Shown here: piece by piece, positions 1 through 64,000 of the stretch
How positions within the stretch are numbered: the first letter of the stretch is position 1
Layout of the letters: each line of letters begins with the position of its first letter
Origin: Rhizophagus irregularis
Taxonomy: Eukaryota; Glomeromycota; Glomeromycetes; Glomerales; Glomeraceae
DNA length: 64,000 nt
Direction of reading: 5' to 3'
Assembly (NCBI RefSeq): GCF_026210795.1
Contig: NC_089430.1
Coordinates: 930,001-994,000 of the forward strand
Notes under the pieces: model-generated
Seen by the model: only the letters and a program-made list of their open reading frames with translations
Database searches by the model: none
What the model was told of the DNA's origin: nothing
Made by a program: the position numbers and the translations under genes

Positions 1-245
1 AATTGATATTGAAATGATATCAAAATGATAATAGAAATGATATTGAAACAACATCTTTAAGTTTAATTTAAAGATATCATTTCGATATCATTTTAATTAT
101 CATTTCGATATCATTTCGACATCGAATTAATATCGAAATGATATCGAAGTGATAATACTTTATTTTGATATCATATCGATATTAAATTGATATTGAAATG
201 ATATTGAAATGATATTGAAATGATATCGTTAAAATAAACTTAACG
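1..245. repeat. AT-rich GATATC palindromic repeat
   Basis: Short degenerate units built on GATATTGAAATGATATC recur in both orientations, so the block is internally palindromic and is cut by the window edge. It looks like the end of a foldback element or a satellite. No coding frame is seen. Confidence 0.7.
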
Positions 246-1429
246 ATATCGATTCTATATTGATTAAAAATGGTAAGTTTCTGTAAAGTAATTTCATTGT
301 TCGTACAAGTTTTCTAGCGAAGTTAGGTAATAGAGTTATGAGCATTCGTGATGAGATGTAAGAATTTACAAATGCGGGGAAAATAAATTCTCATTTTTTA
401 TTGTTCACAGAACCGATTCACAGCGATTAGTATATTACCGTTGTAATACAAGTATTGTCTTTTGTGAGCCAGCTATCGTTACCGTAACATTGACAACTTA
501 ATAAATTCTGCTGTCATGATCACAACTATTTACGCAGAAAATAAATCCAAACTTGAATAGAGGGTGTCTCTTGGAAAAAATTGAACCAGAAATTTGGTAC
601 CAAAGATCATGTGGAACAGCTGCGCTTACATTTATTTTCTACGCATGTAGTCAAACTAAGGAATATGATACATGAGTGAGATTGGAGGTAAAATACACAT
701 CATCAAAATGATGCTTTCGTATGGCAGGGTATTCTGCTGTGACTACTGCGTCCATAGACTGTAAATACATTAATTTTAACATACAAGTAATTTTGCTGTG
801 ATATGACAAGAGACTAACACTATCTCAAAAATGTCTATTACGTCTATGAACCACATGACTTATCTCCCATTTCCAATAAGTAGGATTTTATAGTATGACC
901 CGTAGTTAGTAAAACTTCCAAAACAACACCATCTGAGATAAGAAATGTGTGCGCACGTGTATGAGTATACATATAAGTATTCTCCAAGTGCTCTCTTGCT
1001 TCTAGCAAAATGATTGCTTGTAATCATTTTCATATGAATAACATTGGTAATCTATAGTATTTGCATGGGAATTCTTGAAATATAATACCAAGGTATAGAT
1101 AGATAATGCTATCTCATTTTTCTTTTTGTAATTCTATTCACACTGTGGGACCAAGTAAAGTGGCACATAAAAACTTGTCACATTGGTAACATATATACCT
1201 GCATTGTTTCTAGGGGTAATCAAGATATTAACTTCTATCCTTTTTTTAGATCATAGCTATGAAGAAATGCATCTCCCAAAAACTCTCATAAGCATAAAAC
1301 CAAATGTGATAGCTAAGAGGAAATACGTTGACTGTGTGTAAAAAATTTGAATCCCAAAGAGATGAGTTTCACAAAATTGCTTTGTAATACTCTCCACTTA
1401 TCGCTTAAACAAAAAATATACAATGGAGT
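246..1429. other. gene-free stretch
   Basis: Moderately AT-rich, non-repetitive DNA without a convincing ORF, RNA gene or splice pattern. Its texture matches the other gene-free stretches at 29322-31994, 38256-40358 and 45883-47434. These may be one background sequence separated by element insertions. Confidence 0.6.
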
Positions 1430-1606
1430 TATACATGCCACCCAAATTATTTTGGACTGCCGTAATTATAAGTAAAATCCCAAATTCAATTATGGCATCC
1501 CAAATTATTTTGGCACTTTACATAGTAAATTATATATAAACCGAATGAATTATGGCATCCCAAATTATAATTATGGCATCCCAAAATAATTTGGGCAGCA
1601 TGTATA
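1430..1606. mobile_element. hAT-like MITE (177 bp)
   Basis: Terminal inverted repeats of about 26 bp start TATACATGC and run to CCCAAATTATTTTGG, with two mismatches between arms. The element is flanked by an exact 8-bp direct repeat AATGGAGT at 1422-1429 and 1607-1614. An 8-bp target duplication is typical of the hAT superfamily. The interior repeats the sequence TTATGGCATCCCAAATTA and has no ORF. Class assignment rests on duplication length only. Confidence 0.75.
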
Positions 1607-1614
1607 AATGGAGT

Positions 1615-2260
1615 CTGTGATTCTGACAGTATTTTGTTGAACTATTGTTACCATTTCATGTCCTTTCAACTTTACATTTTTGTAATTTCTATTGTATTGA
1701 TCACAAGGAAACATGGCAGTGATTCCACTATTCTTCAAGTCGCCATTGACAAATAATAACTGTACATTGCTATTAAATAATGATTGACCATATAACCACT
1801 AGTTACGGCATTTATGCCTAGTCTTAGATAGCTCACGCAAAATGTTATCAAAAAAGGGTTTATGACGACATGACAATATAAACACACTCAGTAGTTTCTG
1901 ACAAATGATAGTTGATGATAATCGATAACAAAAATTACATGTTTTATCATCATCGCAATAATAACCAGTAACAACAAACAAATTTTACTGTTAAAAGGAA
2001 ATCCGTTGACCATGGTAGAAAAATCTGATTCTGAAAAACACAAACTACTATGAGGAGACTGTCGTGATTTTTCAAGGAACAAGAAAAATAATGAGGGAAA
2101 TTCCTGAAGGAGTTCTACTTTTACTAATGGTGAACTAGGCTCCGCCCAAAAAATGCTCTCTACTGTACATGTTGTAGCGAGATATTAAAGGTATTTGATA
2201 TAAAATGTATTTATATGATTTAGTGGAACTGGCTAAAGCCACTCATCTCTCCATACATAT
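1615..2260. other. gene-free stretch
   Basis: No supported gene. The short reverse ORFs at 1799-2082 have no recognisable domain and overlap each other. This is background DNA up to the left end of element E1. Confidence 0.6.
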
Positions 2261-2399
2261 CACTGGTTGAAATAGTCCAAATCGGCTAGAAATCGGATGT
2301 CCGATTTTAGGCCGAATTTGGTGATAAAGATGGCCGATTTATTAATTTAGGTAAAGTTCTGATTGGCAGGCCGATCGATGCCGATCAGAATATCCAAAT

Positions 2400-2990
2400 T
2401 GTATCTGAATTGCTTAGTATTTTTGATCCGAATTGTTTAAAAAAATATATTCATAAATTTACCAAATTGCAGTGAATTTATTCTGAATTATGATAAATTT
2501 TAATAAATTGTGATAAATTTTAATCTGAATTGCAGTAAATTTTAATCTGAATTGCAGTAAATTTTAATCTGAATTGCAGTAAATTTTAATCTGAATTGCA
2601 GTAAATTTTATTCTGAATTGCAGTAAATTTTATTCTGAATTGCGGTAAATTTTATTCTGAATTGTGGTAAATTTTCTATTCTGAATTGCGGTAAATTTTA
2701 TTCTGAATTGCAGTAAATTTTAATCTGAATTGCAGTAAATTTTTTATTCTGAATTGCGGTAAATTTTATTCTGAATTGCGGTAAATTTATTCTGAATTGC
2801 GGTAAAAATTTAATGAATTGCGGTTAATTTTATTCTGAATTGCGTCTAAATTGCAGTAAATTTTATTCTGAATTATGGTATATTTGCAGTAAATTTTATT
2901 CTGAATTGCGGTAAATTTGCAGTAAATTTATTTCGAATTGTAATTAATTTTTTTCTGAATTAAGACAAATTTATTTTGAATTATGGAAAA
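2400..2990. repeat. E1 left subterminal tandem repeat
   Basis: About 25 copies of a 21-23 bp unit, consensus CTGAATTGCAGTAAATTTTA, with small length variants. Subterminal repeats are usual in CACTA elements, where the accessory protein binds. Noncoding. Confidence 0.85.
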
Positions 2991-3377
2991 TTCTAATACT
3001 AATAATTTGGAATATTAATTATATATATATGGGTTCTGTGCTAGGAAAATCGAGGTACGAAAGGCGCAGTATAATTTGAGATAAACAATGATAAACAATA
3101 GCATTACACAATCCAGGCATTTTTTGCCAATAAAAAATGGTTCTAATTTTAGGTATGATGATCTACATCACATGATTTAGTTTTGTATTACAGAGAATTT
3201 TGCTATCAATTTAACCTTCTGAAACATTGTTACACTAATTTTTTTTTCTTTAATGGCTTGGACGACTTGAACCTAAACCAAAAAATTTTTGGTAGGTGTT
3301 GCATCATTTTTTGTGTTTGTTCATTTATTTTTTTGCTTTCTTTCGTTATTATTAACTATTATTTCTTTTTTTTATAG

Positions 3378-3546
3378 GTTTATAGACTTTCAGAGCTTTT
3401 CAAATGGCCTCCTTTTTTATTGGAACGGTATATTTCTTTTTTTTTTTGTTTTTTTTTTATTATAGAAATGGTACTAACATTCTACTTTTTTTATAGGCTG
3501 GACCTCTAAAAGTCTAAACTTTCCAGAATAGGTTATTGTGGGAACG
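3378..3546 (+). other. candidate 50-nt leader exons of the DUF7869 element
   Basis: Two segments of exactly 50 nt (3378-3427 and 3497-3546) are each preceded by a T-rich tract ending TATAG, and each ends GGAACG before GT. The intron between them (3428-3496) contains TACTAAC, the canonical branch point. They look like noncoding leader exons of the transposase gene. Splicing is inferred from sequence only. Confidence 0.4.
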
Positions 3547-3945
3547 GTGCTGGCGTTCCACTTCAGAAGTTTTTTATAAAAAGAGGAAAGAAATACAGGT
3601 ACATCTTTACTTATGGGAGTATAATATTCCGTATAATAAAACATCATTACTTTTTATTTTTTGGGAGGGTTTATTTTAATGAAAATTTGTTTATCTCATG
3701 AAACAGCCTATGAAAAAGGAAAGGAAATACTTTATGAAGCATAATACTCCGAATCCTTATGGAAATTCTTTCTTTTTTAAGCTCTTTCTATTTTTTTTAA
3801 TAAAAAGGATTACTTTTTTTTATTTTTTTGTTTTTACTTTTACTTTTAAAGTTTATTTTAATAAAAATATTTATTTTACAGATATTTTTTATTTTTTAAC
3901 GAAATTTTTTTGGTTTCTTTTTTAATAAAATTTATCACAATTTCA

Positions 3946-5715
3946 ATGAGTTCCGCAACGCCTGTTTATAATTTTATCGAGTTAGGATTAGAAGAATATA
4001 AGGAAAATGAAATGGTACTTGATGTGGTACATGATTTAATAACATTTTTTAAAGATTTTACAAACTGTACTTGCCGAAATTCTTCTAATAAAAAAGATCT
4101 AAGAACCTGTTTTGAAAAAGTAGGATTTAAGCGTTTTTTTGAAAGACACTTGGAATTAAAAGCATTAGAAAAACATGAATTTGAACTTCATATAAAAAGC
4201 CAATTAATGGTCTTTGAAATTTCAAATGAAAAAGATGAAAAAAACGAAAAAGATAAAAAATCACGTCATTCATATCGATATAGCTTTAATATATCTTTAC
4301 CACTTTGTAAACCTGCCTATATGAAATTATGCAATTTAAATGATTATAAACTTTTAACTTTACAAACTCATCTTCAAGAAAATGGATTAATTGAGCATAC
4401 TCATGGCAATACTGGACGTGTTTCAAGGCGAAATTCTAAAGTCTTTGTTGATTTCAATATAACATCTTCTGTTAAAGAATATTTAGTACAATATGGAACT
4501 ATTTATGGTTTACCATCTCCTATGAGACATCGTAATGATTCTGGAAATTTTATATATCTTCCAACTGGTGAAAATTATACTTCAATATATAAGAAATACA
4601 AAGAAGATTTTTATCTTGAACATGATGAAAGTGAAACTATCATTTCTTATTCTACATTTCGTAGACTTTGGCACGAATTAATACTTAATCTCAAATTCCA
4701 ACCTTCTGCATCTGATCTTTGTGAAAAGTGTGTAGAATTCAAAGCAAAAATGCAAGCAGCGAAAAGTGATATTGATAAATACAATATTATAAAAGATCAA
4801 TATGAAGAACACCATAAAGCAGCAGATCTTGAACGAAAACATTATAATGATAATATCGAAAAAAGCAAACAGGATTTATCTATAGCACATATTTGTTATG
4901 ATTGGGCACAAAATGTATCAATTCCATATTCACCACAGCAAGTTGGATCAATTTTTTTTAAAACAGCCTATGCTATTCATTTATTTGGTGTTTGCAAAAC
5001 CGAAGGTGGAGAAAATAGACAAATAAATTTTGTTATTACGGAAGATGAATTTCCTAAAAGTGTGTCAAAAGGGGCTAATACAACATTAAATATGGTTTAT
5101 CAAGCAATTAAAACATTTGTTAAAGATGGAAAAAAAGATTTACATATTACATGTGATAATTGTATCGCACAAAATAAAAACAATTTATCACTTTTTTTTT
5201 GGTCTTGGTTGAGTATGTTAGGTTGGTATAATAATATAACAATTAACTTTATGATACCAGGTCATACAAAATTCATTTGTGATTCATTTTTTGGACATAT
5301 AAAAAAAACTTATCGAAATCAAAAAGTTAATACTGTAGATGATATTGAAGATATTGTAAATAATTCATCAAAAGGTAATGAAGGACTTAGGTATAATGGT
5401 GGAATTGGATGGAAGTGGTTTGATTATCAAAATTTTTTTTCAAAAAATAATTTTATAAATTTACTCCATATAACAAAATATTATCATTTTCGTTTTAGTA
5501 ATTTATCAGAAGATTTAGAAAAAGTTTATTGTTCTGAAAATTCTGGTGGTGTTGAAATTTGCCATAAGCTTTTACGTGATGATAATAATTTTAATATAAA
5601 TGAAAAATTAGATATTTTGGATGTTATGCATATATCTGAAGAAAGAAAAAAATATTTATATCAAAAAATTCGTCAACATATAGAAGATCCATACAAAGAT
5701 GTTTATTATCTTTGA
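3946..5715 (+). CDS. DDE-type transposase, DUF7869-like
   Basis: Predicted protein of 589 residues. I chose the ATG at 3946 (MSSATPVYNF) because the upstream 12 codons are low-complexity and intron-like. The central and C-terminal part has three spaced acidic motifs of an RNase-H-like fold: ICYDWAQN at 4890-4913, ITCDNCIAQNKNN near 5147-5185, and PGHTKFICDSFFGHIKK near 5258-5308. A Cys pair (DLCEKC) precedes a charged coiled segment at 4715-4880. The DNC-x-QNKN motif is typical of DUF7869 proteins, found in eukaryotic transposons. The frame is fully open and the TIRs nearly match, so this may be the least damaged DNA-transposon gene here. A 5' coding exon upstream cannot be excluded. Confidence 0.75.
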   Translation: MSSATPVYNFIELGLEEYKENEMVLDVVHDLITFFKDFTNCTCRNSSNKKDLRTCFEKVGFKRFFERHLELKALEKHEFELHIKSQLMVFEISNEKDEKNEKDKKSRHSYRYSFNISLPLCKPAYMKLCNLNDYKLLTLQTHLQENGLIEHTHGNTGRVSRRNSKVFVDFNITSSVKEYLVQYGTIYGLPSPMRHRNDSGNFIYLPTGENYTSIYKKYKEDFYLEHDESETIISYSTFRRLWHELILNLKFQPSASDLCEKCVEFKAKMQAAKSDIDKYNIIKDQYEEHHKAADLERKHYNDNIEKSKQDLSIAHICYDWAQNVSIPYSPQQVGSIFFKTAYAIHLFGVCKTEGGENRQINFVITEDEFPKSVSKGANTTLNMVYQAIKTFVKDGKKDLHITCDNCIAQNKNNLSLFFWSWLSMLGWYNNITINFMIPGHTKFICDSFFGHIKKTYRNQKVNTVDDIEDIVNNSSKGNEGLRYNGGIGWKWFDYQNFFSKNNFINLLHITKYYHFRFSNLSEDLEKVYCSENSGGVEICHKLLRDDNNFNINEKLDILDVMHISEERKKYLYQKIRQHIEDPYKDVYYL

Positions 5716-6223
5716 TATATTTGTATTTTTTATTATTTTTCTTAAATAAAAAAAGAAATTACTAATTTAAAGTTATAAATTCCTTAAAAAATTAATTTAC
5801 TACCTATTGATCAATTGAAATAACTACCTATCAATGCTGAATTGATTAATATTAGATGTATTATGATGAGATAAGTCTAATAAGCTATTATCTGTCTTTG
5901 TATGATCGATAGGTAATGAATTACGGTACTTCGATTTTTCAAAAAAATGTATGTCGATCATTTCCAAATCTATTTTTAGATTTTATGGCTGATTGTTACA
6001 CAAAAAATTGATGATTTTTAAACTTCGATTTATTAATTTTGATAATAAGATAATATGCTATAAAATTTGCACCAAATGATTCTCATATGTCTCAGATTCA
6101 GATGCACAAAAAATCTCAATTTTGGTAAAAAATATCTCTAACCCTTATTTTCCTAGCACAAAACCCATATATAGATTTTTGACGAAAAAAAGAAAGTTTT
6201 CTACCAAATTAATTCAGATTCGT

Positions 6224-8477
6224 TCATTGTGCGTCGTCCATATGTAAATCAGAATCTGAATTATTATGATTGTCACCAACCGTTGATTTTGATGGTTTTT
6301 CTTCTCCTTCCTTGTTATGGTCTTCATCATTTTCAGTGGTGTTGCCAGTTGCTGGTGTTGTCCCTCTACTAACTTCTTCTTCTTCTTCATCATATTCAGT
6401 GATTAAACCCTGATCGATATCAGTATCGAATATTAAATCTTGTTGTTGTACGATATAAGACCATTCGGGAGCATTCGATGGATGTGGTCGGTCGTATTTT
6501 TGTACCTCATCATCGTATCTACGTTCGCGTATTAATTTTGACTTATTTGACGAGTGTACATCGAGTACATTTCATAGCAAATTTTTAAGCTGAAGAAACA
6601 ATAAAATATAAAAATTAAATCCAGTGATTTGTCTGAAAAATCAAGATTCAGAAGTTCTAACCTCATCAGATCTCCACAAATAGTCGTAAATAGCGATTAT
6701 GGACTTTGTTGGGTCTTCTTCGTCTGTCTCGCTTATTTTTGGAGAATGAAATAAGCGATTGGATAACATCTTTAGTAATCTACGCTTATCATATTTTGTT
6801 GTCTGTTCATCGTCAAAACTATATAATCTCTTTGCCGTCTTCATTCGGCAGATTTTCTTCTAAAATACGTTATAATTTGAATAAAATTCAATATATAATC
6901 GGAATAAAATTCAGCATAATAATTATAAATCATTACTAACGTCGTGTACTCGATTGTTTGAGTGCACCCAGTGTTTATTTTCATCGGCTTTTCCCCTATC
7001 CATTAATCTTTGATGAGAATGACGAGACTTGTGGAGATAACCCAACCATTTTGTAAGTTGCTTATTCAAAGCGGAAAAACACGGAGAAAGGGCTGAACGC
7101 AATTCAGGGACTAGCTTATGACAAATCTTGAGATTTTTCACGCTATTGAACGTTTTATTGTAATCTAGTCCTCGAGTTTCATTGATGGTTTTCAAAATAG
7201 ACTTCATTTCAGCCTAAATATAACAATCAAATAATGATAACCGGTACTTAATTACTCAATACTGCAATTTTAAATAACTGAATCAGACAAATAAAATTAA
7301 TATACTTTAGCTTCTTTTTCGTCGTACTCATCATTATTGTTAGAATCAGACCGTTCTTCCTCCGATTCTTCCTCGTATCGCTCAGACTTTTTTGTCTTAA
7401 TTCTTTTTGGACATTTTGCCGGCTGTTCGAGATCCGTCTGCCTATGAATGGCTTTAGGCAGATGGATTTTCGAATACCTGTTTAAGCTTTCGCATAGATC
7501 GTCATTCTTGTCTGCAAAGGCCTTGTTTATTCGAGTCAAAAAATGATTTTCATCGAATAATCGGTTATTTTCGCGTTGAAGCTTTGCATTCTCTACTTGT
7601 ACTTCTTCAATTTGTTTCTTTAATTTTAGATTTTCTAAATAAAGAATTTTATTAATAGTAATATTTTTTTACGAATAATTCTGAATTTATACGAATGAAG
7701 TCAAAATCGTAACTGCTTCTAAATCAGTATCGTCATCATCGATCATCCTTTCATTACCTTGATCGTTTTTAACCACTAATACGAATTTTTGTGGAATTCA
7801 AATATTCCCATATCATTTTTTCATTTCCGATAACATCTCTTGTTGATCTATAAAAATTATTAATTATCGTACATGTCAATCAGCAATTTTCCAAAATTCA
7901 ATTACCTTTAGGAATATTTGGCGGTTCAATTTCAATAACCTCATCGTCAGACTCTTCTTGAGTCGGCTTAGTCGACTTTGCAGATTTGAGGATTGACTTA
8001 ATGGGTTACGATTTTCTAGTCGACTTATTGGTTTTGTCAATCGTATCATTCAGATTACTTTCTTCTTCTGTTCTTCCCCATTGACGATTAGATTCTTCGT
8101 CAGGTGTTTCTTCTTAAAACCTTTGCTGCTTTTGTTTGTTTGACTTAGTGAGTGACGATTTGCTAGTCGACTTATTGGTTTTGTCAATCGTTTCATTTGG
8201 ATCACTTTCTTTTTCCGCTCTTCTCCATTGACGATTAGATCCTTCGCTCGGTGTTTCTTCTTGAAACCTTTGCTGCTTTTGTTTGTTTGACTTGGTGGGT
8301 GACGATTTGCTAGTCGACTTATTGGTCTTGTCACTCGTCTCATTCGGATTACTTTCTGCTTCCGTTCTTTCTTGTTGATGATTAGATCCTTTGTCAGGTG
8401 TTTGTTCTTGAAACCTCTGTTGCTTTTGTTTGTTATTTTTTTTATTGTTTTTTTTTATTATTGCTATTATTTGACAT
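6224..8477 (-). pseudogene. E1 accessory (TNPA-like) gene, spliced, decayed
   Basis: Leftward gene with about five exons. It begins with ATG at 8477, and a length change in the following A-run breaks the frame. The N-terminal part has three 49-residue repeats rich in Gln, Lys and Ser (7985-8450). An acidic block follows (7300-7420), then a mid region (6923-7207), then 6641-6844 with HSPKISETDEEDPTKS and YLWRSDE, then an acidic tail ending at 6224. In-frame TAA codons at 8114-8116 and near 8009 disrupt the repeats. It is homologous to the E2 gene at 18582-20998 (shared HSP and WRSDE blocks, same place and strand). By analogy with CACTA elements it may be the DNA-binding accessory protein; that role is inferred. 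Confidence 0.6.
7985..8450 (-). repeat. 147-bp repeats within the E1 accessory gene
   Basis: Three tandem copies of a 147-bp unit (49 codons), each containing the block NKQKQQRFQEETP followed by DKTNKSTSKSSPTKS. The copies keep the reading frame apart from stop codons in the last one, so expansion happened while the region was coding. Confidence 0.75.
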
Positions 8478-8574
8478 TTTATATTCACTCAATATTCGTT
8501 TAAAAAATCGAAGCGGGTTCAATATCGTCATATCGTCCTATTTATAAATTTAAAAATCATCAATTAATTAATAA

Positions 8575-8857
8575 GAAAATCGTTAGCGTTCTACTGCGTT
8601 GATTTCTTGATTGAAAAATCAACTATAAATCATAATTAAAAAAGACAAATCAATTAATTAATAAGAAAATCGTTAGCGTTCTACTGCGTTGATTTCTCAA
8701 GGAAAATCAACTATAAATCATAATTAAAAAAGACAAATCAATTAATTAATAAGAAAATCGTTAGCGTTCTACTGCGTTGATTTCTCGATTGAAAAATCAA
8801 CTATAAATCATAATTAGAAAAGACAAATAAATTAATTAATAAGAAAATCGTTAGCGT
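8575..8857. repeat. 88-92 bp tandem repeat, left block
   Basis: Tandem units containing CGTTAGCGTTCTACTGCG, a small hairpin around TTGATTT...AAATCAA, and ATTAATTAATAAG. The block continues at 15302-15850 on the far side of the Ty3 element, so the retrotransposon landed inside it. In emptied E1 it is the spacer between the two divergent genes. Confidence 0.85.
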
Positions 8858-9423
8858 TGTTAACCGATTAGGTACGTTGAATAGATTAACTATGATTTGC
8901 AGTCAGGGAGATTAAGTACGTTTAACTATGACTGAAATCCAATCAAACAAGACACGCTTAAAGTAGGGAGTTCGTTTATAGTGTAAAAGGTTATACTTTA
9001 TTATAGAACTTTATAATTACAAGAATAAGAATTAAGGAACTAAAGGTAAACTAATTCGAACTGAAGGAACTTAACTTATAACGAAGGAAAATACCAACGT
9101 TATTTATATAAAAGTTACTACATATAAAGATATAATAAATATAATAGATATAATAAATATAAGAAATATAACTAATATAATAAATATAACTAATATAATA
9201 AATATAACTAATATAATAAATATAATAAATAAATTAAATATAATAAATAAAATAATTATATCGATTATATTAAATATAATTAATATAATAAATATAATAG
9301 AAATAATAGGCTAAGTAGGCTGCGGCTAGGTCGGCTTGGTACAGTTAGGCACAGTAGATCCTAATTTTCCACATGATCTTCTGGCGTAGTAAATTGTAAC
9401 TCTACACGTGACTAGGGGTAACA
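8858..9423 (-). repeat. 3' LTR
   Basis: 566 bp, TG...CA type on the coding strand (TGTTACCCC...GGTTAACA). The central part is (TAATAAATA)n low-complexity. It is essentially identical to 14736-15301. Confidence 0.93.
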
Positions 9424-9436
9424 GGTTCCTCCTCTT
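9424..9436 (-). other. polypurine tract
   Basis: AAGAGGAGGAACC on the minus strand directly abuts the 3' LTR start, the expected primer site for plus-strand DNA synthesis. Confidence 0.7.
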
Positions 9437-9848
9437 AATTTGCAGCTCCTGTGAAAATCAATAAATTATTTCTAAGTCTCCTTATCTGAGGTCTGGTAAT
9501 TTTTCTAATAACTTGGACGTCTAGTTTCTTCGTCCTTAAGATTTGTTCTGGAAAAAACTCAAAAATATCAAAAGTCTTTTCTACAATTGTTGCATAATGT
9601 AATGACATTTTATGCTTGTATTTCAATCGTTCGCTAGGAGTTGGTAGTTGGTCTAGGAGTTGTCCTAAATAGAAAGAGTTAATCATCGCCAATCGTGTAT
9701 CTTTTAGTCGTATTGACTTCGTTACACTTCTCAGAGTTGCAGAGAATTTAACTTGGAAATCTTCTTCTTCCATGTAGGGCGGTGGTGGAAAATTAATTTC
9801 CTCTGAAGTTGTTTGTTGAATATCTTCTAATATTTCTGAAAAATCCAT
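9435..9848 (-). CDS. 137-residue accessory ORF of the Ty3 element
   Basis: Sense-strand ORF lying 3' of integrase, where some LTR elements carry an extra gene. It is soluble-looking: an acidic N-terminus (MDFSEILEDIQQ), a proline run FPPPPY that resembles a PPxY motif, then a basic, probably helical body rich in Lys and Arg. There is no signal peptide or membrane segment, so it is not an envelope-type protein. It does not look like Gag: no CCHC zinc knuckle is present. It starts 502 bp from the oppositely oriented ORF at 10351, and the two probably share a promoter region; a TATA-like stretch lies near 9893. I do not recognise the family. Confidence 0.55.
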   Translation of the reverse strand: MDFSEILEDIQQTTSEEINFPPPPYMEEEDFQVKFSATLRSVTKSIRLKDTRLAMINSFYLGQLLDQLPTPSERLKYKHKMSLHYATIVEKTFDIFEFFPEQILRTKKLDVQVIRKITRPQIRRLRNNLLIFTGAAN

Positions 9849-10082
9849 TTTTCTTCAAGCGGTTTAAACTCTTTTGTCAACTTATCCACATCTATATATA
9901 TGTTTTAAATTCCTGTAGATCATTTTGCTGATTAGATTTTTGTTTATTTCTGATGAGGTTTTTGTATTACTTATCATGTTTCACTACATCTATCAGTTAT
10001 TTTTAGCGCTTAAATTATTTAACCGCGTTTTTCTATTTTAAGATTATTTTTCCTTGTTCTAAAAATATCTTCACATTTTTCT

Positions 10083-10098
10083 CTAGAACTTTCCAGAA
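10083..10098 (+). promoter_or_regulatory. heat-shock-element-like site
   Basis: GAActTTCcaGAA at 10086-10098 has three perfectly spaced inverted GAA units, the binding pattern of HSF. It lies about 130 bp upstream of a TATA box and 250 bp upstream of the antisense ORF start. Function is inferred. Confidence 0.45.
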
Positions 10099-10224
10099 AT
10101 ATTTTCAAAAATGATTTTTGCGCGTCTTACGCATCCACATTTTTCATAATTTTTCGCGTCGTGATTTTTCATAATATTTTTGTTGTGCCTGATCTTAACG
10201 TGTTTTCGCGTCGTGCCTATTTCT

Positions 10225-10233
10225 TATATAAAG
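10225..10233 (+). promoter_or_regulatory. TATA box of the antisense gene
   Basis: TATATAAAG lies 118 bp before the ATG at 10351, followed by a pyrimidine-rich leader typical of a fungal promoter. Confidence 0.5.
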
Positions 10234-10350
10234 TCTAAATTTTTCCCTTTCTCTTTATCTTATCTTCACGTAAAATCTTTGATATTATCCCAAAATTTTT
10301 TCCAAAATTTTCTTTGTCTACCTATCTATCTATCTACCAATCTATCTATC

Positions 10351-11046
10351 ATGACTTGTCGTCGATCTAATACCTCACGTCAGAAGTCTCGAGCAAGATT
10401 TCAAAGGCTTAAAGAAGCGCGTAAGATGAAAGTTCGTCAACTTGAAGGTGGGTATTGTACGCAAGGTTCTTAAGATGTTTCTTGAACGGTATGATTGCCT
10501 GTAGACAAGGTTTCGACCTTATATCCAGTTCTTGAACGGTTGATTTTGCGCAGCTTGTAGACGGGGTACTTGTACTTCTAGGATATTTAAGTCTTGAAAG
10601 GCCTCTACTTGTAGAACTCTTTTGTGCTATCGATTTATCCACTTAGTTTTTAACTAACTTGGAGTGACCATAAATCTCCATTTTTATTTTTAATAGAGGA
10701 TCTTACGAAGGCTAAGGAAGAAAAAGAAGATCTTCAAGAGAAATTTGAAAGCTTGCTTGAAATGGGGACTCATAAGAATCTCGATACTGAGTTCCATAAT
10801 AAACTCTGGGCTGAAGAGCAGCGAAAATTATGGGAAGCCCAAAAATTAATCATCGATCAGCAACGAACGATAGAAGGTCTGGAAGAAGGAGTTTGTCAAT
10901 TAATTTCACATAATATAAGCTTGCAGAGTAGTAGAAGTCGTGCTGAAGCAGCATTTGAAGAAACAAAGCAAATGCTTTTTGAGGAATGTAATATAATTTT
11001 GTCAAACGGTTCTACTTCTAATCCTAGTTATGAAGAAGTTGATTAA
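10351..11046 (+). CDS. antisense spliced bZIP-like protein in the Ty3 element
   Basis: Two exons, 10351-10447 and 10697-11046, join in frame (447 nt, 148 residues). The intron is GTGGGT...TTTAATAG. The N-terminus is strongly basic (SRQKSRARFQRLKEARKMK). Across the splice it continues directly into a charged coiled coil (QLEEDLTKAKEEKEDLQEKF), and a second coiled segment lies near 10840-10990. A basic region next to a coiled coil resembles bZIP factors, but the N-x7-R spacing is one residue short, so the assignment is tentative. It runs opposite to pol, has its own TATA box and is absent from canonical Ty3 elements. A captured host gene or an element regulator are both possible. Confidence 0.55.
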
Positions 11047-11264
11047 ATAAAAAAAATTTCTTCTTTCTGATTTTCTCTATAATTTTCTAATATATTTTGT
11101 AATAAATTTTTCATTAAGTTTTTCACAATAAAATTTCTAAAATTTTTCCATCTTTTTAATAAATTTTTCTGGGGCATTGAGTCGCAAATTCATTTTGATC
11201 GTCTGTAACACTTGTAAATAAAATTAACTATTTGCCACGAGTTGTAGATCTTAATCGTGACTAA

Positions 11265-12554
11265 TTATACTACAATTATTGGTTCCCAATTTTGTCGATC
11301 ATGATACAATTTTAATAAACTTCCATTTACAGGAGTTCGTAAGACTTTTCCATCTATAGTTCGTAATTTGTACGCTCCTTTTTCTCCAACTTGATGAATA
11401 TAGTATGGTCCTTTCCATTTTGGATTTAGTTTTCCAGTCCATTGCTTTTCTTTTGCTGCGTCATAATATAAGACTTTATTTCCAATAGAAAATTTTATTT
11501 GATGATGTAATTTTCTATCATGTCGTTCTTTTTGTTTTTGTTGAGATATTTCAATATTTGTCTTAGCTATTTCGATTTCTTGAGGTAGTTGGTCAACTAA
11601 ATTTTCTATGTGATTTATTAAAGTTGGAGTTCCATTATTTTCTAATGAATCAGTTGGTAGTTTAGCATCTCGTCCATATAATAAAAAGAAAGGTGCGATT
11701 TTTGTAGTCGAATGTTTTGTAGTACGGTAAGCAAATAAAATTGGTGCAATATAATTATCCCAATTATCAATATGATCTGTTGATAATTTTGCTAAAGATT
11801 CTGATAAAGTACGATTAAATCTTTCTACAAGTCCATTTGTTTGAGGGTGGTATGGCGTTGAAAATAAATGTTTTATCTGAAATTTTTCCATTAATTTTTC
11901 AATTATTTGATTTCTAAAATGAGTTCCTTGATCTGATAATATTTTTGCTGGGCATCCATGTCGACAAATTATTTCTTCATAAATAAAAAGTGCAGCTTGT
12001 TCTGCAGTAGCTTCTTTTACAGGACGTGCTTCTGGCCATTTTGTTAAATAATCCATTGCTGTAATTATATATTTATTTCCATTTGTAGTTATAGGTAAAG
12101 GTCCTACAAAATCTATTCCTATTTGATGAAAAGGACTTTCTACTGGAATAGGATGTAAAGGTAACTTTGTCTTTTGTTTTCCTCTTTGTTGGCAAGAGTC
12201 ACATGACATGACATAAGATCTGATGTCATTATACATTTGTGGCCAATAATATCTTGATTGAATTTTATCAAACATTGTGTCAACTGAAAAATGCGCAGCA
12301 GTAGGATCATTGTGGAACATAAAAAGAACTGGTTCCAATTCATGTCTTCTGATTACTCGTAATAAATTATTTTGTTTCTTTTTATCTTTTTTATAAATAA
12401 AATTATTTTTGATAATAAAATATACTGATTGTTTTTGAATTTGTTGTTGTTGTTGGTTATTTAATGTAGAAGGTAATTGATTATATTTTAAATAATTATA
12501 TATGTTATTGTAATGTTCGATATCCATTTTTGAAAATTTAGGCTGTCTCGTCAC
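11265..12554 (-). CDS. Ty3 integrase
   Basis: 429 residues. The zinc-binding HHCC module is visible (HNDPTAAHF, then CDSCQQRG). The catalytic DDE core follows: D in IGIDFVGPLP, D in ILSDQGTHF and E in TNGLVERFNRTL. The C-terminal part (KWKGPYYIHQVGEKGAYKL) is the SH3-like GPF/Y-type module; no chromodomain is obvious. The ORF is open and has its own ATG, but lies in another frame than the upstream RNase H ORF and 68 bp from it. A frameshift or splice would be needed to make a single Pol. It inserts the element's cDNA into chromosomal DNA. Confidence 0.92.
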   Translation of the reverse strand: MTRQPKFSKMDIEHYNNIYNYLKYNQLPSTLNNQQQQQIQKQSVYFIIKNNFIYKKDKKKQNNLLRVIRRHELEPVLFMFHNDPTAAHFSVDTMFDKIQSRYYWPQMYNDIRSYVMSCDSCQQRGKQKTKLPLHPIPVESPFHQIGIDFVGPLPITTNGNKYIITAMDYLTKWPEARPVKEATAEQAALFIYEEIICRHGCPAKILSDQGTHFRNQIIEKLMEKFQIKHLFSTPYHPQTNGLVERFNRTLSESLAKLSTDHIDNWDNYIAPILFAYRTTKHSTTKIAPFFLLYGRDAKLPTDSLENNGTPTLINHIENLVDQLPQEIEIAKTNIEISQQKQKERHDRKLHHQIKFSIGNKVLYYDAAKEKQWTGKLNPKWKGPYYIHQVGEKGAYKLRTIDGKVLRTPVNGSLLKLYHDRQNWEPIIVV

Positions 12555-12622
12555 GATGCGGACACTTTCGCTTTCACATTTTTGATACTTTGTTAATTAT
12601 AATATGTAAAAGAGGTGGACTT

Positions 12623-14407
12623 TTAGTCCAAATTGGCAATGAAAGGTTCCAAAGATACTTTGTAAACTGGTAAATTATTCATTAATCGTTCGATATATTT
12701 AAGATAATTGATATTATTTTCAAGTTGTACTGCTTGAGGTTCTTTCCACCATTGATTATTAATAAGAAATTTGGGATTCATATCTGGCCTGATTTTTCCT
12801 AAAGTGAATCCAATGATACAGTTATGTATAGTAGTTCCATAAAATAAATTCTTCTTGCACATCGTACAATATGTGTGCACGTGATGATTTTCTGTATCAC
12901 ATTCCATGGTACAACGACTTCCACCATGATTGATTGGTTGACCAGCGATTACTTGTTTAATTTTGATGTTTTCTAAATACATGTTTTCTAGAGCTTGACG
13001 GTCCATACCACACATGGTCCAAGCGATATGTTCTTCAATATTGATCTGATTTTCTTCTGAATAATCAGAGAATGCCTCTCCATTAATTTGTCTTTCCCAC
13101 GAATTATTATATTCTTCTGTATCAATTGAATAGTTATCTTCATTACACTGACAAATAATTTCATTGCAGCAACTATATGGTGATGGTGAACGGGCTGGAG
13201 GAGGTTGACAATCTTTACAAATACAATCTTCTGAATGAGGTCCATTGAGGTTGTCAAACTCATATCGAATTCCTGAAATAATATTGATAGGAGAACTATT
13301 TCCTGATCGTTCTTCAATGTAGCTTTGCATATCGTATAATAAATTATCACAATGATTTAACAAATCGATGGCTCTTTGAGCAGGTCTATCAGTATAATCA
13401 TCTTCTGAATCTGCATCATACTCTTCATGTACTGGAGTAAAGCTTTCATTTGCATTAGTTTGTCTTTCTTTTTCGATAGAAATCATGAAACAACTAAGAG
13501 TTTGATTATCTTCTTCAAACATTCTGGATAATGCGTCTGCATTTGCATTTGCTTTTCCTGCTCGATGCTTAATATTAAAGTCATACTGTTGAAGGTCCAT
13601 GACCCATCTTGCACGGCGACCTTTTGGGATTTTGGATGTCTTTAACCATTTTAGAGCAGAGTGGTCGGTAACAATTGTGAAAGGTTTCAATCCTAAGTAG
13701 TGTTGGAAATGTTTGATAGCCCACACTATCGCAAGACATTCCTGGTCAGTTATAGGGTAATTGCACTCAGCCTTATTCAAAGATCTGCTGGCATAAGCGA
13801 CTACATGTTCTTTTCCATCCTCTCTTATTTGTGATAATACAGCACCAAGTCCAGTTCCAGATGCGTCTGTATGGATAATGAAGGGTTGTTTAAAGTCAGG
13901 ATATGTTAAGATCGGAGATTTAATTAATCTTTCCTTCAAATAATCAAATGCAGTTTGCTGTTTCTCAGTCCAATGAAAAGGGGTTTCCTTCTTTAAAAGT
14001 AATAACATTGGTTTGGCTATTTTTGAGAAATCTTTGATGAACTTTCGATAGTAGGAGAATAAGTCTAATGCTGAGCGAAGTTGCGTTAGGTTTGTTGGGA
14101 CTGGAAAAGTTCTAATTTTCTCAATTTTTTCTGGATCAGGTCGGATACCTTCTCATCCTACTACATGTCCTAGGAAATGAATATTTCCAAGGCAAAAATA
14201 ACATTTCTTAAGTTTAATCTTCAAATTTGCTCGTCTAAGAGTTTCAAATACTTGTCTAAGATGATCCAAGTGTTGCTCCAAGGTTCCCTTTGAGTAAATG
14301 ATTACATCATCTAAGTATACTGCCACAAACTTTCCTAGATACTCTTGAAGTATTCTATTCATTAGTCGTTGAAAAGTTCCAGGCGCATAAGCTAAACCAA
14401 AGGGCAT
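12623..14407 (-). pseudogene. Ty3 reverse transcriptase (C-terminal part) and RNase H
   Basis: The fragment begins inside the RT palm (MPFGLAYAPGTFQRLMN) and keeps the catalytic VAVYLDDVIIYSKG motif; the fingers and everything upstream are deleted. An in-frame TGA at 14153-14155 follows GHVVG, where an Arg CGA would fit. After it come the RT connection and an RNase H domain: TDASGTGLGAVLSQ, then SLNKAECNY, then VTDHSALKWL and ANADALSRM. A roughly 270-residue acidic, Cys-rich spacer follows (pairs such as CICKDC, CTMCKKN) before the stop at 12623. This cannot give active RT. Confidence 0.9.
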
Positions 14408-14409
14408 TC

Positions 14410-14700
14410 AATTTCAAAATTCAAATTGTTGCAAGTACGTCTGCTAATATCTCAAGTACGTCTGAGAAAGTAAATTTCGTTTGCAAGTGCGTCTGCAAGT
14501 ATTCTCAAGTTTGTCTGAGAAAAGAAATTACGTCTGCAAGTTCGTCTGCAAGTATTCTCAAGTTCGTCTGAGAAAAGAAATTACGTCTGCAAGTTCGTCT
14601 GCAAGTATTCTCAAGTTTGTCTGAGAAAAGAAATTACGTCTGCAAGTTCGTCTGCAAGTATTCTCAAGTTCGTCTGAGAAAATAAATCAATTGTTAATTC
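14410..14700. repeat. 53-bp tandem repeat replacing gag
   Basis: Units of about 53 bp contain GTCTGCAAGTTCGTCTG and TATTCTCAAGT. They fill the space between the primer-binding site and the RT fragment, where gag and protease should lie, and so mark the internal deletion. Confidence 0.8.
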
Positions 14701-14716
14701 ACAGTATAGCCTTTTA

Positions 14717-14733
14717 CCTGGCAGGAATCACCA
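14717..14733 (-). other. primer-binding site
   Basis: On the coding strand TGGTGATTCCTGCCAGG starts 2 nt inside the 5' LTR. It begins with TGG, complementary to a tRNA CCA end. I cannot name the tRNA from this window. Confidence 0.65.
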
Positions 14734-14735
14734 CT

Positions 14736-15301
14736 TGTTAACCGATTCGGTACGTTGAATAGATTAACTATGATTTGCAGTCAGGGAGATTAAGTACGTT
14801 TAACTATGACTGAAATCCAATCAAACAAGACACGCTTAAAGTAGGGAGTTCGTTTATAGTGTAAAAGGTTATACTTTATTATAGAACTTTATAATTACAA
14901 GAATAAGAATTAAGGAACTAAAGGTAAACTAATTCGAACTGAAGGAACTTAACTTATAACGAAGGAAAATACCAACGTTATTTATATAAAAGTTACTACA
15001 TATAAAGATATAATAAATATAATAGATATAATAAATATAAGAAATATAACTAATATAATAAATATAACTAATATAATAAATATAACTAATATAATAAATA
15101 TAATAAATAAATTAAATATAATAAATAAAATAATTATATCGATTATATTAAATATAATTAATATAATAAATATAATAGAAATAATAGGCTAAGTAGGCTG
15201 CGGCTAGGTCGGCTTGGTACAGTTAGGCACAGTAGATCCTAATTTTCCACATGATCTTCTGGCGTAGTAAATTGTAACTCTACACGTGACTAGGGGTAAC
15301 A
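14736..15301 (-). repeat. 5' LTR
   Basis: 566 bp, matching 8858-9423 apart from about one substitution (C for A at the twelfth or thirteenth base of the plus-strand edge). Confidence 0.93.
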
Positions 15302-15850
15302 GCGTTCTACTGCGTTGATTTCTCGAGGAAAATTAACTATAAATCATAATTAAAAAATCAAATCAATTAATTAATAAGAAAATCGTTAGCGTTCTACTGC
15401 GTTGATTTCTCGAGGAAAATCAACTATAAATCATAATTAAAAAATCAAATCAATTAATTAATAAGAAAATCGTTAGCGTTCTACTGTGTTGATTTCTCGA
15501 TTGAAAAATCAACTATAAATCATAATTAGAAAAGACAAATAAATTAATTAATAAGAAAATCGTTAGCATTTTACTGCGTTGATTTCTCGAGGAAAATCAA
15601 CTATAAATCATAATTAAAAAAGACAAATCAATTAATTAATAAGAAAATCGTTAGCGTCCTATTGCGTTGATTTCTCGATTGAAAAATCAACTATAAATCA
15701 TAATTAAAAAGACAAATCAATTAATTAATAAGAAAATCGTTAGCGTCCTGCGTTGATTTCTCGATTGAAAAATCAATTATAAATCATAATTAAAAAGACA
15801 AATAAATTAAAATTACGAAAATTGTTAGCGTTCTACTGCGTTAAAATTTG
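15302..15850. repeat. 88-92 bp tandem repeat, right block
   Basis: About six more units of the repeat seen at 8575-8857, resuming at GCGTTCTACTGCG right after the LTR. From 15851 to 16364 the sequence is AT-rich leader DNA of the E1 transposase gene with no other feature. Confidence 0.85.
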
Positions 15851-16364
15851 ATATACTTTAATGCGGCAAGTTATACTTTGTCGAAATTTGCAGTAAAATC
15901 GAAAATATATTGTTATTATAGCAATATCACTTCGATTAATACAAAATTGTTACTTTTCAACTTTCGCTAAAATTTACAGTTTCTTTTGATAAAGTTTGTT
16001 TGGCATCCGAAAATGATAAAGGAATAATAAAGTGATTATCTTGTAAATAAAAGTTATTTTAAAATAAAATAAGCTTTTTATTTTAAAAATAAGCTTTTTA
16101 TTGTAAAATAAGCTTAAATCATATTGCAATTTTTAAAAGTATATTAATTAGAAAATTCGCAAATTTATTATATAAAATTGCCAAATTTGCGAAAAAAAAA
16201 TATTAAATCCTAAAAAATTATTGAAATAATCATAGAAGCCAGGATTACATTAATTATACATACAAATTATACAAATTTTGTGTTATTCCAAATTTTATAA
16301 AAATCGGCCTTTTAACAAATTTGGATTTTGCCAAACTTATTAAACTTATTCAAACACTAAACAA

Positions 16365-17404
16365 ATGAGCAGAAAAAGGTCAGTCTCTAGTATACTTGAA
16401 GATCTTGATGATGAAGAATCACCTTCAAATTAGCCATCTTCTACTCGTAGAAATAGATCAATTTCTGGTATAATAAACGAAGAAATAGTATCTTCTGCTA
16501 GACCAACAAGTAATAAAAGAAAACTAGTAGTTTGTAATTATCCTGATTGTGATGGCAACTTGGTGGATTCTCGCACAAAAGAAATTCACGATTCTAGACA
16601 TCAAGAATACCAAGATTCACAAGGTACAATTTCGTCTCAAGTTCGTCAACTTGAAATAGGTGAAACATCAATACCCGCTTCAGCTGGACGAATGATTGAT
16701 GAATCTATTAGACAAGAATCGGAAGAATCAGATAACAGTAATCAAGATGATGTTGATGATGAACATCAAGATGTCGAATTTAACTTCTTACCTCAACAAT
16801 ATGCAAGAAAGTATACAAATCGTCCAGAAATTTCAGAAGATCCAGAAGATTTATCATCATCCGAATATACTACAGAGGAAGATATCTACAGTGATACATT
16901 GTCTATAGGCAGTGAATCAGATAATGATCCAATTTCTGGAATTTCTGAAATTTTTGAAGACTATTCACCACCTAGTTATGAACCATTTCAAAACCCACCA
17001 TATTTAGAATCGAATTATGATCGATTTTTATGGATTTTACTTTGGATAATGAACTTTCGAACAAGATTCAATATCGCAGAGACAGCTACTGAGACTCTAA
17101 TAAAATTTATGAAATTGGCCCTGTGCAAGTTCAGTAGTGACGATTTTAATGATTTCCCAGATTCACTTTACTTAACAAGAAAGAAGCTTGGATTAAACGA
17201 CCAATTTCATAGTTTTGTACCTTGTCCGAAATGTCACAAATTGTATAAAAAAAGGAAGTGGTAGATTTCAAACAAGAGGACAATCCTGCTATAATGAAAT
17301 GTCAACACATAAAATTTCCCAATTCTTCAGTTCGCAGATCACGTCTTTGCAATACGGCATTGTCTGAAAAAATTAGCGCATCGACAAATCGAACAATAAT
17401 ACGC
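16365..17404 (+). pseudogene. E1 TNP2-type transposase, 5' part
   Basis: Begins MSRKRSVSSILEDLDDEE at 16365. An in-frame TAG at 16431-16433 is followed by continuing homology. A CxxxxC...H zinc motif (VCNYPDCDGNLVDSRTKEIH) is shared with E2. An acidic linker follows, then the conserved block NIAETATETLIKFMK and the Cys pair CPKCHK. A one-base slip in the A-run near 17250 changes frame; the protein resumes as VDFKQEDNPAIMKCQHIKF. At 17404 it is interrupted by E2 and resumes in frame at 26220 (codon CGC to codon CGA). It is the transposase of E1, now inactive. Confidence 0.85.
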
Positions 17405-17579
17405 CACAGGTCGAACAGATGTCATTGTTGCAAAATTTGCCTGGAATTTTTCTGGCAAATTGAAAATTATCCCGGTGAATTAGGGTAAATTGTGTTACAA
17501 TTTTGGGATAATGGAGGTCTTACAATTTGGCAAATTTTGTCAAAATGGCGGAATTCCTACAGAATTCCTAATTCAAATG

Positions 17580-18480
17580 TTGAGAAATTTTTCAGTATAT
17601 TATCATTAAATTGTGGGAAATTTTAGGCAAATCTTTAGTAATGATATGCAAATGAAGTGCAAATTGTGGTGAATTTAGTTAAATTTTTAGTAATTTTATG
17701 CAAACGTAATGTAAATTGTGGTGAATTTAGTCAAATTTTTAGTAATATTATGTAAACGAAGTGCAAATTGTAGTGAATTTAGTTAAATTTTTAGTAATTT
17801 TATACAAACATAATGTAAATTGTGGTGAATTTTAGGCAAATTTTTAGTAATTTTATGCAAACGTAATGCAAATTGTGGTGAATTTAGTCAAATTTTTAGT
17901 AATTTTATGTAAACGTAATGCAAATTGTGGTGAATTTAGTCAAATTTTTAGTAATGTTATGTAAACGAAGTGCAAATTGTGGTGAATTTAGTCAAATTTT
18001 TAGTAATTTTATGTAAACGAAGTGCAAATTGTGGTGAATTTAGTCAAATTTTTAGTAATGTTATGTAAACGAAGTGCAAATTATGGTGAATTTAGTCAAA
18101 TTTTTAGTAATGTTATGTAAACGAAGTGCAAATTGTGGTGAATTTTGTTAAATTTTTAGTAATGTTATGTAAACGAAGTGAAAATTGTGGTGAATTTTGT
18201 TAAATTTTTAGTAATGTTATGTAAACATAATGCAAATTGTGGTGAATTTAGTTAAATTTTTAGTAATTTTATGTAAACGTAATGCAAATTGTGGTGAATT
18301 TAGTTAAATTTTTAGTAAATTTATGCAAATGTAATGCAAATTGTGGTGAATTTAGTCAAATTTTTAGAAATGTTATGTAAACGAAGTGCAAATTGTGGTG
18401 AATTTAGTTAAATTTTTAGTAATTTTATGCAAACGTAATGCAAATTGTGGTGAATTTAGGTAAATTTTTAGTAATGACGC
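17580..18480. repeat. E2 left subterminal tandem repeat
   Basis: About 17 copies of a 52-54 bp unit containing GCAAATTGTGGTGAATTTAG and AAATTTTTAGTAATTTTATG. The same family, inverted, forms the right arm of N1 at 44800-45660. Confidence 0.9.
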
Positions 18481-18581
18481 CAAATTTACCAAATTTGAAA
18501 TAAAAATTGTCAAAAATATTACATATATTTTGATATTTATTATATAATCCATTAATATCCCTACATATTCTTCCTACACCC

Positions 18582-20998
18582 TTACTGTTCTTTTTCTTTT
18601 TCTTTTAAGGTTCTCTTAGGAACATTATCATGAATATGTTCCTGTTTTTGGGACGATGGTTTGGATGATAATTTTTTATTTGTTTTTTTCGATTGATCAC
18701 GTATGTTGTCAATAACTTCCTGCAATTCATCAAGTGCTTCGTTGTTTTTGTTTGTGGATTTTTTATTTTTTGAAATTCTTTTTGATGATCGTGTTTGTTG
18801 AGAAGTTTTCCGTGATGATGGGGGTTTTTGCAGTGGTAATGGTGGGGTTTTAGAGGATTGTTTAGATCATTTGTTTGATCGTCGTCCCGATGTCTGTGAT
18901 AATGGCGTTTCCTCTTGCTCCAGCTCGTTTATCTCATCCTCACCCTCTTCTTCTTCATCAGATTCAGCATTTATATCTAATTTATCGACATTGAGACCTT
19001 AAAAGAAAAATTTAAAAAATTTTCTAAAAAATTCCGTTTCATAAAAAAAAAAAGAGAACGGTAATACTCAATTACCATAACTTTGTTTACTTTGTTGACT
19101 TTGTTCCTCCTCTTCGCTCTCTGATTCCGACTCATCATCTGATTCTTCATCAATAGATTTATGGACTGAGGGAGATTCTCGCTTTTCGTCTTTAAGTGTC
19201 CACCAAATTAAATTTGGTGGTGCTTTCTTATTTTTCCAAAATTCATCTTTAAGGATACGAAGACGTACTCTCTTATTTTCTGGAAAATATTTTTCTACGT
19301 ACTCGTCAATTGAATGTAGAAGGTTCGTTAACTAAAAATAAACGTGTATTAGAAATAGATAAACTTCTGTTGTTTTTGAGGTTTGGCATTTTTCTAAAAT
19401 TCGAAAGCATGCAAAGAAATTGATATGCTGAGATTTGGCGAAACTAGAAGCACCAATCACGTATTGATAAAGACATTTTAGTGTTACTGCGCATAAACAA
19501 AATGAATTGTCTGACTTACTTCATCAGATCTCCATGATAATTTGTAAACAAAAAGGTTTTTGTGGTCTGTGGATGCGTTTGGATCATTCTCCAGATCACT
19601 TTATTCAGGAGAGTGGTATTCGTTCTTGTTTATTATTTCATTAATATCCTTGATCCCGCGTTTTTTAAAAGATTTTCGATAATCGAGGTGATTTTTCATG
19701 GCTAATGCGCCCTTCATCCTTCGTTCTCGTTTCTGAAATTAAAATAACTATTAGTAATTTTCAATATTACCTAAAAATTTGGAACTTGATTAACTTACTT
19801 TCTGATAAACGGTTGATTATATGGCTCATTATTTTTTTTTGTTTTATTTCTGCCTCATTAAGCTGGCTTTCTTTCCATTTACGTTGGCCATTTTTATGCA
19901 AATCTGAGAACACATCCCAAACTATACTTAATGTTGCATGAATACCACGTTGTTCAAGAAGTGATTGGATACGGGGAATCAGATCCTTTTCCAATTGTGG
20001 TGCAATCTCGCCAAACTTCTTTGTATAATTGATGGGAATTTCATCAATTTTTGCGCTACAAATTAGAATTTTAATTTCGTTCTATAAAATGAAAATTGAT
20101 AAAATTAATGAGTTTAAACGTCACATAAATAATAAAAATATACCAAAACAAACTTTTATTTCTTTTCGATGCTTTTTATTATATTGTTTTTGTAATGTCT
20201 CTTGCAACGAATGTAGATCTTTTTCAGGGATATATTCCTCATTGTCTTGTTTATCAAGTTCATCTTCGTCATCGTCATCATCAACCTGAATATATTCTAT
20301 TTGTCGATTTTGTCGTGAACGTTCTTGTGAGTTCAGAGAACGCTCTAGCATTCTCGTTATTTGCCCGAACCCAGTGGACATTTGTTCTTGAATTGACGAC
20401 ATTCCCCGTTCAAGTCGTAAAATACGTTCTTAATGTACAAAAAAATAGTAATTTTTAAATTAAGTTTGCTATTTAATCAAAATTTTGAATGATCTGCCAA
20501 ATTATCCGTCAAAACGTAAATTATACCTTCAGTATTCAGACTTGATGACCTATTTAATCGATTACGATTGTGTATTTTACTGGTAAAAAAATGATTTATC
20601 CTACACATATCTTACACATATTGGGTACTCAAAATGTAGAAAATCATACACAAATAATACACATATCATACACATATCGGGTACTAATATATATATCATA
20701 CATATATCAGGTACCTGATAGGTATACTATATATATAAGTACCCGATATGTGTATGATATGTGTATTATTTGTGTATGATTTTCTACATTTTGAGTACCT
20801 GATATATGTAAAATATGTGTAGGATATGTGTAGGATAGACCATTTTTTTACCAGTGTTTGGTCGATGGATTCGGCTGAATTTAAGTGTGATAAAGAGTGA
20901 ACTGTCTGAATGCCTTGTCCATCATGAGAAGCGTCGATGAATAAAGGAGAATGTAGTGTACGAGTACGACGTGTTAACGAACTTCTTTTTTTGGTCAT
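18582..20998 (-). pseudogene. E2 accessory (TNPA-like) gene, spliced, interrupted
   Basis: Start MTKKRSSLTRRTRTL at 20998. The first exon is split by MITE A; deleting the MITE and one copy of its 3-bp duplication restores SIDQIHNRNRLNRSSS. Later exons: 20428-20154 (coiled ILRLERGMSSIQEQM and an Asp-rich run), 20081-19799 (PRIQSLLEQRGIHATL), 19732 onward (MKNHLDYRKSFKKRG, HSPE, KLSWRSDE), then acidic and basic tail exons ending in KEKEKEQ at 18582. Introns have GTAAGT-type donors. In-frame stops occur at 19601-19603 and 18867-18869. It parallels the E1 gene at 6224-8477. A regulatory, DNA-binding role is inferred from position. Confidence 0.65.
20578..20856 (+). mobile_element. MITE A, palindromic CACTG-type
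   Basis: 279-bp foldback element ending ACTGGTAAAAAAATG and its inverse, flanked by TTT on both sides; the first base is T where other copies have C. Almost the whole length can pair with itself. It lies in the first exon of the E2 accessory gene. Same orientation as copy D, opposite to B and C. Confidence 0.88.
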
Positions 20999-21701
20999 TA
21001 TCAGAAAAGAAATGAAGTAAAAGCTAGAAATGTGGAAGGAACGAATGTAAAATTGAAGAAACGTAAAGTAAAAAAAGAGTTGAGTAAAAAAAAAATTAGA
21101 AAGTAACAAAAATAAAATAATTTGAAAATTGTAAAGACGATTTTAATGTAAAGGAACAAAAATTGCAAAATCGACGTTTGTATTGTAAAAAAAAAAATCA
21201 CTCTTTATATATTTATTCCAATTAAATGTTTTCTTCGCGTAATTGTTGAAATAATTTAATAATTTTTGAATTGTTCTATTTTGGTCATTGCTGATTTTGG
21301 AAAGTAGTTAAATAGTTAAATGATTTGAATTGTTCTATTTTGGTCATCACTAATTTTGGAATTAGTTAGCCAATCGCTAAGTATATTAAGAATATAATTA
21401 AAAATAATTTGGTATTTAATATATAAATTTAGTCAAACAAGGTTACGAGGAGTATACTGAAAGTTAAATTTATTGTTATTGCTGATATATTTAAGTATAT
21501 AATTAAGAATAATTTGGCTATAAAAAGTTAAACAAGGAGTATACTGAAAGTTAAATTTTATTGTAGATCTGTTAAAATGTAACATATTCACTTTCGATTA
21601 TGTATTGATCTACAATTGATGTATTGATGTTCGAAAAAAATATACAATTGATGTATTGAAACTCGAAAAAAAATAAAAATGTATATACAATTGATGTATT
21701 G
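20999..21701. promoter_or_regulatory. intergenic spacer between the E2 divergent genes
   Basis: AT-rich, 703 bp, with two near-repeats of TTGTTCTATTTTGGTCAT (near 21264 and 21331) and several copies of ACAATTGATGTATTGA near 21610-21700. It should contain the bidirectional promoter of both E2 genes. No ORF. Confidence 0.5.
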
Positions 21702-24700
21702 ATGTTCGAAAAAAATAAAAATGTATCGTCTGATTATTTATTACAGCGAAATGCTGGTATTTTGGTTAAATTCACATTTTGTAAAATTAAATCAAAATTT
21801 GAAAAAATGATGAATGTTAATGAAAGACGCGTTAAAACAAGAACTAAAAAAAAATGTTATTGTAATAAATGCAACAGAAAGTATGTTGATCCAAGAACCA
21901 AACAAAAACATTCAATGAGTCTAAGTCTTGATGATGCAACTACTTCAAATGACCCAATGAGTATTGGATCATCATTCGTTAATGAAGAAATCTCTATCGA
22001 CCCTCAAGAAAGCACATCAACATCAGAAAATTTGTCAACATTTTCTTCGAAAAGGAGAAAACGAAGCAGGTATAATACTTATTTGGAGCGTGACACTCAA
22101 ATGCAAAATATAAATGACAGTGATGATAACAATGACAGTAACGAAGAAACTGATAATTATGGTGATAGCGATGATGGGGATGATAGTGATGATAACGATG
22201 ATGGGGATGATGGGGATGATAACGATGATGGGGATGATAGCGATGATGGGGATGATAACGATGATGGGGATAATAGCGATAATGGGAATGATGGGGATGA
22301 TGATGGCGAAGAAACCAACATTTTTGAAGATTACTCTCGACCGAATTATGATTTTCCAAACAATATTAATGAAAATCTGCAAAATATTGAAGATTGGATA
22401 ATTGTGTTTATTTTGAGGTATCAAACTAGATTTCGGCTAGCAGATACCACTGGTAAAAAAATGGTCTATTCTACACATATCCTACACATATCTTATATAT
22501 ATCGGGTACTCAAAATGTAGAAAATCATACACAAATAATACACATATCATATACATATCGGGTACTTATATATATAGTATACCTATCAGGTACCTGATAT
22601 ATGTATGATATATATATTAGTACCCGATATGTGTATGATATGTGTATTATTTGTGTATGATTTTCTACATTTTGAGTACCCAATATGTGTAAGATATGTG
22701 TAGGATAAATCATTTTTTTACCAGTGATACCGCAATCGATACATTAATTAAATTCATCAAACATATTTTAACAAATTTTAATTACGATCGTTTTAAAGAT
22801 TTTCCTATTTCGTTGTATACTGCAAAAAAGAAATTAGGATTGAAGCATCAATTTGTCAAATTTTCCGTATGTCCTTCATGTCACAAATTACATAATATAG
22901 ATGATGTTAAACAACACACAATCCAACAACACAAAGCAATAAAAAAATGTGGTCATGTACAATTTCCAAATCATCGTTTACTTCGACAATGCAATGCTCC
23001 ATTATCAGAACAAAAAGAACTAGACGATGGTAAAGTCGTTAATGCACCATTATTAATTTATCCGATGCCCAGTATAAAAGAGCAACTTTTACAAATGTAT
23101 CAAAGGCCAAACTTTGAAAAAAATCTTAAATTATGGGCCGATAGAAGCGTCAACGACCGAGTCTTATGTGATGTATATGATGGTGAAATTTGGAAGAATT
23201 TCTCAAATAGTGGAATAATAGTGGATGATGAATCTGACAAACAAAGATTTTTAATAAAGAACATGCGGATGATCATTTGGGTATTATGATTAACGTCGAT
23301 TGGTTTCAGCCATTTGAAAGGACAATTCATAGTTCTGGTGCTATATATGGAGCTATTTGCAATATCCCAAGAGAATTGCGCTTTAAACCTGAAAATATGC
23401 TCATTTTAGGATTAATGCCAGGCCCTAATGAACCAAGCTTACATCAGATAAATCATTACTTGGCGCCAATTGTTGATCAATTTCAAACTTTTTGGGAAGG
23501 AGTGGGATTAGACAGAACTTCTGAACATTTATCCGGAAGATTGATAAAATGCGCAGTAATTGCTTGTTGCTGCGATATACCAGCTGCTAGAAAATTATGT
23601 GGCCATTATTCAGCCAATGTAAGCTGTCACAGATGCTTAAAGGTTGCAAGAAATAGAAATTTTAGTGGCATGGATGATATTGACGAATGGTTTGTTGCTA
23701 AAAGCGCGAATAGTCATCGAAAAATGGCTTTGGAATGGAGAAAATGTAAAAGCAACGAAGCTAGAAAAAGACATGTGAAGCAATATCACGCGAGATGGTC
23801 AGAAATGCTCCATTTGTCTTATTTTGATCCGATACGATTTTTACCTGTGGACCCGATGCATAATTTATTTATAGGAATTGCATCATTTATCGTAAAACGG
23901 CTTTGGTTAAGACATGGTAAAATAAATATGGATGATCTGACGAAAATTCAAAAAAACATGAACAATATTCATCCACCATCAGAAATCGGTCAAATTCCTC
24001 ATAAAATAGATATTGGGGAAGGATTTTTTAATTTAACGGCTAACGAATGGAAAAATTTTTTCCTGATTTATGCCAGAGTCGTTCTTTGGGATTTTTTGGA
24101 CCAAGTAGATCGGAAAATCTTAGTACATTTCAGCCAAGCTTGTTCTATATTAGTCCGAAGGATTGTTACAATCAAAAATTTAGATGACGCACATGAACAT
24201 TTAATTGAAATTTTGAAACTTATCGAAACGAATTACGGAGAAGTTTCAATAACACCAAATTTACATCTTTCATTACACTTGAACAAATGTTGTAAAGATT
24301 ACGGTCCTTTTTACTTATTTTGGTGTTTCTCCTTTAAAAGGATGAATGGAATTTTTGGTTGGTATTTACAATAATATTATTCAAATTATTCAGAATTATT
24401 ACTTACGATTTTACAATTATACAGGGAGTTTACCTAATAGTAGACGAAAAATTGAACCGGAAATTATGCGATTTATGATGCAGAGTTCTCAAATTGAACG
24501 AAGATTCAATACATTGGCTCTAAATCATCAGGCCATTTTTCAAATACTTGATTTAAATGATGATACAACTGACGATAATGAAAATGAATCTCTCGAAAGT
24601 GAGGAATTACAGGCATTTTTAGACATATCCGAAAAGCTGGTTTCTAGCGGGGCAATAGGAACGGAGGAATATCCTGAAGAACTTTTAAGTCCGATAAAAT

Positions 24701-25274
24701 TGAATGTCATATTACCGGATGATATTTTGGATTTACTAGTTGATTACTACAATCGCGCTTATGAAGAATATAATTTTAGCTGACCACGGTTAGATCCTTC
24801 TTCATCAACCAAAAATTACATTGCTGTAACTGGAAATATCACACAATGTGGCAGATTGCGAATCGGTGCAGAATATTTTGGGTCAATATTATCCAAAAGG
24901 TATATTAGAAGCTCTTATATTTTAGCACATTTTATAGAACAACGTGGAAATGATATAGACACATATCCCGGCCAGGTACAATTCTATTTCAAACATACAG
25001 TTCATCTTCCGAATGGTCCGACAGAACATTATTTGGCTTTTGTGAATTGGTATAAACCCGCTGCGACCGCAAACATCAGATTTTTTTTTCCAGCGAAGAT
25101 TCTGATGATTTTACGAATGATCCGGAACTTTGGAAAAAGGAGTTTTTTAATTCTTCAGTTGATAGTATAATTCCGGTTCATCACATATTAGGTAGATTTG
25201 TTCCAGCAAAATTTAAATACAAACGTACTGAATACTTGGCCATTTTACCGTTAAATAGAAGATTTCACATTTAA
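21702..25274 (+). pseudogene. E2 TNP2-type (Transposase_21) transposase
   Basis: N-terminal zinc motif (CYCNKCNRKYVDPRTKQKH), then a long Asp/Gly run (22150-22310), then the core: NVDWFQPFERT, GAICNIPRELRFKPEN, GLMPGPNEPSL, CDIPAARKLCGH, FDPIRFLPVDPMHNLF and FWCFSFKRMNGIFG. These are hallmarks of CACTA TNP2 proteins. An intron 24358-24424 follows the last block, then SLPNSRRKIE. Breaks: MITE B at 22448, a one-base frameshift near 23250, TGA at 24781-24783, and a frameshift near 25090. The stop is at 25274. The exact start is uncertain; ATG 21702 or an internal ATG near 21810 are both possible. Confidence 0.88.
22448..22726 (-). mobile_element. MITE B, palindromic CACTG-type
   Basis: 279 bp, CACTGGTAAAAAAATG to its inverse, inserted in the E2 transposase between codons for LADT and AIDTLIKF. 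The duplicated target is ATAC (4 bp). Removing the element plus one ATAC restores the frame, matching the E1 protein at NIAETATETLIKF. Confidence 0.93.
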
Positions 25275-25389
25275 ATTTACCATAATAAATAATTTTTTTT
25301 TTTGCGAAATTATCCGATTATTATATCAAATTATTCAATATTCAGTAAATAATGTCGCATTTTTTTAGTAAATGATCTAATTTTTCGAT

Positions 25390-26219
25390 AAAATGTTACA
25401 TCTTTCTAGAAAATGTCAACAAATGTACATTTTGCAAAAAAAGTGTCGAAAAAAAATAACATTCTAACGAAAAATGTAACATTTGACCAAAAAAACATGA
25501 AATTTGCATGAAATTTGCTAAAAAATGCGGAATTTTCATAAAAAATGTACCATTTGGCAGAAAATCGGAATATTTGACAAAAAAAAAGCAAAATTTGATT
25601 TTAATTGACAATGTTATAACAATGTTATAAAATGTTGTTACAATGATATTACATTGGTGGCAAAATGTGGAATTTTTATAAAAAATGTACCATTTGGCAG
25701 AAAATCGGAATATTTGACAAAAAAAAAAGCAAAATTTGATTTTAATTGACAATGTTATAACAATGTTATAAAATGTTGTTACAATGATATTACATTGGTG
25801 GCAAAATGTGGAATTTTCATAAAAATGTACCATTTGGCAGAAAATCGGAATATTTGACAAAAAAAAAAGCAAAATTTGATTTTAATTGACAATGTTATAA
25901 CAATGTTATGAAATGTTGTTACAATGATATTACATTGGTGGCAAAATGCGGAATTTTCATAAAAATGCACCATTTGACAAAAAAAAAGCAAAATTTGATT
26001 TAATTGACAATGTTATAACAATGTTACGAAATGTTACATTTGAGGTGTAATGTAGCATTTTTCTAAAATTTCATAAGATTTGCTAAATCGGACAATGTTG
26101 TAACAATGCTATTCCAAAAAATTGCTCAGCATAATGTAGCATTTTTCACAATTTCCCACCATTTTCCAGAAAAATGGGGAATTTGCATTTTTTAAATTTT
26201 GGACAATGGTGCCCTTCGA
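25390..26219. repeat. E2 right subterminal repeat
   Basis: About four copies of a roughly 141-bp unit with GCAAAATTTGATTTTAATTG, ACAATGTTATAACAATG and ATGTACCATTTGGCAG. The matching family, inverted, forms the left arm of N1 (40380-41040). Between 25275 and 25389 there is only AT-rich 3' flank. Confidence 0.88.
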
Positions 26220-28717
26220 CGACCTAATTTAATGTATCCATTTGCTGGAATCAATCAACAACTTGCCACTATGTTTTGTCAGCCTGGGTTTGAAAATTCT
26301 CTCCGACATTGGGCTAATCGGTCAAATTTTGATAATATTTTGACCGATATATATGATGGGCAAGTGTGGAAGAATTTCAAAAAATCGGACAATGAAGATT
26401 CGCCAAATTTTTTCAGAAGCGAAGTGGCTGATTCTCATCTTAGCTTGATGCTGAATCTTGATTGGTTTCAGCTATATGATAGTACCATTTATAGTATCAG
26501 TGTCATATACACCGCTATATGCAATTTGCCACGCAATATCTGATTTAGACGTGAAAATTTATTGACTCTCGGCATTTTACCTGGGCCAAAGGAGGTCAGC
26601 CTACATAAAGTGAACTACTATTTAGCACCAATAGTTAACGAATTGGAAACACTCTGAGCTGGGTTAACACTAAATCGTACTTATGAATGCGAAACACTGG
26701 TAAAAAAATGGTCTATTCTACACATATCCTACACATATCTTACATATATCGGGTACTCAAAATGTAGAAAATCATACACAAATAATACACATATCATACA
26801 CATATCGGGTACTTATATATATAGTATACTTATCAGGTACCTGATATATGTATGATATATATATTAGTACCCGATATGTGTATGATATGTGTATTATTTG
26901 TGTATGATTTTCTACATTTTAAGTACCCAATATATGTAAGATATGTGTAGGATAAATCATTTTTTTACTAGTGAAAATGGAAAGAGAGTTCGTGGCACTT
27001 TAATCTTAGTTTCATGTGACATTCCCGCCGCAAGAAAAATTTGCGGTCATGTTTCTGCCTTAGTTTCATGTCACAGGTGTGAGAAAAAAGCAAATTATGA
27101 AAATGGGCAGCATAATTTTGCTGGAATGGATGATGTAGGGTATTCTGCTCAAGATTCGAATGAGCACCAGCAAAACGCATTAGGTTGGCGAAGATGCAAC
27201 TCAGACTGCTAAAAAGCGCTTCGTCAAAGAAACTGGCGTTAGATGGTCCGAATTGTTGCGTCTATCATATTTCGACCCTATTAGATTTATTACAGTCGAT
27301 CCAATGCATTGCTTATTTCTGGACATTGCGAAGTGGATAGTAAAACGAATTTGGATCGATGGGGGTATTTTGACACCAAATTCTTTGAACAAAATTCAGA
27401 AAAAGATGGACGAGTTTCAGATACCATCCGATTTAGGTCGAATTCCAGGAAAAATTCATAGTGGAGAGGGATTCACCAATTTTACGGCCAATCAGTGGTG
27501 AATATTCTTTACAATTTATTCAACTGTATCACTTTGGGAACACCTTTCAGACGTAGATAGAAGAATCCTGAATCATTTTGTCAGGGTTTGTTCGATTTTG
27601 GTAAATCAGATTCTAGAATTTAATTTGGTGGATGAAGCCCATAGAAGTCTTATCGAAATAGTCAAGCTCATTGAGAATCACTACGGCAGAGATAAGATCA
27701 CACCGAATCTTCATCTTTCTCTGCATTTGCGTGATTGCTCATCTGATTATGGACCATTATATGCGTTCTGGTGTTTCTCTTTTGAACGTATGAACGGTAT
27801 TTTAGGTAAATATCCGTTAACAATTTTTTAACGATTTTAATGATTTCAATATTAGCTTATAATTTATTGATTTTGCACTTTTAGGTTCGTTACCAAACAG
27901 CAACAGAAAAATTGAGTCTGAACTTATGCGTCGATTAATGTTTGATAAACAAATCGAAAATATCATAAGTTCAGGTATCGAAGTAAAAGGTCTTGAATTG
28001 CTAAACAGTCAGCGTACTATCGGGTCCCTTTCAGTTACTGATGAATTTTCGTCAGATGAGATGCATCGATTTTGGCTGAATTCACAAAATATTAAAGATT
28101 CACAGATTTCTGGCAAAGAAGGCTTCCCAGGTGAATTTCTTAAGCCAGTATCTCATAATATACTGCTTTCAAGTGAAATGTTAAATTTAATGGTCGAATA
28201 TTACAATGTGACTTACGAATCATTTGGATTTCGGAGGCTTCTTGTAGAAGGTTTTGATAACGATATAATAATTAGGGTCAAAATTAACCAATTCGGAAGG
28301 TGTCGGATTGGTTCAGAAGTCTTTGGATCGTCATTATCGTTAAGACATGTAAAAAGTTCGTACGTCTTAGCGAAATTTATTACGGATGATGAAGATGTCA
28401 ACACCTACCCAGGTCAAATTCAGTATTATTTTACTCACATAGTAGACTTTCCGGATGGTCCCGTCGAACATTTTCTAGCATACGTTCATTGGTATAAACA
28501 CGCAAATTCAACCAATATTCGATACTATTTCAGCAGTGATGAAATTTGTAATGTTGAGTTGTAGAATACCGAATTTTATCTAATAAGTCGTGATTGTATA
28601 ATACCTATGCATCATATTTTAGGTAGATTTGTACCAGTAAGTTACCAAATCTCAAACCGGCAAAATGCAAAAGAGTATTTAGCCGTAAATCCAATTAGTA
28701 GAAAATACCAATTATAA
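26220..28717 (+). pseudogene. E1 TNP2-type transposase, 3' part
   Basis: Continues the protein of 16365-17404: RRPNLMYPFAGINQQL, LNLDWFQLYDST, CDIPAARKICGH, FDPIRFITVDPMHCLF, FWCFSFERMNGILG. Interruptions: TGA at 26541-26543 (Arg in E2), TGA at 26655-26657 (Trp in E2), MITE C at 26695, a frame change near 27212 and TGA at 27499-27501. An intron of about 80 bp (27806-27884) occupies the same place as the E2 intron after MNGILG. After it SLPNSNRKIE resumes, with a TAG at 28562-28564, to the end at 28717. Inactive. Confidence 0.85.
26695..26973 (-). mobile_element. MITE C, palindromic CACTG-type
   Basis: 279 bp, left end CACTGGTAAAAAAATG, right end CATTTTTTTACTAGTG (one substitution), flanked by AAA. 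It lies inside the E1 transposase 3' part. Confidence 0.9.
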
Positions 28718-28739
28718 ACTTATAAGTTTTAGACATAAA

Positions 28740-29321
28740 TTTATAATAAATTGAGTAATTGACTATAAATTTGGTGTTGATTTTTTCCGAATTTCTGAAT
28801 TTTAATGACAAATCATGTTTTTCAAAAGTTAATTTTGATGACTTTTTTTGTATCAATCAGCCGTCAATCAAATATAATGATTTTTTGCCAAATTTTTATT
28901 GAATTTTTATTGAATTGTCAATTTTCCATAAATTGGAAGTACATATTTGAATATTGGGCAAATTTTAGGTTGATTTGCCATTTGTCCGATTTTTTTTTTG
29001 ATTTCAACCAGTATCAATCAGCCGTCAATCAAATATAATGATTTTTTGCCGAATTTTTATTGAATTGTCAATTTTCCATAAATTGGAAGTACATATTTGA
29101 ATATTAGGCAAATTTTAGGTTGATTTGCCATTTGTCTGATTTTTTTTTTGATTTCAACTAGCATCAATCAGCCGTCAATCAAATATGATGATTTTTTTCT
29201 GGATTTTCATTAAATTGTCCGATTGGCATCAATCAGATGTGCCGATTTGTAATGTCAGTCGATTTTAGTCTGATTTTTAGCTGATTTTCCATATGTCCAA
29301 TTTTTTTGATTTCGACCAGTG
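28740..29321. repeat. E1 right subterminal repeat and terminus
   Basis: About two and a half copies of a 150-160 bp unit containing ATCAATCAGCCGTCAATCAA and AATTTTCCATAAATTGGAAG, ending in TTTCGACCAGTG. Confidence 0.8.
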
Positions 29322-31994
29322 ACAAATTCCTCTTCCCATATTCTAGAACTTCTATACATGATCAACGGATTTTCTCTTAAGAGAATTCTTATACCTCTAA
29401 ATAGTAGACCTCTCTGGTAGATAGACAAAGACAAAAATAAAGATATTCGTCAAACCCAAATATTTATCTTCATATTGTCTTGAGAATGTGATCTATTACA
29501 GTAAGTTATTGTTGTGGACTCTAAAGAGAAGGAAGAGACTCTTGGTGACTACTGACATCTACATACTCTACATATAATAAAAGAAAATAGGTAAACTATG
29601 AGCATAACACTAGGTCACTGCTAGCTTCGTTCACAAAAAAAAATAGTGTAACTAAGAAAACAGTAAGAGTACCCATGGATATGGTAACATGTGATACAGA
29701 GTATTTTTTGAAACAAGTTCCGAAAATCCACACGGATAAACATGGTAACATATAATGAACAGAAGCATTTAAATATATTTATCACTATCCGAATCGTAAT
29801 ATAATAGGGACAAAAAAATTTCAATTTCCGCTTCTCAGTTGGAGACTGCTCAAAGGATACAAAAATACTTAGGTATGAACTATCGCAAAATCTATTTATT
29901 ATACCATAATATGCATTAGCTCCTTAACAAGGCACCTTTGTCAAGAAACTGACCATAACTTAGCCAAAACTAAACTGTAAGTGACTGGTATAACAGTTAT
30001 AGAATTAACCAAATTATGGTTTGTCAGGACACACAATATATGACTAAAAATATATGTATGACTAAAATTGTATGACTAAAATTGTATGACTAAAATTGTA
30101 TGACTAAAATTGTATGACTAAAATTGTATGACTAAAATTGTATGACTAAACTTACCTACTAGTCCCGTAATTTTGATGTTCTTAAAATTGTCCGATCCTT
30201 ACAATAATAACTAGGCGAAATATACCCATCTACCTTGACCAGTTATACTGCCTTGAGTTCTTCAAGTCCAATGTGGCGAACCCCATCTTTGAGAGACCAG
30301 ACAAAACCTCTATGACAAGAAGTATCACATACGAGAAGAAATCAGTCCCAAATGGAACACGCTACGCAGCTTGATTTCATACAAAGGTTTTTTCTTTGTT
30401 TAATTTCGTTATAATATTTTTTTCGACATAAAAATTACTAAGCAGATACCTTTAAATGATGTATACGGGAAATTATTATTTCACTTCGTAGATAAGGCCC
30501 AGGACTGAGCGGGATTTAAAAAATGTGTAAACTTTTTTTACTAGGCAGGCCTACAAAGTAAACTTATATTAGTGTTAGGCATTTTCGGATTTCATTTTTT
30601 TACACATCGAAGAGAGGAATCACTTATTTTTGTTTAAAACAGATTCTATTTTCACGTAGACTATTGGTTTTTAAAATCTTTAGTCTTCGGTATAGTTATG
30701 GATGATGAATGACAATAGTAACAATTACATCCAGGACAGAGAAGTGCGATTATCGTTAGCATACGCAAGATGCAAGGCTTTAATAGCGCCTCCATCCCTT
30801 TCTCTATTTCGTTAACGAGCGATTAACTGTTTCTCTTTGAATAACTCATGATATAATTTGTATAGGTGTTCTACACTTGAGAAGATTTGCTTATTCGCAT
30901 ATCATTTTCTGTATCTAGCTAATGACCGTGGACTTCGCCCAGCCAAGGGCTCTTGCCGCTCAACCACGCTTTTTTCATTAACCCATTCACTGTAATCGAA
31001 TAACATACAAACGTATAAAAAAGTCTTCAGTCTATGTAATGGACCTTCTAAGGAAGTGATTTTATCCAGGGAACCTTCAAAGAAGTGAAGTGAAATTAGT
31101 CCAGTCCTGGAGGGACCACCAGAGGTGTGAAATGGACCTTCAAAGAAGTAAAGGGAAATAACTACGGCAATATTTCTCACATATTCATTCGGATTCTCTT
31201 CTTGTTATAGTCTGCTTACGTAACCAGCATATTCTCTTATAAACCTACTATCCTTTTTGTATCGTGTACAAATCCTTCTTCCATTATTTTGATCTGTACT
31301 TTTTTTATATCTTTCCACGTGATAGTTTTTCTGCCGTTATTTCCATAGCAATGAACTGTTTTCGTGTATTCAAGTCAGTTATAAAATTTTGATTTCGAAA
31401 ATATGTAACTAAAAAGAGCTTTGCACTCTCTTAACCCATCTGACATGTGCAATTGATTGAAACTTCTGTAGGAAATTATGGTCAAATTTCTTCGGCTTTG
31501 ATTGTATCTTCTCTATTGCCTTACAGTGATATTACATATTCATCCGATACTTCTTCCGGCAGTATCATGTGTCATTAACATTCTCAATTTATCCAGAGCC
31601 TGCTCACGAAGACATTATTCTCACGTATGTATTTTCCTAAACTAAATTTTCTTTATCAAATTCCATTTGATGTTTCGCCTCCCAGTTATTCTTATATGAT
31701 TTCGACTACAAGAGCATTCCTTACGCTGAACTTTGTTATTGAGTCTAGTTGTTATTGTCCAGGCTAGGCGTAATGTTGGTATGATATTGGATACTTTTGA
31801 TAACGAAGCAAATTAAAACACTAAACAATATAAGAATGAAGAAATGTTAATAACGTACTGTACACATAATATCTGATAACCTACTTGATTGTAATGAGAG
31901 GAATCAATCATTGAAACGATGTTGAATTATTGCAAGCATACTACATATATGTTTGTCTACGTCATTCCATAGAATACTGTATATGTTGTTCACT
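29322..31994. other. gene-free background
   Basis: No supported gene. Holds a 14-bp tandem repeat at 30040-30150. A segment at about 30290-30420 recurs, inverted and diverged, at 46330-46455. Short ORFs here have no recognisable motif. Confidence 0.6.
30040..30150. repeat. 14-bp tandem repeat
   Basis: About eight copies of TATGACTAAAATTG in a row. Confidence 0.92.
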
Positions 31995-32929
31995 AATTAC
32001 TACGGTGTACCGTTTGAACGAAAAGTGCCAAAATTTCGAAAAATTGATTTTTCGATTTTTGAATTTTCAAAATCTCCTTATAAGGAGATTCTCCTTATAA
32101 GGAAAATCTCCTTTTATGGCAATGTAACGTTACACAAATGTCCAAATAAGGAAGTTTGTATTACCAAATTTCCTTTTTTGGACGTTTTGTGTAACGTAGA
32201 TCTATCCTATAAAAGGAAAATTTCCTTATAAGGCGATTTTAAAAGTTCAAAATTTCGAAATTTCGAAATTTCAAAAAAAAATTACCATAAAAGGAAATTT
32301 TTTTTAAGATTTTTGAAATTTTGAAATTTCGAAATTTTGAATTTGAAAATCGCCTTTTAAGGAAATTTTCCTTTTATGTAAGGGATCTACGTTGCACAAT
32401 ATTTAATTTATAGTGCCAGCCAGAATTATAATCTCCTTATATGGAAATTTTGTTTAAAAATATTTTTTTAACAAATCTGGTGGCTAAACTATTTACCCGA
32501 ATTCCGAAATCATGTGTTAATATTTATTTTTACCAAAAATTGGAGTAATCCTGGCCGGATTTAAGAAAAATATTAATGTAACGTTACACAAATTTCCAAA
32601 AAGGAAATTTTGCTTCTCGCAAAAAATTGGAAATTTGGTTTCACAAATACTCCAAAAAAGGAAATTTACATGGCGATCACTTAATTCCGGCCAGCATTAT
32701 AAATTTTTTATATTCTTTATTAATTAAAAAAATTTAATTTTTTTAATAAACTTTTAATTTTTTTTTTAATGATCTATATATACTTTATTAATATTAAGTT
32801 CATATACCATATAAACAAATTATCATAAGCTATATCCATCCAATAGAATGCAATCATCAAAATAATAAACTTTTAATAAACTTTAACTTTTTAATTTTTT
32901 TTAATAATAATAATTATTATTATTATTAT

Positions 32930-33745
32930 TAGCATTATATTAATTTTTTAATTATGCAAAATAATTATCAATTTTACCAATGGCTGGTATTTTCTAATAT
33001 TTGTATTTGAATAATACATATTTTTAATGAAGAAAAAGCAATATATGATAAAATTTATATTAATAAAATTTTTAATAATTTTTATTTTTTTTTGTTTTTT
33101 TATCAAATTTTCAATTATACAAAATAAATATTTATATTTAAGTGATGTATTAAATATGTTTTTAATGAAAAGAAAACAATATATAATGAATTTATTTAAT
33201 ATTCTTTTTAATAAATTTTTTTATAATTTTTATATTTTTATTTTTTAATTTTTCTTAAAAAACTTTTTAACTTTTAACTTTTCTTAATAAACTTTTTAAT
33301 TTTTTTGTTTTCTTTTATCAAGTTATTTTCAATTATACAAAATAATTATCAATTTTACTAATGGCTAGCATTTTCCAATATCTGTATTTAAGCGATATAT
33401 TAATATTTTTAATGAAGAGAAAGCAATATATGATAATATAAAACTTATATAATATTCTTTTTAATAAATTTTTAATAATTTTTATATTTTTTTTAATAAA
33501 CTTTTTTTATAAACTTTTTAATTTTTCTTAATAAACATTTTAATTTTTTTTAATAAGCTTTTTAATTTTTTTTAATTTTTTTTGTTGATTTTTTTATCAA
33601 ATTTTCAATTATACAAAATAATTATTACTGATTTTATTAATAACTCAATATTTGTATTTAAGTGATATATTAAACATATTTTTAATGAAAAGAAAACAAT
33701 ATATAATAAACTTATTTAATATTCTTTTTAATAAAATTTTTTATA
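32930..33745. repeat. AT-rich internal repeats, left block
   Basis: Roughly 250-bp units with CAATTATACAAAATAATTAT, ATGGCTAGCATTTTCCAATA and AATGAAAAGAAAACAATATA. They continue at 35605-36540 beyond the 1.84-kb insertion. Small ORFs are chance products. Confidence 0.75.
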
Positions 33746-33753
33746 ATTTTTAT

Positions 33754-35596
33754 AGGAATATGTTTTTTTTTCACCTGCAATATGTCACATCTTCCTTTTT
33801 TTTTGGTAATTTTTTATATTAATTATGTTAATCATTTTGATCATATGACTTTGTTAAGATTTCCCTTTTTTTAAAAAAATCCTGGTGTGAAACCTTATGC
33901 ACTTATTATGTACTATAAGAAACCTTATACTATATGTATTTTTAACTGCTCTGCAAGTTTTCTTAATATATCAAAAGAGATTTAAATTGTCATTTTGACT
34001 TTTATATGTAATATGTTATAGGAATCCCTATAAGAAATATGTATACGGAAAGGATACATTTTGTATATATTTTATGTACGTTTTTATAGATTCTGTATAC
34101 AAATTCTGTATATTTAATAAGCAATTCATTTTTGAACATTTTTTAAAAAAACTAATGTATACAGAAAAAATTAATCATGCGGAATGTATACGGAATTTTT
34201 AAACTTAAGATAATTTTACCCATCATAACACGAGATCACATGATTGTTTATTGTTTTGTTATGATACATTTTTTGTTTTTTATATAAACTCTTACTTTGA
34301 TAAGTTTGATCTTCCGATCTTCCTTTCTGTCTTTCCTTTCCTTTCTCTTTCTCTTATCTTATTTTTGTTATTTTTTCTAAATTTTTCTTCTTTCTTTGTC
34401 ACCCCCTTTTAAAAATAATTTTTTTTTTCGTACCTCACTTTAAAAAAAATTTTTTTTCGTCACTCTCCTTTGAAAAAAAATTTTTTTTTGTCACTTCCTT
34501 AAAAAAAATTTTTTTCTTTTATTCCCACTCTTCTTTTTTTTGAAAAAAAATTTCTTCTTTCTATTTCTATTTCCTCTTTATAAAAAAAATTTTTATTTTT
34601 CTAACTTTGACGTCCTCCTTTAAAAAAAAATTTTTTTTTAACTTTCCTAACTTCGTTATCCCTCTTTTTTAAAAAATATTTTTTTTGGTTTATTCTTTAT
34701 TTCCCTTTCTTCTTTATTTATATTTAATTTCATAGGCCAGCAGATTTTTTTTGTGAGAATATTCAGTTTCTTTTTTTTTTTTTTGTAGATCAGTTTGGAA
34801 GTCCTTTTCTTTTTGTAGGATGATTCAGGATTTTTTTTCTTTTTTTAAGTCAGTTCAAATTTTTTTGTTTTTTTGTATGTTGGGTTCAAATTCTTTTCTT
34901 TTTGTAGGTTGTTTCAGTTTTGTTGCTTTAGAGTCTTCTTTTTTTGTAGGTCAGTTTTGGATTTATTTTGTTGTTTTGGTTTCTTTTTCATCAGATACTT
35001 CATAATTCTTTTCATTTATGTAGGTCAGACATTCTGGAGTTCTCTTTTTTTTTTTGTAGGAATGCTGACCTTTGGTAACTTAGACGATTGCAGATACTAT
35101 ATGAAGGGGGGTTTTGTTTCCAATTAAGTTAGACGTTCTTATGTTTCTTTTTTTTGTTCTTTTAGGTTGTTTGATCCAAATGAACCTGGACTTATAGATA
35201 ATTTAGGTTGCAATAGGTGGTTTTAATAAAGAGGGAATTTTCATAATGTATTTGTACTTTGTTTATTTTTTATTTTTTATTTAATTTAATAAAGTGAAAT
35301 TAGATTTATGTAAATACAATTATAGTAAACTGTAATACAAATAGTAAATTCAGTGACCAAATCGTATAAATTTCGTGATAAAATCAGTGATCAAATCATG
35401 TAAATTCCATATAAATTCCGTGCAAATTCCGTATCCAAACCATATTTTTGGTGATACGGAATTGTGCATTTTTCCATATCCTATTATAATACGTTATTTC
35501 TAAGGAAAAAAAATCGTATAAAAACTTTATAAAAAACGTATCCAGTTTTTTTATAGGGAATGCGACATAACACAGGTGTGATAAAAAATAAAACCC
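33754..35596. mobile_element. 1.84-kb TIR element with clustered acceptor-like sites
   Basis: Imperfect inverted ends share TTTTTTCACACCTG-like and ATGTCACAT-like blocks. An exact 8-bp repeat ATTTTTAT flanks it (33746-33753 and 35597-35604), and the interrupted AT repeat closes when it is removed. It contains a CT-rich tract (34310-34700) and then, at 34730-35170, about eight T-tracts ending in GTAG, several followed by GTCAG. No transposase. Confidence 0.65.
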
Positions 35597-35604
35597 ATTT
35601 TTAT

Positions 35605-36540
35605 ATTTTTATTTTTTAATTTTTCTTAAAAAACTTTTTTTTCTTTTAACTTTTCTTAATAAATTTTTTTCAATTATACAAAATGATTATCAATTTTACT
35701 AATGGCTAGCATTTTCCAATATTTGTATTTAAACGATATATTAATGTTTTTAATAAAGAGAAAGCAATATATGATAAAACTTATATAATATTCTTTTAAA
35801 TAATTTTTTTATTTTTTTAATAAATTATAATAAACTTTTTTTATAAACTTTTTAATTTTTCTTAATGAACATTTTAATTTTTTTTTTTATCAAATTTTCA
35901 ATTACAATCAACCCTTGTTATAACAAACCCTAGATTCTAGACCTCAACTTCACTATAAGGCTATAGTGAAGATTTTAAGAGATTTAATTGGTTAATTTAT
36001 TATAACAAGGGAAATTTATTATAGTTGTCTGAAAAATTCACTATATCAAGGGTTGACTGTATACAAAATAATTATCAATTTTACTATTAGCTAGCATTTT
36101 CCAATATCTGTATTTAAACGATATATTAATGTTTTTAATGAAAAGAAAGCAATATATAATAAAACTTATATAATATTCTTTTTAAATAATTATTATATTT
36201 TTTTAATAAATTATAATAAACTTTTTTTATAAACTTTTTAATTTTTCTTAATAAACATTTTAATTTTTTTTAATAAGCTTTTTAATTTTTTTTAATTTTT
36301 TTTGTTAATTTTTTTATTAAATTTTCAATTATACAAAATAATTATTACTGATTTAATTAATAACTCAATATTTGTATTTAAGTGATATATTAAACATATT
36401 TTTAATGAAAAGAAAACAATATATAATAAACTTATTTAATATTCTTTTTAATAAAATTTTTTAATAAATATTCTTTTTAATAAATATTCTTTTCTTTTTA
36501 ATAAATTGTTTTAATAAATATTCTTTTTTTTATAAATTAA
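35605..36540. repeat. AT-rich internal repeats, right block
   Basis: Continuation of the repeat family of 32930-33745. From 36541 to 37475 the interior is simple AT-rich DNA with no feature beyond a chance 68-codon ORF at 36659. Confidence 0.7.
35905..36059. mobile_element. Tc1/mariner/pogo-type MITE (155 bp)
   Basis: Inverted ends CAATCAACCCTTG and CAGTCAACCCTTG with TA dinucleotides at 35903-35904 and 36060-36061. Sister repeats without the element (for example near 33607) show the filled site CAATTATACAAAAT. Confidence 0.82.
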
Positions 36541-38255
36541 AATTAATATAAATTTGAAAATCATAAAATAAGCATATCTTAATCTGTTTTATAAGTTTAT
36601 TTAAAGAAAAAAAATAGTTTTTAAATACTATTTTTAACTTTATATTTAAACAAAGATTTTGCTAATTATATCCAAAAATAGAAAAACAAAAAATAAAAAT
36701 TTAAATAAATTGAAAATGGCATTTAAAACCTCATTTTGTATTTTAAGTAAACTTATAGAGCAGATTAAAATAGTACATTTAATATATATGTTTAAGAGAT
36801 TGTATTATTTTATATATATGGTGAAAATTTTATTTAGAAAAAAATGTTTTTTTGAAATTATATAATTTACTTCTACTTTAGACATTCTTCAAAAAGGAAA
36901 GTGTAATGCATTATATATGTAATGAATAAATTTACTTATAATAAAATAATATAAAAAGGATATTAAAGGCAAATATTGGAAAGACTTATTGGAAAAAATA
37001 TAAAAAATTTATTAAAAAAAAATTTTATTAATTTGCATTTTAGGTAAAATTATCTAAAATAAAATTTAGCAGTTAAACAATTGTTAAAATTTAGCCTACA
37101 ACATTACTACTAGCTAATAATAAATAATAACAGATTAATTATTGAAAATAAAAAATAGAAAGTATAATGTCTGTAATAAATAGCTTTTTTAGTATTATTA
37201 CAAAATTTTTCTTATATAATTATAGCAAAAATTTATCTCCTTATACTTTAAATACTCTTCACATTTCCATTTTTATAAGTATTCTAAAAACAGAATTTTT
37301 TCAGTAATTAAAATCTATTTATTATGATCTTATTTATCATATGGTTCATAATGCTAGCCAAAAAATCATGAAAAAAAAATTTTGTAGTAATACTACTAAT
37401 AAATTAAATAAAAATTAAAGAATATAAAAGAATATTAAAAAGAATATTAAAAAAATTATCACACTATAATTAAGCTATAATGCTGGCCGGAATTAAGTGA
37501 TCTCCATATAAATTTCCTTTTTTGGAGTATTTGTGAAACCAAATTTCCAATTTTTTGCGAGAAGTAAATTTCCTTTTTTGGAAATTTGTGTAACGTTACA
37601 TTAATAATTTTCTTAAATCCGCCCAGGATTACTCCAATTTTTGGTAGAAATTAAATATTTCCTTTTTTGAAAATTTGATCACAAGTAACTGTAAAATTAA
37701 TAAAATCAATTATAATTCCGGCCAGAATTACAATCACATGATTTCGGAATTCGGGTAAATAGTTTAGCCACCAGATTTGTTAAAAAAATATTTTTAAACA
37801 AAATTTCCGTATAAGGAGATTATAATTCTGGCTGGCACTATAAATTAAATATTGTGCGACGTAGATCCCTTACATAAAAGGAAAATTTCCTTAAAAGGCG
37901 ATTTTCAAATTCAAAATTTCGAAATTTCGAAATTTCAAAAATCTTAAAAAAATTTCCTTTTATGGTAATTTTTTTTTGAAATTTCGAAATTTTGAAATTT
38001 TGAACTTTTAAAATCGCCTTATAAGGAAATTTTCCTTTTATAGGATAGATCTACGTTACACAAAACGTCCAAAAAAGGAAATTTGGTAATACAAACTTCC
38101 TTATTTGGACATTTGTGTAACGTTACATTGCCATAAAAGGAGATTTTCCTTATAAGGAGAATCTCCTTATAAGGAGATTTTAAAATTCAAAAATTCGAAA
38201 AATCAATTTTTCGAAATTTTGGCACTTTTCATCCAAACGGTACACCGTAAATTAC

Positions 38256-40358
38256 TTCTGCACGTAAAATATACTGCACTTGCTAGCAGTAATACTCTGA
38301 ACAAATTTCAGAGTGTCATGTGTCATTTTTAATGACGTAGTCAAATTCTCTTGTTAGATTCGTTACAGATTTTTATGACGTCTGGTATTCTCATTGTGAA
38401 TTGTTTCGTTAGACGTGATGACTAAGTAGAGTATAGAATTTCCTTGAAAGGCGCTAAAGCATAGTTAGAGAAAATATGTTGCTGGTTATAAATCATAGAC
38501 GATAGGCGATAAAGCAAATCATGAAAGTTAGCCTTAGCACGGAATGCCTGAAGAGTATTCTTTCAGAATGTACTTGTAACAGATGCGTTTCAGTTTATTC
38601 CCAATAAAAATCATATAGTTACGATCTGCAGTATCGTTCATGTGCGTAGTATTATCTGATAAAGTTATCACCTTCAGAACGTAATAAATTTGTTATCCAA
38701 GACTCTAAGTCAGTGAACTACGTAACTCTTTCAATCATTAAAGTCTCTTGTTATACAAAATGCATTTTTAATTTGGTTACCGCTTTTGCTATCAAAATCT
38801 ACTAAAAGAAATTAAGGGATATCATAGAGTAAATTGTCGTGACAATATGGCCAGTTTATAGTGACAAAAATGAAAAATAACCTACGTTGTTATCAAAAAT
38901 GTTACATTTTTTGTAATGCACCCTCACTTTGTATATGCAGGCTATGTCTACGAAGTAAATTTTCAGGTTCGTTTTGGTTAGAACTAATGAAGGTTACTAG
39001 CTATTTCATATGAATGATGTATTCTCTTCCAAATTTTTTTTCTTTACAAACTTATTATCACAGAGAGTTTCGTTTACTGCTCCAGATTATTTTCTCTACA
39101 AATATTATATCGTTCAGAATATAACCAGGGCTGTGATTCTGCGCAAAACGAAATAATAGGGGTCTAATTATTCTATCCAACCTTCGTATAAGTTTGGAGT
39201 TATACGAAAATGAGGAATATGGTTATTAAGGGTATCGAAAAGAGGTTAAGAGGAACTTCGCATACAAAGTGTAGAAAAAATAGAATCCTGCTAAAGAATA
39301 TAATATCACAGGCCTAGACTATTAACTGGGAATGAGAAGCTTATAACAGAAAGTCATGAAGACTAAAGTTCTGGCTTTCAATCAATCCCATTGAATTTAA
39401 ATATATGTTAACGTTCGTTCTGCGCTTTGTTTGTACTCCTTGTATTCATAAAATTCCACTCATCAAAACGAATTTTGAATTAAATAGCTTCTGTGTTCTA
39501 TTATTATACAGATTAGTTCGCTTGTTTTGATTACATCCATAGTAGACGTATTAGGAAGGCTTGAAACCTACAGGAGCATATTTCATTAATAAATGTCATT
39601 TTTGTTCATATTCACATAAAAATATATTGCAGAAGTACCTTATTCCTCTACACGTAACTCTTTATCTTTTGCTCGATTTATTAGTAATGTTCCGCTATGA
39701 ATCTTTCAAATCTACTTAATATAGTTTAGAGTAATCTTTTACACATATTTTCATTGTTAGAAACAAAACTCGTAACTCTGTTTTTTTAACTTTTTTTCAG
39801 TGCATGTTTTGAAACTGACTCCTTAATCAGAATAATCATCAATTAAAACTGCTGATCCATTATTTTATTGATAATTAGATATGCGCAGTATAAATCTAGA
39901 AGAGTTACACAAAGTTTAATAATTGAGGGCCCTTGTGCGATATATTACGGAAATAAGTTTTAGCTCTTGGTGTCTTACCCTTCTAGATCAAAAAATGTTT
40001 CCTTATGGTATCTAGCATTAATGTGTCTCGACCCTACCGATCATAGTCTGGGTGTAGAAAGACTTTTCTTACACAAAAATATCTCAAACACAAACGATGG
40101 TACTGTGTTGAACAAATCGTGTCCAAACTGTCCAATACATATTATGATGTAAATAATACGTAACAGAAATTTAGTAAAGGAAAAATTCATATGTTATATC
40201 TGATCATGTGACACCATGAATATTTGTTCAGAGTATCAGTCAGAGACTGCCCAAAGGGCACTTGATAACAAGGTCACATGGTGATCTAACATTTTCTCGT
40301 CTACTCTTCAGAGGAACGAAGCTCATCCCTTATTGATTCAAGATTTTTCACACACGGT
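38256..40358. other. gene-free background
   Basis: Unique-looking DNA of the same texture as 29322-31994; no supported gene, RNA or repeat array. The 61-codon ORF at 39967 has no recognisable motif. Confidence 0.6.
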
Positions 40359-40399
40359 TAACACAGGTCGAAGGGGCAATATTGTCCAAAATTCAAAAA

Positions 40400-41400
40400 A
40401 TGCAAATTCCACATTTTTCTGGAAAATGGTGGGAAATTGTGGAAAATGCTGCATTACGCTGAGCAATTTTTTGGAATAGCATTGTTACAACATTGTCCGA
40501 TTTAGCAAATTTTATGAAAATTTGGGAAAATGCTACATTATATCTCAAATGTAACATTTCGTAACATTTCATAACATTGTTATAACATTGTCATTAAAAT
40601 CAAATTTTGCTTTTTTTTTGTCAAATGTTCCAATTTTCTTGCAAATGGTGCATTTTTATGAAAATTCCACATTTTATTTCAAATGTAATAACATTTCATA
40701 AAATTGTTATAACATTGTCAATTAAAATTAAATTTTGCTTTTTTTTTGTCAAATGTTCCAATTTTCTTGCAAATGGTGCATTTTTATGAAAATGCCACAT
40801 TTTATCTTCAATGTGATATCATTGTAACAACATTTCATAAAATTGTTGTAACATTGTCAATTAAAATCAAATTTTGTCAAATATTCCGATTTTCTGGCAA
40901 ATGGTGCATTTTTTTTATGAAAATTCTATATTTTTTGTCAAATGTTGCATATTTTCAGCAAATTTTATGTTTTTTTGGTCAAATGTTTCATTTTCGTCAG
41001 AATGTTAAAATGTTACATTTTTTTTTGAAAAATGCTCAATAATATGGCATTACACTGGAAAATGTAGCATTTCACCAAATTACACTAAAAAGCATCACAA
41101 TTATCACATTTTTTGGAAAATTCCACATTACACTAAAAAATGTAGCAATATACTAGATTATGTAGCATTACACTAAAAAATACCGCAATTACACTAGACG
41201 ATGTAGCATTATACTAAAAAGTACCACAATTATCATATTTTTTAGAAAATTTCGCGTTATACTGGAAAATGTAACATTATGCTAGAAAATGCAAAATTGC
41301 ACTAAAAAACGCGGAATTGCACTAAAAAACACAAAAAAAATACTACAATTACACAGGATAACGTAGCATTACACTTAATTACATTAGATAATTTTTTATT
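40400..41400. repeat. N1 left subterminal repeats
   Basis: Four or so units of 140-150 bp homologous to 25390-26219, followed at 41040-41400 by shorter units around ACACTAAAAAATGTAGCA. Short plus-strand ORFs here are repeat artefacts. Confidence 0.85.
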
Positions 41401-41479
41401 TATTTGTAAAATTACAGACATTATTAAATTTATAATATTTATATTCTAACGTATTATTTAACATTAAATTCACATTGTT

Positions 41480-42200
41480 AATATTAACAATGTATCAACA
41501 CGATGTGTTGTTTAATTTATATATACGAAACCTTATTACTGAAGACTCCCTCTTTTTGTCACTATAAACAGGCGGAGGGAGCAGCAATGGCTCTCCCCCT
41601 ATAGGTACTTTATGGCCTCTACCTGTTTACAGAGAAGGGGCTTTTCGTAAAGTTATTAGATAGATATATATATATGTATATATATAAGTATATATATACA
41701 TCTATCAAAAATTATAATAAAAAAAAAAAATTATTTCGGGGAAAAAGCCCCTATTTATATAAATTTTATATCACGTGCATCACGTGATATTACTTAATAA
41801 TTACCGCAGCTTAGCTGCGATATAACGAAAAAAAAAATTAAGCTTTTTTTAGCAAAAGCTTAATTTTTTTCTCTTTTTTTTACGGCCTTAACCTTTACTT
41901 CCCTTCTTTCGCCATTTCACCTTCCCTGTTTCTCTCACCTTCCCCTTCCCCCTTTCCCTTTCGTTCTCCCCCTCCCTTTTCGTTCCATTTCCCTTTCCTT
42001 TTCGTTCTCCCCTCCCTTTTCGTTCCATTTCCCTTTCCCTTTCGTTCTTTTCGTTCCATTTCCTTTCCCCTTTCCTTTTTGTTTCCCCCTCCCTTTTTGT
42101 TTCATTTTCCCCTTTCCCCTTTTGTTCTTCCTCCCTTTTCGTCCTTTTCCCTTTCGTTTTCCCCTTTCCCTTTTCGTTCTTCTTTTTCCCTTCCCTTCCC
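41480..42200 (+). promoter_or_regulatory. palindrome-rich and CT-rich leader of the N1 array
   Basis: A run of perfect or near-perfect inverted repeats: ATATCACGTG paired with CACGTGATAT near 41770, CGCAGCTTAGCTGCG near 41806, AATTAAGC...GCTTAATT near 41836, and GGGGAAAAAGCCCC near 41738. An alternating TA stretch lies at 41665-41705. From 41875 the plus strand is CT-rich with repeated CCCTTTTCGTTCC. This looks like a promoter region with two CACGTG boxes; no protein is encoded. Confidence 0.5.
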
Positions 42201-42240
42201 CTTTTACTGTAAATTAGAAATATTGGAAATTTCCTTTCAG

Positions 42241-44440
42241 AAAAACAAAAGGGTAAGTTTCGAATTGTTCGATTCGAAACTTTAATATTTTTTTTATTTT
42301 TTAGGAAACGTTTCTAACGTTTCCTATATCTTCTTTATTTGGAATTACATGAGGTAAATTTTATTACACAAAAATTTACAAGAATTCATTGCAAGTTTTT
42401 AATTTTATTTTATTTTATCAAAGGCATTGGATAATATAGCAATAGCAGATAGAGATTTACAACAATGAGAATTAATTGATGCTCTTTTTTTTATAGGTCT
42501 TTTCGCCGTATTCAACTTGGAAAAATGAAACGGTAAGTTTCGAGGCGTTCGCCTCGAAACTTTTTTTAAAAAAATCTTTTATTAGGAAACATTACTAATG
42601 TTTCCAATAATTCTTTTTTTTTGTAGGTTTTTTTGGCGTACTCGACTTAGAAAACGAAATGGTAAGTTTCGAGGTGTTCGCCTCGAAACTTTTTTTCTAA
42701 ATTCTTTTTAGGAAACATACTGACGTTTCCTTTCTTTTTTTTTTATAGATTTTTCGGTGGTTTGACTTTGGGAAACGAGAAACCGAAAGGTAAGTTTCGA
42801 AGCATTTCGCTTCGAAACTTTTTTTTAAAAAAAAAATTTTTTAATTTTTTGTAAGGAAACGTTTCTAAGTTTCCTTTTCCTTTTTCTTTTTGTAGGAACG
42901 CCGGACGTTTGGATAATGTATTTCGAAACGAACGGTAAGTTTTGCAACGAATCGTTGTGAAACTTAATTAATTATTTTTTTTTTTTATTAAAAGAAACGA
43001 TTAACTAACGTTTCTTTCTTTTACTTTTGTAGGTTCCGGACGTTTGGATAATAAATTTTGAAACGAGCCGGTAAGTTTCGCAACATGTGTTGCGAAACTT
43101 TATTTTATTAATTTTTTTTTAAAGAAACGATACTAACATTTCTTTTTTTTTCCTTTTTTTAGATTCCGGACGTTTGGATGATGAATTTCGAAACGAACCG
43201 GTAAGTTTCGCAACATTGTGTTGCGAAACTTTATTTTATTAATTTTTTTTTTAAAGAAACGATACTAACGTTTCTTTTTTCCTTTTTTAGATTCCGGACG
43301 TTTGGATGATGAATTTCAAAATGAACTGGTAAGTTTCGCAACATTGTGTTGCGAAACTTTATTTTATTAATTTTTTTTTTTAAAGAAACGATACTAACGT
43401 TTCTTTTTTCCTTTTTTTAGATTCCGGACGTTTGGATGATGGAATTCGAAACGAACTGGTAAGTTTCGCAACATTGTGTTGCGAAACTTTATTTTTATTT
43501 ATTTTTTTTAAGAAACGTTAACTAATGTTTCTTTTCTTATTTTTGTAGGAACGCCGGACGAAATTTTTGGGCGAAAGGTAATATTTTCGTTTTTTTTGTT
43601 AATAATTTTTTTCTACGAAACGTTAACTAACGTTTCAGTTTTTTTTTATAGATCCATGGCTTCGCCTCCAGGACGAGATTTCGAAGGTAAATATTTACCT
43701 TCGAATCAATTTTGTTTTTTTTTTGTTTAACGAAACGTTAGTAAATGTTTACTAACGTTTCGTTTATCTTTATTTTTGTAGTTTATTTTCCGGTCGCCTT
43801 CTGTACGGAAGAATTTTGAAGGTAAATATAAGAACCTTCGAAGTTTATTTGTTTTATTTACAATGAAATGTTTACTAACTTTCGGTTTTCATTTTTTAGG
43901 TTCCAGGATGCCGTTTCAACATTTCAAAGGTATTAGAACTTCGAAATTATTGGATTTTTGTTATGTAACGAAACATTGTTTAAAGTTTCGTTTATTTATT
44001 TATTTTTTTTGTAGGTTAAAGGAACGGAAAAATGAAAGGGAAAGGTGAAGACGAAAGGGGAAAGAGAAAGGGGAAAGAGAAAGGGAAAACCGAAATGGAG
44101 TGGAACATTTCGAAGGTATACTTCGAAATGTTTGTTATACCTTCGAAATGTTTTTTTTTTTTAGGTTTGGACATACCGGAATTCAATATTTTGAAGGTAT
44201 ATTATACTTCGAAATATCTTTTATTTTGATTTTTTTCAACGAAACATATATTAACGTTTCGTTTTTTTTCTTTTTTTAGGTTCGGCGGTCCTTGTATGGA
44301 ATTTAACATTTCAAAGGTATATAACTTCGAAATGTTTTTTATTTTGATTTTTTTCAACGAAACGTATATTAATGTTTCGTTTTTTTTCTTTTTTAAGTTT
44401 TCACCAGCTTTTACTTCGGCACTGGACATTTGATACATGA
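42241..44440 (+). other. microexon array with structured introns (N1)
   Basis: Sixteen introns follow one another. Exons: 42241-42252, 42497-42532, 42627-42661, 42749-42789, 42896-42934, 43033-43070, 43163-43200, 43291-43328, 43421-43458, 43549-43577, 43652-43686, 43782-43821, 43900-43929, 44015-44115, 44165-44196, 44280-44316, 44397 onward. Apart from the first (244 nt), introns are 49-106 nt. Introns 1-9 start GTAAGT inside a hairpin (arms such as AAGTTTCGAGGC and GCCTCGAAACTT). Later donors (GGTAAAT, GGTATA) pair across the exon end, as TTTCGAAG with CTTCGAAA. A second hairpin has arms such as AAAGAAACG and CGTTTCTTT around ATACTAA, followed by a T-tract and TAG. Four exons of 38 nt are near-identical copies in a 130-bp unit. 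No frame stays open through them, so the RNA is probably noncoding or alternatively spliced. Confidence 0.75.
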
Positions 44441-44639
44441 ATGAATTAGAGGTGTGGATTATCCATAGATCATCGGATATCTGATGAATATAGATCAATA
44501 TAGATTCTCATCGTTAAATAATAATTGTGCATTTGTTAATAAATAATATTGTAATAAATTATGTAAAATTATTAAATCAGTGTTTTAAATTGTCACAGCG
44601 CTTATACTAAATTGTTTAAAATTATTACTAAATTTCACA

Positions 44640-45873
44640 CAATTGTCCAAAATTATTGCAAAATTTCACTAAATTGTCTCCGAAAATGTTGCATTTTATA
44701 CCGTTTACACTCAATTGTCCAAAATCGGTAAAACATTTTCACTCAATTGTCCGAAATTATCCTAAATTTCACTAAATTATTCAAAGATTTAACTAACATT
44801 TACCGAAAATATGCAAAATTCACCACAATTTTCCACAATTTGCATTACGTTTGCACAACATTGCTAAAAATTCGCCTAAATTTTCAACAATTTACATAAC
44901 ATTACTAAAAATACACTACAATTTACCACCATTTGCATTACGTTTGCATAAAATTACTAAAAATTCACTATAATTCACCACAATTTGCATTACGTTTACT
45001 AAAAATTTGACTAAATTTACCACAATTTGCATTATGTTTACATAAAATTACTAAAAATTTGACTAAATTTACTACAATTCGTATTACGTTTACATAAAAT
45101 TACTAAAAATTTGACTAAATTTACCACAATTCGTATTACGTTTACATAAAATTACTAAAAATTTGACTAAATTTACCACAATTCGTATTACGTTTATATA
45201 AAATTACTAAAAATTTGACTAAATTTACTACAATTTGCATTACGTTCACTGGTAAAAAAATGATTTATCCTACATATATCTTACACATATTGGGTACTCA
45301 AAATGTAGAAAATCATACACAAATAATACACATATCATACACATATCGGGTACTAATATATATATCATACATATATCAGGTACCTGATAGGTATACTATA
45401 TATATAAGTACCCGATATGTGTATGATATGTGTATTATTTGTGTATGATTTTCTACATTTTGAGTACCTGATATATGTAAGATATGTGTAGGATATGTGT
45501 AGGATAGACCATTTTTTTACCAGTGGTTTACATAAAATTACTAAAAATTTGCCTAAAATTCACCTCAATTTACATTACGTTTGCATAAAATTACTAAAAA
45601 TTTAACTAAATTCACCACAATTTGCACTTCGTTTGCATATCATTACTAAAAATTTGCCTAAAATTTCCCACAATTTAATGATAATTTACTGAAAAATTTC
45701 TCAACATTTGAATTAGGAATTCTGTAGGAATTCCGCCATTTTGACAAAATTTGCCAAATTGTAAGTCCTCCATTATCCCAAAATTGTAACACAATTTACC
45801 CCAATTTACTGGGATAATTCTCAATTTGCCAGAAAAATTCCAGGCAAATTTTGCGACAATGACATCTGTTTGA
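44640..45873. repeat. N1 right subterminal repeats
   Basis: About 15 copies of a 50-54 bp unit with ACCACAATTTGCATTACGTT and AAATTACTAAAAATTTGAC, the inverse of the E2 left arm. MITE D interrupts it. The outer 200 bp are single-copy terminal sequence matching 17405-17600 inverted. Confidence 0.88.
45247..45525 (+). mobile_element. MITE D, palindromic CACTG-type
   Basis: 279 bp, CACTGGTAAAAAAATG to the perfect inverse, flanked by GTT on both sides. Removing it restores a standard repeat unit (ATTACGTTTACATAAAATT). Nearly identical to copy A. Confidence 0.94.
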
Positions 45874-45882
45874 CCTGTGTAA

Positions 45883-47434
45883 CGGAATTCCACTTAATGA
45901 GTTACCTTGTTCTTTCCCTTCGGATTGTAGTTCAGACATATTTAGTTACAAAGCGTAATGTATGCGGTTGTTAAAAAATGAATATACTCTCTGTTCGGCG
46001 ACTATAATCTATAAGTGGCAAGAAATCTCGATGACCGTCCGTTAAATTTTCTTGGTATAAAGATATTCAACTAATGACACAAAGTACCAAATTGTTATAC
46101 ACAGACAGAACACACGATAAACGGAAAGTAGTAGACTATTTATTCGTAGGCTCTGCTAGATGCAATAAAAATTGTGCTTGTGACCCTATTAACATAATTA
46201 AATTCTGGAGAAAATCTCTCCTGTTGATTTTAGTGCTAATCTATTTATAAAGTATAAAACGGTGACATGTCACATAGTTGCATACTGCTTATGGCATGTT
46301 ACTTCAGAATGATGGTGTGTATACAAAAAATACAACAAAATCAAACAAAGAAAAACCATTAGTATGAAATCAAGTTGCGCAACGTGTTCCATATGGGACT
46401 GATTTCTTCTCGTAGATTTGATACTTCTTGTCATAGAAGTTTTGTCCTTTATAATTTCCTTCGCTTAACTCACGCTTTAGCGCCTTACAGGGGAGCGTGG
46501 TCTGACAAATCCATCCTGCCTTTTGTTTTGCATAGGTGTAGTGTCAGTCCTTCTCATTATAGATTTGTAATACAGTCTCGTGTTTTTTATAGACTTCTGG
46601 TCGTTCAAGTTACAAATTTGTGAGGATAGTGATAAAAACTCGTGAAATTTAGAATCTTAATCGCTAATATGCTAACTGTGTTATATCACGCAATTGTGGA
46701 CACGTTTTTCGTATCCATGCGAGCTAGAAATGATCTAACATGCGGCTATCAACAATGATGCACAAAGATATATCGAAGATATTAATCGATAACACTGCAG
46801 GTTCCTTTGTGTGTTAATTCCTTCAATGAGCTAAACTAGAACAAGAATTCTCAGCTTTTTTTGGAAACAATGATGACATGAGATAAAAATATCCTTGGTT
46901 ATTCATCCGTAACTCAAAACTTCAAACGAATAAAAAGCAAACTGATGTTACATTTGGGCTTAATTCAACTGCATTTATGGTCATTGACGGCAGTAAGTGA
47001 TTCTTTACTAAGCTTATACGGGATCCCGTTTACTAGTAAGAACCCACCAGCTAAGTGAGAGGATGTATGAGTCATTACTTTTCAGTAACGATGACAAAAA
47101 TAATACTACATATATTATACTATACAATAGTTCCATATTAGTTACTATTCCTCGGTAACGACAGAAACATTTTATACAATACCATTACACGGTATGCGAT
47201 GCAGGGTCTACTTGGGTTATTACTTTTCACTACATAATATTCTATACAAGTTATCTCAATAGTTACTTCCTCGGTAATAATAGACTGGAGGTATTACTAC
47301 CTTCGTAATGAAAAATATACAGATATACCGTTGCATAATATATCGGTGCTATCCGTGTTCTGCATAAGTTTTACTCATCAATAACGATATGGAAATTGTT
47401 ACTACATAACAAGTAATGTTCCACACAATGGATA
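45883..47434. other. gene-free background
   Basis: No supported gene. The 82-codon ORF at 46375 has no recognisable motif; 46330-46455 is an inverted diverged copy of about 30290-30420. Confidence 0.6.
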
Positions 47435-47442
47435 CGTTAGTT

Positions 47443-49714
47443 TAGGGATGGTAAATTAACCGTTAATTAACTGTTAATTAACCCAATTATAATTTCTGGT
47501 CTATTATAACAAATTTTTATAATTTTTATAATTTATTTAATTAAACTTATATTTTTATTTTATATTTATCAAAATTTATTTATTATTCAGTTGCTAAATC
47601 CGTAATATTTAATTCTAACCCGAATATTCTATCATCATCATCATTATTGTTATCGTTACCAGTATTATTATTATTATTTATATCATTATTGTTATTATCA
47701 TTACGCCGATCATGTATTAATTTTCTTTTTAACCCCTTTTCGTACAACTGAAGATTTCCGTAAATATAAACCAACTTCTTAACACGTTCATTTTGCAATC
47801 GATTACAGATTTTATTATTAATAAACCCAAACGTAGAAAAATTTCTTTCAGCGGCGGCAGATGACGTTAGAATTGAAAGAATCTTAATAGCTAGTTGTTG
47901 AAGGCTACTATTTGGCCAAGATTGCCACCATACAGACGGACTAAGGTTAGTAGATGATAACCAAATCGTTTTATTATCATATGGTGAATTTTTTTGACGA
48001 AATTTTACTAATTCTGTAAACATAATCACAGATTCCTCTTGACCGAACCTTTTACTTGTGAATTCTGTGAATTCTCTATATCTCGTTGCCTCTATATCAG
48101 TATTTTTGCTTTCTTCTAAAAAACATGGATCTAACATATAAGCAGCCATCATAACAGGATGGTATGTATAATCCCACCGTTTTTGAACAAGTTGTTGAAT
48201 ATTGTTGGAAAAATTACAAGAGATTTCACTAACTCAATGCATTAATTTTTTGAAGTGAAAATAAACAGTTGAAAGAGTAGATGTGTCTGATTCAAACAAT
48301 TTTAACGCTATAACTATTGGCTCTAAAAATTTTATAATTGTGTCCAACATATCCCAAAAATTTTCTGATAATACAAAATTTCTTACTGTATTATTTATTT
48401 TTTTACAGATATCAGGATCCATTAATGTTTGTTCAAGAGCAGTTTTTGATTTTTGAAGTGACTGAAAGCAGCTAAGATGTGATCCCCATCGTGTAAGTAC
48501 TGGTAAAACCAACGCAATCTCTTTATTATAATTTTCACCTTGAATACGTTTTAATTTTGCTGCTGCTTGTACATGAGACTTAAAATAATTTACTATCATT
48601 TTAGAATTTTCAACTATGGGTTTAATTTCATTAATCTTTAAAACATCCCCAATTAAAAGATTAATAACATGAGAGTTACACCCAAGACAAACAACATTGG
48701 AATATTTTTCCTCAATTCGTCTCCATGCTGATTTCATTACACTAGCTGTATCCATAATAACAGCTGAAAATTTTTGAACACCAATAGCTTCTATTTGTTG
48801 AATAATTTCATTTAAAATCCATTCTCCTGTATGGGATTCTTCACCTGAAAATGTAGCATTAAAAAAAACTGGTTTAGGAGTACAAATGATAAAATTTTGT
48901 ACTGATTCTTGATTAATATTAGACCAACCATCAGAAACCATATAAAGAGTATTTGCTTTGGAAATTTGTTCATCAGTTTGTAATTTTACTTCATCGTAAA
49001 CATCATTTAATAAATCTCCAGCAAGTTTTCTCCTATTTGGCAACTTGAAGGATGGCCGAAGACATTTAAAAAATTGAATGACAAGCGGATTTTCAACAAA
49101 GGCAAATGGTACTCCAGCTGAAAATAATGCTTGTGCTAGTTGAAATTCAAGGTCGTCTTGTTCTTCTTCGCTTATACGATCAACGAAATTCTCAATCTTA
49201 GATGTTTTAGTTATTTTAATTCGTTTTACAGGTATATTTGTATGAGTAGTATTTGGAGTAATAGTTGGAGTGTGAATAGTGCTAGTTGTGGAACCTTGTA
49301 AATTAATATTTTTTTTAGACTTTGCATTATCCGGTGCTCCTAGACATTCTTTATCAAGATGATTTTGCATTCGTGCAGGAACAGCTCTATTCAAAACTTT
49401 AGAACAATAATTACATTGTACAGTAGGATGGGAGTTGTTTTTATTACTTTCTGTTTGGTTTTGTGTAATAATAGTCCAATGTTTCCAAACAGCACCTTTT
49501 TTTTTAGTCATTGTTAAATTGAAAAATAAAAAAAATTATTGAAAAAAAGATCGATAAAAATCAGAAAATCGGTCACGTGACTGTGATCACTTCTTTTAAT
49601 TGGCTAATTTATAATTAACCAAATTAACCGTTAATTAACCAAATTTGCTTAATTATAATTAACCGTTAATTAACCGCAGTTAATTAACCATGGTTAATTA
49701 ACCCCCATCCCTAC
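47443..49714 (-). mobile_element. hAT transposon (2272 bp)
   Basis: Ends TAGGGATGG and its inverse, with an exact 8-bp target duplication CGTTAGTT at 47435-47442 and 49715-49722. Many copies of TTAATTAACC or GGTTAATTAA lie just inside each end. One transposase gene fills the element. Confidence 0.95.
47583..49511 (-). pseudogene. hAT transposase with one in-frame stop
   Basis: One frame runs from MTKKKGAVWKHW (49511) to NITDLATE (47583), about 642 residues, broken only by TGA at 48234-48236 between KKLMH and VSEISC. In order: BED-type zinc finger (CNYCSKVLNRAVPARMQNHL), DUF659-like segment (LPNRRKLAGDLLNDVYDE, SDGWSNINQESVQNF), the catalytic region with VIMDTASVMKSAW and LTRWGSHLSCF, and the C-terminal hAT dimerisation domain (WWQSWPNSSLQQLAIKIL, SSAAAERNFSTFG). 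The tail is Asn/Asp-rich. A CGA-to-TGA change would explain the stop, so inactivation is recent. It catalyses cut-and-paste transposition in the nucleus. Confidence 0.93.
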
Positions 49715-49722
49715 GTTAGTTA

Positions 49723-50197
49723 CTATTCCTTGGTAACGATGCAAAATAATACATAGGATATCCTTAATTCCGCACGTATCCATTCCGCATGAAATAATAT
49801 TGTTTGGTAATGATTACAAATATTCTGTAATTATCACTAAATATTATCCGCTGTAATAGTTACTACTTTTATCAACGATTGTTATATAATACTGTCACAA
49901 TGTGTCTCGTCTTCATCTACGAAAGTTATTGCAATGATAGAATGCGACTGCAATTTACTATATGACAGATAAACCCTCATCACTATGGATCCTTACATAA
50001 AAATATGAACGACCTGGTCGTGAATGCTAGTTAATATAGTAAATAGATAGTAAATGGATAGAAGTAGAGCAAATAGGGCTTTTTCTCCTGACTGATTAAA
50101 TGGTAACTATATTTTGTATGTGCATTTTCGGGCTTTTTGGGTATTTCCTAAATACTAATGTTTTTAAAATTGAAGTCAGGAACCTTATTATAAATCA
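49723..50197. other. gene-free stretch
   Basis: Background DNA between the hAT element and the small spliced ORF; contains TTACTATTCCTTGGTAACGA-type phrases also found before the hAT element near 47151 and 47260. Confidence 0.5.
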
Positions 50198-50823
50198 ATG
50201 GACGATTTTACAATACTTTTAGTGAAATTAAAGGATTTGATCGACTTATCGACTGGCAATGGGAGTCCCAAGAGTAATACCTCTTCGAATAACTTTTCAT
50301 TGCCAAATTCCGACGAGTTCAGTGAGGTAGTTTAATGGTTGACGTTACTATTGGCTAGAAAACCACAATTATGTAAGCAAATATGGAAATCAATAACTGA
50401 AAAAAAAACGTACTTTCTGCTAGTGACAAAAAATCCAATGAAACAAAAGGACGAGATAGTTTTAAGATGTTGACCGAAATGATAGTACACATTTGCTTCA
50501 CAGCAAGCAACATGTTACCTGATGATGTAGAATCCACGAATACTGATGCACTGATGGAAGTTGCCCTACTGCGAGATACAAGTGAACAATTTGGAAAAAT
50601 TCTGTTAAAATGGACGGAAAATAACAAAAGGGAATATATGGATGAACTTAAATGCGAATCCCTTATCAAAATGATCAGCTCTCAGATAAACAAACCCATC
50701 TGTGATTCATCAAAATTATCACTGAAGAATAGATTAACACAACTGACAGAGGTTATCCAACAGATCTACCATCATTGTATACTACATGAAATATTAGTCG
50801 ACAACACAAAAAACAAAGTATGA
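50198..50823 (+). CDS. possible small spliced gene of unknown function
   Basis: Three exons, 50198-50326, 50359-50372 (14 nt) and 50424-50823, join in frame to 180 residues (543 nt with stop). Introns are GTAGTT...GGCTAG (32 nt, short with a weak donor) and GTAAGC...TGCTAG (51 nt). The protein starts MDDFTILLVKLKDLIDLS and looks helical throughout (MLPDDVESTNTDALMEVALL, NRLTQLTEVIQQIYHH); no signal peptide or known domain. The in-frame joining of three pieces supports reality, but codon evidence is thin and the first intron is doubtful. A decayed transposon ORF is the alternative. Confidence 0.4.
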
Positions 50824-52159
50824 ATTCCCTACTTCATAATAGTGTGGCAATCAACAGGGTCATGCTGTAAAATACTGCCGAAGCAAATGGAAAAAGAAAT
50901 GACGTATTTGTCATTACCAGGACTACACCTCCTTATCCCAGAGGGTAAATGACTTTTCCGCTTCTCTGTGTTTTTGTCCTTAGTATTAACCTATGCTACT
51001 TGCCGAAAAAAATATCAGCGTACACGAGACTTATGATAATAAAGGTGGTATCGTTATCAGCCTCCTTTTGTTCCAACCTAGTATTCCTTTTATGGAATTA
51101 CGTATTCGTCGTTCAAGTGCAACTGTTCATTTTTTAAGAATCTCGCTAAATTACTTGTTTTAGTCCAACTGCAATAACCGGTTAATAAACGTATATAAGC
51201 CAGATCATGATCTTGGATTGTCTGTTCAGTGAAACTGATTATACACACAGTACGAATTCATAAGACTTTCGAATCCTACTAACATGCGTAGTAACGGATA
51301 TGTGACCTCAGGTGGAAGCCCCCATAGACAATTTTCTTCGCTTAGCTCAGAACGCCTTGCCACTCTATTGCACCTTGTTTATAACGTATAATTATTGTTA
51401 TCGACAACAAAATATTTTATGACGACGATTACATTTTTTCTAGAACGTATCCCTAGTCATTCCAGTTCTACTTCGTACCTAGAGGTACTACGTAGTATAA
51501 TCCGGATTAATTACGTTCATCAGTTATTTTTTACCATTTATCAGCATAATCAATTATGTAGAAGAATATTATGCGAAATAGTAAGATGCTTATATATGAC
51601 TTATGTTCTTACGCTTTAGTGCCTTCAGGCATAATAGTGCTCACATTTTTTACGAGACCAGCACATACGAAAATACATTAATCATGAACGCAGAAAAATC
51701 CCTGAAAGGGCTATTCCGGAAGAACTCTTCAGAGTAGCATGCATGATTTTCTGAACAGAGTAAAAGATTCTTTAGCCTGTTTCATAGGGAAAACCATGGA
51801 GGTTATTTCGTATACAATCTGTCTCTACAGTAAGAAACTTGTATATTAATATGTATGCGAGCGACATGAGAAATTTTATACAGAAGCAAAGCCCAGAAAA
51901 TCAGTCCATGGATAGACCTTCCAAACTAGAAACGTAGTTTCTAAGACTTCCTCTCGAGTTATAAACCATTTGGTTTTATGGAAAGTGAGTCGAAGAGATG
52001 GAAGAAAATACGGTCTGCATAAAAAAAACCATGATCTTGTGAAATTTTTTACCTAGTTTGGAAACATCGTATGAAGTCATCAAAGTTTAACATTTCAGAG
52101 TTATAGTATTCACCAATCTGTTTGGCATGACCTTCTACGGGTGTCTTCTGCTTTAACAG
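50824..52159. other. gene-free stretch
   Basis: Nothing supported. Short ORFs (50949, 51395) lack motifs. Confidence 0.55.
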
Positions 52160-52348
52160 AGGACGAATCAGTCGTATTTGTTATATGCAAAACGCATCCC
52201 ATTTGCTCGCACAGTATATCGGTATCGTTTACTAGTGTTATCAAGAGAGGACAGGCTTTTAACTAGTGTCACCAACAAGTACACATCTTATGCTTTAGCC
52301 GAATTCAGGGTTCGGAACAGGATATACTACATCGTCTATGGTTACTGC
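52160..52348 (-). pseudogene. continuation of a decayed ORF beyond N2
   Basis: Joining 55868 to 52348 and removing one TGC copy lets the minus-strand frame continue DDRAVTIDDVVYPVPNPEFG, then a TAA at about 52298, SIRCVLVGDTS and another TAA. It shows that N2 split a coding or formerly coding sequence. Confidence 0.45.
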
Positions 52349-55300
52349 CACTGGTCGAATGAAGGGCTACCGGGTAAATTTCATATACCCGATAGCCCTA
52401 TTATATGTTTTCGATTTTAACCTGAATGGCAGCTGATCGATCCACCCGATTTGTGACCGGTTCTCGGCGCAGATCAGGTATAAGTCATGTGACTTTCAGG
52501 TTAGAACATAACGGTAAAGTGCTATATGAATATCGGGAGAATTTCAGCAATCCGATATTTCTCCGAACTATTTATAATATTAGATGTATATTTGCTACAT
52601 CGAAACCCGAAACTTATTATTTATTCATTTATATATACTATATATTATTCATTTATTTATTTATTTAACATAATAACATATATATATATTTATTTTATTT
52701 ATTATATTTTTAAAAATTATTTTTAAAAATTCGTTAATTTATCCTATTCTATCTATCTACATTATGTTGTTAATGGTTTGGAATATTATTCCAGTTGGTT
52801 CGATTCCAACAAACAACTATTTTTCCCAAAGTTTTTATGCCAACTCTTCCGAACTATTGCCTACTAATACCAAACGAATTAAGCAGAAGATGGATATTAG
52901 ATTGTGGTGGATTAGGTTGATTTTGACTTGGTAAAATTGTGAGTGAAATATTATTTCGTTCTCTATAAAAAAAAAGAACGTTTAGTAAACGTTCTTAACG
53001 AAAAATATTAAAAAAAATAAGTTCTGGTACCTTGTGTCAATTTCATCTTGAGCGAATTACCTACAAGAAAACGAAAAAAGTAACGTTAAAAATGTTACAA
53101 AAAAAAATAGAAAAACCCTTCTATTTACCTTTCGTCCAAAGTCCAGTTCGTAATCTTGTCTGGCGTTCCTACTAAAAAAGAAAGAAACGTTAGTACGTTT
53201 CTTTAAAACAATTAAACACCATACACCGCATTATCCCATATACCTAAGTCCAGGTTCTCCCAAATTCCTAGGAGTCCGGTAATCTAAAAAACAAAAAAAG
53301 AAACGTTAATACGTTTCTTTAACATAATTAAACACCAACGCTATACACTTCCCCATATACTTTACCGGGTTCTTCCAAATTCCTAGGAGTCCGGTAACCT
53401 AAAAAAATGAAAAAAAGAAACGTTAATACGTTTCTTTAATACAATTAACGCCATACACTCCTCCCATATATTTTACCGGATTCTTCCAAGTCCGGTAACC
53501 TAAGAAAATGAAAAAAGAAACGTTAGTACGTTTCTTTAACACAATCAAACGTCATACGCCACCCATATATTATACCGAGACTTCCAAGTTCCTAGGAGTC
53601 CGGTAACCTAAAAAAATTGAAAAAAAGAACGTTCGATACGTTTCTTTAACAGCCCCCATATATCTAAATCCGATTTATTGAAAAAAAATATTTAGTTTCG
53701 ACAAAAAAACTTACCGAATTTAAATACCGAGCTCAACAAATCCTACAAAAAAAGAAAAAGAAACGTTAAAACGTTTCTTAATAAAAATAAAGTTTCGTAA
53801 CGATTTTCGTTACGAAACTTACCATTTCGACCTTAGAGTACCGGAGCGGCGGAGCCTACAGATTCTACAAAAAAAATAATAAGAACGTTAGAAACGTTCT
53901 TTGAAAAATAAAAAAAATATTGAAAGTTTGAAACTTACCCTCTCTTAGGCCTTAGCATCCCAGTCCGGTATAAAAGTCGAAGGGAGCCTACAAAAATAAA
54001 TAAAGAAACATTAGTAACGTTTCTTTAAAAAAAAAATAAAAAAAAGAATCGAAGTTTCAAAACGAAACTTCGAAACCTAACCGAAATCCAATATCCAGAG
54101 AGTATCTACAAAAAAAGAAGAAACGTTAATATAACGTTTCTTACAAAAAAAAGAATAAAAAAAGATTGTTTCGCAACGTTTAAACTTACCGTTTCGAAAC
54201 ACCGAGCCGAACACTTGAACCTACAAAAAAGAGAGAAACGTTAATATAACGTTTCTCAAAGAAAAAAATTTTTTAAGTTTCGTAACGTAACTAAACGTCG
54301 CGAAACTCACCGTCATTTCGAATTTCACAAGGCCGAAATACTTGAACCTACAAAAAAAGAGAGAAACGTTAATATAACGTTTCTTACAAAAAAATAAATA
54401 AAAAATAAGTTTCGCGTTGTGAAACTTACCATTCGAGGTTTGCCATTTCGAAGCTCCCCACTTGAACCTACAAAAAAAGAGAGAAACGTCAGAATAACGT
54501 TTCTCAAACTCTCAAAGAAAAAAATTGTAAGTTTCGCAACGCGCTGCGAAACTTACCGTTCGTTTCGTTGAAAAATGAAAAAAGATATTTTGAAGTATAC
54601 TTGAAGTATATCTTCGAAATGTCGAATTTAATTTCGTCCGTCTAAGGAGCCGCCCAAAAGAAACCGAACCTAAAAGAAAAAAAACGAAACGTTAATAAAC
54701 GTTTCGTTGAAAAAAAAACAAAAAAAAATATATTTCGAAGTATACTTCAAGTATACCTTCGAAATGTCGAGTAAGGAGCCGCCCAAAGAAGTCGAACCTA
54801 AAAAAGCAAAAAAAACGAAGCGTTAATAAACGTTTCGTTGAAAAAAAAAACCCAAAAAGAAAGACATTTTGAAGTATATATACCTTCAAAATGTCTTATT
54901 GATTTCCGTCCGTCCAAGAAGCCAAGAAGCCGCCCAAAGAAGCCGAACCTAAAAGAAAAGAAACGAAACGTTAATAAACGTTTCGTTAGTCGAAAAACAA
55001 AAAAATAATTATTTCGAAGTATACTCGAAGTATACCTTCGAAATATCGAGTTCCGTCTCCAAGGAGCTGCCCAGCCGAACCTAAAAAAGCAAAAAAAACG
55101 AAGCGTTAATAAACGTTTCGCTAGTCGAAAAAATAAAAAAATAAATTATTTCGAAGAAGTATACCTTCGAAATGTCAAATTCCGAACCTATACCTTCGGC
55201 GTTCTGGACCTAAAAAATAAAAAAGAATATTAGTGCTAACGTTCATTAAAACAAATAAAAAAAAATTTTTTGCTTACTCCGGAAGACTGGAACTAATTTA

Positions 55301-55867
55301 GATACCGGTATATGTCTTCGGCTTCCTTAAAGTCTCCAAGAGTCCGGCATTTCCTTCAAAAGAAAAGAAGTCCGGAGACTACTAAAGTGAAACTTTTTAA
55401 TCCGTTTCTGCATGTTGCAGATTATATTCCGAACGTTGGACGAGCTTGCCAGAAGTTAGAAATTTGATTTCGAGTTAAATATTTGGTTCTTCAAAAGGTG
55501 TGATAAAAATTTATTTATTTAAAGTATTGTAAGAAAAAAGTTAAAAAAAAATTAACTTTAAAGTGTAAAAAAAAAAAGTTTATCAATTAAAAAAAAGATC
55601 GAAGATTTTTGTGGGAATAGAAATAATTACATGCCGTAAATTATTCCAATGACCTATCAGACTACTGATAGGTATAATAAAATTTTCTGATATTTTAATG
55701 ATATGTCTTTAAAAAATCAGATTTTTTTCATAAAATATTATTAAACATTTCAGATTACCGATACTTGTAAATGTTTAATATTGCCTATCATGCCATATCG
55801 GGTTTCTGATTATTTCCTGATATTTGACCAATACGTTATTACCCGATATTTCATCATTTGACCAGTG
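52349..55867. mobile_element. N2: non-autonomous CACTA-like element with a microexon array
   Basis: Ends CACTGGTCGAATGAAGGG (left) and, inverted, CACTGGTCAAATGATG (right), flanked by TGC at 52346-52348 and 55868-55870. Just inside the left end is a hairpin AGGGCTACCGGGTA / TACCCGATAGCCCT. No transposase is present; the interior is the minus-strand array at 52960-55270. The termini resemble E1 (CACTGGTCGAAAT), so an E1-type transposase is a candidate source of mobility. Confidence 0.85.
52960..55270 (-). other. microexon array with structured introns (N2)
   Basis: About 19 intron-type hairpins with arms such as AAAGAAACGT and ACGTTTCTTT occur every 100-150 bp on the minus strand. Each is followed by a T-tract and TAG, and most are preceded by GTAAGT or GTATA donors. 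Well-defined exons include 55165-55209 (45 nt), 55036-55080 (45), 54884-54948 (65) and 54757-54797 (41); several end TTTCGAAG, as in N1. Donor hairpins are present (AGTTTCGTAACGA / TCGTTACGAAACT near 53791-53819; AAGTTTCGCA / TGCGAAACTT near 54530). One donor near 54611 reads AT instead of GT, and an acceptor near 54575 seems lost. The first three exons share one open frame of about 50 codons; the array as a whole does not. Confidence 0.7.
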
Positions 55868-56744
55868 TGCCCTATCATCGTTTGTCAAACTACCGGTCAC
55901 TTTAATGCTTACCTTGGGTTTAGAAGAGAAATTGACAGGTTCGAGTTGCTCTCCTATAATACAGGCGATTGTGTTTAGTTCTACGTCTGTGTCAGAACTC
56001 TTTTTGGTACTTTGAGTACTTACGTGATTAGATGAATTATTTGGCGCCGAGTTGTCATTCTCATCGTCCTCCACATTGTCTAATACATCCTCTGGGTGGA
56101 CTTCAGTGGGTGTAACATTCCAGAGGTCGAACATGTCCAAGTTTTCCCTGTCGATGGTCGAGCTGAGAGAGAGATAGGCCCAGAAGACTTGGTGGTGTCT
56201 GACATTACTTTTCATTCGTCATACGACTATAACCTGTTCTACAAATTCTAGACCATGTAACATGGTCGCTGCTTTGTATGTGGTATGTTTCCTGGAATCT
56301 GTGAAGTCATATTTTAGTACTATCTCATCAGTAGCTTGGAAGTCCGTGAAAGCCTTTTTATCAGTATGCTGCATACTATTTGTTCCTCTGGGGTCAGTTA
56401 CTGAAGAGGCTGAACTATTTTGTCTCGGAGAGTTGGCACTATTCTGGTGGGGGCATTTTGTTTTCGATGAGTTTGGATCGTTTGTTTTCTCAGTCTGCGT
56501 TTTATCTGAATTTCCCATTAAGTCGTGTATCGCATTCCCAAAAGACTATCTTTTGTAGTCTGGTATTTTTTGGGAGGTTAGACACGGGTTTATTTTTTTC
56601 GTCAGTGTTTGGTGGACCATCACCTTCTGGCTCCGTTGCTGACGGATTGGAGATGTTATCGTTTTTTACATTTTTTTCAGGGTGCTTTGTTGGACGATTT
56701 CCAGGCATGTACTTATCTAGCAAATGATTGTGGCATGTGTTCAA
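55868..56744 (-). pseudogene. decayed ORF of unknown family, split by N2
   Basis: Minus-strand reading: NTCHNHLLDKYMPGNRPTKH (56744), a frameshift near 56510, MGNSDKTQTEKTNDPNSSK, then TGA at 56219-56221 and continued frame RMKSNVRHHQVFWAYLSLSS through EVHPEDVLDNVEDDENDN to SLTNDDRA at the N2 junction. The polar, Asn/Ser-rich composition suggests a disordered protein, possibly the Gag-like ORF of an old retroelement, but no zinc knuckle or enzyme motif is visible. I do not recognise it. Confidence 0.45.
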
Positions 56745-57212
56745 TTGCCTGTCAAAAAATTTTATGTCCCCGCCTGCTTTCGAAATCTATCTATAACAGG
56801 TAGCATTGCTATGTTGGAAGCGGACGAGGAAAAAAAAATAATTATGTCTGATGCCCGTGGAAGGCGTAAATTGACAGCTTTCTTCTAGTTCAACAGAACT
56901 GTTACCGAAATATAGTTGCTGAGAAACTGCTAGGAACATGATGTGAAATGAAATTGACCACGGCAATACAAGCGAGCATTTGTTTTAGCCTATCGATTTG
57001 ATAGAATACGCAGTGTATTGTTGAGTCCAAGGAGGATCAAAACAGACCATTGACAGCACTAAATACGCAAACCTTGTGTCTATTAAGAACTCATAGTACG
57101 GTGGTGATCAGTCCTCCATTATTTCATGGAATGGGCCAAAGGCCCCTCGTTCCTCGAAAAATCATTTCCCTTGGAAGGTCCATACATGGACTGGAGATTA
57201 ATTGGTATACAA
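56745..57212. other. gene-free stretch
   Basis: No supported gene. GC content rises toward 57120, where the helicase-module block begins. Confidence 0.5.
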
Positions 57213-57312
57213 GTCGTCAGGCTGGATGTGGGAGGTGCAAGCACCACCCACCTCCAGGTCTACGACCCGTCGCAGTACCTATATGGCCCCTACGGGGCTC
57301 AGGAATCCCCTA
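57213..57312 (+). repeat. GC-rich hairpin repeat, copy 1
   Basis: About 100 bp, GTCGTCAGGCTGGATGTGGG onward, with three hairpins (GGTGC/GCACC, GGTCTACGACC, CCCCTACGGGG). It recurs at 59368-59468. Downstream (57313-57440) are scattered ATCTGTCAT and ATGACAGAT repeats. Confidence 0.8.
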
Positions 57313-57693
57313 TATCTGTCACCATCTGTCATTAACATCTGTCATATAACAATATACTAAAAAAGGATAAAATAAGGGAAAAGAGAGGAAAATACAATAG
57401 AATCAGAGAGGTATGACAGATATGACGGATATGACAGATGTTTCAGAAAAATTGGGAGAGGATATCTCCAGAAAAAAGTTTTGATTTTACCCCCAGATCT
57501 GTCATTCTGTCATAGTTCTGGGATTCAGTCTATTCATCTGTCGGAAGCAGTGAGATAGCAAACCAGGTAAGTTAGCAGGTAAGCCCCTAGAAGGTTTATA
57601 GAGCCAGTAAGACCAACCCTGTCCCGCCCCCATCAGAAAAAATAAGTAATTGAACAATGGGTATAATATAAGTAACCTATAAGGACAGATAAC

Positions 57694-58062
57694 ATGTATA
57701 CCCCGCACGCAGTATCAGTAATTCCCGAACTTGTAGGCCATATCCCGGAACTCATTCCAAGTAGCAATTTTGGGTCACATCTTTTAGAAGTCAGCCCAAT
57801 CTGGAAAGCCGAAGCTGAACGAGTACTCTGGAAGCGGCATAAAAAAGCCAAGGAGGCATACGACAGGGCAGTAGAAAAGAAGGAAAAAGCAAATGATGCT
57901 CTTGGTCGATCGGAGGAGGAGGATAATAGAAATCGTGACCTCCGTGAACTTGAATGGATGGCGTATCAAAAGGCTTGTAAAGAGTTAACGGACACTAGAA
58001 AAGAGCTAACTATAGTAAAAGGAGCTCTTGAGCGGTTTGGATTTCAGATATATGTAGTTTGA
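57694..58062 (+). CDS. small coiled-coil protein, F-box-like paralogue 1
   Basis: 122 residues from MYTPHAVSVIPELVGHIPEL. The C-terminal 80 residues (KKAKEAYDRAVEKKEKANDA, KACKELTDTRKELTIVKGAL) are a charged coiled coil nearly identical to the product of 59943-60380. The N-terminus is a diverged or shortened version of the F-box-like start of that paralogue. It precedes helicase 1 by about 220 bp on the same strand. Upstream, TCAGAAAAAATAAGTAATTG and GAACAATGGGTATA are shared by both modules. A role with the adjacent helicase is inferred from synteny only. Confidence 0.7.
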   Translation: MYTPHAVSVIPELVGHIPELIPSSNFGSHLLEVSPIWKAEAERVLWKRHKKAKEAYDRAVEKKEKANDALGRSEEEDNRNRDLRELEWMAYQKACKELTDTRKELTIVKGALERFGFQIYVV

Positions 58063-58280
58063 AAAAGGGGAAGGGAAGATTTAGAGCAGTCGTAAAGGTT
58101 CGTGGTTTATAATTTTTTTTTACCCCTAGAAGATAACCAGATATGACCGGAGGACCACAGAACCGCAGGACTATAGGACTACAGGAGGTAACCAAGTAGG
58201 AGTGCAGATCTTTGGAAAAATTATTCGGCAATTGAAGATTAGGTAACTATAAATTAGTACTTGATTTGATAGAACAAAAA
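58056..58280 (+). promoter_or_regulatory. conserved leader before helicase 1
   Basis: A roughly 225-bp segment (AAAGGGGAAGGGAAGATTTA, TACCCCTAGAAGATAACCAG, CAGATCTTTGGAAAAA, AATTAGTACT) is over 90% identical by eye to 60386-60613, which precedes helicase 2. It contains repeated CGCAGGAC and CTACAGGAGG motifs. It probably carries the promoter and 5' UTR. Confidence 0.6.
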
Positions 58281-59555
58281 ATGACTGCCCAAACTAGCAC
58301 TCAAGCTCAAGTTATCCCCAAGTTCAGTGAACAAAAGAAGGCTTTTAGTATTGATGAGCTTAAACGGCTCATTAACGCTGCAAAGAATATAAGGGATCTC
58401 AATCAAGCTAAAGGTTATCTTTGCAGTTACTTTATCCCCTGCTCCAACCCGCATGGAGTCTTCAAGTGGCGATCAGAAATCAAAAACCTTGAGCACATCC
58501 CTGATAAAAATATTAATAAACTTATCCGTCCAATTACCAAAGTCTTTTACACACAATCTGAACAGGGTCCTTCACAAAAGGTTGAATTTAATATCAACAA
58601 ATGGTTTATGATCGAATATAGTACTGTATGTGTAGCTACCTGTGACCCTCAAAAATTCCGTATCTTTAAACTAGGTGGCCAACTTTATCTCAATATCTTT
58701 CCAGGATTCCTCCATATCCTGCGTCCGATATCTACTTTTGAATCTACAACCCACCTCGCGGTTAAATTTATCTTCTCTCACATTCAGGATATCTGGTGTT
58801 CAGGCGATTGGAATCTTACTGAGTATATCATAAAGTGGTTGGCCGGTGTGGCAGCTGGAAGGAAAATGTATTCGATTCTCTACCTGAAATCTGGACAGGG
58901 TTGGGGTAAGAGTATTATAACAGATTTCATTCAACGTAGTGTCTTAGGTACTCAACTTGTTTATAAGACCAGCGATCTTCAAACGATTCTTGGAAGTTTC
59001 AATGGGCAATTACAAGGTAAGGTTCTTCTCCTTCTCGAGAAAATGCCTACAGAAAAAAGCCAGTGGAATAATCTGTATCGATCGTTAAAGGATAAGGTAA
59101 CAGGTGACATAATGGAAATCCATGAAAAATACAAGACGCCAACACATTACAAAAACTTTATATCCACCATTGTACTCACTAATGAAAATGCTCTCAGAGT
59201 GGAGAATGACGATAGGCGCACAGTGTTCTTGGATGTGTCACCATCCCGCAAGGGAGACCTCAACTACTTTAAGAAACTCAGTGACGCTATGAAATACCTA
59301 GGCGCCAGTGAGGCATTCTATGCTTACTTGAGAGCCATTGCAGATGCTTACCCAGACTTCAATGGGAGTCGTCGGGCTGGATGTGGGAGGTGCAAGCACC
59401 ACCCACCTCCGGGTCTACGACCCGTCGCAGTACCTATATCCCCCCTACGGGGGATCAGGAATCCCCCATATATACTACTACCATGGCCACAGTGGCCATG
59501 GCTGGTCACACTACTTTCCAACTCCTTTTTTTTATCCATTTTTTCTTATATATAA
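58281..59555 (+). pseudogene. D5-like SF3 helicase 1, truncated
   Basis: ATG at 58281. Residues 204-211 SGQGWGKS are the Walker A loop, 248-253 VLLLLE the Walker B strand, and 297-301 IVLTN SF3 motif C; WCSGDWNLTEYIIKWL precedes the ATPase, as in D5-type primase-helicases. The relation to helicase 2 ends at PDFN (about residue 361), where GC-rich hairpin repeat copy 2 begins; the last 64 codons are repeat-derived (RAGCGRCKHHPPPGLRP). The C-terminal half is therefore lost. The family (DUF5906/D5) unwinds DNA for replication of large DNA viruses, phages and some mobile elements. Confidence 0.8.
59368..59468 (+). repeat. GC-rich hairpin repeat, copy 2
   Basis: Matches 57213-57312 with few changes (CCCCCTACGGGGG in the third hairpin). 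It sits at the point where helicase 1 is truncated. Confidence 0.82.
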
Positions 59556-59890
59556 AACTACTATGACCACTATGACCACTATGACCAGACTACTAAAAAG
59601 TGGATAAAAACGCGAATAAAGCTGAAATCAGACAGAATATCCGGTCATAGTACTGGCCACAGTTCAAAAAACTTATGATAATACTATGGCCACCTTAGTT
59701 AGCCCCTCAGGCTCCAAAACCCGATTTAAGCTATGACCACCCTTTATCTACTTACCTGAGACACCGAACTATGCCACCGAACTATGACCGCCGAACTATG
59801 ACCACCGAACTATGACCGCCGAACTATGACCACCCTTTATCTACATACCTGGGACACCAAACTATGACCGCCGAACTATGACCACTTTCC
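59469..59890. repeat. TATGACCAC-rich repeat tract
   Basis: Many copies of ACTATGACCAC and GAACTATGACCGCC, plus a palindrome ATGGCCACAGTGGCCAT near 59483. No gene. The tract follows repeat copy 2, as the ATCTGTCAT tract follows copy 1. Confidence 0.7.
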
Positions 59891-59942
59891 CCGTCAGAAA
59901 AAATAAGTAATTGAACAATGGGTATACCATAAGTAATATACA

Positions 59943-60380
59943 ATGATGAACTTACACGCAGCCACTTATCTTGCCGAAGACCTCGGACTTGATCTTGTAG
60001 ACATCTATGGAATCCGTAAATGGATCCAAATGCGGGCATCGCCCCTCAACGACCCGGATATAGTAGCAGAAATAGTCAGAAACCTTCCGGCCAAAGAATT
60101 CGGAAAGCACCTCAAGATAAACAGACTCTGGTACAACTGTTGTAAAGCCGAGTTGTGGAAGCGATATGAGAAAGCCGAGGAGGCATACGACAGGGCAGTA
60201 GAAAAGAAGGAAAAAGCGGGGGATGCTCTTGGTCAATCATTTGAGGAAGAGGGTATTGGAAATCGTGAACTTCATGAGCTTAATTGGAAGGAGTATCAAA
60301 AGACTTGTAAAGAGTTAACGGACGCTAGAAAAGAGCAAATAATGGTAAGGTGGGCTCTTGAGCGGTGTGGATTTCATTAG
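59943..60380 (+). CDS. F-box-like coiled-coil protein, paralogue 2
   Basis: 145 residues. DPDIVAEIVRNLPAKEFGKH followed by LKINRLWYNCCKAELWKRYE resembles an F-box (IVxEI..NLP, W, ELW), then the coiled coil EEAYDRAVEKKEKAGDALGQ and KELTDARKEQIMVRWALERC. F-box proteins bind SKP1 in ubiquitin ligases; whether this one does is unknown. It pairs with helicase 2 as 57694-58062 pairs with helicase 1, so the two modules are a tandem duplication. Start at ATG 59943; a second ATG follows immediately. Confidence 0.7.
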   Translation: MMNLHAATYLAEDLGLDLVDIYGIRKWIQMRASPLNDPDIVAEIVRNLPAKEFGKHLKINRLWYNCCKAELWKRYEKAEEAYDRAVEKKEKAGDALGQSFEEEGIGNRELHELNWKEYQKTCKELTDARKEQIMVRWALERCGFH

Positions 60381-60385
60381 ATATA

Positions 60386-60613
60386 CGTGGATTGAAAAGG
60401 GGAAGGGAAGATTTAGAGCAGTCGTAAAGGTTCGTGGTTTATAGTTTTTTTTTACCCCTAGAAGATAACCAGATATAACCGGAGGATCGCAGAACCGCAG
60501 GACCATAGGACTACAGGAGGGTAAATTGGTAGGAGTGCAGATCTTTGGAAAAAATATTCGGCAATTGAAGATTAGGTAACTATAAATTAGTACTCGATTT
60601 GATAGAACAAAAA
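60386..60613 (+). promoter_or_regulatory. conserved leader before helicase 2
   Basis: Homologous to 58056-58280 almost base for base, including TACCCCTAGAAGATAACCAG and GATTTGATAGAACAAAAA before the ATG. Stronger conservation than expected for random spacer suggests promoter or UTR function, or recent duplication. Confidence 0.6.
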
Positions 60614-63112
60614 ATGGCCGCTCAAGTTTCAGCAATCTTTAACCCCAACAACCGTTTCTTCTACGATGACCTTCTTAAAAAGTGTATAGGTACACACACA
60701 AAAGAAAGCATCAATTCAGCAATCTCAGCTTCTGTGGCTTTCATCACCACGAAGTCCGGCATGTGGATCAGAAAAAAGAAGGCTTATAATGGAAGCATAT
60801 ACTTCGAGTTTGCTGCAGATCTCAAGGAAATTTCTACTAAGCACAAGGTAAGTATTTGGTCAGATGCAGGAGAAGATGATGGTATGACCACATCCATCAA
60901 GTTAAAGGACCTTCTTATCCAAGCCTCAGTCACAAAGATCTGTTATACAGATGTTAATTTCATGCCTTATCCCCCAAATGCACTAAAGTATAATCCTGAA
61001 TTCTTCAATCTCTTTCTAGGTTTCAGGGCTCAACCCGCTGAGCACATCAAACCGAACCTAGTTAATCCAATCATTCGACATGTTCATGAGGTATGGTGTG
61101 CAGAGGACAAGCAGTTAACCACGTACATCCTCAACTGGCTCGCATTTCTGGTTCAAAATCCTGACAAAAAACCCAGTACAGCAATTATTATGCGCAGTCC
61201 CCCCAGATGTGGTAAGAATATCTTAACCGATTTTATCGGAGAACATATTCTTGGTCGTGAAAACTTTCTCTCCACTACCCGTCTTGAAGATGTAATGGGA
61301 AGGTTCAATGCAGCTGTTCGTGCCAAAAAACTCATTATCCTCAATGAATGTGATATGACAGGAAAGGAATGGCATGGAGCAAATAACCGACTTAAGAGTT
61401 TAATCACTGAGCTTTACATCTCTATCAAGGAAAAGGGAATAGATGTGAAGGTTATTGATGACTTTGCTGGCTACATGATCCTGAGTAATCATGCTATGCC
61501 AATCCGCATAGAAATGGGAGATGAAAGATTTGTAGCTCTTAACGTCTCAGCCAAATATAAGGGCAATCGAGAATACTTCAGTTCTCTAGTAAAAGTATTA
61601 GAAAACACAGATACAGCCAGTTCCTTCATGTCCTATTTACTTAGCCGAGACTTAACTAGCTTCAATCCCCGATCTATTCCTGATACTCAAATGAAACAGG
61701 AGCTAATCGAAGCAAGTATTCCAAATCCCCAGCGTTTCATACAATATTACCTTGAAATGATGTGGCCCGACAATTGTGATACACTTGAAATTCCTTGTAC
61801 AAATTTCTATAGCACTTACCAGAATTGGTGCAGTGAGAAGGGCGAAAACAAAACACTTAGTGATAATAAGTTTGGTATGGAGATTAAGCAATTCATTCCT
61901 AAAACTCGCCCAAGACGTTCAGGTGCTAGAATAAACTATTACATACTAGATAAAGCAAAAATTGCAAAGAATTTTAGTAGAGTAATCCAGGAGACACAAG
62001 ACATACAGGAAGCACAGGTAGATCAAGAGGAAGTGGAGCCAGTTGTTGAGAAACCTGCTGAGGAAAAACCCGCTCCTGTTGAGAAGAAGCCTACTGAAGA
62101 GACCAAAAAGACTCCACCACCAGTACCACTTAAGCCCGATTGCTTGAAGGTAAAACCCGCACCTGTCATCAAAGAGGATCCTATTCCTGAGGAATCTCCA
62201 GCTCCTATAGAATCAGATACTGATGAACCTATAGATAGCTTCTCGAACTGTTATCTATCTGATGAGGAACCTGATCAAGAAAATGAGCCGCCTGCTGAGG
62301 AACCTGCATTTAAAGCTGATGATGACTATGACGTTTTAGATGACTTGCTATCTGACTCAGATTTTACAACTGTGAACCCAGCTCCTGAACAACAACCCGA
62401 GTCTCCCGCAGAATTTTCTGCATCTGTCACTAAGCCTGACCCAGAACCGGCTCCTGAAAAACAATACGAGTCTCCCGCAGAATTTTCTGCATCTGTCACT
62501 AAGCCTGACCCAGAACCGGCTCCTGAAGAACAACCTATCCCAGAACACGACACAGAACTAGAAGTTGACTGGGACCCTGAACCAAAGGAAGGTACTCGAG
62601 CACACTGGGCTTGGCATGAAAGGCACCGATGGGATCGTAAGCCATGGGTCAAGAATTCAAAGGACCAGGTCTTCAATGATCTCTACAATACAGGTAAGGA
62701 TTTATGGGCTAAGTACCAAGACGTGTCAGACGACTATGACTGGGAAATACTCGCGTTTGAAGTAGAGGAATGTCCCACAACACGTATTGAGGACGAGTAC
62801 CAGTACTACCTTAGGGAGGTAGTAGACCGCTTCAAGGACTGGATAGAATATAATGGGTACTTACCTAAAACACCTAGCCGTAAAGAACTCACAGATCTAA
62901 TAAGAGCATATAAGGAGGATCATGATGCCGAGATTATCCCTACCACCTCCGGTTATGAAACTATGAAGATGAATAAGGGTAAAGCACGAGAGATCCCTGA
63001 GGAACGTCCAAAAACTGATATGGAACGTGAATGGGAAGCCGCCAATGGAATTGTCGACGACTGGGATGAAGAGGATCTTGATCGTGTATGCAGCAAGATT
63101 GACTCCTTTTAA
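60614..63112 (+). CDS. D5-like SF3 helicase 2 with long acidic C-terminus
   Basis: 832 residues from MAAQVSAIFN. SF3 ATPase: Walker A MRSPPRCGKN (193-202), Walker B LIILNECD (240-247), motif C YMILSN (287-292), and a likely arginine finger in MGDERFVALNV (about 302-312). A D5-type N-terminal segment includes VHEVWCAEDKQLTTYILNWL. After the ATPase, a winged-helix-like part (FYSTYQNWCSEKGENKTLSD) leads to a Pro/Glu-rich linker with two 23-residue repeats (ESPAEFSASVTKPDPEPAPE). A tail with HWAWHERHRWDRKPWVK follows. The frame is intact, and codon use is richer in G and C than in neighbouring transposons, hinting at a different origin. A replicative helicase of a virus-like or plasmid-like element is the best reading. 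Confidence 0.85.
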   Translation: MAAQVSAIFNPNNRFFYDDLLKKCIGTHTKESINSAISASVAFITTKSGMWIRKKKAYNGSIYFEFAADLKEISTKHKVSIWSDAGEDDGMTTSIKLKDLLIQASVTKICYTDVNFMPYPPNALKYNPEFFNLFLGFRAQPAEHIKPNLVNPIIRHVHEVWCAEDKQLTTYILNWLAFLVQNPDKKPSTAIIMRSPPRCGKNILTDFIGEHILGRENFLSTTRLEDVMGRFNAAVRAKKLIILNECDMTGKEWHGANNRLKSLITELYISIKEKGIDVKVIDDFAGYMILSNHAMPIRIEMGDERFVALNVSAKYKGNREYFSSLVKVLENTDTASSFMSYLLSRDLTSFNPRSIPDTQMKQELIEASIPNPQRFIQYYLEMMWPDNCDTLEIPCTNFYSTYQNWCSEKGENKTLSDNKFGMEIKQFIPKTRPRRSGARINYYILDKAKIAKNFSRVIQETQDIQEAQVDQEEVEPVVEKPAEEKPAPVEKKPTEETKKTPPPVPLKPDCLKVKPAPVIKEDPIPEESPAPIESDTDEPIDSFSNCYLSDEEPDQENEPPAEEPAFKADDDYDVLDDLLSDSDFTTVNPAPEQQPESPAEFSASVTKPDPEPAPEKQYESPAEFSASVTKPDPEPAPEEQPIPEHDTELEVDWDPEPKEGTRAHWAWHERHRWDRKPWVKNSKDQVFNDLYNTGKDLWAKYQDVSDDYDWEILAFEVEECPTTRIEDEYQYYLREVVDRFKDWIEYNGYLPKTPSRKELTDLIRAYKEDHDAEIIPTTSGYETMKMNKGKAREIPEERPKTDMEREWEAANGIVDDWDEEDLDRVCSKIDSF

Positions 63113-63195
63113 TAAGATAAGCACTTCTTAGTTATCTTATATTTTTTGTATAAATAACCTATATTACAACTGAACACAATTCATAAATACATCAA

Positions 63196-64000
63196 ATGGT
63201 TTATTCAGAGATTGTCCGTGCTTTACCTACAAGACCGGATATCAAAGAATTACAGTATTCAGGCGCAAGATTTTCCAGAGGAGCAATAGCAAGACTTGGA
63301 CAGCGACTCCAATCCCGGTATCCGACACATAAATTTCAGATTCTGCTCCCCTATGAAGACTGGAAACCCGGTGGATGGACATCAGGAAACCAACCAGCCA
63401 GCCTCTTCTCACTCTTGGACCACTACGACGAAGCACAACTACCGGATGACGCAGACCCTGATTATTTTGAACGATTCATAATTTATGTGAGAGATGCCCC
63501 ACCGGTTGCAGATGGTTGCAACGGGGAGCTAAATGATTGCCTGTATGAATGCCTAAAATATATCTACGGCACATTCTCTAAAATGCCAAAGTCAATCGAA
63601 AAGCCCGAGTATATCAAAAAGGCATTAGGTCTCAATCGTGATGCTCCAGTTCCAGTCTCATATATGGATAAGGTTGAACAACTTGCAGGAAGCCTTGCAC
63701 TTAATATTGTAGGGGATTCCACTCGAATTTCCAAGAGCAAATCTGACAGACGTGCAACACTTATCCTGTCTGAAGGCCACTACTCTCTTGCACTGAATCC
63801 CGGAAGACTCCACCCTAGCAAATTAGATAGAAAACAAAAGTCTCCCTTTGTTTATCGTGAAGATGGGGTTAATAATGTAGTAACAATATACAATGGTAAG
63901 ACAGTTAAGTCTCTTACAGTTGGACAGTTTCAGAAAGGTAAGAACTCTGATAGTTACTCCTTCATCCCTATCGAGAAGAATTGTAAAACTGGAATATATG
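63196..64000 (+). CDS. 5' part of a large ORF, unidentified; possible replication protein
   Basis: 268 codons remain open to the window edge from MVYSEIVRALPTRPDIKELQ. Features: RFSRGAIARLGQRLQSRYP, LLPYEDWKPGGWTSGNQPAS, a Cys motif NDCLYECLKYIYG, MDKVEQLAGSLALNIVGD and a LSEGHYSLALN block with an isolated His. It follows helicase 2 by 83 bp on the same strand and has similar composition, so it is probably part of the same element. A protein-primed or family B DNA polymerase is my guess from context; none of its catalytic motifs lie in the visible part. Confidence 0.6.
   Translation, partial: MVYSEIVRALPTRPDIKELQYSGARFSRGAIARLGQRLQSRYPTHKFQILLPYEDWKPGGWTSGNQPASLFSLLDHYDEAQLPDDADPDYFERFIIYVRDAPPVADGCNGELNDCLYECLKYIYGTFSKMPKSIEKPEYIKKALGLNRDAPVPVSYMDKVEQLAGSLALNIVGDSTRISKSKSDRRATLILSEGHYSLALNPGRLHPSKLDRKQKSPFVYREDGVNNVVTIYNGKTVKSLTVGQFQKGKNSDSYSFIPIEKNCKTGIY

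Follow-up and report, generated by a model that had tools for sequence, protein, structure and literature searches.

What kind of locus would consist of one intron after another, with scarcely any exon between them, and what would keep the letters of those introns paired? We examined this question in Rhizophagus irregularis, a soil-dwelling arbuscular mycorrhizal fungus that lives with plant roots, using a 64,000-nucleotide stretch of contig NC_089430.1 (positions 930,001 to 994,000; referred to as the window, with its own coordinates used throughout, on the + strand unless marked -). Splice-signal calls and a hairpin scan place a tandem array of 16 consecutive predicted GT-AG introns and 15 internal exons at 42253-44397 (array A). 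An earlier note on this DNA had described such a row with exons mostly of 29 to 41 nt, and this is borne out: the internal exons are 36, 35, 41, 39, 38, 38, 38, 38, 29, 35, 40, 30, 101, 32, and 37 nt long, with 14 of the 15 in that range and the 101-nt exon as the sole exception. All 16 introns have GT-AG ends, but these are the signals by which they were picked; they are accompanied by branch motifs and T-rich tracts, and some array units appear by eye to have lost an acceptor or a donor. Intron 1 (42253-42496) is 244 nt long, and the same intron is 93 nt in two sister loci, L010 and L011, which lack about 150 bp found between the branch hairpin and the acceptor in the window copy (∼42338-42485). 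Repeat analysis of the window shows that exon and intron repeat together as one unit, and among 29 loci neighboring introns have a mean similarity of 0.856 (n = 125) versus 0.723 (n = 513) for those at least three apart, consistent with the amplification of intron-exon pairs that the note had suggested.

Array A occupies the interior of a non-autonomous DNA transposon of the CACTA type (element A, 40362-45879), which is dispersed in the genome and was recognized from flank matches, terminal inverted repeats (TIRs), and target site duplications (TSDs). End alignments define an 11-bp left TIR, CACAGGTCGAA (40362-40372), and a right TIR with one mismatch, CACAGGTCAAA (45869-45879, -), and end comparison reveals the TSD TAA on both sides (40359-40361 and 45880-45882); the short TIR starting with CAC and the 3-bp TSD place the element with CACTA/CMC transposons. 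Both ends are present in 15 array elements, 13 of which have a perfect TSD (the exceptions, with mismatches, are L028 and L045). At the right end, 16 of 17 alignments terminate at 45879-45882, and the remaining one is cut by the limit of its stretch. Among the first 20 loci retrieved, every one has a match to some flanking segment, and in 16 the matches fall on both sides of the array. Between the left end and the array are subterminal repeats with periods of 128-129, 20-21, and 41 bp (40526-41345; repeat analysis), a conserved leader block (41540-41650) with at least 40 genome matches at 97-100% (40 of 95 candidates scored), and a long pyrimidine-rich tract (41905-42210; sequence reading and repeats). 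Beyond the array are the last exon and 3′ region, in which AATAAA is present (44398-44620; comparison among copies), and right subterminal 52-bp repeats (44850-45249; repeat analysis and copy comparison). The 3′ region is alike among the copies inspected, but length differences break any single frame. The right end has at least 40 genome matches (40 of 90 candidates scored), and one 130-bp array unit has at least 243 among the best candidates scored. We note that the pyrimidine tract and a purine-rich stretch of the 101-nt exon (44034-44095) look roughly complementary by eye, and that a nested 279-bp element lies inside element A (45247-45525), with a second copy at 22448-22726, both with the TIR CACTGGTAAAA, and further ends of this type at 20846-20856 and 26695-26705.

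A plausible source of transposase for element A is present in the same window. The element at 17405-26220 (-), delimited by end alignments and an ORF domain match, matches element A at both ends (92.8% over 193 bp and 96.0% over 199 bp) and encodes an ORF (23277-24374) matching Transposase_21 (tnp2; PF02992, 8.7e-9), and for these reasons it may have mobilized element A. Among 10 window ORFs, Transposase_21 is the sole domain matched for this element. Plavaka, a subgroup of CACTA/CMC/EnSpm transposons, is described as prevalent in R. irregularis in a section of PMC11075540. Its left TIR is degraded and no TSD was seen at its ends. Elsewhere in the window, the segments at 32069-32113 and 38137-38181 are apparent mutual reverse complements (AAAATCTCCTTATAAGG) about 6 kb apart and are perhaps the ends of another element, with weak covariance-model matches nearby at 32198 and 37978. 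Pieces of a hAT-type transposase (Dimer_Tnp_hAT, DUF659) lie at 47583-49511, and the ORFs at 58266-59555 and 60599-63112 match DUF5906, the second also being poxvirus D5-like, perhaps reflecting a virus-like or Maverick-type element. An Rfam search gave no match and a tRNA scan found none.

The window also holds a second CACTA-type element with an array of its own. Element B (52349-55867, -; 3,519 bp) was delimited by end alignments, with the TIR CACTGGTCRAA, the TSD TGC/TGC in the window copy, and an array at ∼52970-55299; 16 other copies stop exactly at 52349, 14 stop at 55867-55868, and three more stop no more than 11 bases away. A terminal repeat at 29311-29321, CACTGGTCGAA, is oriented opposite to that at 52349. 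Outside its array, element B has no stretch of at least 60 nt matching the element A loci, and only the TIRs are alike. Elements A and B are distinct families that probably share some history, because their TIRs differ in 1 to 2 of 11 letters and their arrays give local alignments of ∼64-89%. Unit searches point to further arrays with units 74-87% like those of element B on C9, C15, C11, C30, C32, and others; those at C9:4281713-4282452, C15:4128679-4129418, C11:3803394-3804032, and C32:1741263-1741893 have ∼111-bp units that are ∼80% like element B units. Within the window, covariance-model matches at E < 0.01 are confined to arrays A and B or their edges, and none is a lone intron inserted in the exons of an unrelated gene, as an introner would be. 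The transposon context, the second element, and the existing annotation of the locus (below) were all overlooked by the earlier note.

Array A contains 21 perfect hairpins (stem of at least 8, at least 3 G-C pairs, loop of 3 to 10), compared with a mean of 0.17 and a maximum of 1 in 30 dinucleotide shuffles, and array B contains 19. The densities are 9.8 and 8.15 per kb, respectively, versus 0 to 1.8 in nine other scanned regions covering part of the window. Every one of the 21 in array A either covers a donor or precedes an acceptor: eight start exactly at donor position +3, two cross an exon-intron junction, and 11 are at branch sites, 13 to 22 nt before the acceptor except for one at 170 nt (intron 1). 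Exon hairpins looked likely by eye, though the scan found no perfect one within the array A exons, and the leader, suspected by eye of being hairpin rich, gave one perfect hairpin only. The scan locates donor hairpins in intron 1 (42255-42282; class 1, stem base at +3), intron 2 (42535-42562; arms GAGGC/GCCTC), intron 3 (42664-42691), intron 4 (42792-42820; GAAGC/GCTTC), intron 6 (43073-43100; GCAACA arms), intron 7 (43203-43231; GCAACA/TGTTGC), intron 8 (43331-43359), and intron 9 (43461-43489). Junction-spanning donor hairpins are found at intron 11 (43680-43705; class 2, with 7 exon and 19 intron nt) and intron 14 (44104-44132; loop GTATA), and branch-site hairpins include those of intron 1 (42302-42326), intron 2 (42585-42605; GGAAACATTACTAATGTTTCC), intron 7 (43253-43277), and intron 11 (43729-43764; a 16-bp stem). 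Folding of intron 5 (42935-43032) confirms the G-U compensation claimed for it, as its donor hairpin (42936-42966) is fully paired solely through G-U pairs.

The plan of two hairpins per intron, one over the donor and one around the branch point, thus holds for part of the array. By the note's own definition the donor hairpin is present in nine of 16 introns, or 11 when the two junction-spanning ones are counted. Perfect branch hairpins are present in 11 of 16 (the 49-nt intron at 44116-44164 has no clear one), but the branch A is unpaired at a probability above 0.5 in just 56% of 275 unique introns from all loci in the predicted fold. Donor pairing takes three forms. The partner may lie in the intron, the stem may straddle the junction, or, in a single case from element B, the donor pairs to the beginning of the exon before it. 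Under a slightly looser loop rule, element B has 20 hairpins, of which 13 are at branch sites, five at donors, one is ambiguous, and one is outside the array; two of the five donor hairpins pair with the intron, two span the junction, and one (53473-53498, -; class 3, the one instance in our hairpin reading) pairs the donor GTAA with the start of the preceding microexon. Of 481 hairpins at sister loci, 430 coincide with splice signals and 51 with no recognized one, in a count that leaves out L010, L030, L043, and arrays of more than 4.5 kb. When donor-side hairpins were sought with no donor requirement, 289 of 332 start with GTAAG or GTGAG. Folding z-scores average -4.5 for the 16 array A introns (four above -2; intron 1 folded as 42253-42345), -0.28 for 53 control windows, and -5.5 for 80 introns sampled from the 275 (96% below -2). 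Among the 275, which were selected for the donor hairpin, the donor +5 G is unpaired at a probability above 0.5 in 1%, and positions +3 to +6 have average unpaired probabilities of 0.02 to 0.11.

Hairpins with differing arms that still pair were read by the note as covariation inside one locus, and comparison among copies supports that reading in large part. We used 45 genomic stretches (L009 to L053, with the overlapping pairs L010/L044, L023/L043, and L030/L046), whose 316 units were filtered to 296 (no more than two mismatches and a GTA or GTG start) and then to 275 unique introns; these are the basis of the tree-aware null, the double-change counts, the G-U and A-C counts for branch hairpins, and the pairing and distance statistics. 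With arms anchored by the outer motifs and the inner positions tested, 241 distinct donor-hairpin strings pair at 0.74 to 0.87 over inner pairs 1 to 7 in register. Most slipped registers give much lower values, although single slipped columns reach 0.79 in these pairs, and at positions 8 and 9 slipped columns reach 0.91, compared with 0.29 and 0.89 in register from few strings. Some of the 553 hits behind this test are probably subterminal-repeat artifacts with GTGAAT starts. Of the 235 introns with ungapped arms, 163 have inner 5-mer arms that complement each other exactly (permuted mean 37.8, maximum 56), and the same holds for 11 of 56 distinct 5-mer arm pairs (permuted mean 2.1, maximum 7). 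On a tree built without the hairpin, there are 45 Watson-Crick double changes in register versus 3, 2, 1, and 4 at offsets of -2, -1, +1, and +2. An alignment of 18 introns, hand-picked for diversity and with the structure derived from the same sequences, so that the control favors structure, has 96.2% of cells paired versus 38-53% for slides; both sides vary in 10 of its 21 pairs, a count that none of 500 shuffles reaches. Of five measures, four lie above every one of the 500 shuffles, and the fifth, the number of further pair types, is reached by 12 of them. Pairing is therefore better than in shuffled copies by the register and permutation controls but not pair by pair on the tree, as a tree-aware substitution-reshuffling null (275 introns, 25 nulls) leaves no pair individually significant (best E, 0.16), even with donor-hairpin pairs making up five of the top 11 among 3,741 column pairs. 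Independent origins are accordingly modest in number.

These observations suggest a transposon-interior array whose hairpins act in the pre-mRNA, an explanation that, taken whole, we give an even chance of being correct. A tandem array of spliceosomal introns and 29- to 41-nt exons grew through local duplication of exon plus intron, and transposition spread it through the R. irregularis genome. Most introns bear a donor-burying hairpin, a branch-site hairpin, or both. A donor would become usable only once its own hairpin opens, which would prevent the many equivalent donors and branch sites of the row from being used haphazardly. Splicing of the array would be slow, local, and prone to skipping. 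We favor such gating of donors over the shortening of the donor-to-branch distance that the note had proposed, because the donor is itself paired, the linear distance (median of 64 nt in the 275 introns) needs no shortening, and the hairpins do not follow the rules for yeast zipper stems. Zipper stems, as set out in part of PMC12350175, start at least 10 nt from the donor and leave a linker of 42 to 85 nt, whereas the array stems start at +3, bury the donor, and would leave ∼35 nt of the 64-nt median. Distance shortening is thus the component of the earlier reading that lacks support; the introns and their microexons, the placement of hairpins at donors and branch sites, the covariation, and the unit amplification are all supported. 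The same source describes structure in yeast as depleted around canonical splice sites, which counts against the explanation that we prefer.

If an RNA fold is selected in each copy, changes to G-U are expected to exceed those to A-C. Single changes from Watson-Crick pairing in donor hairpins are 56 G-U versus 64 A-C on tips, and 17 versus 10 on internal branches, which is not significant; the branch-hairpin counts (6 versus 4 internal; 31 versus 13 on tips) were set aside, as the pairing rule that selects that set favors G-U. Such asymmetry was consequently dropped as proof of RNA-level selection. Because tip changes to G-U do not exceed those to A-C, the present copies look to be decaying as if neutral, with no selection on pairing visible in them, and any selection would seem to have acted in the source lineages. 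Divergence at CpG sites is about three times that at others (0.172 and 0.249 versus 0.051 and 0.092), and at non-CpG sites it is 0.051 in introns versus 0.092 in exons (43501-44400), in 18 alignments with two loci counted twice. The fast CpG divergence is in line with DNA methylation at transposable element loci, as reported for R. irregularis in the relevant part of PMC8647823.

The decay pattern fits a different account, in which the hairpins are DNA palindromes kept or perfected by template switching, foldback repair, or paired sites bound by an element protein, with RNA folding as a by-product. Selection on RNA would leave the G-U bias that is missing, differing arms that pair exactly are what palindrome correction would yield, and GAAACG/CGAAAC words recur by eye in both hairpins. 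We consider this account rather unlikely, however, since the arrays are where the hairpins are concentrated, and there the hairpins cover donors and branch sites by three modes of pairing, and palindromes give no reason for a splice register or for splice signals on one strand. It is less probable again that the array is a duplication relic, with one structured intron copied many times and its structure inherited with no present role. Adjacent units are indeed the most alike, the tree-aware null is unbeaten pair by pair, the tips decay neutrally, and array B, as a diverged relative of A, shows that the common plan need not be convergent. The double changes tell against such a relic, being spread over 35 branches (26 with a single pair) and almost absent from slipped registers.

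Part of array A is already annotated as a hypothetical protein. The conceptual splice product (76 amino acids [aa]) matches 15 R. irregularis database proteins (E = 2e-44 to 3e-20), one of which, P0001 (RIR_jg6779.t1), maps exactly to the array A locus with 11 introns, eight of them identical to the 16 called; of the other three, one falls within the insertion, another passes over an exon, and the remaining one starts from a cryptic donor inside one exon and passes over a further exon. P0005 (OCT59_008614) maps to L010/L044 with seven GT-AG introns, including one of 352 nt that skips microexons. Both are annotation models rather than reads, and we take the OCT59 tag of P0005 to be that of the annotation described next. 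That annotation, by the account in sections of PMC10234402, was built on Illumina and Nanopore RNA reads, with transposon domains removed. We infer that transcripts of the locus are made and spliced in vivo and that the hairpins influence this splicing. The ATG at 41612 opens MASTCLQRRGFS, which is the start of P0006 and P0012, database models of other copies; this conserved-leader ATG is the start in two of the 12 database proteins viewed and is kept exactly in 21 of 35 leaders tested. Exon lengths in a rough 376-unit set, including 54 GTGAAT starts taken as subterminal-repeat artifacts, are most often 31 nt (58 of 157) or 38 nt (51), with 18 of 157 being multiples of 3. Full inclusion of the array A exons leads to stops, the longest open stretch is equaled or exceeded in 83% of exon-order shuffles and 11.5% of base shuffles, and non-CpG exon substitutions number 27, 5, and 16 at codon positions 1, 2, and 3. 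A family of microexon-encoded proteins (hypothetical proteins of 69 to 123 aa, possibly skipping cassette exons to keep frame) would account for the 15 matching proteins, the leader ATG, and the slow change of second positions in the model frame, but is highly improbable, and coding is unlikely in view of the exon lengths, the lack of any excess of open frame, the faster divergence of exons than introns, and substitutions with no third-position excess, to which the absence of a Pfam match may be added.

Returning to hairpins that act in the pre-mRNA, what the element would gain is a matter of guesses, such as recruitment of U1, escape from small-RNA silencing, or slow splicing itself. A broader proposal is that at least two distinct CACTA-type families carry a splicing device, built from tandem intron-microexon units, in which RNA folds maintained by compensatory change in active lineages gate access to 5′ splice sites and frame the branch sites; this we advance tentatively, as somewhat more doubtful than not. 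If it is true, folding would allow long rows of equivalent introns to be spliced, or would purposely impede their splicing, and in this way would control what becomes of the element's transcript. The 316 similar introns in the stretches read differ largely in the letters of their paired arms and constitute a natural mutagenesis set, offering a test bed for a long-standing problem, namely whether a structure that covers a donor or a branch site governs splicing in vivo. The array would represent a new type of interior for CACTA-type transposons and provide a route for the multiplication of introns and microexons, and at least two R. irregularis "hypothetical proteins" (P0001 and P0005) are explained as transposon pieces.

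Several known systems resemble parts of this arrangement. The SP7-like effector genes of arbuscular mycorrhizal fungi occur in the same fungus as dispersed paralogues with tandem repeats, but in the portion of PMC11333574 that describes them the repeats are coding and the first of them is preceded by a conserved intron. A signal peptide and hydrophilic repeats also mark such effectors; the repeats of array A are not codon compatible and lie within a transposon, and its identification as such a gene was rejected. Yeast zipper stems (PMC12350175, in part) are likewise intronic hairpins between donor and branch site, differing in the spacing given above. The introner elements of Amoebophrya are hairpin-bearing introns that spread like transposons, although, as characterized in passages of PMC7789003, they have mostly non-canonical splice sites, a single hairpin joining the intron ends, and a distribution through genes. 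Fungal introner-like elements and symmetrical stwintrons share with array A repeated fungal introns, inverted repeats, and stable predicted folds; by the description in part of PMC8469720 they insert singly at new positions in host-gene exons and are symmetrical from end to end, whereas in array A the unit that multiplies is an exon plus its intron, the copies are in tandem within a transposon, and there are two separate hairpins. Our literature searches found no account of such a transposon interior or array, an absence that is no proof of novelty. Element A has in common with CACTA/CMC/EnSpm transposons the CAC-type TIRs, the 3-bp TSD, the subterminal repeats, and a tnp2 gene in an element with the same ends, and it differs from them in having as its interior a row of intron-microexon units with hairpins.
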